48,000 nucleotides of DNA, from positions 1 to 48,000 of the IMG/VR virus record IMGVR_UViG_3300033182_000691; one strand, written 5' to 3'. This stretch comes from a virus. The notes under the pieces are model-generated. The model was not told where the DNA came from. It saw only the letters and a program-made list of their open reading frames with translations, and did not search any database. Made by a program: the position numbers and the translations under genes. Below, piece after piece: positions 1 to 48,000 of the stretch (the stretch's first letter is position 1; each line of letters begins with the position of its first letter).

Positions 1-608
1 GTGACTTCTAATTTAGTGCTTGCGCCTGTTTGTAACTTTAATGAGCCTGTACCGTTATCATTTATAATGCTGTCAGAAGCATCGTGATAAATCTGTAGGT
101 CACTTCCTGCACCAAAGATGGCTTTGTCGTTGTCGCCGAAGTTTACGTCTGCGGTAACAGTCGCACCGCCGTCTTTCAGGACTACCCCATCGATGGTTAC
201 ACCGGCTGCGGCTGTTGTTTCATCAATCGTATCAACGGTAATTTTTTGACCTGCGGTAATAACAATATCGGTAGCACCAGACGTATTGCCGTTACCCAGG
301 ATTTCAGATAGCTCGTTATTTGCACCAACTTGATTGTCTACATAGTCTTTGATTGCAGCAGTTGTTGGTACTGAAGTGTCGTTATCGTTACTGGCAACCG
401 TATCGGTTGAATCGATAATGATGACACCGCCATCTTCAAGATCACCACCTGAGTCTAAGGTCGCAACGTTATGCGCAGTAGCTGGCGTCGCTTTATTAGC
501 TTTGTCTAAATCGACATTACTAAAACCAGTTTCAATATCTTCTAAGTCTTGCGCTTCAATGAAGTCAACATTATCGACTTTAGAGTTTGTGTAATAAGGT
601 CCGGCCAT
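1..608 (-). CDS. Tail fibre protein, N-terminal part (runs off the window)
   Basis: Reading frame open from an ATG at 608 to the window edge, about 202 residues, beginning MAGPYYTNSKVDN. It contains a short helical start, a segment typical of fibre heads (VPTTAAIKDYVDNQVG), then repetitive beta-rich sequence with the GAGSDLQIYHD motif seen in many marine phage tail fibres. It would form a trimeric receptor-binding fibre on the virion surface. It starts 3 bases beyond the stop of the tail-hub-like gene at 611-2089, so it is the last gene of this leftward structural run. The C-terminal S74 chaperone expected for such fibres is absent here but is found, cut off, at 47775-48000. I infer these are two ends of one gene on a circular genome. 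Confidence 0.8.
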   Translation of the reverse strand, partial: MAGPYYTNSKVDNVDFIEAQDLEDIETGFSNVDLDKANKATPATAHNVATLDSGGDLEDGGVIIIDSTDTVASNDNDTSVPTTAAIKDYVDNQVGANNELSEILGNGNTSGATDIVITAGQKITVDTIDETTAAAGVTIDGVVLKDGGATVTADVNFGDNDKAIFGAGSDLQIYHDASDSIINDNGTGSLKLQTGASTKLEV

Positions 609-610
609 GC

Positions 611-2089
611 CTATCTCCGTTGTTTACCAGGCAAATATTCAACAGTCATGCCGTCCAGTTCCCAGACAGGCTCATTGTTGCTATTTGAGAGAAATCGAAA
701 GTTCGCCCAATCCCCTCGCCCTTCCAGTTCGATAACACCTTCATTAAGCGGTGTACCGCCCAGGCGAGTGCTACCCAATGTCGCTGTGCCAAGCACTGCA
801 CTGGAGTCTTCAAGTCCCAGGGATTGTGATGTGTTGCGCGGCAGACCACCGATACCGAAGTAAAAGTTGCCTCGCGCTTCAAGGTTTACAATGTCGTCTG
901 CTCGCAAGTCTGCACGTAGTCTGCGAAAGCGTTTGATTTGTGAGGGCATCTTTAAATTGGTGTAACCCGTTTCTGCGATAGCCAGGATGTTATCGCCATC
1001 AAAGTTGTTACCCTTTTCCATCTGACGGATATAACCGTCGTCGGAACCGAAATAGATTTTCTCGATTCCGTTATTGTCTTCACCGTTACAGATACATTTC
1101 ACGATATGCGGGAAACGCATTTGCGTAATCATGGGTACGCCTTCGTGATTGAACACAAATAGTAAACCGGTCCCATCGTTAAAAAATAAACGGTATTGGT
1201 TTTTCTCACGGACAACCGTTGAGCCGGTGACTGATCGCCACTTACCTTTCACTAAGTCGTCTACCGCAATCGAAATAATCGAATCTTCAAAGTCCGATGA
1301 TTTCTGACTTGCCATTAAATCAGTCACGCCGCGACTATCCATGAAGCGCACGGTTGAACCCATCATTTGAATGGAACCGGCAACCGCCCCTGCGTTGTTA
1401 CCGTATTCACTCATTTCCTCTGCCGTCCAATCGGCAGCTGATGTACCTGCCAGGATCACAATCTCGGTTTCCGAGAAGATACCCAGGCTTCCGTTAGGCA
1501 GCTTGGCAAAGCCACTCACATAGTTATTCATCACACGCTCATTCGCACCGCTCGCCAGGGTCCAGGTATGCGGGTCGCCGATACCGGAGTTTTGAATACT
1601 CTTTTGGTATGACAGGAATAAGTGTTTGCGATGCGCGATGATGTGTGTGGGTACATCACTGGCAACACCGGTGGTTATGTCCGTCCAGGTAGTTCCATCC
1701 CACTCAAACGCTTTATGCACACCCGATACGCCGTACATTTTTTCGGTACCTGCAAACGCATAGTTCACAAACTCATACCGTCCATCCGGGGCTAGACCGG
1801 TTTTTACCGTTGTCCAACCTGAGCCTGTGGATTCGTGCATTTCTGCGGTTAAGCCACCGGTCGCATTACGGAACGCATAGACTTTATTGTCATAGAGCCA
1901 TACGCCAAGAATGTCACCCTCGCCGGGTACTGCCGTGCTATCGAACTTTTCGTAACCCAAGATACGGCGATAACCGCCCTGGCGTTTGCATTCGATATTG
2001 GCACCGACGACCAGTAACCCTGGGTCAAGAGCGGTCGATGGACTGGCTAAATCTAAGCCGCCACCTAAACGTATTGGCGCGATATTCAC
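611..2089 (-). CDS. Tail hub / packaged-DNA stabilisation-like protein
   Basis: 492 residues, predicted beta-rich throughout, with repeated blade-like segments (VWLYDNKVYAFRN, IIAHRKHLFLSYQ, KIYFGSDDGYIRQM) that suggest a beta-propeller. This is the length and style of P22 gp10-like packaged-DNA stabilisation or tail nozzle proteins of podoviruses, which close the portal channel after packaging. It overlaps the upstream 239-residue gene by 4 bases (ATGA) and is followed by the tail fibre, the expected position of a tail protein. Near the C-terminus it carries an LGTATLGSTRLGG motif resembling the N-terminus of the neighbouring 239-residue protein. Family assignment rests on context and fold impression, not on catalytic motifs. 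Confidence 0.65.
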   Translation of the reverse strand: MNIAPIRLGGGLDLASPSTALDPGLLVVGANIECKRQGGYRRILGYEKFDSTAVPGEGDILGVWLYDNKVYAFRNATGGLTAEMHESTGSGWTTVKTGLAPDGRYEFVNYAFAGTEKMYGVSGVHKAFEWDGTTWTDITTGVASDVPTHIIAHRKHLFLSYQKSIQNSGIGDPHTWTLASGANERVMNNYVSGFAKLPNGSLGIFSETEIVILAGTSAADWTAEEMSEYGNNAGAVAGSIQMMGSTVRFMDSRGVTDLMASQKSSDFEDSIISIAVDDLVKGKWRSVTGSTVVREKNQYRLFFNDGTGLLFVFNHEGVPMITQMRFPHIVKCICNGEDNNGIEKIYFGSDDGYIRQMEKGNNFDGDNILAIAETGYTNLKMPSQIKRFRRLRADLRADDIVNLEARGNFYFGIGGLPRNTSQSLGLEDSSAVLGTATLGSTRLGGTPLNEGVIELEGRGDWANFRFLSNSNNEPVWELDGMTVEYLPGKQRR

Positions 2090-2805
2090 GACATGCTCAC
2101 CGTTTGACTGTTGGTTGAGGTCACATTGGTAAAGGTGACAGTTTGCTCAGCATCCACCACATCAACTAAGGGTGTATCGCTGCTTGTTTGTTCGATGACG
2201 CTTAACACGCGCATCTTCGGAATCACATCACCTTGTAGGTAATGCCATTGCATGCTGTAGCGACCGCCATTCGGCAGATCGTGTCCGTGTGTAAGTTGTG
2301 CGGCATAACCGGTTGCGGTAAATGCCCCGGTTGTTGAGATCGGTTCTTGTCCAATGGTTAATGCGGCTGCATAACCTGATTGTGCATAGCTGCTGTAACT
2401 GCCGGTATTTTCCCAACCGGCATGGATGGTTCCTGCACTTGGCGCAACACTGAGTGCTTGTGTTTGACCGAGCGGTTCTTGACCGATGGTCAGTGTTCCC
2501 GCTTGGTAGATAACCGACAGGCTATCGTTACCACCATTGGGTAAATCATTACCAATGGTTAAATCTGCCACCTGACCGCTCAGCGTTGCTGAGCCGGTAA
2601 CACTGACCGGTTCTTGTCCGATCACCAGGATGGCGGCGTACTCGTTCTGCGTCAGTAACCCATAACCACCGAGCGGTTCTACACCGATAGCCAGGACACC
2701 GCTTTGATAGCTATAGCTATGAGATGCGGCGTAACCTGTAAGATCAACGCTCCACCCAAGCTGTGTTGTGCCGAGTGTTGCGCTGCCGAGTTTTGCGTAA
2801 GCCAT
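2086..2805 (-). CDS. Repeat-containing virion/tail protein, function unknown
   Basis: 239 residues. The central part has about six imperfect repeats of roughly 25-40 residues, each with an IGxEPL/IGQEPI or HDLPNGG-type core (for example LAIGVEPLGG, LVIGQEPVS, LTIGNDLPNGG, LTIGQEPLG, LTIGQEPIS, LTHGHDLPNGG). The N-terminus has an LGSATLGTTQLG motif shared with the downstream tail-hub-like protein. No catalytic motif or signal peptide. It overlaps its neighbours on both sides (4 bases downstream, 1 base upstream), so it is co-translated with structural genes. Probably a beta-structured tail or head-tail joining component; the family was not recognised. Confidence 0.7.
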   Translation of the reverse strand: MAYAKLGSATLGTTQLGWSVDLTGYAASHSYSYQSGVLAIGVEPLGGYGLLTQNEYAAILVIGQEPVSVTGSATLSGQVADLTIGNDLPNGGNDSLSVIYQAGTLTIGQEPLGQTQALSVAPSAGTIHAGWENTGSYSSYAQSGYAAALTIGQEPISTTGAFTATGYAAQLTHGHDLPNGGRYSMQWHYLQGDVIPKMRVLSVIEQTSSDTPLVDVVDAEQTVTFTNVTSTNSQTVSMS

Positions 2806-3239
2806 TAGCTCAGTTGGAATAGCCCGTCAGCGTTCCAACGCACAATGAAGTTAGAGTTGGTTGAACGCACGTTATAGCCGGTATCATCCAGGTCCATGTA
2901 GCCTATGAGTTTGTCGGTTGTTGCCAGTGAACCACCGGCTTGTTTAATTAACACAATGTAACGTGCGGCAATTGATACGGTTGTCCCGTAGCTCACATCA
3001 TCGGCATCAAACTTGACCGTACCTGCGCTTTCGGTGAACACCGGATTAGCTAGGGTTTGCACCGCGTAATCTGCATCTGCGCATTGATTATCCAAGTCGG
3101 CATAGGTGCTATCGGTCGCTGCAGGAACATGGTCAGTGGTTAACAACACGGCTTTGACCGTATCGTTATCTAAGTCAATTGTGCCGTCGATAATGTCTTT
3201 TTTAGCACTGTTATAAAGAGTAAATGAACCTACAGCCAT
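2805..3239 (-). CDS. Phage structural protein (small virion protein family)
   Basis: 144 residues starting MAVGSFTLYNSAKKDIIDG. The pattern of a short beta strand, 'DGTIDLDNDTVKAVLLTTDH', then 'ADLDNQCADADYAVQTL' matches a widespread phage protein family found next to head-tail and tail genes and annotated as structural or hypothetical; it may be a decoration or tail-associated protein. It lies between the adaptor gene and the repeat protein in the structural operon, with an AAGGAGCTAATC ribosome-binding region before its ATG. No enzymatic residues are seen. Confidence 0.65.
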   Translation of the reverse strand: MAVGSFTLYNSAKKDIIDGTIDLDNDTVKAVLLTTDHVPAATDSTYADLDNQCADADYAVQTLANPVFTESAGTVKFDADDVSYGTTVSIAARYIVLIKQAGGSLATTDKLIGYMDLDDTGYNVRSTNSNFIVRWNADGLFQLS

Positions 3240-3249
3240 GATTAGCTCC

Positions 3250-3906
3250 TTATGCTAACGGTGTTTCGCCCTGCGCCATCATGGGAGATTGGCTACGGAG
3301 CAAGCGATTAAATTTCTGTTGATAGCGCAATGCTGCGCCTTGATAAACATTGGGTGCTTCTTCAAACACGCCGTAATATTCAATGGCCTTATCGACAATC
3401 ATTGAATGGAAATGGGCAGCAATAGCCGGTGTATCGCTATCAGCACTTAATGACACTGGATGCTTGTAGTACGCCAGTTGTACGGTGTACGCATCATCCG
3501 GTGTGGGGTACAAAATCATGTCGCCATTAGGCACCAGGATAATGTGTGTTGGTCGTGATTCGGTCGGTACACCAATGTCTTCACGTTTATAGTCGCGGTG
3601 TGACATGACCCTCAATGCGGTTTCGGTATCTTCCCCTTCACTGGTTTTGAATACCGAGAAGTAATGGGTATCCCAAACATTCACATCACTGGATGATGGG
3701 GTGTACTGTTTGGTGCCACTTGAGGTTTGAAACGCAACGCGCTTCCACAGAAAATTCCATTCTGCGCTTGCACCTTGAATCTCAAGCCAGGCATTGCGTA
3801 CCCATTCCACGATACGTTTAGCATCACCGGTTTGGCCGCTTGTGGACGCAACTTCGTTAACGCCCATTTCGCGTGAAACAGCCTGGCAGAGTTCAAGAAA
3901 GTTCAT
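3250..3906 (-). CDS. Head-tail adaptor protein (P22 gp4-like)
   Basis: 218 residues, largely helical: an N-terminal segment (MNFLELCQAVSREMGV), a helical region with WVRNAWLEIQ, a middle beta region (YTPSSSDVNVWDTHYFSVF; ILVPNGDMILYP) and a C-terminal helix pair (MIVDKAIEYYGVFEEAPNVYQGAALRYQQKFNRLL). This is the layout of podoviral portal-adaptor proteins (P22 gp4 / T7 gp11-type), which bind under the portal ring and receive the tail hub. It sits three bases from the 124-residue gene upstream and before the tail genes, the expected position. Function is assigned from family layout and order. Confidence 0.7.
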   Translation of the reverse strand: MNFLELCQAVSREMGVNEVASTSGQTGDAKRIVEWVRNAWLEIQGASAEWNFLWKRVAFQTSSGTKQYTPSSSDVNVWDTHYFSVFKTSEGEDTETALRVMSHRDYKREDIGVPTESRPTHIILVPNGDMILYPTPDDAYTVQLAYYKHPVSLSADSDTPAIAAHFHSMIVDKAIEYYGVFEEAPNVYQGAALRYQQKFNRLLRSQSPMMAQGETPLA

Positions 3907-3909
3907 TAA

Positions 3910-4284
3910 TTACACTCGCGTATAAGGGAAGCGTTTAACGTTTCGCCAAACGTCTTCCATAATGGCATCGCCGTTATCATCCACTTGCCCGGTCTTTTTC
4001 TTACCGTCGTATTTGGTGTAGATACACTGATCAAGCAGACGTAAATGTTCTTCGCGGATTTCCACTTCCTCTTCACGCTTAACTTGAATGGCCATGCCAT
4101 TAACTTGCGCGAAGATCGGTCCTGAGTCTTCGTTGGTGTTGTGAAAAATGACTTTCACACGCTTTGGGCCTTCTGGCGCAAGTTCTTTCTTTTGACGGCC
4201 CCGCTTAGGTTTTGCTTCAACGGGAGCGGTCTTGGTTTCAGATTCTTCGATCAGATCAGAAACATCAATTTCAGTATCACTCAT
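3910..4284 (-). CDS. Hypothetical capsid-associated protein
   Basis: 124 residues. The acidic N-terminus (MSDTEIDVSDLIEESE) is followed by a basic stretch (KPKRGRQKK) and a compact C-terminal half with VKVIFHNTNEDSGPIFAQVNG. The tail end resembles small proteins found just downstream of N4-gp56-type capsid genes, whose role is unknown; it may be a head-completion or decoration protein. It is the first gene after the capsid terminator at 4299-4333, so its level would be lower than that of the capsid protein. No enzymatic motif. Confidence 0.6.
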   Translation of the reverse strand: MSDTEIDVSDLIEESETKTAPVEAKPKRGRQKKELAPEGPKRVKVIFHNTNEDSGPIFAQVNGMAIQVKREEEVEIREEHLRLLDQCIYTKYDGKKKTGQVDDNGDAIMEDVWRNVKRFPYTRV

Positions 4285-4298
4285 GGACTTGTCCTATA

Positions 4299-4333
4299 AA
4301 GTAAAGGGGCCGCACCCGTATGGATGCAGCCCC
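4299..4333 (-). terminator. Rho-independent-like terminator after the capsid gene
   Basis: Leftward RNA would form a 12-bp GC-rich stem (bases 4333-4322 pairing with 4317-4306, two or three G-U pairs) with a four-base loop, followed by the T-rich tract TTTACTTTATA. It lies in the 69-base gap after the major capsid gene. It probably reduces read-through so that capsid protein is made in excess of the downstream head-tail proteins. Confidence 0.75.
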
Positions 4334-4353
4334 AGGTTTAGCTAATCTTTCGA

Positions 4354-5337
4354 TTAGTCGGTAGCACCTACCTCAGCACGTACCATCCATGCGTCATTCA
4401 AGATGACTGCGGTTGAGTACGCTTTCCAGCCGGCGTGGTTACGCTGACCTAATGGATCAGAGTCCGAAGGCTTTGCGTTCACGATAGTTGGGGTGATTGA
4501 GTTGCGACCTTTCAATGCCACCAAGCCGAATGCGTCACGGCCCAGGAAGATCACTGGGTAAACGTCTGCACTGGTGCCAGTGGTTGAGATCATTGAACCG
4601 GCTGCGCCGCCCGCATCTGCCCAGGGCGCGATGATGGTAGATGATACGTAACGAACGTCCTCAACCTTACCAATCTCAGATTCCCAAGCAGACAGTGAGC
4701 CGTACTTTTCAGTCGGTACAAAACCTGCCATTGCACGAATGTCGCCTTCCAAGTCTGGGTGAACCAGTGCCACATAGCCAGGTGCTACGTTCTCAGTACC
4801 GTAAGACGCGGTAGAGCGAACCACCTTAGTCAATGGACGTGCATTTTGACGTTTCAAGTCACGCACACACTGACGCTGCAATGCCAGATCAATAGTGGTG
4901 TTAACCGCGTTACGTGCTGCGCCGTTGGCATAACGCACGTTTGAACCGGCTTTGATCACATTGAAACGGATGGTTTCAATGGTTTGTGCCGCTTGCTCGC
5001 CCAACACATCAACCGCTTCTTGCAACACTGGGTCCTCATGGGTATCCATGATTTTGTCAGTTACAGTCACCAAGTCACCGTACTGATTAACCGTTGCGGT
5101 CACATCGGTTGCTGACAGTTGCTTAGCGGTCGGTGTTACACCTTCGGTCAATGGCGTAGTGGCCAGTGACAATGCGCTATAGCGACGGAATTTAACGGTA
5201 TCGGATTTTTTGGTCGGCAATGTTTTTGCTTGACCGAACTTCTCGATAACCAGGAAAGGGATAGCGCGTTTGAGCAATTCACGCTCAGCATACACGCCGG
5301 TACGTGGTGAAATATCACCGTATTCAGTATTTGCCAT
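4354..5337 (-). CDS. Major capsid protein, N4-gp56 family
   Basis: 327 residues with the family's characteristic pattern: an N-terminal 'AERELLKRAIPFLVIEKFGQAKTLP' helix, 'FRRYSALSLATTPLTEGVTP', then 'VTATVNQYGDLVTVTDKI'. These features match the N4-gp56 major capsid family with an HK97-like fold, which assembles the icosahedral head. It follows the scaffold gene by 5 bases and is followed by a terminator-like hairpin, the common arrangement for a highly expressed coat gene. The length fits the family. Confidence 0.85.
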   Translation of the reverse strand: MANTEYGDISPRTGVYAERELLKRAIPFLVIEKFGQAKTLPTKKSDTVKFRRYSALSLATTPLTEGVTPTAKQLSATDVTATVNQYGDLVTVTDKIMDTHEDPVLQEAVDVLGEQAAQTIETIRFNVIKAGSNVRYANGAARNAVNTTIDLALQRQCVRDLKRQNARPLTKVVRSTASYGTENVAPGYVALVHPDLEGDIRAMAGFVPTEKYGSLSAWESEIGKVEDVRYVSSTIIAPWADAGGAAGSMISTTGTSADVYPVIFLGRDAFGLVALKGRNSITPTIVNAKPSDSDPLGQRNHAGWKAYSTAVILNDAWMVRAEVGATD

Positions 5338-5342
5338 TGGTA

Positions 5343-6305
5343 TTACCTTCTGCCGTAATCAGGATCATTGCGCTCCAAGTAGTCCCATAGGGCCTCTGGA
5401 TCATCCGGTGCGGAACTGCCAACCGCTCGACCACCGCGAGTTTCAGGGATTTGACCCTGGCTCAGTTGCCGTTCGCGTTTCGCTTGGATTTGCGCTACTC
5501 GTTCATTGGAAACCGGTGCGTGTTGTGTGACCACTGGCTGAGGGCGAGATTGCTTGAAATACGTTAGCAATGTCGCTGCATCGGCAGCATCATCGGATTG
5601 CACCAGTTTTTGCACACTGTCTGGCTGTGCTGATACCCATGCTTTGAACTCGCTACTACGCGCCGTATCACGCCAATCGGGGTGAATGGAGTCTAAGGCT
5701 TGTTCCTGCGTTTGCTTGTAGCGTGATTTCTCAGCTTCTTGAAACGGACGAACAGCCTCATTAACGATGTTCTTCACATAGTCGTCATTAACAGTCTGTG
5801 GTGTGCCAACAGCACCTCGGGTCAACGCATCTGCGAGAGCCGCCGCTGCTTTTTCTTCATCACCGGACATCAGTGTGTCTACCACTTGTCGGGCGATTTT
5901 TTGAGCATCCTGCTGCGGAACCCCTTTGGATTCGGCTTGCGGTGTTGCTTGGGCCGACTTGAGCTGTGCTTCAAGTTGGTTAATCTTTTGTTGGTACGCG
6001 CTGACTCGACCGGAGTTTGAGCGTACATTTTGTTGCAGTTGCGCAATGTGTTGTTGCGCATCGCGGTATTGGCTTTCCCAGTTTGTTTCCTGGGCAACCG
6101 CTTCAACAGGTTCTTCGGCCGGTTGTTCAGCCTCAGCCTCTTCTACCACTGTGTCTTGAGCGGCTTGTTCGGGTTCGCCCTCTTCCAGGTTTAACTCTTC
6201 CTGGACTGGCGCATCATCCGACTCCGCTTGCTCTAGCTCCGCATACAAACGGTCTAGTTCTTCTTCGGACAAGTCTTGGCTCTCAACTTGCGCTGCGTCA
6301 CTCAT
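5343..6305 (-). CDS. Capsid scaffold protein
   Basis: 320 residues. The first 80 or so are very acidic (EEELDRLYAELEQAE, EELNLEEGEPEQAAQ), followed by a predicted coiled coil near residues 85-120 (QYRDAQQHIAQLQQNV, YQQKINQLEAQLKSAQ), a helical middle and a basic C-terminus with RNDPDYGRR. This acidic, coiled-coil, basic-tail composition and its position between portal and coat genes are typical of podoviral scaffolds, which direct procapsid assembly and then leave. No protease motif is present, so release is probably by exit rather than cleavage. Confidence 0.75.
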   Translation of the reverse strand: MSDAAQVESQDLSEEELDRLYAELEQAESDDAPVQEELNLEEGEPEQAAQDTVVEEAEAEQPAEEPVEAVAQETNWESQYRDAQQHIAQLQQNVRSNSGRVSAYQQKINQLEAQLKSAQATPQAESKGVPQQDAQKIARQVVDTLMSGDEEKAAAALADALTRGAVGTPQTVNDDYVKNIVNEAVRPFQEAEKSRYKQTQEQALDSIHPDWRDTARSSEFKAWVSAQPDSVQKLVQSDDAADAATLLTYFKQSRPQPVVTQHAPVSNERVAQIQAKRERQLSQGQIPETRGGRAVGSSAPDDPEALWDYLERNDPDYGRR

Positions 6306-6324
6306 GGCAGTTCTCCTTGATGGT

Positions 6325-6338
6325 CCTCTGATCAGAGG
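6325..6338. repeat. Perfect 14-bp palindrome between small ORF and scaffold
   Basis: CCTCTGATCAGAGG reads the same on both strands and lies in the 41-base gap upstream of the scaffold start. No T tract follows, so it is not a standard terminator; an RNA hairpin for processing or an operator are possible. Role unknown. Confidence 0.5.
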
Positions 6339-6346
6339 CGCAAAGG

Positions 6347-6544
6347 TTATTCACTCAAGACGCGGGAGCCTTCGGACTCCGGCAAATTCTCAAGTGCGCG
6401 TAGTGCGGCAATGAAGCCGCGATGAAATTGGGTGTACTCAATGGTTAACGTGCTGTCTTCTAACAGGTCACGTTGTTTATTGATCTGGTCTTTCAGCCAG
6501 GCATCAACCGTGCGCCAATCCGCACTGTTTTTATCGATCTTCAA
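6347..6544 (-). CDS. Small hypothetical protein between portal and scaffold
   Basis: 65 residues, acidic and helical, beginning MKIDKNSADWRTVDAWLK. Its start overlaps the portal stop by 4 bases (ATGA), so it is translationally coupled to the portal. Small helical proteins are frequent at this spot in podoviruses, but I do not recognise a named family. No membrane segment or catalytic motif. Confidence 0.6.
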   Translation of the reverse strand: MKIDKNSADWRTVDAWLKDQINKQRDLLEDSTLTIEYTQFHRGFIAALRALENLPESEGSRVLSE

Positions 6545-8700
6545 ATGCCCTCGCCCATTTTGCGTTTAAGCTGCATTTCCAATCGCTTGTTGTTCTCGCG
6601 CATCATGGCAACGCCTTGACGCGATTTATCACCGGCTAACCGTTGTTGGATTGCCGCTGCATTGGTGTTTTGTTGGGTGGTCAGTTTGGCCATTTCCAAC
6701 TCACGCTCTTGGGTAAGTTCTGCGGCACGTAATTGGCCTTTCAGCTCAATATCTCGTGCGCGTAGTGCCTGTTGCGCTTGCAGATTTTGCGACTCCATCT
6801 GTAGACGGGCTTCTGCGATTGGATCAACGGGCGGTGCGCTATTGGCCGCCATGTTCTCCAGGTTCTTCGCAATCTCTTCATCGCTGTACATAAACTCGGT
6901 GCTATCGATCTGCATCGCTGAGGCCACTTTCTTGAGTAGCTTTTGCAAATCCACCATTGGTTGAAAGGCCGGACTCAGTGACAAGTTCACCAGGTTCATC
7001 ATGTTTTGTTGTTGCGCTTCTTTCACCAGTAACGCTGAGCTACCCCGCGCAATGATATTAAAGTCGCCTTTAATATCTTCATTCTCATTAAACTGCATAT
7101 TCCAATCGTACAAGCGACGGATAAACGGTTTAGTGATATCGTCGTCCCAGTTCTTAACCGCACGACGCAACAGTGTATTGGCCTGGTTCATCACCATGCT
7201 CATACCGGTTGCTGTCTGAATCGGTGTGGGTCCGACTTCGCCTTGTGCGACGGCCGGGATACCGGACTCTTCACGCGCCAACTGCCAGGCTTGATTGAAG
7301 ATGCTTAACAGTTCATTCAAATGGCTATTGGTTTCAAACTTGGCAAACGCTTGGGCAACATTCACCCCAGGGGTTTTCACGCGCCAGTATTTCCCTGGCT
7401 TCGATACCCACTCGCCGTCAACCGGCTCGATCACCGCGTCATTAACAACGGTTTCAGGAATCGCGGTACGTCCTGCGTTATCCATTGCCATACGCCATGC
7501 GCCGTTAACCACGCTTTGACTATTGCGCAACAGATACGGCAAGCCATAACCAAATATGCTTGCATCGTCTTGTTCCCAGTTGAATACGCTATACGGCAAA
7601 TCGCCGGTATCCATTGGGTTGATTTCAGCGTAGATCACACGGCCATCGCAGAACCACACCACGCCATTGAGTTCATTCAAATGATCGTCATGGTCAACCT
7701 GGCAACCACACGCTTCTAAATCGTTTTTATCGATAGGACCGTGATATTCCCAGACCTCATAGCGATAACGACCGACTTCTTCCACGCCACTGATTCGGCG
7801 CATTTCTGCCAAGTGTGTTGCCGTTTGTTCACGGTCAATCTCAGAGCGTAAGACATCATTGATCTGAGAGCCTAAGAAGCCCGGTTGTTGCGCCAAGTCC
7901 CGTAGCTCTTTACGCGACATGATATGACGCTGAAACGCATATTCCGCTTCACTCATACGTCGCGCTGACATATCCGGGAAAAAGTCCCAGGGATCAACAC
8001 GCTCAGCCCAGGGGCGCATATCACGCATCACCTCAAGCACTCGCACGGTCTTACCACTTACCGGGTCTTGCTCTTTACCCCAACGGTGACGCACCCGGCC
8101 TCGGATCACTGGACCTTTTAAAATCGCGGTGCCATACAGACACGCATCATGGATCGCATCACGACAGGTCGAAGGCCAACGGGCCTCGGACAATTGATCG
8201 TCCATTTCCAGTTTCATAGCCTCAGCGCGTTTCTTCGCCTCAGCAACTAACTCGTCCTTGATCCCTTTCGCCAGGTCCCGTTTCTCAACGGTTGCACCCT
8301 CAGCGGTTTGGCCAATCGGCTCTTGGCTTTCTTCCCATCCTGGGATGTCCGGTACGGGGGTTGGTTGAATGTCCCAGTTACGATCATCTGTAGGGAAGAG
8401 AATGTCAGATAATCGCGCTTCTGAGCTATTCACCATCGGACGGGTGATATTCACAAAGACAGATGACTTACCTGCCTTTTTCAAACTGGTTTCGGTCGCT
8501 GCGTCGTATTGGCCGTTGAATTGACGTAAATCGGCAAGCCAACGGTTCTCAACGCCATCGCGCCATTTGGTTAACTTTTCGGCTTTGGCTTGAAGCGAAA
8601 TACCTAAGTCAGCCATCCGTTCTGCCGCCTTACGCTCTTCTTCAAGGCGTTTGGCTTCCAGGTCAATCACTTGATCTGCTGAAAAATCAGTGCTGTGCAT
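6541..8700 (-). CDS. Portal protein (podovirus type)
   Basis: 719 residues, the usual size for podoviral portals. It has an N-terminal helical clip-like region, a central part with 'YGTAILKGPVIRG', 'WDFFPDMSARRMSEAEYAFQR' and 'LPYSVFNWEQDDASIFGYGLPYLLRNSQ' that resembles P22-type and related portals, then a long alpha-helical C-terminus (about residues 610-719; QQALRARDIELKGQLRAAEL) that would form the barrel inside the head. It forms the dodecameric DNA entry vertex. It is downstream of the terminase genes with a 540-base non-coding leader, and overlaps the next gene by 4 bases. A GAGG stands about 15 bases before the ATG; no closer ribosome-binding site is obvious. Confidence 0.8.
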   Translation of the reverse strand: MHSTDFSADQVIDLEAKRLEEERKAAERMADLGISLQAKAEKLTKWRDGVENRWLADLRQFNGQYDAATETSLKKAGKSSVFVNITRPMVNSSEARLSDILFPTDDRNWDIQPTPVPDIPGWEESQEPIGQTAEGATVEKRDLAKGIKDELVAEAKKRAEAMKLEMDDQLSEARWPSTCRDAIHDACLYGTAILKGPVIRGRVRHRWGKEQDPVSGKTVRVLEVMRDMRPWAERVDPWDFFPDMSARRMSEAEYAFQRHIMSRKELRDLAQQPGFLGSQINDVLRSEIDREQTATHLAEMRRISGVEEVGRYRYEVWEYHGPIDKNDLEACGCQVDHDDHLNELNGVVWFCDGRVIYAEINPMDTGDLPYSVFNWEQDDASIFGYGLPYLLRNSQSVVNGAWRMAMDNAGRTAIPETVVNDAVIEPVDGEWVSKPGKYWRVKTPGVNVAQAFAKFETNSHLNELLSIFNQAWQLAREESGIPAVAQGEVGPTPIQTATGMSMVMNQANTLLRRAVKNWDDDITKPFIRRLYDWNMQFNENEDIKGDFNIIARGSSALLVKEAQQQNMMNLVNLSLSPAFQPMVDLQKLLKKVASAMQIDSTEFMYSDEEIAKNLENMAANSAPPVDPIAEARLQMESQNLQAQQALRARDIELKGQLRAAELTQERELEMAKLTTQQNTNAAAIQQRLAGDKSRQGVAMMRENNKRLEMQLKRKMGEGI

Positions 8701-9242
8701 AGGTAAAAAAAGCTGCCCTCACTTATTGCGCTAGATACGTGTCAAACCAAGCATCGGCTTAGGAAAACGATGAGCGGTCTACGATGAGGAAATAAGTTCA
8801 ATAAGGTGTTGGGCAATAGGTCAAATCAACCAACTAGGATTTCAAAATGAAAACAACTTGGGATGAAAAGTTAACAATCCCACGTTAGCAGAAAAGGTAG
8901 ACCAAAAAGGGCGCGAATGCAACAAAAAATATAAATAAATCAATTGGTTAGTGTAAATTGGGGTAATTCGGGCGCATTTGGTTTCTTTCTCCCCGAAATG
9001 AACCTGATCTTTTTTGCCAAACCCAATCCGAAGGATTATTGACCGGCGGCCGTAGGCCAAAGGTCGCTAAACCTTTCAACCGATTACTTGTAATTGTCCA
9101 TTTTTGCCTCGGGCTATAAATCCCCCTATCTCTAAATGCGGCTGCGACAGTTTGGGTGTGCATAGGGGTCAAATGAAGCCCGGCCCTTGTTTCAGAATTA
9201 CAGAAGGATATTTTTTGCTGAACAAAAGAAAAGTGCGCGAGT
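8701..9242 (-). promoter_or_regulatory. 540-base leader region upstream of portal
   Basis: No convincing gene. Read leftward it holds: a heptamer ACTTGTA at 9086-9092 inside TTACTTGTAA; two adjacent hairpins (AAAGGT/ACCTTT and GGCC/GGCC, about 9045-9082); a weak promoter-like pair TTGCAT, 17 bases, TACCTT (about 8895-8925); and a TTGACA at about 8720 without a clear -10 partner. It separates the Q-like gene from the portal operon and is the only long non-coding stretch in the left structural arm. I infer a late-operon leader or antitermination region; the individual elements are weak. Confidence 0.4.
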
Positions 9243-9602
9243 CTATTCAAATGGCACGAAAACAAATGCGGCTTCAATCCAGGCAAACGCTTCAGCAATG
9301 CGCCGATTAAACGCGCCACTAGCTTTGATTGGTTCACTTTCTGAATAGCAATATTTCTTTTTAATTGCGTCGGCCGCTGCAGACGGCATGGCCCGAACCG
9401 CGCGATCCACTACTTTCACTGCCCCGTGCATCATCACGTTAGGCACCTTTGAGCCTTTATGCCCGGACCCACCCAGGCCCCCGCCACGTATACGCGCTTC
9501 AGCCGTTTGATGTGGATACCCAATAATGCTGCTATCAATTACCCGGCAATGCCACTCGGCCCATTCCATCACAACAAACTCTAATTCTTTGCGCCTGGCC
9601 AT
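9243..9602 (-). CDS. Antitermination protein Q-like
   Basis: 119 residues: a tryptophan-rich N-terminal helix (EFVVMEWAEWHCRV), 'GYPHQTAEARIRGGGLGGSG', then VDRAVRAMPSAAADAIKKKY and a C-terminal helix with FNRRIAEAFAWIEAAF. The order 'W..W, GYP, short variable loop, VDRAV..LP...AI...Y, C-terminal helix' recalls small phage Q/sigma-region-4-like antiterminators that allow RNA polymerase to pass terminators into late genes. The ribosome-binding site AGGGGGAG overlaps the stop of the large terminase, so they share an operon. The structured leader just downstream would suit such a role. Identification is by pattern only. Confidence 0.5.
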   Translation of the reverse strand: MARRKELEFVVMEWAEWHCRVIDSSIIGYPHQTAEARIRGGGLGGSGHKGSKVPNVMMHGAVKVVDRAVRAMPSAAADAIKKKYCYSESEPIKASGAFNRRIAEAFAWIEAAFVFVPFE

Positions 9603-9611
9603 ATCTCCCCC

Positions 9612-10913
9612 TTAATAACCGATAAGTGAATCACCCGAAGCCATGACCGCATTAATGCGCCTGGCTCCCGGTGAACCATTGCCCCCGGCCAAGCCGCCGA
9701 CGGTCCCGACAATATGAGAACTGATCGCGCAGTAGCGCATGGCATCGGCCGCGTGAGAGCTTGCATCATGGACCGGTTTAGCCTTGTACGCCTGGCGCGT
9801 ATCATCCCATTCCTTTCGATAATGCCTCAGCAATCTAAGGCCCTGAGCACAACGATCCTCATCAAACCAGGCATTAGGTAATAAGTTCCGAGTCGCTTCG
9901 ATACCATCCACCAGGGGCAACGAGGGAGCTATCTGAAACTCAATGCCTAATCCCCTGGCCGTTTCTAAACGTGATTGACCCGAACCTAACTCACGCACCC
10001 GAATATCATGTGGCGCAATATGATGGCCAAAGACGGCACCATGCTCGACGCGCCACTCATGCAGCCATTGAACATAATGCTGTAACCCTTCGCCGCTATT
10101 CTCGTAATACTGCACAAACCGCAGTTCACGCCCGACGATCTGAAACAGCCAGATGGCCGTTGAGTCACTCACGCCCAGGTCCCAGGCCGTATGAACAAGC
10201 AAACCTTTCTCGATAGGCACCTTCACAATCTGTTTTAGATTGATATATTTGGCGTAATAGCTCCCGGACTTATCCGCAAATGGATTGCCTTCCCAGACGT
10301 GCTGATATAAATCGGGATTAGTCGCTTCCATGTGTCGCCGCTCTTTCTCAAGCACGTCCGGGAACCAGGGATTATCCGACCAGTTGACTTTGACAATGTA
10401 GCTGTCGGCCGGGGGATTAACCACGTAACGCTGATACGTCGCATCAAACTCGCTGAGCGGGTTGAAACTGATCCATATCTCAGAACCCGGTTTACGGATC
10501 GTCGGGATCAGCGTATCCCAGGATGAGTTTGTAATACTCTCAGCCTCTTCACACCAGACAACATCAATACCTTCAATCGATTTAATTTTTGTGACGTTAG
10601 ACTTCAGGCCAGAGAAAAAGAAACGCGAGCCATTTTTCCCAAGTATCTGCGTTTTCTGAATCTCATAGAACGATTCTAGTCCCATCCGTTCAATGGTATC
10701 GGCGAGCAATTGCAGGACCGAATCCTCAATACTGCGCTGAATCTCCCGCGCACATAGAATGCGCATCGGCTTATTAAACGCGAGGACTACAAGCAATTGC
10801 GCTATACTCCAGGACTTAGACGACCCACGCCCACCGTAGGCACATTTAATCCGGTGCGGCTCTAAAAAAGGTTCAAAGTGCTCTGTGATCTGTAATTTCA
10901 ATTCGCCAGGCAT
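9612..10913 (-). CDS. terL: Terminase large subunit (PBSX/SPP1-like)
   Basis: 433 residues. The ATPase domain has a Walker A-like GGRGSSKS near residue 28, a Walker B hydrophobic strand with acidic pair (IDVVWCEEAE, about 116-125) and the coupling motif SFNP (about 149-152). The nuclease domain has TAWDLGVSDSTAIW (about 241-254) and a second acidic site in DASSHAADAMRY (about 388-399), as expected for the RNase H-like headful nuclease. It powers DNA packaging through the portal and cuts the concatemer. It follows the small subunit by 3 bases. This family packages by headful, giving circularly permuted ends, which fits the fibre gene being split at the window edges. Confidence 0.9.
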   Translation of the reverse strand: MPGELKLQITEHFEPFLEPHRIKCAYGGRGSSKSWSIAQLLVVLAFNKPMRILCAREIQRSIEDSVLQLLADTIERMGLESFYEIQKTQILGKNGSRFFFSGLKSNVTKIKSIEGIDVVWCEEAESITNSSWDTLIPTIRKPGSEIWISFNPLSEFDATYQRYVVNPPADSYIVKVNWSDNPWFPDVLEKERRHMEATNPDLYQHVWEGNPFADKSGSYYAKYINLKQIVKVPIEKGLLVHTAWDLGVSDSTAIWLFQIVGRELRFVQYYENSGEGLQHYVQWLHEWRVEHGAVFGHHIAPHDIRVRELGSGQSRLETARGLGIEFQIAPSLPLVDGIEATRNLLPNAWFDEDRCAQGLRLLRHYRKEWDDTRQAYKAKPVHDASSHAADAMRYCAISSHIVGTVGGLAGGNGSPGARRINAVMASGDSLIGY

Positions 10914-10916
10914 AAC

Positions 10917-11360
10917 TTACCCTTCGGAAATGATCTTTTCATTTGACCTAACTATTTCTATGGATATTGCCGAGGGCAATGGATTTTCAGGATCGTTCGA
11001 TAGCACTTGTTTATCTAATCCATACAATCGAGCTTTTCCCATCGTCGCAGCAACCGCACTTGATGATTGCTTATGCTCCATTGCCAAATCTCTAGCTTCG
11101 TCTAATTCTTTGGCTAATGACTCTGCGGACACCTCATACTTTTGAGCTATGGCCTTTTGCAATGAGGCTATACGTGCTGCAACCTTGCTGTGACGACTTA
11201 GCTCTAGCGCATTCCGGTGAATGGTCGAATATTTCATATTGTCTGCGTTATAGGCCAGACGATACGCCTCACTCATATTGTCGCAGCGAATATACTCCTG
11301 GCAGAATTTTTCCATTTTTGGCGTAAGGCCCGTTTTCTTATCTTTAATGCCTTGAGTCAT
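10917..11360 (-). CDS. terS: Terminase small subunit
   Basis: 147 residues starting MTQGIKDKKTGLTPKMEKFCQEYI, the standard start of the Terminase_2 small-subunit family, with an N-terminal helix-turn-helix (about residues 13-60, MSEAYRLAYNADNMKYSTIHRNALELSRH) and a following helical oligomerisation part (IASLQKAIAQKYEVSAESLAKELDEAR). It recognises the pac site and forms a ring that loads the large subunit. Its ATG overlaps the stop of the 66-residue ORF upstream (ATGA), and GGGGTGA lies just before it. Position next to terL confirms the assignment. Confidence 0.85.
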   Translation of the reverse strand: MTQGIKDKKTGLTPKMEKFCQEYIRCDNMSEAYRLAYNADNMKYSTIHRNALELSRHSKVAARIASLQKAIAQKYEVSAESLAKELDEARDLAMEHKQSSSAVAATMGKARLYGLDKQVLSNDPENPLPSAISIEIVRSNEKIISEG

Positions 11361-11557
11361 AAATCACCCCAAATCAGTAGTAAACCAGTTAAAGCCCCAA
11401 AAGCCGCCTCAATTACGATGCCCCAATGCCCCACCCCTATAGGGTGGTGGGGCATTTGGGGCATGAATCCGTAAAGTATTGCGCGTTTGCCCCAATGCCC
11501 CCTGGGGCATTTGTGGGGCATTTGGGGCATCAAACTTGTAAAATTTTGCACGTTCAT
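11357..11557 (-). CDS. Small ORF coupled to primase and terS, with MPQMPH repeats
   Basis: 66 residues. It starts in an ATGA overlap with the primase stop and ends in an ATGA overlap with the terS start, so it is placed like a coupled gene. The sequence has two copies of an MPQMPH...GHWG unit (about residues 10-23 and 32-46), encoded by the G/C-rich DNA repeats at 11419-11530, then a hydrophobic C-terminus (IVIEAAFGALTGLLLIWG) that could span a membrane. Because the DNA repeats may have a role of their own, the frame could be a by-product; I rate it as possible rather than proven. Function unknown. Confidence 0.45.
   Translation of the reverse strand: MNVQNFTSLMPQMPHKCPRGHWGKRAILYGFMPQMPHHPIGVGHWGIVIEAAFGALTGLLLIWGDL
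11419..11530. repeat. Duplicated C4/G4 repeat block
   Basis: TGCCCCAATGCCCC occurs at 11419-11432 and 11488-11501, and GGGGCATTTGGGGCAT at 11449-11464 and 11515-11530, so a block of about 66-69 bases is duplicated. Within it, ATGCCCCACC (11426-11435) and GGTGGGGCAT (11446-11455) form a 10-bp inverted repeat, and ATGCCCC/GGGGCAT around 11496-11510 another of 7 bp. Several G4 runs lie close together on the + strand, so a G-quadruplex is possible. It sits between the primase-helicase and terS genes. Confidence 0.8.
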
Positions 11558-13548
11558 CAGACGACCCTGGCCACCATGTCGTCACCATCTAAAAAGAAAA
11601 TATCGCCCTCTCCCTCTAATAAAGTGACCACTGCGCGACGCGCTCTTTCCTTTCGACGGTCGCGCCCGCTCTCTGGCTTTTTCATCTGCGAGGCCAATTC
11701 AGCCACCAAGTAATCTAAGGCCACGCCGGACCCATCAGCCGGCACTTCATTGCTCAATAGCTCAAAGGCCTGAAGTACCGCCCCCCGGTATTTGCTCTTC
11801 TCACCGCCGGCACGGGTAAGCTCAGCCTCAACCACCACGCACGAATCTATCGTATCGCCGTCTTCATCCATGCCGAGCGGCACCACTTCCAGGTCGAAGC
11901 CCCAAGCCCCTTGATCGTCACCGTCCTTTTGTTTCGATACTTTGGCAAACCGTGAGCCATTCACACGGCCGACTTCGATTTCACAATCGGCCGCCCCTTT
12001 CAGGCCAGACCAACCCCGTGCGCCCTTGCTTGAATCTTTGCCCACGTGATGCACGAGCATGACGAGTGCGCCGGTGGCCCTATGGATACCTTCACAATGC
12101 TTTAAGGCCTTGCCCATGTCCTCACCGCTGTTCTCATTTGAGCCTGGTGTCACCTGGGCGAAGGTATCGACAATGACCAAACGCGCCCCGCCGGTGGCGT
12201 GAATGGCTTTGGCCAGATCAAGCGCGTCGTCTTTATTTAAGAAATCCGGGGCCGCCGGGATTATGTCTACAGGTACGCCGGACAGGTCCAGGCCGTGATG
12301 CTGACCATAGGCTTGCACCCGTTTGCGCATACCGCCGACACCCTCAGCCGCGATAATGACCACCCGCCCCTGTTGCGTTTTGTGATCGCGCCAGGCGATC
12401 CCCTGGGCAATGGCAAAGGCCATATCTAAGGCGATAAACGATTTACCTGAACCCGGTGGGCCGATCAGTAGCGCGAGGGCCGCTTCCGGTAGCACGTGCT
12501 TAATTAACCAGGTAGGCGGCTTGCCCTGGCTGAAGGTGGCTGCAGGAACCGGGGCAAAGCGCATCGGCTTTGTGTCACTGGCCGAGGGTTGATCGTCGTC
12601 GGATGAACCCTCGGCCAGTTGATCAAACGCTTCTAAGTTATCGCGCACGATCAGCTTCGCGCCGTGATCATTGGCCATGCGTAGAAAGTACGCACCGGAA
12701 ATGACCTGTGAGCCAGGTTCGGCGTTGAAACTGAGCCATTTAGAGCGCAGCGCATTATGCCCTGGGTACTTGGTGCCTTTGGCCGACCATTGATCGAACA
12801 GTTTAAAACCGTCCGGACTGCCTTGCGTTTCAAAATGAATGGCCATGCCGAGCTTGAGCCAATGGTCATAAGATATATCAGGATCAATGAGCGATAAACC
12901 CTGCTTGAATTGATCAAGCGTAATACCTAACGGGGCTTTGGGTTGTTGCGCCCAATCGTCTTGCATCGCGCGCGAAAAGCGCGACTCGTAAAAACTGTAA
13001 ATATCATCAGAAGCCTCGGACAACGTGTTTTCTAGGCCTAAGATACTGGTTAACTCGGTCGCCTGGCCTGTAACCGTGACGTAGCCCTTTTTATTAAACG
13101 TTTCAAAACCGAATGACGCGGATGCCGTGTCTTTACGATCAGGCAATGAGCCTGTGACAAAGGCGCGGATGCCCTTCCCACTGGGTGAATATTCCGCATA
13201 GGTATTAGCGATGAGGGCTTGCACCTGAGGATCAATGCCCTGGGCCGTGATGCAGTTGTCGAAATCCAACGCCGTGATGTTGAAATCGGGCATCAGCGCA
13301 AAGCCAATACCGTCATAACCCTTTCGCGCGGCAAAGGCCTTTGCCGCTTCAAACGTGGCCAAGCGATTACGATCAGACTCGGCCCCCTGTTCACCGCGTC
13401 GTTTGGTGCCGTCTATGTAATACGGAATTTTCCTGGGCTTTTGCTCGCCGTGATCCTCATAACGCCACACAAGCCAGGCGTTGAGGCTTTTTAACTTTTC
13501 TGGTGCATCAATGTTTTTTACGTGCGCTTTTAATTCGGTAATGCTCAC
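11557..13548 (-). CDS. Primase-helicase (prim-pol-like, PriCT_2, RepA-type AAA)
   Basis: 663 residues in three parts. The N-terminal domain (about 1-180) has WLVWRYE, an ALDFDNC acidic motif and SPSGKGIRAFV, the pattern of phage primase N-terminal (prim-pol-like) domains. A PriCT_2-like segment follows (about 205-275; GLSLIDPDISYDHWLKLGMAI). The C-terminal half is a RecA-fold helicase of the RepA/AAA_25 type: Walker A GPPGSGKS (about 380), Walker B LVIVDTF (about 450), and VMLVHHVGKDSSKGARGWSGLKGA. It would prime and unwind at the phage origin. The start is a GTG with GGGGGGAG just before it. It lies directly downstream of the small regulator, unlike the other replication genes, which run rightward from 18.8 kb. 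Confidence 0.85.
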   Translation of the reverse strand: MSITELKAHVKNIDAPEKLKSLNAWLVWRYEDHGEQKPRKIPYYIDGTKRRGEQGAESDRNRLATFEAAKAFAARKGYDGIGFALMPDFNITALDFDNCITAQGIDPQVQALIANTYAEYSPSGKGIRAFVTGSLPDRKDTASASFGFETFNKKGYVTVTGQATELTSILGLENTLSEASDDIYSFYESRFSRAMQDDWAQQPKAPLGITLDQFKQGLSLIDPDISYDHWLKLGMAIHFETQGSPDGFKLFDQWSAKGTKYPGHNALRSKWLSFNAEPGSQVISGAYFLRMANDHGAKLIVRDNLEAFDQLAEGSSDDDQPSASDTKPMRFAPVPAATFSQGKPPTWLIKHVLPEAALALLIGPPGSGKSFIALDMAFAIAQGIAWRDHKTQQGRVVIIAAEGVGGMRKRVQAYGQHHGLDLSGVPVDIIPAAPDFLNKDDALDLAKAIHATGGARLVIVDTFAQVTPGSNENSGEDMGKALKHCEGIHRATGALVMLVHHVGKDSSKGARGWSGLKGAADCEIEVGRVNGSRFAKVSKQKDGDDQGAWGFDLEVVPLGMDEDGDTIDSCVVVEAELTRAGGEKSKYRGAVLQAFELLSNEVPADGSGVALDYLVAELASQMKKPESGRDRRKERARRAVVTLLEGEGDIFFLDGDDMVARVV

Positions 13549-13573
13549 CGCTCCCCCCTACAACTCAGAACGA

Positions 13574-13777
13574 TTAAGCCGCGATCATGCGCAATAGCTT
13601 CGGATCAACCAGAGAGCGACGATCCACCCCGGTTAAATGCTCAATCTCGGCCGCGTATTTGGGCGAGATAAAGCCTTTCTTAATGGATAGAGAAATATAT
13701 TGGGGCGTGACCCCTAACGCCCTGGCCAACCCTGATTGACTGCCACACAAGGCCGCCGCCTGTTCAATTCCGCTCAT
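13574..13777 (-). CDS. Cro/YdaS-like HTH regulator
   Basis: 67 residues, nearly all one helix-turn-helix: MSGIEQAAALCGSQSGLARALGVTPQYISL gives helix, turn and recognition helix, followed by 'AAEIEHLTGVDRRSLVDP', the usual end of YdaS/Cro-type phage regulators. It binds operator DNA as a dimer. It is transcribed divergently from the early rightward operon, and the space between holds four ACTTGTA-type heptamers, so it is the best candidate for the protein that reads them. AAGGTG precedes the ATG. It lacks the C-terminal peptidase domain of a LexA-type CI, so induction by RecA is not expected. Confidence 0.75.
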   Translation of the reverse strand: MSGIEQAAALCGSQSGLARALGVTPQYISLSIKKGFISPKYAAEIEHLTGVDRRSLVDPKLLRMIAA

Positions 13778-13810
13778 GTTTACACCTTATTAATTGATTG
13801 CTATCGGGCA

Positions 13811-13839
13811 AATATAAGCCGCACAAGTTTTTCTTACAA
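13811..13839 (-). promoter_or_regulatory. Promoter for the Cro/YdaS-like regulator
   Basis: Read leftward: TTGTAA (13839-13834), 17 bases, TATATT (13816-13811), close to the sigma-70 consensus. An ACTTGT half-site at 13828-13823 lies inside the spacer, which suggests autoregulation. Confidence 0.6.
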
Positions 13840-13844
13840 TAAAA

Positions 13845-13900
13845 ACTTGTAAATAAAACTTGTAATCTCTAAAAACTTGTATATATTTCGATGTACAAGT
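13845..13900. promoter_or_regulatory. Operator cluster of ACTTGTA heptamers
   Basis: Three direct copies of ACTTGTA at 13845-13851, 13858-13864 and 13875-13881, and one inverted TACAAGT at 13894-13900; the last two form a spaced dyad. They overlap both divergent promoters. The same arrangement recurs at 18742-18823. Probable binding sites of a phage repressor. Confidence 0.7.
13860..13887 (+). promoter_or_regulatory. Early rightward promoter at 13.9 kb
   Basis: TTGTAA (13860-13865), 16-base spacer, TATATT (13882-13887). The -35 box lies in the second heptamer and the -10 box abuts the third, so binding there would block RNA polymerase. It would drive the small-gene and antirestriction operon starting at 13957. 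Confidence 0.6.
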
Positions 13901-13936
13901 AAACCGATTTACACCGATTTACACCGATTTACACCG
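13901..13936 (+). repeat. 10-bp tandem repeat in the early leader
   Basis: Three full copies of a 10-bp unit (AMACCGATTT, in phase from 13901, 13911 and 13921) plus six bases of a fourth. The period is close to one helical turn. It begins right after the operator dyad and ends 20 bases before the first early gene, so it is in the untranslated leader. Role unknown: operator, iteron or mRNA element. Confidence 0.75.
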
Positions 13937-13956
13937 AAAACGGAGATGTAACGCCA

Positions 13957-14085
13957 ATGGCTATTGATCACCACATAACCCGCGCAACCTTCGGCAACCG
14001 CCGCGAGATTGCAGAGAAATTCGCCCAAGCCATGCGCGAGGGCCTCAAGCACTCCAAAGACAAGCAACAGAAGAAGGTGAAGTAA
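13957..14085 (+). CDS. Small basic protein, first early gene
   Basis: 42 residues (MAIDHHITRATFGNRREI... ending KDKQQKKVK), strongly basic at the C-terminus, with helical propensity in the middle. GGAG stands about 11 bases before the ATG. Its stop overlaps the next start by one base (TAATG). As the first gene after the operator-controlled promoter it is an immediate-early product. The family was not recognised; a nucleic-acid-binding or host-takeover peptide is possible. Confidence 0.6.
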   Translation: MAIDHHITRATFGNRREIAEKFAQAMREGLKHSKDKQQKKVK

Positions 14086-14483
14086 TGAGCATTACCAACC
14101 AAGACCAATTGCGCCAGGCAATCAGCGCAATTCTGAAAAAACACGGGGCTTTTTTTGCCTTCTCAAAAGCGCAATACAACCAGAACGCTAAGCCTGGCGT
14201 GATCTACGAACGCACTTCAAGCGGAATGATTGCCCCCAAAGGCGAAAGCGCAAAGGTCATGCGCCTAATCAGCGAGGCCGCCGACGCACTGCGCACCTAT
14301 GAGCTAAAGACCCAAGACGCGCAGACCATCATGCGCCGGGTATTCGCGATTTATGAGTGCCAAATAGACGGCAACCCAAACGACGCGCTGTATGACCTTC
14401 ACGCCTATGGCTTTAGCGACGAGCAAATCGCCGAGGGCTTTAAAAAGTATATGGCCTATTGCGTTGAGCACGATCTTTTCTAA
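14085..14483 (+). CDS. Hypothetical early protein (possibly DUF7659-like)
   Basis: 132 residues, starting MSITNQDQLRQAISAILKKHGAFFAFSKAQ. The N-terminal third and the phrase 'GVIYERTSSGMIAPKGES' resemble a family of small phage proteins of unknown function that I recall as DUF7659; I cannot confirm this. The rest is helical, with LHAYGFSDEQIAEGFKKYM near the end. No catalytic motif. Second gene of the early operon, overlapping the first by one base. Confidence 0.6.
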   Translation: MSITNQDQLRQAISAILKKHGAFFAFSKAQYNQNAKPGVIYERTSSGMIAPKGESAKVMRLISEAADALRTYELKTQDAQTIMRRVFAIYECQIDGNPNDALYDLHAYGFSDEQIAEGFKKYMAYCVEHDLF

Positions 14484-14498
14484 TTAGGAGCTAAGACC

Positions 14499-14726
14499 AT
14501 GAAATATTGTGAATTTGTACCCGCTACCGAGCCAGGCGAAGCGTTGACCTGGCAATACCGCAACCCCGACGTATTAGACGTTGCAGAACTTGAGGCCATG
14601 CGCCATGAGCTAAACAGCTTGCGCACCATGTTTGCAAAGCCGCCGCAAGGCAAATGGCTCTCCATCATCGACAACGCACTAGACCACGTAAACGGCAACC
14701 TGGCCGGACTGACTGAGGACTTTTAA
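14499..14726 (+). CDS. Hypothetical early protein
   Basis: 75 residues, helical, starting MKYCEFVPATEPGEALTW. TTAGGAGCTAAG gives a good ribosome-binding site before the ATG. It ends just before the ArdA gene. No motif recognised. Confidence 0.55.
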   Translation: MKYCEFVPATEPGEALTWQYRNPDVLDVAELEAMRHELNSLRTMFAKPPQGKWLSIIDNALDHVNGNLAGLTEDF

Positions 14727-14728
14727 CC

Positions 14729-15235
14729 ATGCCACAGATTTTAAAAGACACCCCCCGAATCTATGTCGGAACCTATAACGCTTACAACCGAGGCAGCTTA
14801 AAAGGGGCCTGGATTGATCTTGACGACTGCGCCGACGAAGACGCATTTTTTGAGGCCGCCGTAGAGTTACACCGTGACGAAGACGACCCGGAACTGATGT
14901 TTCAAGACTGGGAAAACATACCGGATCAATTTATCAGCGAGAGCAGCTTGCGCCCGGTTTTTTGGGATTACTTACGCGCTAAGCAAAACACCCACTTATC
15001 CGAAGAAGCGTTTGATGCCGGAGTTAATGCCGGACTGCCCTTCGATGAAGTTGAAGAACGCTATGTTGGTGAGTTTTCTAACAACGAAGAAATCGGAATA
15101 CACCTGGCTGAGAACGAATGCCTCTTTGATGGCTTACCAGACTTTGTTGAGCACTATTTTAATTTTGATGCGTATGGCCGGGATGCGGCTATGGGATGGA
15201 CGGAATCTGACGGCCATTATTTTGTGAATTATTGA
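14729..15235 (+). CDS. ardA: Antirestriction protein ArdA
   Basis: 168 residues. It opens with PRIYVGTYNAYNRGSLKGAWIDL, the hallmark ArdA start, followed by an acidic central part and C-terminal 'LPDFVEHYFNFDAYGRDAAMGW'. ArdA is an elongated acidic dimer that mimics B-form DNA and blocks type I restriction enzymes and their methylases. It is placed early, 3 bases after the previous gene, so it would be made as DNA enters. The length is normal for the family. Confidence 0.9.
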   Translation: MPQILKDTPRIYVGTYNAYNRGSLKGAWIDLDDCADEDAFFEAAVELHRDEDDPELMFQDWENIPDQFISESSLRPVFWDYLRAKQNTHLSEEAFDAGVNAGLPFDEVEERYVGEFSNNEEIGIHLAENECLFDGLPDFVEHYFNFDAYGRDAAMGWTESDGHYFVNY

Positions 15236-15246
15236 GAGGTTTAACC

Positions 15247-15459
15247 ATGATCACGTTCGATTTTATTTTGCAAGGCCACCAGGCCACCGAAAGCAACGCG
15301 CGCGACTGTATTAACGCCCTTGACTGGTCAGAGATACCCACCCGCGAGGCCCACCGCCCTACCCACTCCCGCTATATCGACTCAGCCCAGGGTATCGGCA
15401 TTTATTACGACTACGCCGCCGACTATTTCTTTTTTGCAGACGAGGAGCCAGAGCGATGA
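15247..15459 (+). CDS. Hypothetical early protein
   Basis: 70 residues from ATG 15247 (MITFDFILQGHQATESNAR). I chose this start because GAGAGG lies 7-12 bases before it; an upstream TTG at 15232 lacks such a site. Acidic, with an aromatic-rich end (YYDYAADYFFFADEE). Its stop overlaps the next start (ATGA). No family recognised; the acidity near two antirestriction genes might hint at DNA mimicry, but this is speculation. Confidence 0.55.
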   Translation: MITFDFILQGHQATESNARDCINALDWSEIPTREAHRPTHSRYIDSAQGIGIYYDYAADYFFFADEEPER

Positions 15460-15626
15460 AGTTTCAAGTGATTGGTACCACCTACAAGACCCTGCGCCAT
15501 GTGTCAAAAACGGTGGATAGCACTTTTAGCACCTATGACCAGGCAGCAGATTATTGGAAGGAACTGATGATTTTTAACGACGTTGTCCGGGTAGAAATGA
15601 AATTTTTAGAGGACTCAGACCAATGA
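15456..15626 (+). CDS. Small hypothetical early protein
   Basis: 56 residues (MKFQVIGTTYKTLRHVSKTV...), starting in a 4-base ATGA overlap with the previous gene and ending in the same type of overlap with the next, so it is translationally coupled on both sides. GAGGAGCCAGAGCG supplies the ribosome-binding site. A mixed alpha/beta composition with 'YDQAADYWKELM'. No function recognised. Confidence 0.6.
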   Translation: MKFQVIGTTYKTLRHVSKTVDSTFSTYDQAADYWKELMIFNDVVRVEMKFLEDSDQ

Positions 15627-15841
15627 GCATTGAAACCGCTTTAGTCAAACTCAACTGCATTAGCAACGCGATTAGCCAGGTAAAAGAGTTAGACCGATCT
15701 TTCTGCGTGTTTACCGTGAACGGCCATGCCCAGGTTAGCCAATGGGAAAACTGTAAACAGATTAAAGACGCAGAAATATACGCAGTTATTGACCCCGACC
15801 ACACGCACCCCGAAGGCGTGAAAATTACTTACTGGAGCTAG
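15623..15841 (+). CDS. Hypothetical early protein
   Basis: 72 residues starting MSIETALVKLNCISNAISQVKEL; helical N-terminus then beta-rich middle (FCVFTVNGHAQVSQW). Overlaps the previous gene by 4 bases. Conserved domain not recognised. Part of the short-ORF string between the two antirestriction genes. Confidence 0.55.
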   Translation: MSIETALVKLNCISNAISQVKELDRSFCVFTVNGHAQVSQWENCKQIKDAEIYAVIDPDHTHPEGVKITYWS

Positions 15842-15845
15842 AGCC

Positions 15846-15998
15846 ATGAACTACAGCGTTTGCAGATACCCCCGCGAAGATGACCCCCGGGCAGAATGGG
15901 CTGTTTTTTGTGCGGCCAGTTGTACCTATTTATTTGGCTACAAAAATAAAGGGGCAGCGAAAAATCACGCCGATGAACTCAATGCCATGAGGGACTAA
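15846..15998 (+). CDS. Small hypothetical early protein
   Basis: 50 residues (MNYSVCRYPREDDPRAEW...). Has three or four cysteines and 'YLFGYKNKGAAKNHADELNAM'. Starts 4 bases after the preceding stop, with a GAGCC before the ATG. Reads like one of the small coupled genes of the leading region; no domain recognised. Confidence 0.5.
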   Translation: MNYSVCRYPREDDPRAEWAVFCAASCTYLFGYKNKGAAKNHADELNAMRD

Positions 15999-16001
15999 GT
16001 G

Positions 16002-16109
16002 ATGGTCGATTTACTCACAACCCTGGCCCTGGTCTTAGGGCCGTTCACGATCCTAATCACCCTATCCTGGTTTATTGGCAGCCGCATTGCCCAATGGTTT
16101 GAACATTAA
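16002..16109 (+). CDS. Small single-span membrane protein
   Basis: 35 residues, most of them one hydrophobic helix (LLTTLALVLGPFTILITLSW), ending in a charged tail RIAQWFEH. It would sit in the inner membrane. It begins 3 bases after the previous stop and is followed by the ArdB/KlcA-like gene. Function unknown; possibly a superinfection or membrane-stress peptide, with no direct evidence. Confidence 0.5.
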   Translation: MVDLLTTLALVLGPFTILITLSWFIGSRIAQWFEH

Positions 16110-16119
16110 AGGAACAACA

Positions 16120-16545
16120 ATGGAAAATTTACACATCATTCCCGAAGACCAAGCCGTTAACTGGACCGCTAAATATTTTGGCAAGTATTTCAACGCCGCC
16201 CTGGGCCTATGTGATGACTTAGTAGACAGCGATATTGAAGGGTCTATTGGTGACTTTTTTGACTTTGCTGAAACGGATACCGGCCTACCCGTCTTTTTAA
16301 TACGCAGCGACAAAGACCAGTTACACGTGAGCAATGCAGACAATTATTACCAGGGAACTATGTCACCTGTGGCCGCGTCCCTGGGCATTAATATCATCAT
16401 GGTCAACCGTTTATGTTGGGGCCTGTTTGAAAAGGACCAACAAGCGGCTAGGCAATACTGCGACTTTTATCACCAGTTAAAAGCCTGGGCCGCGCAAAAC
16501 CTCGACGACGCTGATACCTCGGCCGTGATCGCTTACGTTGACTAG
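16120..16545 (+). CDS. ArdB/KlcA-like antirestriction protein (probable)
   Basis: 141 residues from ATG 16120, preceded by AAAGGAACAACA; earlier in-frame codons belong to the overlapping membrane gene. The C-terminal half (NADNYYQGTMSPVAASLGINIIMVNRLCW ... QYCDFYHQLKAWAAQNLDDADTSAVIAYVD) follows the ArdB/KlcA plan: a 'LSADAAGIVA..'-like helix, a helix with CW, then 'Y..LR.FA..HPEA..I..AID'. ArdB/KlcA proteins counter type I restriction by a mechanism distinct from DNA mimicry. Position 1 kb after ardA supports this. The N-terminal half is diverged, so I call it probable only. Confidence 0.55.
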   Translation: MENLHIIPEDQAVNWTAKYFGKYFNAALGLCDDLVDSDIEGSIGDFFDFAETDTGLPVFLIRSDKDQLHVSNADNYYQGTMSPVAASLGINIIMVNRLCWGLFEKDQQAARQYCDFYHQLKAWAAQNLDDADTSAVIAYVD

Positions 16546-16572
16546 ACTAATTTATATAATCGGACTATAAAA

Positions 16573-16725
16573 ATGGACAAAGAATTGTTAATTGACCGGG
16601 TAATTAGCCAGATTGAAAAGGATATTGCGGCACAAGATACTGCCGCATTGTTTGAACTTTTAGGTAGAATATCCGTAGATAACCTTACAAGTTATTTACC
16701 AGAAGGGATTGAACCTTTCCCTTAA
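16573..16725 (+). CDS. Small acidic helical protein
   Basis: 50 residues (MDKELLIDRVISQIEKDIAAQ...), acidic, almost all helix, ending 'LTSYLPEGIEPFP'. An ACTTGTA-type heptamer (TACAAGT at 16686) lies within it, probably by chance. Two small hairpins follow (GGGC/GCCC and CCCG/CGGG, 16728-16766) before the next gene; they lack T tracts. No function recognised. Confidence 0.5.
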   Translation: MDKELLIDRVISQIEKDIAAQDTAALFELLGRISVDNLTSYLPEGIEPFP

Positions 16726-16782
16726 AAATAAGGGCTTATGCCCAATTAAACCCGAAAATACGGGTATTACTAGGAAAACAAA

Positions 16783-17826
16783 ATGATCGCAGACAGTAGC
16801 GCGATGCCCTTCTTTGGGGACTTGCTTGATCGCACGTGCGCCGCTTTAAACTTGTATCAAGACGACCTGGCGAGAGAGCTAGGCGTGACGCAGCAAGCCG
16901 TGAGTCTGTGGAAAAAGCAAGGTTATATCCCTCGTAAACGCATTGAGCCGTTGCGCCTGGTGTTAAAAGAACACCTGGCCAAAGAAGAACACGCCGACGG
17001 TCTAGTTGAGGCCATGCCCACCAAAGAACAGAAAGCCGCTCGCGCCGCCCTGGTTGCTGAGCTTGATGAAGTGCTTGAAGAAATGGGTATTAAACTCGCC
17101 GGTCGATTGAAGGAAGGCATTGCCAGTATAAAAGCGATCACCGACATGAAGGCCCAGGCCGAAGTGATCAAAGCCCGTATTGACGCGCAGACCGCCCCGA
17201 TTAATGAGGTAATGCGCAAACTCGACCAGGCAAGCGAGCCTGTGCGCAAAGTGATGGCCCAACATAAGGAAGCCCAGGAAACACTCAGGCAGTTTGAGGA
17301 CAGTTATAAAGGGGCAGCGAATTTTTTACAGGAACCGGTTGCGCGACGGTCGCGTGACCTGGCTATCCATGAGGCCGGGCAACGGTTGGATAACCGCCGC
17401 TTAAAGCAAGAGCTAGTCCAGTTATTGCGCTATCTGCCAGGCGAGCAAGAGGTGACAGAACACGTTAATGGCCGTGATCGCCAGGTCGATGCCATTATGA
17501 ACGGGGCAGCGATTGAGATTGCCTACGCGCAAATAGGCCGCAACACAATTGATTGGCGGCCAGTAATGAACCGCGTATTTGAATGCGCCATATTGCTACG
17601 CAATCGCAGCGTGGATCGCGCCTTTGTCTTTATGCCAGTGTTTGAGAGTGAGATTGAAAGCAATCCTGAGTTATTGGATCGCGTTGACTTCCTGGTGAAA
17701 GATGCCGAAATGTTAGGCGTTGGATTTGTACCGGTTATTGGTGAGCCGAGAGATATATTTGCGCAGATTGTTGAGCGTGTGACCGGTAAAGAGTTTGACC
17801 CGGGTTTATACGACCTACCTTTTTGA
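16783..17826 (+). CDS. XRE-type HTH protein with coiled coil and possible endonuclease-like C-terminus
   Basis: 347 residues. Residues about 8-55 are an XRE helix-turn-helix (LYQDDLARELGVTQQAVSLWKKQGYIP). Residues about 85-190 are charged helix, a likely coiled coil (LVAELDEVLEEMGIKLAG; VMAQHKEAQETLRQFEDSY). The C-terminal part (about 195-347) has RQVDAIMNGAAIEIAY and later VDRAFVFMPVFESEIE, a pattern that recalls BglII/BamHI-type restriction-endonuclease folds, but the second catalytic position (E-x-Q/K) reads E-I-A, so it may be inactive. It is a candidate transcription regulator or DNA-end binding protein. AGGA precedes the ATG. It converges with the leftward 126-residue gene, overlapping by 12 bases. 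Confidence 0.6.
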   Translation: MIADSSAMPFFGDLLDRTCAALNLYQDDLARELGVTQQAVSLWKKQGYIPRKRIEPLRLVLKEHLAKEEHADGLVEAMPTKEQKAARAALVAELDEVLEEMGIKLAGRLKEGIASIKAITDMKAQAEVIKARIDAQTAPINEVMRKLDQASEPVRKVMAQHKEAQETLRQFEDSYKGAANFLQEPVARRSRDLAIHEAGQRLDNRRLKQELVQLLRYLPGEQEVTEHVNGRDRQVDAIMNGAAIEIAYAQIGRNTIDWRPVMNRVFECAILLRNRSVDRAFVFMPVFESEIESNPELLDRVDFLVKDAEMLGVGFVPVIGEPRDIFAQIVERVTGKEFDPGLYDLPF

Positions 17827-18195
17827 TGGCTTAATATTCAATCGGTCAAAGGTCCATTCAGGCTTACACAATTCATCATCCAGTATTTGTTGAATGACCC
17901 AAATGGGAAAGCCGTGCTTGCGATAGTAATCACCGGCAGTACGGTTCTTATTAAAGCGTTCACCAAAACCGCGTGACTTACCGTAATGGTCAATGACTTC
18001 ATCAACGATGGATTCGGTGGCTTGTTCAAAGCGTTTCGCCAGTGACATTAATGTATCTAAAACTTCTTGCTCTTCGGTTCCTATGACCTTTTTACTCATT
18101 CTATAAACCCTCTTAGGATCAATTAATTTACGAGTGAAAAGCCAATCCGCACTGACAAATGACATATCAACATTCGGAGTTTCAACCAAACTCAT
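17815..18195 (-). CDS. Lone leftward gene in the early region, unknown (possible regulator)
   Basis: 126 residues from ATG 18195 (MSLVETPNVDMSF). I chose this start because GAGG lies about 7 bases before it; a longer frame to 18237 would run through the operator heptamers. The C-terminal half is helical and basic (SRGFGERFNKNRTAGDYYRKHGFPIWVIQQIL). Two CATACAAGT copies (18205-18213, 18231-18239) lie just upstream. It is the only leftward gene between 13.9 and 26.6 kb, as a lysogeny regulator often is, but no DNA-binding domain is obvious. Confidence 0.55.
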   Translation of the reverse strand: MSLVETPNVDMSFVSADWLFTRKLIDPKRVYRMSKKVIGTEEQEVLDTLMSLAKRFEQATESIVDEVIDHYGKSRGFGERFNKNRTAGDYYRKHGFPIWVIQQILDDELCKPEWTFDRLNIKPSKR

Positions 18196-18204
18196 ATACA
18201 ACCT

Positions 18205-18239
18205 CATACAAGTAATTAGTTGTAGGGTAACATACAAGT
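18205..18239. promoter_or_regulatory. Heptamer pair upstream of the lone leftward gene
   Basis: CATACAAGT occurs at 18205-18213 and 18231-18239, 26 bases apart, in the same orientation (ACTTGTATG on the coding strand). Same heptamer as at 13.8 and 18.75 kb. No good -10/-35 pair could be assigned here. Confidence 0.6.
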
Positions 18240-18248
18240 TCTTTTAAA

Positions 18249-18305
18249 CTATACGGGTATTTACGTATAGAAAATGGCTGTAACTTTCCATCAAATTTCC
18301 ATCAA
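18249..18305. promoter_or_regulatory. Second operator-like cluster (dyad plus direct repeats)
   Basis: CTATACG (18249-18255) and CGTATAG (18264-18270) form a 7-bp dyad, and TTTCCATCAA occurs twice in direct repeat (18285-18294 and 18296-18305, period 11). They lie in the 163-base gap between the lone leftward gene and the rightward gene at 18359. They differ from the ACTTGTA family, so a second regulator is possible. Confidence 0.5.
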
Positions 18306-18358
18306 TTCGGATTTTTTGCTTTGTTACATTACCTCGTGTTTTCTAAGAGGTATCGAAA

Positions 18359-18733
18359 ATGAAAAAGAAAAACATCAAGCAAATCGTTGAACAATTGCAT
18401 CAGCAACAAACCAATCTCGATAAGATAATCAACGAAATAAGACTCTTAGAAAACGAAATCATTGCCTGTTTAAACACCGAAGATTGTAAGAACTGCCAGG
18501 CCTTTTGCCATTGTACTGAGGTCGCTGACACCCTCACCCCACAAGTAATTGATAAGCAAGCCCTGGATACCTTACACGCGATCTATGCCGATATTCCCGG
18601 CGGTAATGCACTTCTCAACACCTGTTTCCGCACCAAATACGAAATTGACCCTACCCTTTTGCGTCATATCCAACATACCGACAAAAAACTTTTTCAAGAT
18701 ATTCAATCGGTTATCGTCAACAAGGCCAATTAA
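18359..18733 (+). CDS. Cysteine-containing hypothetical protein
   Basis: 124 residues. N-terminal helix (QIVEQLHQQQTNLDKIINEIRLLENEI) likely coiled coil, then a cysteine cluster CLNTEDCKNCQAFCHC that could bind a metal, then a helical C-terminus. AGAGG lies before the ATG. It sits alone between two operator regions (18205-18305 and 18742-18823), so it has its own promoter region. Function unknown. Confidence 0.6.
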   Translation: MKKKNIKQIVEQLHQQQTNLDKIINEIRLLENEIIACLNTEDCKNCQAFCHCTEVADTLTPQVIDKQALDTLHAIYADIPGGNALLNTCFRTKYEIDPTLLRHIQHTDKKLFQDIQSVIVNKAN

Positions 18734-18741
18734 GGTTAAAA

Positions 18742-18823
18742 ACTTGTAAAATTTTACTTGTATTGCATATTTTTACTTGTATAGTAGCTTCATACCGTGT
18801 CGATGTACGGCACAAGTTACAAG
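18742..18823. promoter_or_regulatory. Operator cluster at the replication promoter
   Basis: ACTTGTA at 18742-18748, 18756-18762 and 18775-18781 (spacings 14 and 19), with inverted ACAAGT at 18812-18817 and TTACAAG following. Order, spacing and the adjacent TCGATGTAC closely copy the 13.8 kb cluster, so both were probably made by duplication or shaped for one repressor. Confidence 0.7.
18758..18785 (+). promoter_or_regulatory. Replication-module promoter
   Basis: TTGTAT (18758-18763), 16-base spacer, TATAGT (18780-18785), with the -35 box in heptamer 2 and the -10 box against heptamer 3, as at 13.86 kb. Likely start of the operon beginning at 18847. Confidence 0.6.
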
Positions 18824-18846
18824 CAACGAACACAGGGGAAGAGAGT

Positions 18847-19212
18847 ATGCTTGAGAGTACCATTCAGTCGTTAGAGTCTAAGATTGACGTTTTAATTCAA
18901 ACACTTGACCAAGTTAATGAGCGTTTGGCCATTAACAACCAATCGGACAAGTACCGCCAGGTAAAGGCGATTTCTGACGAGCCATTGAATGAATTGCCTG
19001 AACAGGCAGCCACCCAGGATGACGTACAAAAAAACGAGCAAAGCTACGATCTTGAAACGTGCAAAACCCTGGCAATCAAACTGGCCAAGAACACACCCGA
19101 CGCACTGGTAAACGTGTTGGAGAAGTTCAAGGCCGCACGTGTCACAGAATTAAAAACCGATCAGCTCAATGCGTTCGGTGCGGAGATTGAAGCGTTACTT
19201 GGTGCTAACTGA
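18847..19212 (+). CDS. Coiled-coil replication-module protein, unknown
   Basis: 121 residues from ATG 18847, which follows GGGGAAGAG; the longer frame to 18763 runs through the promoter. The first half is a coiled coil (LESTIQSLESKIDVLIQTLDQVNERL), the second half a compact helical region (CKTLAIKLAKNTPDALVNVLEKFKAARVTELKTDQL) resembling small proteins that precede DUF2800 genes in other phages. Its stop overlaps the DUF2800 start by one base. It may help load the nuclease or the ssDNA-binding protein; not proven. Confidence 0.6.
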   Translation: MLESTIQSLESKIDVLIQTLDQVNERLAINNQSDKYRQVKAISDEPLNELPEQAATQDDVQKNEQSYDLETCKTLAIKLAKNTPDALVNVLEKFKAARVTELKTDQLNAFGAEIEALLGAN

Positions 19213-20366
19213 TGGCACACGCAAAAATCTTTGGAGCCTCTAAAGCGTATGAATGGGGCAATTGCCCTGGCAGCGTCGCCCTCAGCAAAGACATTCCAGA
19301 TCAATCCAGTAGCTTTGCTCGCGAAGGAACCGCCGCCCATACCCTAGCCGAATTAGTCTTAACCGACAAAATCGCTAAGCCTGAAAAAGCACTGGGTAAA
19401 ACCATCACCGTCGAGGGCCAGGCCATAACCGTCGATGATGAAATGGTTGCCGCCATTACCACCTACGTTAATGACGTTATCGATGCCACCCCAGTAAATG
19501 CCATTCGCTTGATTGAGGAACGGGTCGATTACTCACACCCTATCGCACAGACCGACGCATTCGGAACCGCTGACGTTATCGTTATCAGTGGTGATGAAAT
19601 CCAGGTACACGATCTGAAATACGGCAAAGGCGTACAGGTCGATGCGAAAGAAAACTGGCAGCTAATGTTATATGCCCTGGGCGCATACGAGCTATACGGC
19701 ATTGCCGGTGACTTTAAATCCATTCGACTATTCATCCATCAACCCCGCTTAAATCATTTATCCGAATGGTTATTAAGCGTTGAGGATTTACTGGCCTTTG
19801 GTCAAGACATGAAAGTGCGAGCCGCACGTGTCTTTAGCTCACCGGATGAAATGAATCCAGGTGAAAAGCAATGTCGATGGTGTAAAGCGAAAGCAACCTG
19901 CCCCGCGCTGCAAAAGCAAGTGATGGACGAGTTCGACAAACTCACCAAGCCAGAAGATAGCAACGTTGAAAACGAAGTCTTGGGCCGTGCCATGAGTCAC
20001 GTGGACATGATCGAATCCTGGTGCAAAGCCGTTCGCGCTGAAACTGAACGCCGCTTACTCACCGGCCATGAGATACCTGGCTTTAAGTTAGTGGAAGGCC
20101 GACGCGGTGCGCGTAAGTGGACAGATGCCACACGGGTTGAAAACGCACTAAAAGCCATGCGCCTGAAAGCCTCAGATATGTACGAGCAAAAACTCATCAC
20201 ACCAACCAAAGCTGAAAAGCTAATGAAGTCCGGTGTGATTGGTAAGCGACAGTGGGACAAGTTGATCCCGCAAATGGTCCAGGCCGAAGGCAAACCCTCA
20301 GTGGCTAAAAGTTCTGATGCACGTCCGGCCAAGCAATACGGCCTGGAATTTCAAAACGTCAGTTGA
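19212..20366 (+). CDS. DUF2800 family PD-(D/E)XK nuclease
   Basis: 384 residues. N-terminal 'AYEWGNCPGSVALSKDIPDQSS.FAREGTAAHTLAE' is the start of this RecB/Cas4-like family. The active site reads TDAFGTADVIV (about 117-127) and VHDLKYGKGV (about 137-146), with the D and D-x-K of a PD-(D/E)XK enzyme, then QLMLYALGAY. A cysteine set CRWCKAKATC (about 220-229) may contribute to a metal or Fe-S site as in Cas4-like exonucleases. Probably a recombination or end-resection exonuclease in phage replication. It precedes the DUF2815 gene, the standard pairing. Confidence 0.8.
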   Translation: MAHAKIFGASKAYEWGNCPGSVALSKDIPDQSSSFAREGTAAHTLAELVLTDKIAKPEKALGKTITVEGQAITVDDEMVAAITTYVNDVIDATPVNAIRLIEERVDYSHPIAQTDAFGTADVIVISGDEIQVHDLKYGKGVQVDAKENWQLMLYALGAYELYGIAGDFKSIRLFIHQPRLNHLSEWLLSVEDLLAFGQDMKVRAARVFSSPDEMNPGEKQCRWCKAKATCPALQKQVMDEFDKLTKPEDSNVENEVLGRAMSHVDMIESWCKAVRAETERRLLTGHEIPGFKLVEGRRGARKWTDATRVENALKAMRLKASDMYEQKLITPTKAEKLMKSGVIGKRQWDKLIPQMVQAEGKPSVAKSSDARPAKQYGLEFQNVS

Positions 20367-20440
20367 ACACAGTAACGAGCGCAATCACCCCGCTTTTGCG
20401 CTTAGTCAATTTTAAATAGCGGGACATAGGTATTAAGAGT

Positions 20441-20983
20441 ATGAAAGTAATGTTGAACGATGTACGCCTTAGCTTCCCTAGCTTATTTGAAGCGTCGGCG
20501 TTTAATTCAAGCGATAAACCTAGCTTCTCAGCGTCGTTTATTTTTCCGAAAGACCACCCTGGCGTGAAAGAAATAAAAGAGGCTATCGAGGCTACAGGCA
20601 AAGAGAAGTGGAATGACAAATGGGAAACCATCAAAAAGTCATTAGGCACTGACAAGATTCCGCTTAAAGACGGTGATACCAAAGACTATGACGGTTATGC
20701 CGGTAACTTGTTTATCAGCGCACGTAACTACAACCGCCCGGTCGTCGTTGACCAGGACCGTACACCGCTCACTGAGGCTGATGGTAAGCCGTATGCCGGT
20801 TGTTATGTGAATGCGGCCCTAGAGTTTTGGGCGCAAGACAATAACTACGGTAAGCGTATTAACTGCAAAGTGCGCGGCGTTCAATTCTATAAGGATGGTG
20901 ACTCGTTTGGCGCAGGTGGCGGTATGCAAACCGACGAGTTCGATACCTTTGAATCGAACAATGATGTAGCAGCGTTTATCTAA
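20441..20983 (+). CDS. DUF2815 family, ssDNA-binding-like protein
   Basis: 180 residues starting MKVMLNDVRLSFPSLFEAS. The strings SASFIFPKDHPG, 'YDGYAGNLFISARNYNRPVVVD' and 'YAGCYVNAALEFWAQDNNYGKRINCKVRGVQFYKDGD' match DUF2815, an OB-fold family thought to bind single-stranded DNA during phage replication. The acidic C-terminus (DEFDTFESNND) is usual for SSB-like proteins. It sits between DUF2800 and the DNA polymerase and its last base overlaps the polymerase start. Confidence 0.8.
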   Translation: MKVMLNDVRLSFPSLFEASAFNSSDKPSFSASFIFPKDHPGVKEIKEAIEATGKEKWNDKWETIKKSLGTDKIPLKDGDTKDYDGYAGNLFISARNYNRPVVVDQDRTPLTEADGKPYAGCYVNAALEFWAQDNNYGKRINCKVRGVQFYKDGDSFGAGGGMQTDEFDTFESNNDVAAFI

Positions 20984-22761
20984 TGTTACCTGTTGTGGTC
21001 TATGACCTAGAGTGTTACCAAAATTATTTCTCAGCGGCGTTTCTCACCGTTGAGAGTGGTCGGGTACAGCATTTTGAAATAATGAATGATCAGAAATTCG
21101 GACCTGATCAAATCAAAATTATCAAAATGATTATGGCTAACACCCAGGTCGTAGGCTTCAACAGCACGTCTTATGACCTTCCCATGCTAAGCCTGGCAGT
21201 TAAAGGTGCGAGTACCAAGCAGCTTAAAAAGCTAAGTGACGACATTATTGTTAATGGCGTTAAGCACTGGGAACACCAACACAAAATGCTTAATGCCCCT
21301 AACCACATTGATCTAATCGAAGTGGCCCCAGGGCAAGCCAGTTTAAAAATCTACGGCGGCCGTATGAATGCAGAGAAGATGCAAGACTTACCCCTGGCCC
21401 CCGATAGCATCATTGATGAATCCGATGTGGTACTGATGCGTAAGTATTGTGAAAACGATCTGCATACCACCGCCCTACTTTATAAAACGCTTGAGCCGCA
21501 GATTAAATTGCGTGAATCGCTCGGCGCACAATACGGCCTTGAGTTGCGATCCAAGTCTGATGCGCAAATCGCTGAGGCCATCATCCGCAGTGAAGTGGAA
21601 GCAATCACTAAAGAGAAAGTTAAAAAGCCAGGTGAATGCCCAGGCCACAGCTTCCAATACACAGCCCCCGACTTTATTAAATATAACTCTGAGCAATTGC
21701 AGAAGGCATTGCAGGTCGTTACCTCTGCCTTATTCGTAGTCAGTGAATCCGGCAGTGTCACACTACCTAACCCAATCGCTGATTTAAAAATCAGCATAGG
21801 ACAATCAAATTACCGCATGGGTATCGGCGGCTTGCATAGTACGGAGAAGCAAACAGCCCATTACACCGATGACGATTACGTTCTGGTTGACCGTGACGTG
21901 GCCAGTTACTACCCGAGCATTATTTTAAATGGTGGTTATGCGCCGACGCACTTAGGTAAGGCATTCACAAAGGTATATCGAACCTTAGTTGAACGTCGCC
22001 TAGAGGCTAAGCGCACTGGCGATAGCGTTACGGCCAACAGTTTGAAAATCACCATTAACGGTAGCTTCGGGAAGTTTGGCAGTAAGTATTCGATCCTTTA
22101 TTCACCTGAGCTATTGATCCAGACAACCATCACCGGCCAGTTAAGCCTGTTGCTCTTGATTGAAATGCTTGAGGACAAAGGCATAAGCGTTGTTAGCGCA
22201 AATACGGATGGCGTAGTGATCAAATGCCCACGCAAACAGATTGCGATTATGGACACGATCATTTGGGAATGGGAAGCCAGGACAAACTTTGTCACCGAAG
22301 AAACCAATTACCGCGCCCTATTCTCACGTGATGTAAATAATTACATCGCACTGAAAGACAAGGGTTTTAAGGTTAAAGGTATCTACTCACCGCCCAATCT
22401 GATGAAAAACCCTGCGACCCCAGTCGTCGCTAAGGCGGTTATTAAATACCTCAGCGACGAAACACCAATCAGCAAAACGATAAGCGAGTGTAAGGACATA
22501 CGGGAGTTCCTTTCAATTCGCACGGTTAAAGGTGGTGCCGTTGATCAAGAGGGTCAACGCCTCGGCAAAGCGATTCGTTGGTACTACAGCAACAGCGTCA
22601 CCGAGCCTATTCGTTATGAGAAGAACGGCAACAAAGTCCCAAGATCAGAAGGTGCAAGGGCCTTGATGAATCTTGATGGTGAGTTTCCAAGCGATGTTGA
22701 TTACACCTGGTACATGAACGAGGGAAGAAAGGTGCTGCACGAAATTGGTATCGAAGGTTAG
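20983..22761 (+). CDS. Family B DNA polymerase with 3'-5' exonuclease
   Basis: 592 residues, short for the family. Exonuclease motifs: YDLEC (Exo I, about residue 6), FNSTSYDLP (Exo II, about 61-69) and YCEND (Exo III, about 153-157). Polymerase motifs: VDRDVASYYPSIIL (motif A, about 302-315), KITINGSFGKFGS (motif B, about 352-364) and SANTDGVVI (motif C, about 405-413). In motif C the usual D-T-D reads N-T-D; the second aspartate, which binds the catalytic metals, is kept. It should replicate the phage genome. Neighbouring DUF2800, DUF2815, VRR-NUC and SNF2 genes form a cassette better known from Firmicutes phages with a family A polymerase. Confidence 0.85.
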   Translation: MLPVVVYDLECYQNYFSAAFLTVESGRVQHFEIMNDQKFGPDQIKIIKMIMANTQVVGFNSTSYDLPMLSLAVKGASTKQLKKLSDDIIVNGVKHWEHQHKMLNAPNHIDLIEVAPGQASLKIYGGRMNAEKMQDLPLAPDSIIDESDVVLMRKYCENDLHTTALLYKTLEPQIKLRESLGAQYGLELRSKSDAQIAEAIIRSEVEAITKEKVKKPGECPGHSFQYTAPDFIKYNSEQLQKALQVVTSALFVVSESGSVTLPNPIADLKISIGQSNYRMGIGGLHSTEKQTAHYTDDDYVLVDRDVASYYPSIILNGGYAPTHLGKAFTKVYRTLVERRLEAKRTGDSVTANSLKITINGSFGKFGSKYSILYSPELLIQTTITGQLSLLLLIEMLEDKGISVVSANTDGVVIKCPRKQIAIMDTIIWEWEARTNFVTEETNYRALFSRDVNNYIALKDKGFKVKGIYSPPNLMKNPATPVVAKAVIKYLSDETPISKTISECKDIREFLSIRTVKGGAVDQEGQRLGKAIRWYYSNSVTEPIRYEKNGNKVPRSEGARALMNLDGEFPSDVDYTWYMNEGRKVLHEIGIEG

Positions 22762-23035
22762 GGAGAGTCAGGTTGAAAAATATCTTGTTAAGAAAACAAA
22801 AGAACATGGGGGAGAAATCCGCAAGGTGCAATGGGTCGGTAGACGCGGCGCACCAGACCGCTTAGTGATGTTACCTGGCCACACTGTTTGGGTTGAGCTT
22901 AAAGCCCCAGGCAAAAAGGCACAGCCTCACCAAGAGCGTGAACACAAACGACTACGAGCAATGGGTCAGAGAGTTGAAGTAATTGATTCGACAGACGGCA
23001 TTGATCAGTTATTTGCCGAGTGCGGAAAAACGTAA
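22745..23035 (+). CDS. VRR-NUC domain nuclease
   Basis: 96 residues from a TTG start at 22745 that lies inside the end of the polymerase gene (17-base overlap). I keep this start because the family needs the glutamate in RESQVEKYL at the N-terminus. The active-site pattern is E (about 8), GRRGAPDRLVML with D (about 38) and VWVELKAPG with E-x-K (about 50-52), a PD-(D/E)XK core. VRR-NUC proteins act on branched DNA; in phages they occur beside SNF2 helicases as here. The family's stand-alone length is about 90-100 residues. Confidence 0.8.
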   Translation: MVSKVRESQVEKYLVKKTKEHGGEIRKVQWVGRRGAPDRLVMLPGHTVWVELKAPGKKAQPHQEREHKRLRAMGQRVEVIDSTDGIDQLFAECGKT

Positions 23036-23039
23036 AACG

Positions 23040-23351
23040 ATGGACAAATTAAAGTTGTGGGCATTGGCAAAAATGCTTGATGAAAAAACACCAAGCCAGG
23101 CGGCTAAAGAGAGTATCGATACCTCAGCACTAGAGAACCTTGTACTCGACACTATCTTTCACTTCGGCCCTGGGGGTTGTATCTCAGACCAGGTACGTGA
23201 CCGCCTTCCCGACTTAGCCTATAGCTCAGTAACCGCACGATTCAGTGCGTTAAAAAAGAAAAACCTTATCCGTGATACCGGACAACGCCGCAAAGGTTAC
23301 TCAGGCCGCATGCAGACGGTGTTACGTGCAACCGCCTGGGACTTAATCTAA
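23040..23351 (+). CDS. Winged-helix protein in replication module
   Basis: 103 residues from ATG 23040. Middle and end form a winged helix (GGCISDQVRDRLPDLAYSSVTARFSALKKKNLIRDTGQRRKG), with a short beta-hairpin wing and AWDLI end. Similar small wHTH proteins occur between VRR-NUC and SNF2 genes in phage cassettes. Its stop overlaps the helicase start by one base (TAATG). Probably DNA-binding, role in replication or regulation uncertain. Confidence 0.65.
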   Translation: MDKLKLWALAKMLDEKTPSQAAKESIDTSALENLVLDTIFHFGPGGCISDQVRDRLPDLAYSSVTARFSALKKKNLIRDTGQRRKGYSGRMQTVLRATAWDLI

Positions 23352-24727
23352 TGCTGTTCACGCCCTACGCTTATCAGCAGCAGATCATTGAGCATATCTT
23401 GGAGAACCCACGTGCTGCGGCTTGGGCCGGTATGGGCATGGGTAAAACTAGCTCAACGCTCTATGCCATGAAAGCGTTATCACTGATTGAGCAAGGTAAA
23501 GTCTTAGTCGTCGCCCCGCTTCGTGTGGCGCAATCTACCTGGCCAGATGAAGTGAAGAAATGGGACGACTTCAACAGCATTACTATCTCGCCTATTGTCG
23601 GCAATCCAAAGCAGCGTAAAGCGGCGTTAAACAAAGACGCTGATATTTACACCATCAATTATGAAAACCTACCCTGGCTTGTTGAAACGCTCGGCGTTAA
23701 ATGGCCATTCAACATTGTCATTGCCGATGAATCCACCAAGCTAAAAGGATTCCGCACACGCCAGGGAAGCAAACGCGCCGGGGCATTAGGTAAGGTTGCC
23801 CATAAGCACATTGACCGCTTTATCCAGTTAACCGGTACACCCTCGCCCAATGGCTTAATTGACCTTTGGGGCCAGGCTTGGTTTTTGGATCAAGGCTCAC
23901 GCTTAGGTCGCTCGTTTAAAGGCTTTACTGATCGGTGGTTTATCGGTGAACAGGTGGCTGCAGACGCTCATGCGCTGCGCTACCGCCCACGTGCCAATGC
24001 TCGTGTTGAAATCGAGCAACGGCTACGTGACTTATGCCTAACGCTAGATGCGAAAGATTGGTTTGATCTTGATGATCCGATTGTTCGCAATATCTACGTT
24101 GACCTTCCCATGAAAGCGCGTGATTTATACGACGACATGGAAAAGGAAATGTACCTAACGCTAGGTGCAGATGAAGTTGAGGCTGTTAACGCTGCGGCAA
24201 AAACCGTTAAGTGTTTGCAGTTGGCCAATGGTGCTATTTACACCGACGATGAAGGGGCCTGGAAAGACGTTCACGATCAGAAGCTACAAGCCCTAGAAGA
24301 AATCATTGAAGAGTCTGGTGGTATGCCAGTGCTTGTGGCTTATCACTTCAAGACTGACTTGGTGCGTATGCAAAAGGCCTTTAAGCAAGGTCGCGTTCTG
24401 GATCAAGACCCTCAGACATTGCGCGATTGGAATGCCGGCAAAATCCCGTTGCTATTCGCGCACCCTGCCAGTGCCGGACACGGCCTTAACTTACAAGACG
24501 GCGGCAATATCCTGGTGTTCTTTGGTCACTGGTGGAACCTGGAAGAGTACCAACAAATCATTGAACGAATCGGTCCCACTCGTCAGAAGCAAGCCGGTTA
24601 TGACCGCCCAGTATTTATCTATCACATTCTTGCGCGTGACACCGTTGACGATCTTGTGATGGAGCGACGTAACAGTAAGCGTGAGGTCCAAGACCTTTTG
24701 CTAGAAGCTATGAAGAGAAAAAAGTAA
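23351..24727 (+). CDS. SNF2-family DNA helicase
   Basis: 458 residues. Motif I GMGMGKTSST (about residues 27-36), motif Ia LVVAPLRVAQSTW, motif II as ADESTKLKG (DEAD-like DEST), motif III LTGTPSPNG, and C-terminal motifs GHGLNLQDG and QIIERIGPTRQKQAG. It matches phage-type SNF2 helicases, which travel on double-stranded DNA and are thought to remodel forks or strip proteins during replication. It follows a winged-helix gene and VRR-NUC, its usual partner. The gene overlaps its neighbours by one base at each end. Confidence 0.85.
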   Translation: MLFTPYAYQQQIIEHILENPRAAAWAGMGMGKTSSTLYAMKALSLIEQGKVLVVAPLRVAQSTWPDEVKKWDDFNSITISPIVGNPKQRKAALNKDADIYTINYENLPWLVETLGVKWPFNIVIADESTKLKGFRTRQGSKRAGALGKVAHKHIDRFIQLTGTPSPNGLIDLWGQAWFLDQGSRLGRSFKGFTDRWFIGEQVAADAHALRYRPRANARVEIEQRLRDLCLTLDAKDWFDLDDPIVRNIYVDLPMKARDLYDDMEKEMYLTLGADEVEAVNAAAKTVKCLQLANGAIYTDDEGAWKDVHDQKLQALEEIIEESGGMPVLVAYHFKTDLVRMQKAFKQGRVLDQDPQTLRDWNAGKIPLLFAHPASAGHGLNLQDGGNILVFFGHWWNLEEYQQIIERIGPTRQKQAGYDRPVFIYHILARDTVDDLVMERRNSKREVQDLLLEAMKRKK

Positions 24728-24987
24728 TGAATGATTTGACGACTAAAATGATTGCTAAGTCCCTGGCTGATTTAAGCCGAGCTAATTCTGCATTGCCGGC
24801 AGATGGGCCTTGTAGCATGACGCAGGTATGTAATTTTTTCGGTATCTCTAAGAAGACTTTATATATATGGCAAGAGAAGCTAGACGGCTTTCCTAAGTCG
24901 GTAAAAATCGGCAACCGCTTACGTTGGGATGCAAACGACATCCGAGCGTTTTGGCTAAAGCAAAAAGAGTTAAACCATGACGGCTAA
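24727..24987 (+). CDS. AlpA/MerR-type HTH protein
   Basis: 86 residues: MTQVCNFFGISKKTLYIWQEKLDGFPKSVKIGNRLRWDANDIRAFWLK is a MerR/AlpA-type helix-turn-helix plus wing, the fold of excisionases and small phage activators. Residues before it form a helix (KMIAKSLADLSRANS). It resembles the 63-residue protein at 26413-26604. Function: DNA binding; either a directionality factor or a regulator. Confidence 0.65.
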   Translation: MNDLTTKMIAKSLADLSRANSALPADGPCSMTQVCNFFGISKKTLYIWQEKLDGFPKSVKIGNRLRWDANDIRAFWLKQKELNHDG

Positions 24988-25315
24988 AAAATGTACCGCC
25001 GAGATGGTTAGGCAAATCCGCGAAGAGGATGCCAAGCGCGAAGAGTATTACAAACTCTACCAACACTATAAGCGAGCGAACATTGCTAAACGACATAACC
25101 TCACTTACACGATGGTCAGTCACATTGCCAATGGCGGCACTTGTAAAAAGTGTACTGATGAAACTGTCAGAAAGGTCTTAGGTGAAGAGAAGTTGCGCTA
25201 TCACTACAAGGGGATGCTTGACCTTTATAAGCGAAAGAATATCGCTCAACGACATGGTGTGTCACACACCACCGTACTCGGTATTTCTCAAGGGATTATT
25301 TACGCCAATGTTTGA
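24977..25315 (+). CDS. Protein with two tandem HTH repeats
   Basis: 112 residues made of two similar halves: CTAEMVRQIREEDAKREEYYKLY...KRANIAKRHNLTYTMVSHIANGG (about 6-53) and CTDETVRKVLGEEKLRYHYKGML...KRKNIAQRHGVSHTTVLGISQG (about 59-107). Each ends in a helix-turn-helix of the type 'NIAKRHGVSHTTV'. It overlaps the previous gene by 11 bases. Likely a DNA-binding protein that binds as a pseudo-dimer. No named family. Confidence 0.6.
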   Translation: MTAKKCTAEMVRQIREEDAKREEYYKLYQHYKRANIAKRHNLTYTMVSHIANGGTCKKCTDETVRKVLGEEKLRYHYKGMLDLYKRKNIAQRHGVSHTTVLGISQGIIYANV

Positions 25316-25547
25316 TGACGAATACAAGGTTAAAACCTGGATAGAGGTTTGCCACACCTATAAAGCCGACTCACCAGAGGATGCGGCAGATAAGGCAACC
25401 GATCACTTCCTGGTATCACCAGACAACATTGCCAAGATTATTGATCTTGGCCAATTCGATATGAAACACACCGTCTTTCAGGGAAACGAACTAATGATAG
25501 AGGTCGTTTTGGAAGTAAACAACAAACGTACTAGCTGTACGCACTAA
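25308..25547 (+). CDS. Hypothetical protein
   Basis: 79 residues from ATG 25308, overlapping the previous stop by 8 bases. I use this start rather than one at 25182, which overlaps the HTH gene by 134 bases. MFDDEYKVKTWIEVCHTYKADSPEDAADKATD and 'HTVFQGNELMIEVVLEV' look like a small mixed alpha/beta protein. No motif recognised. Confidence 0.5.
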   Translation: MFDDEYKVKTWIEVCHTYKADSPEDAADKATDHFLVSPDNIAKIIDLGQFDMKHTVFQGNELMIEVVLEVNNKRTSCTH

Positions 25548-25557
25548 AGGGGGAAAC

Positions 25558-25887
25558 GTGCTTAACAAGTGTTATCACAATAAGAACATTGATCTATTGC
25601 TTGAGAAGATTGCTAAGTGGCATTACGACAGAAACTTAATCGATGGATCAACTGACCAGGCTCAATTTGTGAAGCTAATAGAAGAAGCCGGTGAGTTAGC
25701 CGGAAACATTGCCAGGGGGCGACCTGCCCGTATCGCTGATGACATTGGCGACATGATGGTGGTGTTAATCAACATTGCTGAACGCAATGCTTTATCGATC
25801 AAGTCTTGTTTAGATCAGGCTTGGAATGACATTAAAGATCGCAAAGGCCGCATGGTCGATGGCGTATTTGTAAAGGAAGAGGACTAA
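25558..25887 (+). CDS. MazG-like nucleotide pyrophosphohydrolase
   Basis: 109 residues with a GTG start behind AAGGGGGAAAC. The motif FVKLIEEAGELAGNIARGR (EExxE-type) followed by IADDIGDMMVVLINIAERN, with acidic ligands for Mg2+, is the MazG core, an all-alpha NTP pyrophosphatase fold. Phage MazG proteins hydrolyse non-canonical or excess nucleotides or (p)ppGpp-related signals to favour replication. It lies between HTH genes in the early operon. The length matches small phage MazG forms. Confidence 0.7.
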   Translation: MLNKCYHNKNIDLLLEKIAKWHYDRNLIDGSTDQAQFVKLIEEAGELAGNIARGRPARIADDIGDMMVVLINIAERNALSIKSCLDQAWNDIKDRKGRMVDGVFVKEED

Positions 25888-26198
25888 TGAAAAAATCTTT
25901 TAAGAAGAACGTTCATAACTACATGGACAAAAACCCAAAGGCAAATGCCGCAGCAATCGCAAAGCATTTGGGTATCACAAAGACCACAGCTTACCGACAC
26001 ATGAAAAGCTATGTGCCAAAAGCTGAAAACATCAAGCCGGTTAAAGACATCAAGCCGAGCGTTAAAAATGACTATGTGCATTTAAGCGATAAGAGCACAA
26101 CAAGCGTTGACCCTTATCTACTTTCGGCCAGTAGCTTTGCATTAGGCGCAGTTATCGCCGTTGCCTTTGTCGCTTGGATTGGTTTCCAGGGCTTCTAA
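25887..26198 (+). CDS. HTH protein with C-terminal membrane helix
   Basis: 103 residues. An N-terminal winged-helix-like segment (YMDKNPKANAAAIAKHLGITKTTAYRHMKSY, about 12-44), a polar linker, then a hydrophobic C-terminal helix (SSFALGAVIAVAFVAWIGF, about 82-100). A DNA-binding domain anchored in the inner membrane would be unusual and could tether phage DNA or regulate from the membrane. Start overlaps the MazG stop by one base; its stop overlaps the next start. Function unknown. Confidence 0.6.
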   Translation: MKKSFKKNVHNYMDKNPKANAAAIAKHLGITKTTAYRHMKSYVPKAENIKPVKDIKPSVKNDYVHLSDKSTTSVDPYLLSASSFALGAVIAVAFVAWIGFQGF

Positions 26199-26413
26199 TG
26201 GCTTGCAAAAACAAGATTTCACAGTGGGTTGATCGTGGCTTTGTCGCCAATGAGGTGATTATGCAATGTGGTGATACCTCAGTGCATGGCACTCGCCTCA
26301 TTTGCGATGAATGCCGTAACGACCCGCAGAAGATGGAAGCGATAAAACGCCAGGAGCGTAACGCTGAGGCCGATAACGCCTGGCTTGCTTCTTGCGGGTA
26401 TGGAGAAATGTGA
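26198..26413 (+). CDS. Small zinc-ribbon-like protein
   Basis: 71 residues from ATG 26198, overlapping the previous stop by one base. Cysteines C3, the MQCGD cysteine and the pair in LICDECRN suggest a metal site. Overall charged and helical at the C-terminus. Stop and next start overlap by one base (TGATG). Unknown function. Confidence 0.5.
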   Translation: MACKNKISQWVDRGFVANEVIMQCGDTSVHGTRLICDECRNDPQKMEAIKRQERNAEADNAWLASCGYGEM

Positions 26414-26604
26414 TGGAAGAAGTAAATACTTTTCCTAATGATGGTGCGGTCACGATTAAAGACGTTGCCGCCTACTTAAAAGTCAGCACTCGAACCGTGC
26501 GCAACTGGTGGGACTCTAACCCTGAGTTTCCTCGGGCCAGGAAGATTGGTAGGCAAACACGATGGGAAGCAAAAGAAGTTAGAGATTGGTGGCAGAATCA
26601 ATAA
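26413..26604 (+). CDS. AlpA-like excisionase candidate
   Basis: 63 residues: AVTIKDVAAYLKVSTRTVRNWWDSNPEFPRARKIGRQTRWEAKEVRDWWQ is an AlpA/Xis-type helix-turn-helix with wing. It is the last early gene, convergent with the integrase and 6 bases from its end. Proteins of this type commonly act as recombination directionality factors or activators of the integrase-excision switch. The start is the ATG at 26413 inside the previous stop. Confidence 0.65.
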   Translation: MEEVNTFPNDGAVTIKDVAAYLKVSTRTVRNWWDSNPEFPRARKIGRQTRWEAKEVRDWWQNQ

Positions 26605-26610
26605 GGCTTT

Positions 26611-27837
26611 TTATGGGCCAAAAACCTCTGCTTCCCATGCCGTTAGAATCTCTCGCAGAATGTCTTGGTACTCCGCATGATTGTAGGTATCAGCACCAAT
26701 GTGAGCCATGCAAATATCTACGTGCTTATCATTAAACCCTCGGTCTTCTGCCCACGTTTTAAACGCATCCCGGGTTTTATGCGCACCTGGTAAACCTTTC
26801 GTTTTCATCCAATGGGTGATTGTGTCGCGGTTTAAATGGTTCAAACGACGCATTCCATCTTGACGATTCGTATCGGGGTTAAAGCCCTTTGGCCTATCGT
26901 CCATAGCAAGTAACTTGGTTACAGCCATAACAGCCGTATCAGTCAACGGTTGCGGCGCAGGTACACCCATCTTCATAAGCCACTCGGGACGCTTCCAAAC
27001 TTTACGTTGAAGATTGAACATCGGTTCTTGGGCGTATGTCACCTCACCCACCCTGGCCACCGTCGATACCATTAGCACTGCACTCCAATACTCAGGGCTA
27101 TCGTTGTTGTGGCTTTTAAACAGTTTGCGTAAATCTGCCGGTGTGGGGATAACCTTTGGTTTAGTCTTCACGATCAGCGGCTTATCCAACTTGATCTCAA
27201 TAGCGCGTTTGGTCAATGGGTTGCGCTTAGATGACTCCGTTTTTTCAAGCCAGTAATCGTAGCTCGCGGCGATAATCTCTCGCTCTTTCTTGGCCGTAGC
27301 CTGTTGCTTGAACCAACGGGTTTTGAGGCATTCGGCCACTTGCTCGACGGTCAACAAGTCCATCGGTACTTTGAGGATGGGGGCGAAAGTATTATCTCGC
27401 GCTCTTTCCCAGGCGGCCAACTGAGCATTTTTCTTGCCATCAAGCCTGGGCTTCCAGGTTGGACGGCGAAATTCCATCGCGGCATTAATGGCTTTTTCAA
27501 CGGTATAGTCTTCGCTCGGCTTTTCTGGAATCACTTGGTCTTTGCTCGCTTCATCAAAGGATTCTTTCAGCGCATCACGAATCACACCCGAAGTCGCAAG
27601 AGCCTGGCGAAATGTCATAGCCCCGCCACGTCCTTCAACTTCGTAGTTACCCAGGGTTTTAATCTTTTCTTTTCCGTTGATTTGCACCCGCACAATCCAA
27701 ACCAGACGACTTTCAGGCGTTTTACGCAGGATAAGGCCTGGTCCACAGGTGATTTTCTTACCTGGCGACAAACTCTTGGCGAGCTTTTCTACGCCCTTTT
27801 TATCCAGTGTTTTACCGTGCGAAACTGATTTTGACAT
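26611..27837 (-). CDS. int: Tyrosine integrase (P4-like)
   Basis: 408 residues. N-terminal arm-binding-like domain (LAKSLSPGKKITCGPGLILRKTPESRLVWIVRVQINGKEK) of the P4-type integrase family, a core-binding helical domain, and a catalytic domain with the conserved residues: R in VARVGEVTY (about 265), H-x-x-R in GAHKTRDAF (about 350-353), H in MAHIGAD (about 376) and the nucleophile Y in NHAEYQ (about 385). It integrates and excises phage DNA at attP/attB. GGGGAG precedes the ATG. attP features lie just upstream at 27.9-28.15 kb. Confidence 0.9.
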   Translation of the reverse strand: MSKSVSHGKTLDKKGVEKLAKSLSPGKKITCGPGLILRKTPESRLVWIVRVQINGKEKIKTLGNYEVEGRGGAMTFRQALATSGVIRDALKESFDEASKDQVIPEKPSEDYTVEKAINAAMEFRRPTWKPRLDGKKNAQLAAWERARDNTFAPILKVPMDLLTVEQVAECLKTRWFKQQATAKKEREIIAASYDYWLEKTESSKRNPLTKRAIEIKLDKPLIVKTKPKVIPTPADLRKLFKSHNNDSPEYWSAVLMVSTVARVGEVTYAQEPMFNLQRKVWKRPEWLMKMGVPAPQPLTDTAVMAVTKLLAMDDRPKGFNPDTNRQDGMRRLNHLNRDTITHWMKTKGLPGAHKTRDAFKTWAEDRGFNDKHVDICMAHIGADTYNHAEYQDILREILTAWEAEVFGP

Positions 27838-27907
27838 TGATTTAGACTCCCCATATTGTCTAATTTTTAACCAATGAAAAAATTATATCAGACTCCCCTT
27901 TTTGCGT

Positions 27908-27928
27908 CTGTCCCTGTTTCTGTCCCTG
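27908..27928 (+). repeat. attP arm-type repeat pair (left)
   Basis: CTGTCCCTG at 27908-27916 and 27920-27928, a direct repeat of period 12. The same 9-mer occurs twice on the other side of the core. Likely integrase arm-binding sites. Confidence 0.65.
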
Positions 27929-28034
27929 TTTTGCGTTGTGAAATAGGATGAAAGGAAGTGAAGAGGAAAGAAGGTCGGGAAGTCGCAATCGCCTTGAAAG
28001 CCTTTATTTATAAGGGATTGTGTGAAATTAAGTG

Positions 28035-28067
28035 AAAAAAAAGGCAAGGTAGTGAACCTTGCCTTTT
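28035..28067 (-). terminator. Late-operon terminator
   Basis: Leftward RNA forms a 12-bp stem (28067-28056 with 28050-28039; GC-rich middle GGCAAGGT/ACCTTGCC) and a five-base loop, followed by a run of eight T (28042-28035). A strong rho-independent terminator for the giant-protein operon. The symmetric T/A flanks could also stop rightward transcription. Confidence 0.85.
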
Positions 28068-28073
28068 CCTGTA

Positions 28074-28088
28074 TGGCGTCCCGTAGGG
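28074..28088 (-). other. Putative attP core, tRNA-Glu 3' end
   Basis: On the - strand the 15 bases CCCTACGGGACGCCA read as the end of a tRNA gene: a 7-base acceptor strand ACGGGAC, discriminator G and CCA. It matches the tRNA-Glu 3' end known from gammaproteobacteria (CCCC-T-A/xGGGGACGCCA pattern). This is the probable crossover region with attB in the host tRNA-Glu gene. Confidence 0.65.
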
Positions 28089-28125
28089 TTTTCTGAACAA
28101 TATATAATTCAATAACTTAAGCTAC

Positions 28126-28148
28126 CTGTCCCTGCATTTCTGTCCCTG
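28126..28148 (+). repeat. attP arm-type repeat pair (right)
   Basis: CTGTCCCTG at 28126-28134 and 28140-28148, period 14, same orientation as the pair at 27908-27928. Flank the core on the other side, as arm sites of a tyrosine integrase do. Confidence 0.65.
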
Positions 28149-28191
28149 ATACGTCTGCTTTTCATTGCACTCATATTCACTTAACTGCATC

Positions 28192-28341
28192 TTACTCGCA
28201 CTCTTGCTCAAATGACTCTTTGAGTGCGTAGCAATGATTACATATCACATCAATCGGCTGACTTTCTTCCATGCCGCTGCCGAAAAAAGCCACGTCCATT
28301 GGCTCAACCGGCTTACAGCAATACGTACAGACATAAATCAT
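28192..28341 (-). CDS. Small zinc-ribbon protein after the giant gene
   Basis: 49 residues from ATG 28341, which overlaps the stop of the giant gene by 4 bases (ATGA); I prefer it to 28383. It has two C-x2-C pairs (CTYCCKP and ICNHC) that suit a zinc ribbon, then an acidic end. It is the last gene before the terminator at 28.05 kb. Function unknown; such ribbons occur as small phage regulators. Confidence 0.6.
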   Translation of the reverse strand: MIYVCTYCCKPVEPMDVAFFGSGMEESQPIDVICNHCYALKESFEQECE

Positions 28342-31300
28342 TCTGCCATAGCTCCACGTAACGCTCGCATCCTGGCGGTCCATTCCTTGAACATCGCACC
28401 ACGATCTTCTGAACCCTGGATTAATTGCTTACGCATACCTTTTAGTGATTTCTCACTCGGCATGAACTTCGGCATTTTCCCGGCCAGTAAGTAGCGCACA
28501 TCGTTTTTCGACATACCGGCAGATAACAGCGCGTCTACCGTATCCTTACGACTCACACCCAATGCTTGAGCAGCTACAACCACCGCTCGCATTTCTTCCC
28601 AGTTACCTTTGAACAACAGCGCACTTTCCGCATAGGCATCGGCCACACGATCCGCACTATCCAGGTTAGGGTTGGTCATCACCGCACGAAGGGGGCGGCC
28701 CGACTGCGATTTAAACTCGCGGTACTCAGAAGCCGCAAACTTCAAACTGGTTTTCATATCCAATGTGGTGAAGCGGAAACCGATCCAGGAAAGAAGTTCA
28801 TCGTTAAGGTCAAACACCCGTCCTGCAGCCGACTTCTTCTGTAACGCAGCTTTCATGGTGCGCTCTAAGTTAGTCATCACACCAGGCATTAACTTACCGG
28901 TCTTATCCGTCACAGGATATACACCGAATAGATACCCCAGGAATTTTGCACCCTTCACTTCTGGCTTGTCGTATTCGTTGTAAATCGGATTGCCAAAGTC
29001 ATTGGTGTTACTCAATGCCTGGCGCATAGACTTAAACGTAATCTCTTCGCCAAAGAACGGCTCAAGCATTGACCAGGCGGCATCAGTCGCCTTATCGCCA
29101 AAGGTTTTGTTATTGCTGTTTAAGAAAGCAGTTACAGGTGCTTTGAGATAGGTGTATGGATCAAGGTGTGACATATCCAAATATCTTGGCTGCCCTTTCT
29201 CGTCATAACCCAAGTACAACAACTGCGAGTTACGCTGCCACTCAGGGGCCACCTTACGGATTGCTTCGTCGTCATCGTCAGTTAGACCCATCATTTCCAT
29301 TGTGATCAACGACAAGGTTTGAGCGAGCGAAGCGGCAATGCTCATACCGACAGCGCGACGCGCAACCGCAGCAGCACGGCCCATCTTGGCATCTTCGGCC
29401 AAGATTCTAGTCATCTGGTATGAGGTTCGTATCATTTCCCAGGGGAACGATACGAACGTACCGACAATTGGGAATCTGCGTATCGAGCGAATACCCTTCG
29501 GAACCATCGAGTAGGTTGGATAGCCATTGCGAATACGCTCAGCCGCTTTGACCTTAGCCTCGGCCTCAGTCATACCACCGCGCATCAACGAATTTTTCTC
29601 GTTCTCAAAGCCAATGATCTTCCAGAAATCGTCACCCGCACGGTACACGCGAGTAAGGAAGTTCATTGTGGCTTTTGTCATACGCACTGGCTTACTGCCC
29701 TTGAGCGTATCCATTTCAGCAATATCGTTAAGCAAGTCGCTTAACTCACCCGCGTATGGGTTGTCATGCAAAACGCCCAACTTAGCTAACTCAGTAAGGT
29801 AAGCGCGTTTAGCCTGGTTACGATTACCCGTTAAACCCAAGTCTGCCCAGGTATGTGAAGCTGCTCGGAATGCGTGTAATGGGTTGAAGTGACCATTGGC
29901 CACCGAAAACATCATGGCTGAGTAGAAGTTACGCGCTGAGGTTGTTGGTGAAAGAATGGTCTTACCCACCTTCACAGAAGAGTTACCGCGTAACCACCAC
30001 TTTAACAACCCTTCCGGCCGCGTTTTATCAACGGCATCTCTTAACGCTTGTGCAAACTCAGGTGTTGCGTACAAACCAGTGAGCGGGAGCATTTCGTTAT
30101 TATCAAACGAAGTGATTTCCGTACTCATGCGACCACTTGGCTCAGTCGATAGGTAAACACCCAAAGCATCTTCACGAACGGTTTTGAGGAAATGGTGATT
30201 GGCCACCACATAACTCATTTTCGATACCGTGCGAATGAAGTTAACGCGAGGGTCTTTATACTCACCCAATAACTCACGAATCTCAGGAGCGATTTCTTTA
30301 CGCTTCTTGATAATGCTCAAGTCTTTTTGACCTAACTGCGATGAACCCATGAAGTCCAAAATGCTGCTTGAGTCGGAACCTGCGCGAAGAATCTTGTTAA
30401 TCAATCCTTCGATCATGTCCCGACGCTCGTTACTAGGCATTTCAGCATTAGGGTCCAGAGCATTAGCCAGGTAAACACGTGCTGCTCGCATTACGTCAGC
30501 ATCTTTGCGTATCTTCTGCTCCCACTTAGGGTCATCAAACACCGCATAAGAGCGGTTGGTGTAATGCCCTTTGTTAGCTTCAATGGTCAGGTAAGTACGT
30601 GCTTTTTGCGCAACGATTGGGTCAATACCACTCCACTCTTCGTCAGCGATTTCCTCACCACGAACAGCCCTTGCAATAACGTCCAGTGCTGCCAGGCGAT
30701 TGTTCTCACTTAACTGGTCTAATCGATAGCCAATTTCATCAAGCACAACGCGCTGCATCTTGGCCGACATTTTATCGATAGTGACACGCATCACATCGAT
30801 AGCCTCTTGCACTTCGTCAGGCAAATTCACCTGCTCGCCTTGTAGTGCGTCGTTCAAATCAGTCTGTTGTTGCGGAGTTAACTGTTCATATCGCTTACCG
30901 TAAGCCTTCTTAATCGCTACCTGTAAGCCATTGGCAAAGAATTGAATGTCAATTTCATCGCCATTTTTCATGCCCATTGTTTCGACATGACGCTTAAAGG
31001 CTTCGTCACCTAACAAACCTTCTTTAGCAAACCAACGCTTAATCCAGTTTTGCGCTTTTCTCAAACGAGTTAAATCGCGCAATGTCGGATGATCTGATTG
31101 AACGATAACGTCTTTGCCGTCTTTATCCTTACCAATAACCACTGACACTGTGCCAGGGTCTTTCTTAGGTTTAGGTGCGCGATTGAAACGGCCGCCAATA
31201 GGCATGTAACGATCGCCAACGGACCTTTTAGGTTGAACAAACTTCTCAGTTAGTTCTTCCATACGCCCACTAATGATAGGCGTGGCATCTTCGTAACGAA

Positions 31301-34300
31301 GCGTAGCGTAGTTCACACCGTACCATGCCCCAGTGTTACCAATCTCACGCGCATCATCAGCGTTTTGACCTTCTAATCTACCTGACTGTGGTAAACGCGG
31401 CTCTTTATTAGTCCAGGATGCTTCCCTATCAACAAGTGCTATAGGAACCTGGGTATATCCGGCCCTTGCCAATGCCTCTAGGCGATGACGACCTTCGTGC
31501 GCAACGATCTTAAAGCGACCATCACTATCTTTTACAAACTCAACAAATGGGTGCATATTCCCATTGTCACGCAACCGCCCCATATCAAGGTCAACGACTT
31601 CTGAGTTAACGCGATCACGTTCATCTTGCTTGTATGTTGTCGCATTAATGAAGTCTTTTGGGTTTACCCAGGCGACATAGGCTTTTGGTGTACCGTTAGC
31701 GTAGTAATACTCAGACCGTATTTTCTCTAACGTTTCAGGTTCAAGGCCAATGGTTGAATCACTGCGATTGAAGCGGCCAGTGATTTGAACGTCCTTACCG
31801 TCAAAGATCACATAGTTATGGTCGCCATCTTCTAGCAATGCGTCGATTGCGTTATATAACCCAGGGCCAATGTCCCAGTTACCACGATCAACACCGAATG
31901 CCGAACGTATGGCCGCTTCTGGACTATCAAAACCAAGCCAATCTTCTCTATCAATCTCAGAGATAACCTTAGCCTGAGATTCGTTAAAGCTACCGTTAGC
32001 AACAGATTCCATCACATCTTCAAAACTGTCTTCGTATCCGACTTCTTCTAAGATACTGCGTACAGCCTTGTGGCGACTTTTACCTTCAAGATATTTAATA
32101 CCTGGAATGCCAAGTTTCTTTAAGAATAAACTCGCTTTCTTTTCACCTGACCAGTTTTTACCGTCAGTGTCAGCAACGTATTGGGTCCAACTATTTTCTA
32201 CATCTCTTGATTGTGCAAAAACACCCGCCAATCTGTCATAGAGAGCTTTACCGCTCAGTGAAACATTACCCTCATAACCACTCACATTAGCGTTAGGGTC
32301 AAAGTTATTAATATCACCGGATTCAATAGCTTTAAGGATATTGATTAGCGTAGTACGGATAGGCTCAGGATGACTACCAACACTTAGGTCGTAGCGCAGC
32401 ATCTTATCTTCACCAGGTAACTCAACCTGGTAGAGATTGCCGTCTACTTTTACTCGCTCAATATTTGGCTGAATATATGCTTGGAAGTATTTTTGATCCT
32501 GTAGAGTGTACGATTCCAATTGCTGATACAACTCAGACATTGAGTTTACGTCAGCAATTGTTCCAAAGATCAAATCGAAACTGTTATTAATACCCGCAAT
32601 CGTGTCGTACACATCGTTAAGATCATAATCACTTTCAAACTGATTCAGAGCTACGGCAGCGTCTTGTACTTGTTGGTCTTTTGAGCCGTCATTATTGATA
32701 TGCTCTTGCCAACGTGCAGCCTCAATATAAGAGTCAATCAACTCACTCGCAGCATCAATGTCGCCGCCATTCTCTGCCACTGAGTCCAGGTACATTTCAC
32801 GCCATTGACCTAATTGATCATCTAGTGCTTCGTCGTAAACTTCCTGGAAGTCGTCACGTATAGGACCTGAATAAACCGACTGAACTCTTTTGCCAAAGAC
32901 TTCAAGGTTAGGTTCAGTCAAGTTATCTCGATACTCTTCACCCAAAGCCTTACGGCTTGCGAAGTACAAACCCCAACCAAACGATTGCGCACCTTCACCA
33001 GTGCCAATAAAGTCAGTGTTAAATTCGTCTACATCATGCGGTGTACCGTGCCAGGCCACCATGAACTTAGCCCTGGCTGATTGCGTACCGGTTGTTTCTT
33101 TACCGCGCCATGCGTTGTTAACAGAACGGAGTAAATACGCCAGGTCAGCATCATTAAACTCAGCCAACTTAGCCAAACCAAGATTGCGTACACGATCACG
33201 TACATAACCAATAAATTCTTTAATCGCACCTTTAACCTTTTCAGGCAAAGTCGCATACGCTTTTTCGCCCTGGGCCAATGCAATAAATTCATCTGCCAGG
33301 AATGCTCTTCGATCCTGACCAGTGAAGTTACCGGCTTCAACCTGGTTATCTGCGGTTTCAAAGTAAGGGTCTAAACGCTCAGCAAAGCCGCCTTGTTCAG
33401 CCAGTGCCTTAATGCCTTTGTCACCGCCGAGGCGTAGCCATAGCTTTTGATATGCAGCTTTATTACCTTCGCCCAGGAGTGCTTCTAAACCCAAGTGACC
33501 TGATTCGTGGAGTACGGTTTCTTCCACTCGTGCCGGGTCAGTCATTCGATCAGCGACAACATAGATAATGCCGTTATCCACTGCGCCCAGGATGCTATAA
33601 CGCGCACCCTCAGCTTCCGCTTGCTCAATCAAGTTAGGCGGTAGCGCATCCTCGTTCTCAACAACCTCAATGGTTGATTGCTTACCAATGCCAATACCCG
33701 CAAGGCTATTGGCCAATGCCTCAACCTCTTCAAAAGGCAATGCTTCTTCAACAGGCGTAGATTCAATAGGCGTTGGTTCGCCACGATCAAACTTAGGTTT
33801 ACTCTGTGATTGCTCAACAGGCGGCAATGCGTCAATGGCCTTCTGCAATTCAGCATTGGTTTCTTCGGGGCCAAACTCAAAGTAGTTTTCCATGAGCAAG
33901 TCTTTTATATCTTGCTCAGGCATTCCCGCGTCCAATGCCTTCTTGATCAATGGCTTTTTAACCTGGTGGAAACGCCCATGAATACGATCAACCTGGCTCT
34001 TATCAGCTTCGTTGTTCGCCATGAAGAATGCGTATGCAAAACCTTCTGGTGTAATTGAGCGAGCATTCTTAGTCGCCTCAGTATTACCACCAAAATTGCT
34101 GTGCATCATTGAACCCAATGTTGGCTCCACTGGGGCCAATGGCAACTCGGTATTGAACTGGCCCCATAGCACGGTCTTCTTGGTATATGGATTACCAAAG
34201 TGTGCGGGATCAAATGTCATACGCGCTTTTGGCAAACCGGTAGCAGACTCAATTCGACCCACTGGGTTTTCAATCACCCAGAAGTGAGGACGGAATAGCT

Positions 34301-37300
34301 CAACAGCATTCATTGTCTGGTAAACCAGGTCTTTTGATTTATTGGTGTTACCAAGCAAGTCTTTTAGCTTGAAATACTGCGCACCGCTTGAGGCAAAGTC
34401 AGTACATGGGCAAGCGGCCAAAATGCCGTACACATCATCTTGCGGGAACATTTCAGCCAGGTTTTCATAATTCCAGTTTTCAATGTCCTGTAAGAAGTCC
34501 AGGCTTTCAGCATCAACTTCACCCTCGGGCATATTTTGTATATCAAATGTATATACCTGATAACCGGCATCAACCCAGGGCTTAGACCATTCACCTGTAC
34601 GGTCAAACAACGACAAGATCACTTTGTCATTATTCTGGCCGTTATTCTCACCTTGCTTTAGCGCGTGTTTCTTCCACTCGCCAATTCGCTTTTTAGCTTC
34701 GCCTTCTGAAATTGTGCCGCCAGATTGCGCTACACGCTGAGCGGTAACAGTGCGACCTTCATTATTGTTGAAGTATTGACCCATGCCATCGTCGTTTAAC
34801 AATAGCTCAAAGGTTTCAGCATCCATCATGCCGGTGGCTTCAATATCCTCAGCCATGAATGGATTGTCTTTAACTAAAATATCCTGGCTTGTTGCATCAA
34901 CCTCAGCCCAGGTTTTAGAAAGCAAACGCTTACCTGCCGCATTAAGTTTATTAGCTTTGGTCTTCCATCCCGCAGCAATAATCCATTGCGTCTTAGTCGC
35001 CTCGTCAATAGCTTCCCAACGATTACCCGCATTGTCGCGTCGATCCTGACCATCAATTGCACGTTGAAGTGCCTCTTTGCGCCAGGCGCGGTTATCACGC
35101 AATTCGCGTTGCCCATTGTTATTAATAACCAACTCGTTATTGGTCATATAGCGAATGGCTTTCTCGGCTTGTTCCTGGCTAAAGCCAAAGTCAGTAACCG
35201 CACGTTCAACTAAATCACCAGTGACTTCTGTCGGTATATCGGCCTCGGCAGTCTTAACAACTTCCGAGTTACCGTTAGGTAGACTTTCACCAATCAAGCC
35301 ATCTTGCTTTAACTGCTTCCAAACTGGACCGGCTTGCTTAAAGTCCCAACCAAGCTCCTGCTGCATGGTGAGCAAACGGGCTTCGTTCTTATCAGCCAGA
35401 TACGATACCGCCGCTTGATAATCAGCATTGTCCGTTTCAACAATGCGATCTTCGGCTTGTTGGAAATTCTTGTCGTCAACCAGTGTGAATGCGCCGCTTT
35501 TGTTTCCAAACTTAACTAAGTGACTTACGTTTAAGCTGAAGTTAATGTCGCTAAGGCCTGACATTTTGTTGCGAGCAGTGACCGCACCCGCCCATTCAAA
35601 GACTTTCTGCTTATCAATCTCACCCGCTTTAATTGCAGCTTCAACTTCCTGGCGAGAGTTATATTTGCTCAGCGTCTTAATAGCCTCTTCTGCCAACTTT
35701 AATCGCGCAATCGAGTCTTGGTTAGATTCACCTTTACGGCCAGGTAGTGAAAAATTAGCAAGCGTTTCATTCAGCTTTGAACGCGACATATTCGCGTATT
35801 CATCGAAACTAGCTACACCAGGCGCATTGTTTTCATCGAGTAAGTCAGCTTGGGCGGGATTAGCATCTGCCGCTAAATTTGAACCAGTGAGATTAAAGTT
35901 ATCTACGTCTTGGTCAATCTTGGCTTTTTCTATAGCCGTATCTTCTTCGGCCTTTGCTGCATCAATCTTATCTTGCGCTTGCTTCAACCCTTCTTCGGTT
36001 GGCTGCTCCAAAGCAAACGATTTTTTCTCACGTGGTAAATCACTATAAAACTCAACAGGATTGCTCTGAGGATCAAAGTTACCAACGGTAGGTACTACCG
36101 GCTTACCTATAAGCGTCCACCCCGTAGGGAAAACGTTTCGCTCAACAACCAGGTTAGGATTATTTGCCGCCGACTCTAATAACTTGCTTAACTCGGGGGC
36201 AACACGATTCGCATTTTCAGGGTCGATCAATCTCGACACGTTAAATTCAGCAATCAATTCTTCTGGTGAAAGAAGGTAGTTCAAGAACTCAACGTCAACG
36301 CCTTTTGCCTTCTCAGCATCTTGCATCGTGCGGGTAATATCACTTCGCAAGCCAGGATATAGAAAATCCTCTACAGCTTTTAACTCTGAAATAACTTGTT
36401 GATTATTATTTAACTGATCACCTAAAAGTGAATGTGAGGCATGACCTAATTCGTGCGCTAAAACATGGCCAACGCTTTCATAATGCCATTTGTGTAGCAG
36501 CTTATCATCAAGGGCAATTGCGCCATTGTGATGTGCGCCCTTGTAACGGGTTTCTGAGCCGTCTACAAACTTAACTTTGTTGAGTGTGTCTTGTGGGTAA
36601 GACTCAAAAACACGTTGCTCAAAGCCTTCTGGAATATCTTGCCATTTAGCTTGGTCAAACCCAACTTTGGCCAGTTTACGTTTGGCCGTGTCGCGGTTAA
36701 CAATGTCACCTTCTTTCTCACCACCGCTAATGTAGGTGTTGTCAGTTTTTTCTTCGCTAATCTCTAAATCAGCGTTATTGCGACGATCAACTAATGTAGG
36801 TAATGCGGGTGGTGCAAATGCTTCTGTATCAACTTTTACTTCGTCAGACCCGAGTAAGCCTTCTTGATTGCTTCCCTGGCCTGTAACTGTTGTTGCTTCA
36901 CTTTGCGCAGGAAGTTCACTCCCTTGTCGAAGGCTTGCTTGTCCTGAGCTATCAAGTCGTCGGCCATCTTCGAGGATACCCGTTTCCGCAGTTTGCCCAA
37001 GTTCGCTTCCAGGTTCAGTAGTTCGCGCAGTGTCATTGTCGTTACCATTAATAATGTTGAACAGATTACGGGCTACAGTCGCATCATCATTCGATGACGA
37101 CATGATAGTGACCGCATCATCACCAAAGCCCAGGGCCGAAGCCTCAGCTTCCAATTCAGCTAAAGTCAGCGCACCGTCATAGTCAACGGGGTTATCATAA
37201 TCCTCTTGGACCAGGATTTCAGGCTCTTGGGCCATTGGCGCACCTTGATCACGTGCCTGAATATCCTCAAATGTGGCGGTATTTTGTGGAATAAACTGGC

Positions 37301-39476
37301 CTGATACACCGCCGTCCATTTCATCAAGAATGGTTGCCAGGAAACTTTTATGTCGATCTGTGAGCGTGGTATCACCATCAACCGCACGATCAATGATCTC
37401 AAATAGCTCTTTACGCCCTACCTGTTGAACAAGGCTCTGTACCCACTCTGGGTTAACAGACTCAGTGCGGATAACATCACCGCCAAAGTCATAATAAACA
37501 TCACCAGTATTGTCACGACGCTTCGCGCCAGGAGCGGGAACCAGTGATACACCGCCGTTCTCAACCCAGTTTTGTTGTAAAAAGCCTCTAATGTCGTTTC
37601 GATACGTTTCATAACCTAAGCGTTCATCCGCATATTCAATTTGCTCTGCTTCCGCAGTACCCACACGCGCATCTGCAATGCGGTCAATTAACTGAGGTTT
37701 AAGGCCACGAGAGTTAAGCCCAAGTGACTCAGCTAATTCGCGTAGCTCTGCAACTTTAAGTTTTATTAATTCGGATGCCGCCGGAATCTCAGGACGAGCA
37801 ACCTCTTGAACCGGCTCAACGATAGGTGCGTTAACTTCATCAGCTAAGTCTTCAGCCAAGCGTTGCGCCTGGACTTCATCGCTCAACGTACCTGTGTCAG
37901 TAGGTACAACCTCTTCCTGGGTAAATGCCGCCGTCGCATCTTCACGACGCTGCATTCTTACAGGGTCAGCTTTTAATAACTCTACTTCCTGGCGAGCATC
38001 TTCTAATGCGCGGAATAAACTTGCCTCAACGTCTTTCTTGTCAAAACCAAGTTCTTCGTATTCTCTACCTTTATCACCTTTACGGATGCCCATGATTTCC
38101 ATCTGGATTCGCGCAATGCGCTCTTCTGGATCAAAATCCATAAACCAATCATCTTTTGTGATTGTTGGCTTCTCTTCCTTAACGGTAGGTGACTCACCAC
38201 GTAACGCAGCCGCTAAATCATCTTGGCTCTCCGACACATTGATCTGATCAGCTAACGCTTGCTCAGACTCAATAAGGCCTTCTGGCTCAGCATCAACACT
38301 TTGAATAGGCGCAGTCGCTACAGGGTCAGTCTTAACTCGGGCCGCATTAGTCGCCAGGGCAATATCAACAAAACCACCCGGTCCCATTTCAAGTGCGACT
38401 TCCGCACCCACTTCCTTAGCGTTTACTTCACCGGTAGACCATTTTTGCCCTACGATTTCACCACCGGCCGCACCACCGACTTGTGCGCCCATTGCACCAG
38501 AACCACGTAACGCAGCACTGCCAGGACCTTTAACACCCTGCATTAACTTGAGGCCGAGTAAGTTTGCCGCTGCGTCAAACGCTGCAATCGATAAACCTTT
38601 CTTCGACGCATCGGCAAGCATCTGTGAACGGACTTCTGGATCGCTTAACGCCTGGCGAATACTCTCTGGGTTTGTTGGATCACCGCCGCGCTTGGTAATA
38701 AATTCACGTATCTGTGCGCCAGTTTCAGTGAGGTATGAACCAAGAGCCGAACCTGTAAAGAATCCGGCTGCACCACCAACCACAGCACCACCGGGTCCTG
38801 CAACTGAGCCTATGGCAGCACCACCTTTACCCATCGCAATACCAGGAAGCCAGGTACCGGCCAAGTTAGCCGCTTGCTCAGTGGTCGCGTATGCAAAACC
38901 TTTCGGGTTAGTAATACCCTCATATAAGGTTTCACCTAAGAAATCTAACGCCTGGATTGCCGCATTGCCGTAGTCGCCTTCTGTCCAGGCAGTACCAACG
39001 TCTTGCGCTTCTTTACCGACGGTATCTAAATATTGCGTTAACTCTTCTGGACGGTCATACGCCTTGTTACCACTAACAATGATGTCAATTAGGCTATTAC
39101 GCGAATCTTCATCCAAACTATCCCATTTGCCAGTAGCTAATAGGGCTGCATAGTTCGCTTTAGCTGAGGTAACACTTTGCGCTGCTAGATCACCTGCATT
39201 ACCAAAAAAGCCCTGCTCTTGAGTAGGGTCAGTAGCCGGAAGGTCATTAAGCAAACGCCATTGCTCAGTGTCTTCTTCAGGTGAGAATGCGTCGTCGGTA
39301 CTTATCCAACGATACGCATCATTATCAGGGGGATCGGATGGCCCATAAGCAGAAACACCACCCTCATTATCAGCCTTTTCCTCTGCTATTAAATCAGCAT
39401 AAGGATCATAAGTAGAAACGCCACCTTGTTCGGTGGCGTTTTCTTCTGCTAATAAATCATCAAAAAGTCCAGGCAT
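28338..39476 (-). CDS. Giant polyvalent virion protein (3712 residues)
   Basis: Order by residue: an N-terminal repeat of LLAEE..GGVS type (about 8-46); a Gly-rich hydrophobic membrane-like stretch (about 200-250); a SAP domain (about 566-600); an HExxH-like site HELGH (1008-1012); a C5-methyltransferase-like domain with SLFDRTGEW (motif I, about 1622), ACPCTDFA (motif IV, P1690-C1691) and ENPVGR (about 1736); a second HESGH (1990-1994); an ADP-ribosyltransferase of the polyvalent type (HGTPH at 2143; GLYFA; IKYLEG; NYVIFDGKDV, about 2140-2570); a ParB-like domain (about 2598-2690, HEGRHRLEAL); and a C-terminal LPD38-like region with a hydrophobic helix near 3380. Such proteins are carried in the virion and ejected to act on the host. 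A single continuous frame makes a sequencing artefact unlikely. No vRNA polymerase motifs were seen. Confidence 0.8.
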   Translation of the reverse strand: MPGLFDDLLAEENATEQGGVSTYDPYADLIAEEKADNEGGVSAYGPSDPPDNDAYRWISTDDAFSPEEDTEQWRLLNDLPATDPTQEQGFFGNAGDLAAQSVTSAKANYAALLATGKWDSLDEDSRNSLIDIIVSGNKAYDRPEELTQYLDTVGKEAQDVGTAWTEGDYGNAAIQALDFLGETLYEGITNPKGFAYATTEQAANLAGTWLPGIAMGKGGAAIGSVAGPGGAVVGGAAGFFTGSALGSYLTETGAQIREFITKRGGDPTNPESIRQALSDPEVRSQMLADASKKGLSIAAFDAAANLLGLKLMQGVKGPGSAALRGSGAMGAQVGGAAGGEIVGQKWSTGEVNAKEVGAEVALEMGPGGFVDIALATNAARVKTDPVATAPIQSVDAEPEGLIESEQALADQINVSESQDDLAAALRGESPTVKEEKPTITKDDWFMDFDPEERIARIQMEIMGIRKGDKGREYEELGFDKKDVEASLFRALEDARQEVELLKADPVRMQRREDATAAFTQEEVVPTDTGTLSDEVQAQRLAEDLADEVNAPIVEPVQEVARPEIPAASELIKLKVAELRELAESLGLNSRGLKPQLIDRIADARVGTAEAEQIEYADERLGYETYRNDIRGFLQQNWVENGGVSLVPAPGAKRRDNTGDVYYDFGGDVIRTESVNPEWVQSLVQQVGRKELFEIIDRAVDGDTTLTDRHKSFLATILDEMDGGVSGQFIPQNTATFEDIQARDQGAPMAQEPEILVQEDYDNPVDYDGALTLAELEAEASALGFGDDAVTIMSSSNDDATVARNLFNIINGNDNDTARTTEPGSELGQTAETGILEDGRRLDSSGQASLRQGSELPAQSEATTVTGQGSNQEGLLGSDEVKVDTEAFAPPALPTLVDRRNNADLEISEEKTDNTYISGGEKEGDIVNRDTAKRKLAKVGFDQAKWQDIPEGFEQRVFESYPQDTLNKVKFVDGSETRYKGAHHNGAIALDDKLLHKWHYESVGHVLAHELGHASHSLLGDQLNNNQQVISELKAVEDFLYPGLRSDITRTMQDAEKAKGVDVEFLNYLLSPEELIAEFNVSRLIDPENANRVAPELSKLLESAANNPNLVVERNVFPTGWTLIGKPVVPTVGNFDPQSNPVEFYSDLPREKKSFALEQPTEEGLKQAQDKIDAAKAEEDTAIEKAKIDQDVDNFNLTGSNLAADANPAQADLLDENNAPGVASFDEYANMSRSKLNETLANFSLPGRKGESNQDSIARLKLAEEAIKTLSKYNSRQEVEAAIKAGEIDKQKVFEWAGAVTARNKMSGLSDINFSLNVSHLVKFGNKSGAFTLVDDKNFQQAEDRIVETDNADYQAAVSYLADKNEARLLTMQQELGWDFKQAGPVWKQLKQDGLIGESLPNGNSEVVKTAEADIPTEVTGDLVERAVTDFGFSQEQAEKAIRYMTNNELVINNNGQRELRDNRAWRKEALQRAIDGQDRRDNAGNRWEAIDEATKTQWIIAAGWKTKANKLNAAGKRLLSKTWAEVDATSQDILVKDNPFMAEDIEATGMMDAETFELLLNDDGMGQYFNNNEGRTVTAQRVAQSGGTISEGEAKKRIGEWKKHALKQGENNGQNNDKVILSLFDRTGEWSKPWVDAGYQVYTFDIQNMPEGEVDAESLDFLQDIENWNYENLAEMFPQDDVYGILAACPCTDFASSGAQYFKLKDLLGNTNKSKDLVYQTMNAVELFRPHFWVIENPVGRIESATGLPKARMTFDPAHFGNPYTKKTVLWGQFNTELPLAPVEPTLGSMMHSNFGGNTEATKNARSITPEGFAYAFFMANNEADKSQVDRIHGRFHQVKKPLIKKALDAGMPEQDIKDLLMENYFEFGPEETNAELQKAIDALPPVEQSQSKPKFDRGEPTPIESTPVEEALPFEEVEALANSLAGIGIGKQSTIEVVENEDALPPNLIEQAEAEGARYSILGAVDNGIIYVVADRMTDPARVEETVLHESGHLGLEALLGEGNKAAYQKLWLRLGGDKGIKALAEQGGFAERLDPYFETADNQVEAGNFTGQDRRAFLADEFIALAQGEKAYATLPEKVKGAIKEFIGYVRDRVRNLGLAKLAEFNDADLAYLLRSVNNAWRGKETTGTQSARAKFMVAWHGTPHDVDEFNTDFIGTGEGAQSFGWGLYFASRKALGEEYRDNLTEPNLEVFGKRVQSVYSGPIRDDFQEVYDEALDDQLGQWREMYLDSVAENGGDIDAASELIDSYIEAARWQEHINNDGSKDQQVQDAAVALNQFESDYDLNDVYDTIAGINNSFDLIFGTIADVNSMSELYQQLESYTLQDQKYFQAYIQPNIERVKVDGNLYQVELPGEDKMLRYDLSVGSHPEPIRTTLINILKAIESGDINNFDPNANVSGYEGNVSLSGKALYDRLAGVFAQSRDVENSWTQYVADTDGKNWSGEKKASLFLKKLGIPGIKYLEGKSRHKAVRSILEEVGYEDSFEDVMESVANGSFNESQAKVISEIDREDWLGFDSPEAAIRSAFGVDRGNWDIGPGLYNAIDALLEDGDHNYVIFDGKDVQITGRFNRSDSTIGLEPETLEKIRSEYYYANGTPKAYVAWVNPKDFINATTYKQDERDRVNSEVVDLDMGRLRDNGNMHPFVEFVKDSDGRFKIVAHEGRHRLEALARAGYTQVPIALVDREASWTNKEPRLPQSGRLEGQNADDAREIGNTGAWYGVNYATLRYEDATPIISGRMEELTEKFVQPKRSVGDRYMPIGGRFNRAPKPKKDPGTVSVVIGKDKDGKDVIVQSDHPTLRDLTRLRKAQNWIKRWFAKEGLLGDEAFKRHVETMGMKNGDEIDIQFFANGLQVAIKKAYGKRYEQLTPQQQTDLNDALQGEQVNLPDEVQEAIDVMRVTIDKMSAKMQRVVLDEIGYRLDQLSENNRLAALDVIARAVRGEEIADEEWSGIDPIVAQKARTYLTIEANKGHYTNRSYAVFDDPKWEQKIRKDADVMRAARVYLANALDPNAEMPSNERRDMIEGLINKILRAGSDSSSILDFMGSSQLGQKDLSIIKKRKEIAPEIRELLGEYKDPRVNFIRTVSKMSYVVANHHFLKTVREDALGVYLSTEPSGRMSTEITSFDNNEMLPLTGLYATPEFAQALRDAVDKTRPEGLLKWWLRGNSSVKVGKTILSPTTSARNFYSAMMFSVANGHFNPLHAFRAASHTWADLGLTGNRNQAKRAYLTELAKLGVLHDNPYAGELSDLLNDIAEMDTLKGSKPVRMTKATMNFLTRVYRAGDDFWKIIGFENEKNSLMRGGMTEAEAKVKAAERIRNGYPTYSMVPKGIRSIRRFPIVGTFVSFPWEMIRTSYQMTRILAEDAKMGRAAAVARRAVGMSIAASLAQTLSLITMEMMGLTDDDDEAIRKVAPEWQRNSQLLYLGYDEKGQPRYLDMSHLDPYTYLKAPVTAFLNSNNKTFGDKATDAAWSMLEPFFGEEITFKSMRQALSNTNDFGNPIYNEYDKPEVKGAKFLGYLFGVYPVTDKTGKLMPGVMTNLERTMKAALQKKSAAGRVFDLNDELLSWIGFRFTTLDMKTSLKFAASEYREFKSQSGRPLRAVMTNPNLDSADRVADAYAESALLFKGNWEEMRAVVVAAQALGVSRKDTVDALLSAGMSKNDVRYLLAGKMPKFMPSEKSLKGMRKQLIQGSEDRGAMFKEWTARMRALRGAMAE
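36836..37048 (-). CDS. Possible overprinted ORF inside the giant gene
   Basis: 70 residues in a different frame on the same strand (MVTTMTLRELLNLEANLG... ending KKAYSGLTK). It reads as a charged, well-formed helical protein, while the main frame over the same bases (giant protein residues about 810-880) is low-complexity linker (S, G, Q, E, T rich) with codons such as CGA and GGG. No strong ribosome-binding site is seen. This may be an overlapping gene or the remnant of an inserted gene that became linker; it may also be chance. Confidence 0.3.
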   Translation of the reverse strand: MVTTMTLRELLNLEANLGKLRKRVSSKMADDLIAQDKQAFDKGVNFLRKVKQQQLQAREAIKKAYSGLTK

Positions 39477-39507
39477 GAAAAGCTCCTTACATGGAATCGC
39501 CTAATCT

Positions 39508-39528
39508 CGGCCCACGTTGCGTAGGCCG
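39508..39528. repeat. Strong hairpin between two virion genes
   Basis: CGGCCCACG and CGTAGGCCG pair as a 9-bp stem (one G-U) with a three-base loop in the 65-base gap before the giant gene. On the leftward RNA the T run precedes the stem, so it is not a rho-independent terminator. It may be a processing site or protect the mRNA end. Confidence 0.6.
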
Positions 39529-39541
39529 GAAAAAATGTTGT

Positions 39542-40399
39542 TTACAAGCCGTCGGTGGGTACACCCGACTCTTTTAGACGAGCAATAACTGTGGCGCGTC
39601 TAGTTGGGTCTTTAAGTTGCATAAGGGCTTTTCGTGCTTCTGCCCTTTTTATTAAATGATTCTGCACTTGCGCTGAAAGTTCAGGACTTACTGTGCCATC
39701 AATGTAACTGGCCACTTGATCAATCTTTAACTTACCGGCTGTAATCTTGTTCTCAAGGTCAGTGACAATCTCACCGCTATCCGCTGAATCACGAGAACCC
39801 CACAAATCCAATCCTGGTGGATCGTATGAACCAGACTTAACCGTTGGTGCGTCAGACTTAGTATCAGAAGTTTCAGTGCCGTCATTCTTAAAGACATAAC
39901 CGTAAGCTGTACTCATTGCGTCCGATAAGTTTGCGTACTTACCAGTTAAAAACAATTGCTGACCAAGACTTGATAACTCTGCGGCTTTAGCCTGGCGATT
40001 CTCGTCAAAGTCAGCCATTAAGTTATCGCCACCCAACATGCTTTTAGCGATTGAGAATGCTTTGGTGTTTAACTGCTCAGCATCGTCATAACCTAACAAG
40101 CTACTTGCACCCTTACCCGCACCTTCAACAATCTTTCCGCTTTTAATGTCGTAAAGACGGTCATTTTTACCCAGTGAAACAAAGTTATCTTTAGGGTCAG
40201 GATTAGCAGCATCAATCGCTTTTTTCTTCTCGTAACCCTCAAGTTCCAACTTAGCTTTGTAGTCTGCGTTGCTACGCTCTATCTCAGCTAACCGCTCGTC
40301 ACGGTCTTTCTGAATAGCCTCTTTCCACAACATTTCACCACTGGTCTGAATACCTTTACCTAAACCGGCCAGTGCGCCCAATAATCCTGCGCTTGCCAT
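39542..40399 (-). CDS. Internal virion protein candidate
   Basis: 285 residues, starting MASAGLLGALAGLGKGIQTSGEMLWKEAIQKD: a short hydrophobic Gly/Ala start, then a long charged helix and a linker. The middle (YDIKSGKIVEGAGKGASSLLGY) and the end (KRAEARKALMQLKDPTRRATVIARLKESG) are helical. It lies just before the giant gene in the late operon and is probably a core or ejection protein. No catalytic motif. The family was not recognised. Confidence 0.6.
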   Translation of the reverse strand: MASAGLLGALAGLGKGIQTSGEMLWKEAIQKDRDERLAEIERSNADYKAKLELEGYEKKKAIDAANPDPKDNFVSLGKNDRLYDIKSGKIVEGAGKGASSLLGYDDAEQLNTKAFSIAKSMLGGDNLMADFDENRQAKAAELSSLGQQLFLTGKYANLSDAMSTAYGYVFKNDGTETSDTKSDAPTVKSGSYDPPGLDLWGSRDSADSGEIVTDLENKITAGKLKIDQVASYIDGTVSPELSAQVQNHLIKRAEARKALMQLKDPTRRATVIARLKESGVPTDGL

Positions 40400-40402
40400 G
40401 TC

Positions 40403-40930
40403 TTACGCTCCCAGTGCTTGAGATACACCTTCTGCAACCGGAGTCTTGCGCATAAAACGCGCTTCAACGTCTTTAATTGCTTCTGGGGGTAACTCTTCAA
40501 AATCGCGCTTTAACCCATCCACATCAGCCATCGCTTTGTCTGGATTAGCATCAGCCCAAATTTCCATTGTCTTGTAGAAGGCCATTTCCGCAGTGTCTTC
40601 GCTGACCTGGATACCGGCTTTCTCTGCAAGCTCAATAATCAAATCAATCAACTCACCCGCTGCGTGATACAGCACATCATCAGGAATCTGCTGACCTTTG
40701 GCCTTTTGCTGAATTGCATCGCCAATCATGTTGACGATACGACCAATCGTTGTAGGTAAATCTTGAGCCGATTGCAGCATCCCAATGATCTTGTCGGTCA
40801 TCTTCTTGTTGTACATCATGGCCATACCCGCGTTGACCACGTAATCGTAGATTTTCTGCTCATTCTCAGGTGCAAATTCACCGACGCGATCTTGATCTTG
40901 TACGTTTTCAATTAAGCCCATTTCTTTCAT
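40403..40930 (-). CDS. Virion-associated helical protein
   Basis: 175 residues, acidic and helical (MKEMGLIENVQDQDRVGEF ... LIDLIIELAEKAGIQVSEDTAEMAFYKTMEIW). Between the low-complexity 348-frame gene and the 285-residue gene in the internal-protein cluster. The composition suggests a soluble helical bundle with a hinge, perhaps a structural chaperone for the internal proteins. No family recognised. Confidence 0.6.
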   Translation of the reverse strand: MKEMGLIENVQDQDRVGEFAPENEQKIYDYVVNAGMAMMYNKKMTDKIIGMLQSAQDLPTTIGRIVNMIGDAIQQKAKGQQIPDDVLYHAAGELIDLIIELAEKAGIQVSEDTAEMAFYKTMEIWADANPDKAMADVDGLKRDFEELPPEAIKDVEARFMRKTPVAEGVSQALGA

Positions 40931-40941
40931 CGGTATGCCCC

Positions 40942-41982
40942 TTATGCGTAGCTGTATGTGCCGCCAGTACCTTGCTCGGCAGCCAATTCATCTGGATTTC
41001 TGTAAACCAGGCCTTGACCTGGGACGTATGACCAACGACCTGCACGGAACTCATTAGCACGGCTAACACGCGCCTCTTCTTCTGCGCGTTTCTCAGCCGC
41101 CGCTTTCTCAGCCGCATCCGCTTTTGCTGACGCTGAGGCATAACCACCTAATGCAGAACCGGCCGTTGTGATAACCGCCGCTTTGCCGTAGTCGCCCAGA
41201 CCATTCCATGCACCACTGATTAAGCCATCGCTTGCCGCAGTGTTAGCCGCTGTTGTTGCGGCTGTATTCGCAGCGGTGTTTCCTACCACTGAGCCGACAG
41301 AATTAACTGTGCCTGTTGTCGTTGCACCAGAGTACGGAACAGCACCCGAACCTAAGCCACTGGTTGATGTACCAACACCACCGGCAGCACTGCTCGTTGC
41401 GGTACTTGCTGTATTCGCCGCTGTACCTGTGTATGGAACTGAACCTGTACCCAATCCACTTGGGGCTGCCGTATTAGCGACACCAGTTGATGCGTTAATA
41501 GCACTTGAACCTTCAACCGCTCCTGTACCGTATTGCCCTGCGGTCATTTGCGTACCGCCGACACTATTCACAGTACCCGCAGCATTAGCACCGGTCGCAC
41601 CGGTCACTGAGGTAGTTGCGCCTTGAACCGCTGTAGCTGTTGGTGATGCTACTGATGCGTTAGTCGCTGCAATTGAAGTTGGGTCGCCAAAGCCTGGAAT
41701 ACCAGAACCCCCTAACCAACCACCGCCAACAGCACCGCCGCCTTGAGCAACCATACTGGCGGCTTGGGAACCTGCCCCTGGAACGAATAAGCTACTCCCC
41801 GTCCCGGCGGTCCCGGAGAACATCGAAGCTAAGTGCGTACCGGAACCGGTCAACGTGCCATTGGCTAAAGCATAACCACCGAAATAAACCGCCGCTGCAA
41901 CTGCGACAACAGGTAATACTTTCTTAATCACTTTGGTTACAGACTTAAACGCCTTCTTAACCGCTTTTACTGGATTGCTCAT
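40942..41982 (-). CDS. Low-complexity internal virion protein
   Basis: 346 residues from ATG 41982, with AGGAGAG six bases before it; a TTG two codons earlier is a weaker choice. The basic N-terminus (MSNPVKAVKKAFKSVTKVIKKV) leads into a hydrophobic helix (LPVVAVAAAVYFGGYALA), then a long region rich in A, G, T and S with repeats such as GLGTGSVPYTGTAANTAS and GLGSGAVPYSGATTT, and a charged helical end (KADAAEKAAAEKRAEEEARVSRANEFRAGRW). It is placed with other internal proteins; it may insert in the membrane during ejection. Function unproven. Confidence 0.6.
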   Translation of the reverse strand: MSNPVKAVKKAFKSVTKVIKKVLPVVAVAAAVYFGGYALANGTLTGSGTHLASMFSGTAGTGSSLFVPGAGSQAASMVAQGGGAVGGGWLGGSGIPGFGDPTSIAATNASVASPTATAVQGATTSVTGATGANAAGTVNSVGGTQMTAGQYGTGAVEGSSAINASTGVANTAAPSGLGTGSVPYTGTAANTASTATSSAAGGVGTSTSGLGSGAVPYSGATTTGTVNSVGSVVGNTAANTAATTAANTAASDGLISGAWNGLGDYGKAAVITTAGSALGGYASASAKADAAEKAAAEKRAEEEARVSRANEFRAGRWSYVPGQGLVYRNPDELAAEQGTGGTYSYA

Positions 41983-41984
41983 AA

Positions 41985-42428
41985 TCAACTCTCCTGATCG
42001 AATTGCAGATAAATACCACCGACTCTCTGCAATCCGAGTCGGTCAATAAAATCGTCTGATCGGGTGTCACCAGACGACACGGATAAGCCAACCATCTTCA
42101 CGCCTGGTTGTGCCCATCCCCATTTAATAAATTGCTTTGCGAGTAACACGCCCTCGTTACCCTCTTGGACATAGAACAGAATGTCCGATGCCTGTTTGCC
42201 TTTAACTGGTAGCGCAATGTGATCGACACCACCTAATAAAAGACCGACTACATTGCCACCACGCTCTGATACCCAGAAGAACATCTGCTTACTACCTAAA
42301 GCGAATGCCATCATTTTCTTGGCAGCAATCTCGTCTTCTTCCAAATGTGCATAAGGTGTTTTCTTATGCAGATCACGAAGCACTGGAAGTAATGCCTGAA
42401 TATCTTCAGCCTTAGCGGGACGAATCAT
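41985..42428 (-). CDS. GNAT-family acetyltransferase-like protein
   Basis: 147 residues starting MIRPAKAEDIQALLPVLRDLHKKTPYAHL, the normal GNAT beginning, with the core strand and the loop 'VSERGGNVVGLLLGGVDHI' and 'FIKWGWAQPGVKMVGLSVSSGD'. GNAT proteins transfer acetyl groups from acetyl-CoA. In podoviruses such proteins occur beside internal virion proteins (T7 gp13-like), and this gene lies among them, so it may be a virion or assembly factor rather than a free enzyme. It overlaps its upstream neighbour by 4 bases. Confidence 0.65.
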   Translation of the reverse strand: MIRPAKAEDIQALLPVLRDLHKKTPYAHLEEDEIAAKKMMAFALGSKQMFFWVSERGGNVVGLLLGGVDHIALPVKGKQASDILFYVQEGNEGVLLAKQFIKWGWAQPGVKMVGLSVSSGDTRSDDFIDRLGLQRVGGIYLQFDQES

Positions 42429-43861
42429 TTTTTATACGTATTCCCAATGTCTTCAGGACCACCAGGTATTGTAGGTAGCTCGATATCATCCAAACTGGAC
42501 AAAAAATCCATACTGGCATTTAGCTGACTGACCGCATCGGCAATACGCGTCTTACGTGCTTCATCGTTAAGGTCTTTGTTGTTATTAATGTCACCCACAG
42601 TTTTCTCAAACTGCGTAAGAATCTGACTGGTAGAGGCATACATCTGCACTGCGCGATTGCCTTTGACTTGTGCCTGAATCTCTTTAATCTTCTCGGCAGA
42701 TTCCAGAGGTAACAACGCTTTTGTATTGTTGAAGCGTGTTTGTAACTCAGCTTCCATTTCAGCCTGACGTTGCTCAGACTCTTGAGCCGATAATGTACCC
42801 TTCGCTTCGTACTCAGCTTCAAGTAAGCCGTAACGCGCTTCTTCCGCTTGGGTTTGTGCTTCTAAATCCAGAGCGGCTTTTTGCTCGGTTAACGCTGATT
42901 GGAATGACTCGGACTGGGTTTGAAGCTCTTTCTGTACTTCAGCTTTAGCTTCCTGCAAAGCCATTTCCGCATCGATCTGAATGCCCTGCATTTTTTGATT
43001 CGATTCAATCTCTGCTTGTTTCAATGCCACACGCGCTGAGATTTCAGCTTCTGATAGCGAAACTTCTGTCGCCAACTTCTGCGTCCATTCCTTTTCACGC
43101 GCTGCGATATCGTTAGCCTGAATTTGGAGCCTATTCGCCATCTCATCTTCAGAGATACCTTCTCTTGAAGCGATTTCAGCCAAATACTGTTGTTCATTCG
43201 CAGATAACTGCGCCATGTACTTTTCTTTATCCGCTTGCAGTTGTACGTCTGTTTGACCGGCTTGGAAGTTTTCAGACTGCGTTTGAGCTTTCAAATCAAA
43301 TTCAGACTTGGTTTGTATCAACTCCTTCTGACCGGCTATATCTGCCGCAATCGTACCTGCACCTGAGTAATCACCAATACCCATCGACTGCTCATACTCT
43401 TGCTGCTTGTTTAAACGTGTCTGTTCACCTTGAGCGGCAATGTTCGCCAGGTCACTTTCAGTCTTTTGCTGATTCAGCCCGTAGTTCTGTTGATAGTCTT
43501 GTGACGATAATGCGCTGTTGTAGTTGTACGCATTACTCTCAGCACCAAACTTGTTCTGCCAATCCTGGTTAGTCAGAGCTTGCGTCTTATAGGTTTCAGC
43601 ATCTTGCTGAGCAATCGGCAATGCTGCCGTCAGTACCGCCTCTTCACCCGCTTGAACACCCATCGCTGAGTTCAACAATCCACGTTTGTTTGCCTCTTGT
43701 GCTGCACGGGTACGCGCACGTTGGAGCAAGGGCAAATTACTATCGAGGATATTGCCCAACTGACCTTGCACAGTGGCATTCGGTTGTACGGTTGCCGTTG
43801 TTGGAGTCGCCAGGTTATCCGGCGTAACCGGTTTAATTTCCTGAATGTTATTTGTGGCCAT
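42425..43861 (-). CDS. Coiled-coil internal virion protein
   Basis: 478 residues. After a flexible start (TPDNLATPTTATVQPNATVQGQLGNILDS) there is 'RARTRAAQEANKRGLLNSAMGVQAGEEAVLTAALPIA', the pattern often seen at the N-terminus of podoviral internal proteins, then about 250 residues of helix rich in Q, E and A (YKTQALTNQDWQNKFGAESN; AKAEVQKELQTQSES; LLEAEYEAKGTLSAQE) which would form long coiled coils. It is likely a core protein of the virion. Overlap with the acetyltransferase gene (ATGA) suggests joint translation. Confidence 0.65.
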   Translation of the reverse strand: MATNNIQEIKPVTPDNLATPTTATVQPNATVQGQLGNILDSNLPLLQRARTRAAQEANKRGLLNSAMGVQAGEEAVLTAALPIAQQDAETYKTQALTNQDWQNKFGAESNAYNYNSALSSQDYQQNYGLNQQKTESDLANIAAQGEQTRLNKQQEYEQSMGIGDYSGAGTIAADIAGQKELIQTKSEFDLKAQTQSENFQAGQTDVQLQADKEKYMAQLSANEQQYLAEIASREGISEDEMANRLQIQANDIAAREKEWTQKLATEVSLSEAEISARVALKQAEIESNQKMQGIQIDAEMALQEAKAEVQKELQTQSESFQSALTEQKAALDLEAQTQAEEARYGLLEAEYEAKGTLSAQESEQRQAEMEAELQTRFNNTKALLPLESAEKIKEIQAQVKGNRAVQMYASTSQILTQFEKTVGDINNNKDLNDEARKTRIADAVSQLNASMDFLSSLDDIELPTIPGGPEDIGNTYKK

Positions 43862-43864
43862 GCC

Positions 43865-44047
43865 TTACTCCATTACCTCAGCTTCTAATAAACCACCGTC
43901 TTGCGGCATACCCATGTCACCCATCGGCGAATAACTCAAACACTCACAACCACCGTTCTCGCTGTAATCCAGTTCAATCTCCGGGGCGATACACTTACCC
44001 TCACTGTTCGATTGACAGTCCATGCACTTACACATTGCGTTGGTCAT
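43865..44047 (-). CDS. Cysteine-rich small protein (DUF1540-like)
   Basis: 60 residues from ATG 44047, with GGAG 7-10 bases upstream. The cysteine spacing CKCMDC (x6) C (x13) CEC, with acidic patches, recalls DUF1540-type small metal-binding proteins. Beyond it the sequence is acidic (DGGLLEAEVME). It sits between the endolysin and the coiled-coil virion gene. A metal site is likely; the role is unknown. Confidence 0.5.
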   Translation of the reverse strand: MTNAMCKCMDCQSNSEGKCIAPEIELDYSENGGCECLSYSPMGDMGMPQDGGLLEAEVME

Positions 44048-44113
44048 CTTTAACTCCAAATGTCAGGCACACGTAACCCTGCCGGTTAAGGCATACGTGG
44101 CTTAATTAATTAC
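44048..44113. other. Intergenic gap with weak hairpin
   Basis: 66 bases between the endolysin end and the cysteine-rich gene. CACG-TAACC and GGTTA-CGTG can pair with a seven-base bulge, and TTAATTAA lies next to it. No T tract in the right place for a terminator; role unclear. Confidence 0.35.
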
Positions 44114-44557
44114 TTAGTCTTGATACTCGCCAGTGCGCAATTGCTCACTGAGTTCAACGGCCCGTTGGCCAACTTGCTTTGCCCATTTTGAATCTAAGGC
44201 CTGTTCAGCACATTCATCCCAGGAACCGTTTTCAGCCGCTTTAAGCATTAACTTAAAACCACCGAAACGAGTCAAACCTAAGTTAAACGCCTGGTTAATA
44301 AACGCCTCACGGCGTACCGCGCTAATCTGATCTATCCAGGGGTAAGCCTGAATCAACTCACCATAAACGCTAGATACATCGTTACGAAGCAAAAAGTTAG
44401 CTTCACCATCACTAATCCCGCCGCCCAGTGACGCATCAATCAATCGACCATAGCCCAGGGTCCAATAACCCTCGCTATCTTGATAAGCAACGTGACGGCC
44501 ATTCTTTTTAACAGAACCTTCGTGTCGCTTTAGCTGTTGAAGTAAATGATCGTTCAC
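44114..44557 (-). CDS. Endolysin, T4-type lysozyme (GH24)
   Basis: 147 residues with a GTG start (GTGA overlap with the holin stop). The catalytic set is E in LKRHEG (about residue 13), D in AYQDSEG (about 27) and T in YWTLGYG (about 33), the E-x-D-x-T layout of GH24 muramidases. No signal peptide, so release depends on a holin. It cleaves peptidoglycan for lysis. The C-terminus '[26 protein letters not shown]' matches the family. Part of the lysis cassette 44.1-45.5 kb. Confidence 0.9.
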
Positions 44558-44907
44558 TTACTAAGGCCCTTAAACTTATTGATACCACGTAGACCAAAAC
44601 TTGCAGAGATAGCCGCTAAGACTGACCACTGATACCACTCAGGGGTAGCTTGCAGTGCTTGGAACCCTGCCATGATGTATGGCACAAAATCAGGAATAAA
44701 CGCACCGATTAATGGGATGCTGAGAATGATGGTGAACCACTCATCCTTCCATGAGTTAGCTGCACCCTTAGCCATGATGTTTTCCCAGTTACCCTCATTC
44801 TCAATGAGTTTTAACTTGGCTTGTTGCTTGGCCTTCGCTTCATCAGCTTTACCTTGAATCCAAGACCCGGCGATATTACCCACTGCGCCAATGATACTAG
44901 CTAACAT
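44554..44907 (-). CDS. Holin (3TM phage holin-like)
   Basis: 117 residues from ATG 44907 ([18 protein letters not shown]), which follows GGGGGTAAGC; the longer frame starts inside the upstream gene. A first hydrophobic segment, a charged helix ([18 protein letters not shown]), then two more membrane segments ([19 protein letters not shown] and [16 protein letters not shown]). It looks like the 3TM phage holin family and precedes the endolysin, with a 4-base overlap. Would form lesions that release the endolysin. Confidence 0.7.
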
Positions 44908-45205
44908 TTTGCTTACCCCCAAGATTTGAGAACCCAAAATAAGCCGCAACAATCGCTGCAATGCTGACGTAATAAATACTGCTCATAGCGGAAAGTAGCT
45001 CACTAGCTTTATCAAGTGATAGATAGCTACACAGAATGACCCCAAAAGGAAAGCCAAGCATACCAAGCAAACTAAACCACGCCATACGCCTTTGAGCGTC
45101 GCGTTTGTGTTGATTGTCACGAATACGCTCTCTTAAAGCCCAGGCTTCCAACTGCGCAAGCTCGTCTTTATCGATACATTCTGTACCAACAGTTTCGTTA
45201 GTCAC
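44897..45205 (-). CDS. Two-span membrane protein of the lysis region
   Basis: 102 residues: an acidic soluble N-terminus (about 1-40, DELAQLEAWALRERIRD) and two membrane helices (WFSLLGMLGFPFGVILCSYL; YYVSIAAIVAAYFGF). It overlaps the holin start by 11 bases. It may be a second holin, an antiholin or a lysis regulator. No specific motif. Confidence 0.55.
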   Translation of the reverse strand: MTNETVGTECIDKDELAQLEAWALRERIRDNQHKRDAQRRMAWFSLLGMLGFPFGVILCSYLSLDKASELLSAMSSIYYVSIAAIVAAYFGFSNLGGKQNVS

Positions 45206-45480
45206 TTTGACTCACTCTCAAGTAATTTCACACGAACCTTTAAATCGTGAATATGGTTGATTAAGTCTTCCCTTAACTGTTGACGTGCCAGTGCGTTATC
45301 CGGTGATGGGATAATTTGACCGTTAGGATCAATCAACATCATTAGTTGGCCTCGCACTTCAAGCACTTGTTTTTCAAGGTCGCCAATAGAAGTGATTAAC
45401 CAGGCTATTGAGGCAAACAAAACCGGCAACAATGGGACTACCCACTTTGAAAAATCTATACCTTCACGTCTATCTGCCAT
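45202..45480 (-). CDS. Membrane-anchored coiled-coil protein (spanin-like position)
   Basis: 92 residues: one N-terminal membrane helix (WVVPLLPVLFASIAWLITSI, about 13-32) and a helical periplasm-facing tail (LEKQVLEVRGQLMMLID ... HIHDLKVRVKLLESE). The layout is that of an inner-membrane spanin or lysis accessory, but no lipoprotein partner is seen. It overlaps its neighbours on both sides by 1-4 bases within the lysis set. Confidence 0.5.
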   Translation of the reverse strand: MADRREGIDFSKWVVPLLPVLFASIAWLITSIGDLEKQVLEVRGQLMMLIDPNGQIIPSPDNALARQQLREDLINHIHDLKVRVKLLESESK

Positions 45481-45974
45481 CAGATTGCACCCTTCGCTTT
45501 CATAATAAGCAGTAAGCCCAAACCTAACGTCAGCAAGGCAAGCAGTGTAATAGCCACTGCCATACCAAAATCTTTTAACTTTTGTATCCGTTCAAGCTCG
45601 GCGTGTGCTGTCTTACGACGTTCCGCACGAACCTGTTTCTCCATGTCCACAAACTCACGCAGACCATGTTCACCGTAGCTGTAGCCGATAAACTGCAATA
45701 GCTCGCTTTTTTGCTGCTGCGCTTTTTTCCGCGCTGCAAATATCTCGACCGCCTCTTGCTCTACGCTCTTGCCACTCTTGGGTACTAATGAGGTAAAGAG
45801 GCTCGATTTTTTCTTTCGGTTTAACTCGTCTAACTTGTCCAGGTCGGCTATCGCACCCGCCCACTGGCTCAATTGACTCGCGCAGTCTTGTAGTTCCCGT
45901 CCCGCTTGCACAGCGGCTTTCAAGCCGTTGAATGCTGTAGTAGCAACTCCAATGATGCTCACCGGGTCCAACAC
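45480..45974 (-). CDS. Membrane-anchored protein of marine phages, unknown
   Basis: 164 residues from a GTG at 45974, preceded by GAGGAATGAGCA. MLDPVSIIGVATTAFNGLKAAVQAGRELQDCASQLSQWAGAIADLDKL and 'QEAVEIFAARKKAQQQKSELLQFIGYSYGEHGLREFVDMEKQVR' follow a family that I recall from marine podoviruses and cyanophages, ending in a hydrophobic helix (AVAITLLALLTLGLGLLLIM). Possibly a virion or lysis-associated membrane protein. No function known. Confidence 0.6.
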   Translation of the reverse strand: MLDPVSIIGVATTAFNGLKAAVQAGRELQDCASQLSQWAGAIADLDKLDELNRKKKSSLFTSLVPKSGKSVEQEAVEIFAARKKAQQQKSELLQFIGYSYGEHGLREFVDMEKQVRAERRKTAHAELERIQKLKDFGMAVAITLLALLTLGLGLLLIMKAKGAI

Positions 45975-45977
45975 TGC

Positions 45978-46121
45978 TCATTCCTCAACAATCATGTACC
46001 GAAAGCTAAACAGCTCTAATTTAAGTCCAAAAAATCTGGCTCTTTCTAAGTCAGGTGCCGGGGCGTACTTAATGAATTTGTCAGACCACTCAGGCTTCCA
46101 ATACACCCAGTACCAAGTCAA
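45978..46121 (-). CDS. Small overlooked ORF (47 residues)
   Basis: TTG start at 46121 within a TTGA overlap with the upstream stop; GGGTAAAG lies before it. A GTG at 46106 is an alternative. It reads LTWYWVYWKPEWSDKFIK..., aromatic-rich, with 'LERARFFGLKLELFSF' and ends at 45978, four bases before the next start, with its end supplying the ribosome-binding GAGG of the next gene. Small, but it fills an otherwise empty 144-base gap in a tightly packed operon. Unknown function. Confidence 0.55.
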   Translation of the reverse strand: MTWYWVYWKPEWSDKFIKYAPAPDLERARFFGLKLELFSFRYMIVEE

Positions 46122-46384
46122 ATTCGGTCTTTACCCGTAACCGCAAGCTCAATGCCATCCAACTTGGCAAATAGCCGTTGAATCGCACGATCAAATTCTT
46201 CACGAGTGACGTACTTACCCGCCACTAACACTTCGATCTTGCCCACTTTGTCTGCAAGATCAGCGTCGGTTTTGCGCAGTTCCTTTAATGAGTCCCAAAC
46301 TACTTTGACCCAAAAGCCGATACCGGCTGATATAGCCGCAAGGCTCCAATTGATAACGTCTTGTTCAAGCATGTTTGCATCCAT
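46118..46384 (-). CDS. Membrane-anchored coiled-coil protein
   Basis: 88 residues from ATG 46384 (MDANMLEQDVINW); 46372 is also possible and a GTG at 46405 adds more. It has one hydrophobic helix (LAAISAGIGFWVKVVWDSL), then a helical tail (DADLADKVGKIEVLVAGKYVTREEFDRAIQRLFAKLD). Similar small membrane-coiled proteins occur in podoviral lysis regions. It follows the terminator at 46411-46434, so it may have its own promoter or rely on read-through. Confidence 0.5.
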   Translation of the reverse strand: MDANMLEQDVINWSLAAISAGIGFWVKVVWDSLKELRKTDADLADKVGKIEVLVAGKYVTREEFDRAIQRLFAKLDGIELAVTGKDRI

Positions 46385-46410
46385 TTCTGCGCATCCAATA
46401 ATCACCAGGC

Positions 46411-46434
46411 AATAAAAAACCCGCTTATGCGGGC
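46411..46434 (-). terminator. Terminator between virion and lysis blocks
   Basis: Leftward RNA forms GCCCGC/GCGGGT around a four-base loop (46434-46420) followed by TTTTTTATT. A compact rho-independent terminator before the lysis/membrane gene block. Confidence 0.7.
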
Positions 46435-46461
46435 CATCTATCGCCTGGTTGTGTAGCTACC

Positions 46462-46692
46462 CTATGCAGCCTCAGTCTCTTCTGCTGATTCTTCAGCCGA
46501 CAAGTCATCAGTCAGCATCTTCATAAATGCGTCACGACCCACTTGCAACTGGTCAAGATTGAACTGTGCAGAACTAATCTTGCGGTCTAAATCAGCAACG
46601 TGATTCACGAGTACCTTTTGCTTATCCGTCAACTGGTCAGCGGTGTACTCTTTATCGTTGATAGTGATGGTTCTGTTTGTTTCTTGCGCCAT
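46462..46692 (-). CDS. DUF6447-like small phage protein
   Basis: 76 residues: 'TITINDKEYTADQLTDKQKVLVNHVADLDRKISSAQFNLDQLQVGRDAF' matches the DUF6447 pattern (short beta start, then two helices) found in marine phages. The C-terminus is acidic. TAAGGAGATAAAC precedes the ATG. Role unknown, perhaps a small virion or regulatory protein. Confidence 0.65.
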   Translation of the reverse strand: MAQETNRTITINDKEYTADQLTDKQKVLVNHVADLDRKISSAQFNLDQLQVGRDAFMKMLTDDLSAEESAEETEAA

Positions 46693-46709
46693 CGTTTATC
46701 TCCTTAAAA

Positions 46710-47021
46710 TTAAGCCTCAGCAGCCCAAGGCATACCAACATCAGTGGTTGGATTAGCCATCTCGTCTAGCTGTGCTTGTAGTGATGCCTCAGTATCATCT
46801 TTTGATACTTCAGCGTGAACCCAACCCAATACGTCAGCTTCAGTTAAATCATCAAATGGAATGAAATCGTCTGCTTGTGGGTCAGGAGTGAATGATGTAG
46901 TGCCGTAAGCACCCGTTGAGTTATCGCCGTCAACACCAGTACAACGCCAATGAGCAATGACTACACCATTGTCTGCGGTGTTACGTTCAAGTTGAGCAAT
47001 GCTCCATGTAAAAGTAGCCAT
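46710..47021 (-). CDS. DUF7936-like virion protein
   Basis: 103 residues starting MATFTWSIAQLERNTADNGVVIAHWRCTGVDGD, followed by 'LTEADVLGWVHAEVSK' and 'LQAQLDEMANPTTDVGMPWA'. The pattern matches the DUF7936 family, common in marine tailed phages near tail fibres and probably a structural protein. AAAGGAGAATAGC before the ATG gives a good ribosome-binding site. Confidence 0.65.
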   Translation of the reverse strand: MATFTWSIAQLERNTADNGVVIAHWRCTGVDGDNSTGAYGTTSFTPDPQADDFIPFDDLTEADVLGWVHAEVSKDDTEASLQAQLDEMANPTTDVGMPWAAEA

Positions 47022-47044
47022 TAGCTATTCTCCTTTATGACTGG

Positions 47045-47335
47045 TTAAGGTTTGGCAGGTAACGCCATACGAATAGATGTGTCTGTTATGCCGTTCTTTT
47101 CTTCAGCCGTCATCGCATCGTAAGTCGCAGACCATGTTGAAGGAAAATCACGAAGTTGTTGGCGGTAAGTCGCCATAGAAGCTGCGTACTCGTCAGAAAC
47201 AGTAACATCAGGTAAATGAATGTAGTCAGTAGCGGCTAACGCTTTGTCACGTTCTGCTCTACACCATTTCATGCAAATAGCCTTCCACTGTGCGTCAGCT
47301 TCTTCAGGCGTTAAAGTAGGAGATTGTTCAGTCAT
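47045..47335 (-). CDS. Tail fibre assembly chaperone-like protein
   Basis: 96 residues: 'WCRAERDKALAATDYIHLPDVTVSDEYAASMATYRQQLRDFPSTW' follows the phage tail assembly chaperone pattern (RDxxLxxTDxxxLPD...YRQxLRDxP; Pfam Phage_tail_APC). These proteins help fold or attach tail fibres. It overlaps the 146-residue gene by one base and lies next to the fibre, the usual place. Confidence 0.75.
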   Translation of the reverse strand: MTEQSPTLTPEEADAQWKAICMKWCRAERDKALAATDYIHLPDVTVSDEYAASMATYRQQLRDFPSTWSATYDAMTAEEKNGITDTSIRMALPAKP

Positions 47336-47775
47336 TAGCCTAACCTCTTAGCAAAAATAGCAACATATTTATTGGTATGACTCCCGCCGGTTGAATCCCA
47401 AAGCTGAAACTCAGCATGTGCAGGTGATGCGTTATTGTAGTTTTGCTTAACTCTGGCTTTTATTTGTCTGCCGTTAAACGAGTGTGCTGCACCTTGTAGA
47501 TACAGCTCTGATACGTCTGCTGAGTTTGTACCATAGTCAAACCAATTCAGAATCCCACTCCACGAAGAATCCCAAATATCCCCTGTACCATTTCTATCTA
47601 CTAATATTCTTACTAAGTAAGTATGTTCGCCCAAATCAGAACCACTAAAAAATGTGCGAGCTGTCCCATCGACAGTCGCAGAGTACGATTCATAGATTTT
47701 GTAAAAACCACCTAAAACATCAGTGCGACCATCGCCGCCGTCAATACCAAGTGGAGTTAATTTAACACCTGCCAT
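47335..47775 (-). CDS. Fibre-associated protein (possible fibre tip)
   Basis: 146 residues, beta-rich, with 'YKIYESYSATVDGTARTFFSGSDLG' and 'WDSSWSGILNWFDYGTN'; it ends with 'NKYVAIFAKRLG'. Small beta-structured proteins of this size follow tail fibre genes as fibre-tip or receptor-binding adaptors. It begins one base inside the fibre stop (TAATG). No named family recognised. Confidence 0.5.
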   Translation of the reverse strand: MAGVKLTPLGIDGGDGRTDVLGGFYKIYESYSATVDGTARTFFSGSDLGEHTYLVRILVDRNGTGDIWDSSWSGILNWFDYGTNSADVSELYLQGAAHSFNGRQIKARVKQNYNNASPAHAEFQLWDSTGGSHTNKYVAIFAKRLG

Positions 47776-48000
47776 TACTTATCTCCTTTAAGAGCCGCAA
47801 TTTCGGCTTCAAGTGATTCAATCTTACGAACAGCATCTTGCAGTGCTGCAACGATAACTGGGGTGATGCGTCCGTAGTCCATCGACATCATTTCATCGCC
47901 ACCGTCTTCACCGGATACAGCTTCCGGCACAACGTCCTGCATCTCTTGAGCAATAAAGCCATGAACGGCAGGAGCATCTGGGTCAGCTTTCCATGTGTGA
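47775..48000 (-). CDS. Tail fibre C-terminal part with S74 chaperone (runs off the window)
   Basis: 75 residues up to the stop. 'HTWKADPDAPAVHGFIAQEMQDVVPEAVSG' and 'MDYGRITPVIVAALQDAVRKIESLEAEIAALKGDK' are the end of an intramolecular chaperone auto-processing domain (Peptidase S74), including the conserved GFIAQE and the final coiled coil. This domain trimerises the fibre and then cuts itself off. The upstream part, including the catalytic Ser/Lys region, lies outside. I infer it is the missing end of the fibre that starts at 608. Confidence 0.8.
   Translation of the reverse strand, partial: HTWKADPDAPAVHGFIAQEMQDVVPEAVSGEDGGDEMMSMDYGRITPVIVAALQDAVRKIESLEAEIAALKGDK

Follow-up and report, generated by a model that had tools for sequence, protein, structure and literature searches.

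ACTTGTA half-sites at three gene starts as putative operators of YdaS/434-type regulators in an uncultured, probably temperate phage

The window, by which we mean the whole 48-kb stretch of the virus record analysed here, carries its terminase, portal and capsid genes as a leftward block. A phage integrase is encoded at 26611–27837 (PHROG integrase, E = 1.2e-15), and the virus is therefore probably a temperate phage. Its terminase shares 43–49% identity with those of phages from a spring metagenome and ∼40% with those of a Pseudomonas phage group that includes LKA5 and D14S. Protein searches with two candidate regulators of the window, P0001 and P0002, against viral contigs, phages, plasmids and genomes found no close relative, neither regulatory region showed DNA similarity to phages, and tRNA and Rfam scans were empty.

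The region of interest includes P0001 (13574–13777, minus strand), a 67-aa YdaS/Cro-like helix-turn-helix (HTH) protein (Pfam YdaS_toxin, E = 1.8e-10; PHROG transcriptional repressor). Downstream of it lies a primase/helicase gene with PriCT_2 and AAA_25 domains (11557–13548, minus strand), and the same YdaS–primase gene pair is present in Caulobacter phage GB2A. Divergent from P0001, a rightward antirestriction operon (13957–17826, plus strand) encodes a DUF7659 protein, ArdA (14729–15235), an ArdB/KlcA-like protein (16120–16545), small proteins and, at its end, P0002 (16783–17826, plus strand), a 347-aa protein with a YdaS/CI-type HTH. A lone leftward gene for a 126-aa protein, for which no family was found, follows (17815–18195, minus strand). 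The rightward replication operon (18847–24727, plus strand) encodes a 121-aa protein, a DUF2800/PD-(D/E)XK exonuclease, SSB, a DNA polymerase and an SNF2-type helicase. The antirestriction genes right of 13.9 kb and the exonuclease, SSB, polymerase and helicase genes right of 18.8 kb bear out the assignments of the first-pass annotation, which had been made from the DNA letters alone.

According to that annotation, the heptamer ACTTGTA (or its complement TACAAGT) occurs four times at 13845–13900, twice at 18205–18239 and three times, with inverted parts, at 18742–18823. All of these copies were found: at 13845, 13858 and 13875 (+) and 13894 (−); at 18207 and 18233 (−), both within CATACAAGT; and at 18742, 18756 and 18775 (+), where the inverted parts are the near-matches CACAAGT (18811) and TACAAGC (18818). 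We identified further half-sites at 13822 (ACTTGTG, −), 13835 (TACAA) and 18218 (AGTTGTA). Half-sites are mostly direct repeats 13–19 bp apart, and only two pairs are dyad-like, TACAA-N7-TTGTA (13835–13851) and TACAA-N8-TTGTA (18207–18224). The functional unit is probably a TTGTA half-site, with TTGTA/TACAA as its core and usually an A/T-tract in front.

Across the 48-kb window ACTTGTA occurs 14 times (5.2 expected), and no other 7-mer reaches three or more copies per 100 bp in two separate clusters. No 7-mer with two clusters arose in 200 block-local dinucleotide shuffles (60-bp limit). The three stretches hold 4, 2 and 3 copies where ∼0.05–0.07 were expected (P < 0.0002, 0.0014 and < 0.0002, respectively; local shuffles). 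These counts make it very improbable that a −35-like word simply recurred by chance in AT-rich intergenic DNA, an explanation that can draw on the resemblance of TTGTAW to TTGACA, on the 68–74% AT content of the regions and on the number of sigma-70 consensus matches between 13.4 and 19.2 kb, which shows no enrichment over shuffles (6 versus 8.1). As consensus matches are not enriched, it is the position of the promoters described below that counts, not their number. A weight matrix scan for the heptamer, as the first-pass annotation had suggested, gave 11 matches of at least 14.6 bits, of which 10 fall in the three intergenic gene-start regions; because the matrix was built from the same ten sites, only the gap to the next matches is informative. 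Single ACTTGTA-type sites outside the three regions lie at 16686, 11534, 16850, 9086 and 25139. A search of viral contigs for three spaced heptamers returned 85 stretches, which we rejected as relatives since nearly all were tandem or coding repeats and none fits the module. Relatives of the primase and polymerase (L088–L090, L095, L100–L103) had no heptamer array; the word is thus not conserved along with the replication genes.

Cluster 1 (13822–13900) is a putative operator region of six half-sites, with pentamers at 13822, 13835, 13847, 13860, 13877 and 13894, and is overlapped by two divergent predicted promoters. The rightward promoter of the antirestriction operon (13860–13887, plus strand) consists of TTGTAA (13860–13865), a 16-nt spacer and TATATT (13882–13887); it matches the consensus at 9/12 positions, passes the sigma-70 scan and takes its −35 from the TTGTA of heptamer 2. 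On the minus strand, a second predicted promoter (13811–13839; TTGTAA-17-TATATT), which would drive P0001 and the primase, also passes the scan. The TACAA half-site at 13835 supplies its −35, and another half-site falls within its spacer. This leftward promoter was absent from the first-pass annotation, and its place within cluster 1 means that autoregulation belongs in the model. In total, the 200 bp upstream of P0001 contain five TTGTA, four of them as ACTTGTA. Beyond cluster 1, at 13905–13934, three CGATTTACAC units at intervals of 10 bp make up a second array. With AT-rich direct repeats beside a primase gene and the CGATTTACAC units after them, the arrays could be read as the iterons to which the primase/helicase, or some other initiator, binds at a replication origin. 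However, the spacings are irregular (12, 13, 17 and 17), the word turns up again at two more gene starts at a distance of 4–5 kb, and −35 hexamers fall on the half-sites, all of which make an origin improbable.

Cluster 3 (18742–18824), also a putative operator region, has half-sites with pentamers at 18744, 18758, 18777, 18811 and 18818, the last two (CACAAGT and TACAAGC) on the minus strand. The putative promoter of the replication operon (18758–18785, plus strand) comprises TTGTAT (18758–18763), a 16-nt spacer and TATAGT (18780–18785), with the TTGTA of heptamer 2 again serving as the −35; this hexamer matches the consensus at 3/6 positions, and the promoter is under the scan threshold. The two promoter modules at 13.86 and 18.76 kb had been described as identical in plan. 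They do share a TTGTAW −35 inside heptamer 2, a 16-nt spacer and a copy of TCGATGTAC, a sequence found exactly twice in the window (13888 and 18800), once past each promoter. The likeness is one of layout only: the distance of TCGATGTAC from the −10 differs, heptamers are spaced 13/17 in the first module and 14/19 in the second, and we found no homology or alignment between the modules outside the heptamers.

At the putative operator cluster 2 (18197–18239), TACAA (18197), TACAAGT (18207), AGTTGTA (18218) and TACAAGT (18233) place pentamers at 18197, 18207, 18220 and 18233, in steps of 10, 13 and 13 bp between TACAA/TTGTA cores. A quasi-palindrome, TACAAGTAATTAGTTGTA, occupies 18207–18224 of this array. 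A consensus scan of the cluster recognised no clear sigma-70 promoter, which makes control of the lone leftward gene the weakest link. The first-pass annotation had placed the antirestriction operon, this gene and the replication operon under a single regulator. That the phage uses one common regulator at all three places is still the best reading, and one shared regulon over the three regions is likely, but two proteins are now candidates and the 18.2-kb array comes without a recognisable promoter. For the 18.2-kb gene, joint control with the two operons is what we infer.

At every definable promoter (rightward, leftward and 18.76 kb) the −35 hexamer, TTGTAW, is a half-site. Since the half-sites double as −35 elements, a regulator sitting on them would keep RNA polymerase away, and we infer repression as the sign of regulation. 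The same sites might instead serve an activator, of phage or host origin, or a modified polymerase that switches on early or middle promoters. The orientation of the heptamers agrees with such a role, because 9/10 (the exception is 13894) point along the adjoining promoter or gene, which activator and promoter elements usually do, and the −35 hexamers are weak (3–4/6). Nevertheless, sites that overlap the −35 and also touch or run into the −10 are better suited to a repressor. Several other HTH proteins are encoded in the window, such as an AlpA-like protein (24727–24987) and a wHTH protein (25887–26198); none of them shows a tie to ACTTGTA, and we consider activation unlikely.

P0001 and P0002, both YdaS/434-type HTH proteins, are the likely binders of the half-sites, as judged from gene position and predicted recognition helices. 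P0001 adjoins cluster 1 and is transcribed divergently from the antirestriction operon. P0002 lies ∼3 kb from cluster 1, distal in the opposite operon. The aligned recognition helices read VTPQYISL in P0001 and VTQQAVSL in P0002, compared with TTQQSIEQ in 434 CI and VKQQSIQL in 434 Cro; P0002 thus has the 434-type Gln-Gln at positions 28–29, and P0001 has Pro-Gln. In phage 434, two recognition-helix glutamines read the ACAA end of the operator, and the heptamer contains ACAA. Beyond its HTH, P0002 has a predicted long helix and then a C-terminal alpha/beta region that matched no family. Its structure prediction is too uncertain (pLDDT 53), the predicted fold had no significant PDB match, and domain and family searches, together with this low-confidence fold, revealed neither an S24 domain nor any other known family at the C-terminus. 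The 67-residue protein had been put forward as the regulator, and it remains a candidate by its position. It is not the sole one, as the P0002 helix fits the heptamer better. In short, position favours P0001 and the recognition helix favours P0002. The main binder is most likely P0002, given its 434-like helix, and P0001 probably recognises these half-sites too, or ones that overlap them.

The relation between recognition helix and operator word was then compared across YdaS loci. Phage YdaS/Cro loci often repeat a word of their own three to four times beside the gene or between the cro- and cI-like genes, such as ATAAAC in D14S, GTATTA in AsXd-1 and GTTGTA in Tr60_Ab31 and PS-1. Loci with GTTGTA or CTTGTA arrays (Tr60_Ab31, PS-1, L104 and L120) carry Gln at the position of 434 Gln29; among them, L120, an inovirus-like element whose regulator is of the KQQ type, contains TTGTA seven times, four of these as CTTGTA. 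The Gln29 rule was prompted by this first set and is partly post hoc, and therefore a second set was fetched and its test fixed before inspection. The Gln-Gln of P0002 had been noted ahead of both comparisons. For the 82 distinct proteins of the second set, the criterion was at least three TTGTA in the 200 bp upstream, which held for 6/14 Gln29 proteins versus 4/68 without Gln29 (P = 0.0012). After removal of near-duplicates (72 YdaS loci in this independent set), arrays of this kind preceded 4/4 Gln-Gln proteins versus 3/60 without Gln (P = 5.5e-5, or ∼0.03 once corrected for 512 words). Of these 512 pentamers, TTGTA ranked first and ACTTG second for the link with Gln-Gln, and the two overlap to give ACTTGTA. 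When all Gln29 proteins were pooled in the same reduced set, TTGTA ranked only second (P = 0.012). Pro-Gln proteins, to which P0001 belongs, gave a mixed picture, several having no TTGTA array (L121, L202, L206). TTGTA arrays were also seen with a few non-Gln proteins (L179, L187, L193, L216), and ACAA-N6-TTGT dyads in several new YdaS loci (L177, L211, L193). As the link is strong for Gln-Gln and mixed for Pro-Gln, the helix evidence favours P0002.

These statistics also bear on the idea that a host regulator binds the sites and the phage taps a host regulon. In its favour, we found no close phage relative with such arrays. Against it stand two fitting regulators encoded by the phage in the same regulatory region, and YdaS-family recognition-helix statistics that match the word; a host regulator is quite unlikely.

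The locus resembles lambdoid Cro/CI switches in several respects. A small YdaS/Cro HTH gene (P0001) lies beside divergent promoters (13811–13839, −; 13860–13887, +), the intergenic region holds at least three copies of a phage-specific word, and that word recurs at a distant second promoter in an OL/OR-like manner (18742–18824 and 18197–18239). A CI-type protein with an oligomerisation or S24 domain divergent from cro was not found, and P0002 is the only candidate. In prophage CP-933P of E. coli O157:H7, PaaR2 corresponds to CI, YdaS to Cro and YdaT to CII; experimentally, PaaR2 and YdaS sites overlap at PRM/PR, and both proteins repress the distant PL (PMC8630535). Similarly, the window has a YdaS-type Cro protein beside divergent promoters that carry several repeats, and a distant promoter with the same repeats; overlap of the two regulators' operators is predicted here. 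In contrast, CP-933P has four 18-bp palindromes with the half-site GTTTAGTAA, whereas the window has mostly direct-repeat ACTTGTA half-sites, and the CI gene of CP-933P is divergent from cro, whereas the second HTH protein of the window ends the opposite, antirestriction operon. An analogue of CII, which is YdaT in CP-933P, was not identified in the window.

Operators of phage 434 are 14-bp ACAA-N6-TTGT dyads. P0002 resembles 434 in the Gln-Gln that begins its recognition helix, and the half-sites do so in their ACAA/TTGT core; unlike 434, the window lacks N6 dyads, having only the N7 and N8 pairs, and its proteins belong to the YdaS branch. The Pseudomonas phages Tr60_Ab31 and PS-1 (L094, L138) share a Gln29-type YdaS/Cro protein and three to four TTGTA between divergent regulator genes; they differ in their word (GTTGTA), in a classical CI divergent from Cro and in having replication genes downstream of cro. 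L120 likewise has (A/T)n-CTTGTA half-sites in an array, several of them direct and irregularly spaced, but is another kind of element (replication gene Phage_CRI) in which a single array was seen. The stoperators of mycobacteriophage L5/TipsytheTRex are 13-bp sites in more than 20 copies, bound by a repressor that is monomeric and has a second DNA-binding domain (PMC9283540). They are loosely similar as asymmetric sites that recur along the genome and follow the direction of transcription. Unlike them, the window has 10 sites at three promoter regions only, and, rather than many asymmetric sites between genes inside operons, nearly all strong sites lie at the three gene starts. The component parts belong to a familiar type, namely lambdoid Cro/CI-type operators; what is unusual is the arrangement of the sites and the placement of the genes.

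Overall, we favour, with a probability of about 0.6, the reading that YdaS/434-type regulators encoded by the phage itself, a Cro/CI-like pair that blocks promoters, use the ACTTGTA copies as operator half-sites. P0002 and probably also P0001 would bind TTGTA half-sites and keep polymerase off the antirestriction/P0002, P0001/primase and 18.76-kb replication promoters. The two proteins would autoregulate and cross-regulate as a Cro/CI-like pair, with a presumed division of labour between them. A more specific proposal, which we offer as tentative, is an unusual lysogeny/early switch. Its repressor, in which a long helical linker would join a YdaS/434-type HTH to a C-terminal alpha/beta domain of no known family, would be encoded inside the antirestriction operon and have a Cro-like partner, and direct-repeat half-sites doubling as −35 elements would tie the antirestriction, primase and replication operons together.

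If this reading is correct, it would provide a testable regulator–operator pairing for an uncultured temperate phage without close relatives in the collections searched, with antirestriction genes wired to the same switch as replication. Moreover, since a Gln-Gln helix in the YdaS family predicts TTGTA (and ACTTG) arrays beside the gene, the sequence of an unstudied prophage could serve to forecast its operators.

A YdaS-like gene lies immediately 5′ of a primase/helicase gene in this phage (11557-13777, the gene pair that includes the 67-aa YdaS/Cro-like HTH protein P0001). The same pairing occurs in Caulobacter phage GB2A (L095, 3989-6330) and Alteromonas phage XX1924 (L146, 1453-3171), the latter with a primase/helicase of the TOPRIM type. 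A small ORF region adjoining the primase gene of this phage on its left carries densely repeated ATGCCCC/GGGGCAT motifs (11394-11530; at least 7 copies in ∼100 bp).

Other repeats lie near the putative ACTTGTA operators. Three copies of CGATTTACAC lie in direct orientation, at a spacing of exactly 10 bp, in what is presumed to be the antirestriction operon's leader (13900-13937), and no further copies occur elsewhere in the window. This triplet could provide sites for another protein or could reflect simple tandem expansion. The interval separating the gene at 18195 (−) from the divergent gene at 18359 (+) contains an inverted repeat (CTATACG-N8-CGTATAG, 18249-18270) that is possibly an operator for another regulator, and an 11-bp tandem repeat (AACTTTCCATC/AAATTTCCATC, 18282-18303) lies immediately upstream of the 18359 gene.

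In P0002 (16783-17826), encoded at the end of the antirestriction operon, a phage-type HTH is combined with a helix predicted to be long and a C-terminal region of alpha/beta type. Searches of Pfam, PHROGs and NCBIfam gave no family for this C-terminal region, and no relatives were found that extended past the HTH. Elsewhere, a single leftward ORF (28338-39476) encodes 3712 aa that include a SAP domain and match ART-PolyVal below threshold, and its product is predicted to be a giant polyvalent-type phage protein.

Within the YdaS family, a 434-like Gln-Gln recognition helix accompanies TTGTA arrays 5′ of the gene (L094, L104, L107, L120, L138, L177, L181 and L211). This association may represent a general specificity rule in the YdaS family.
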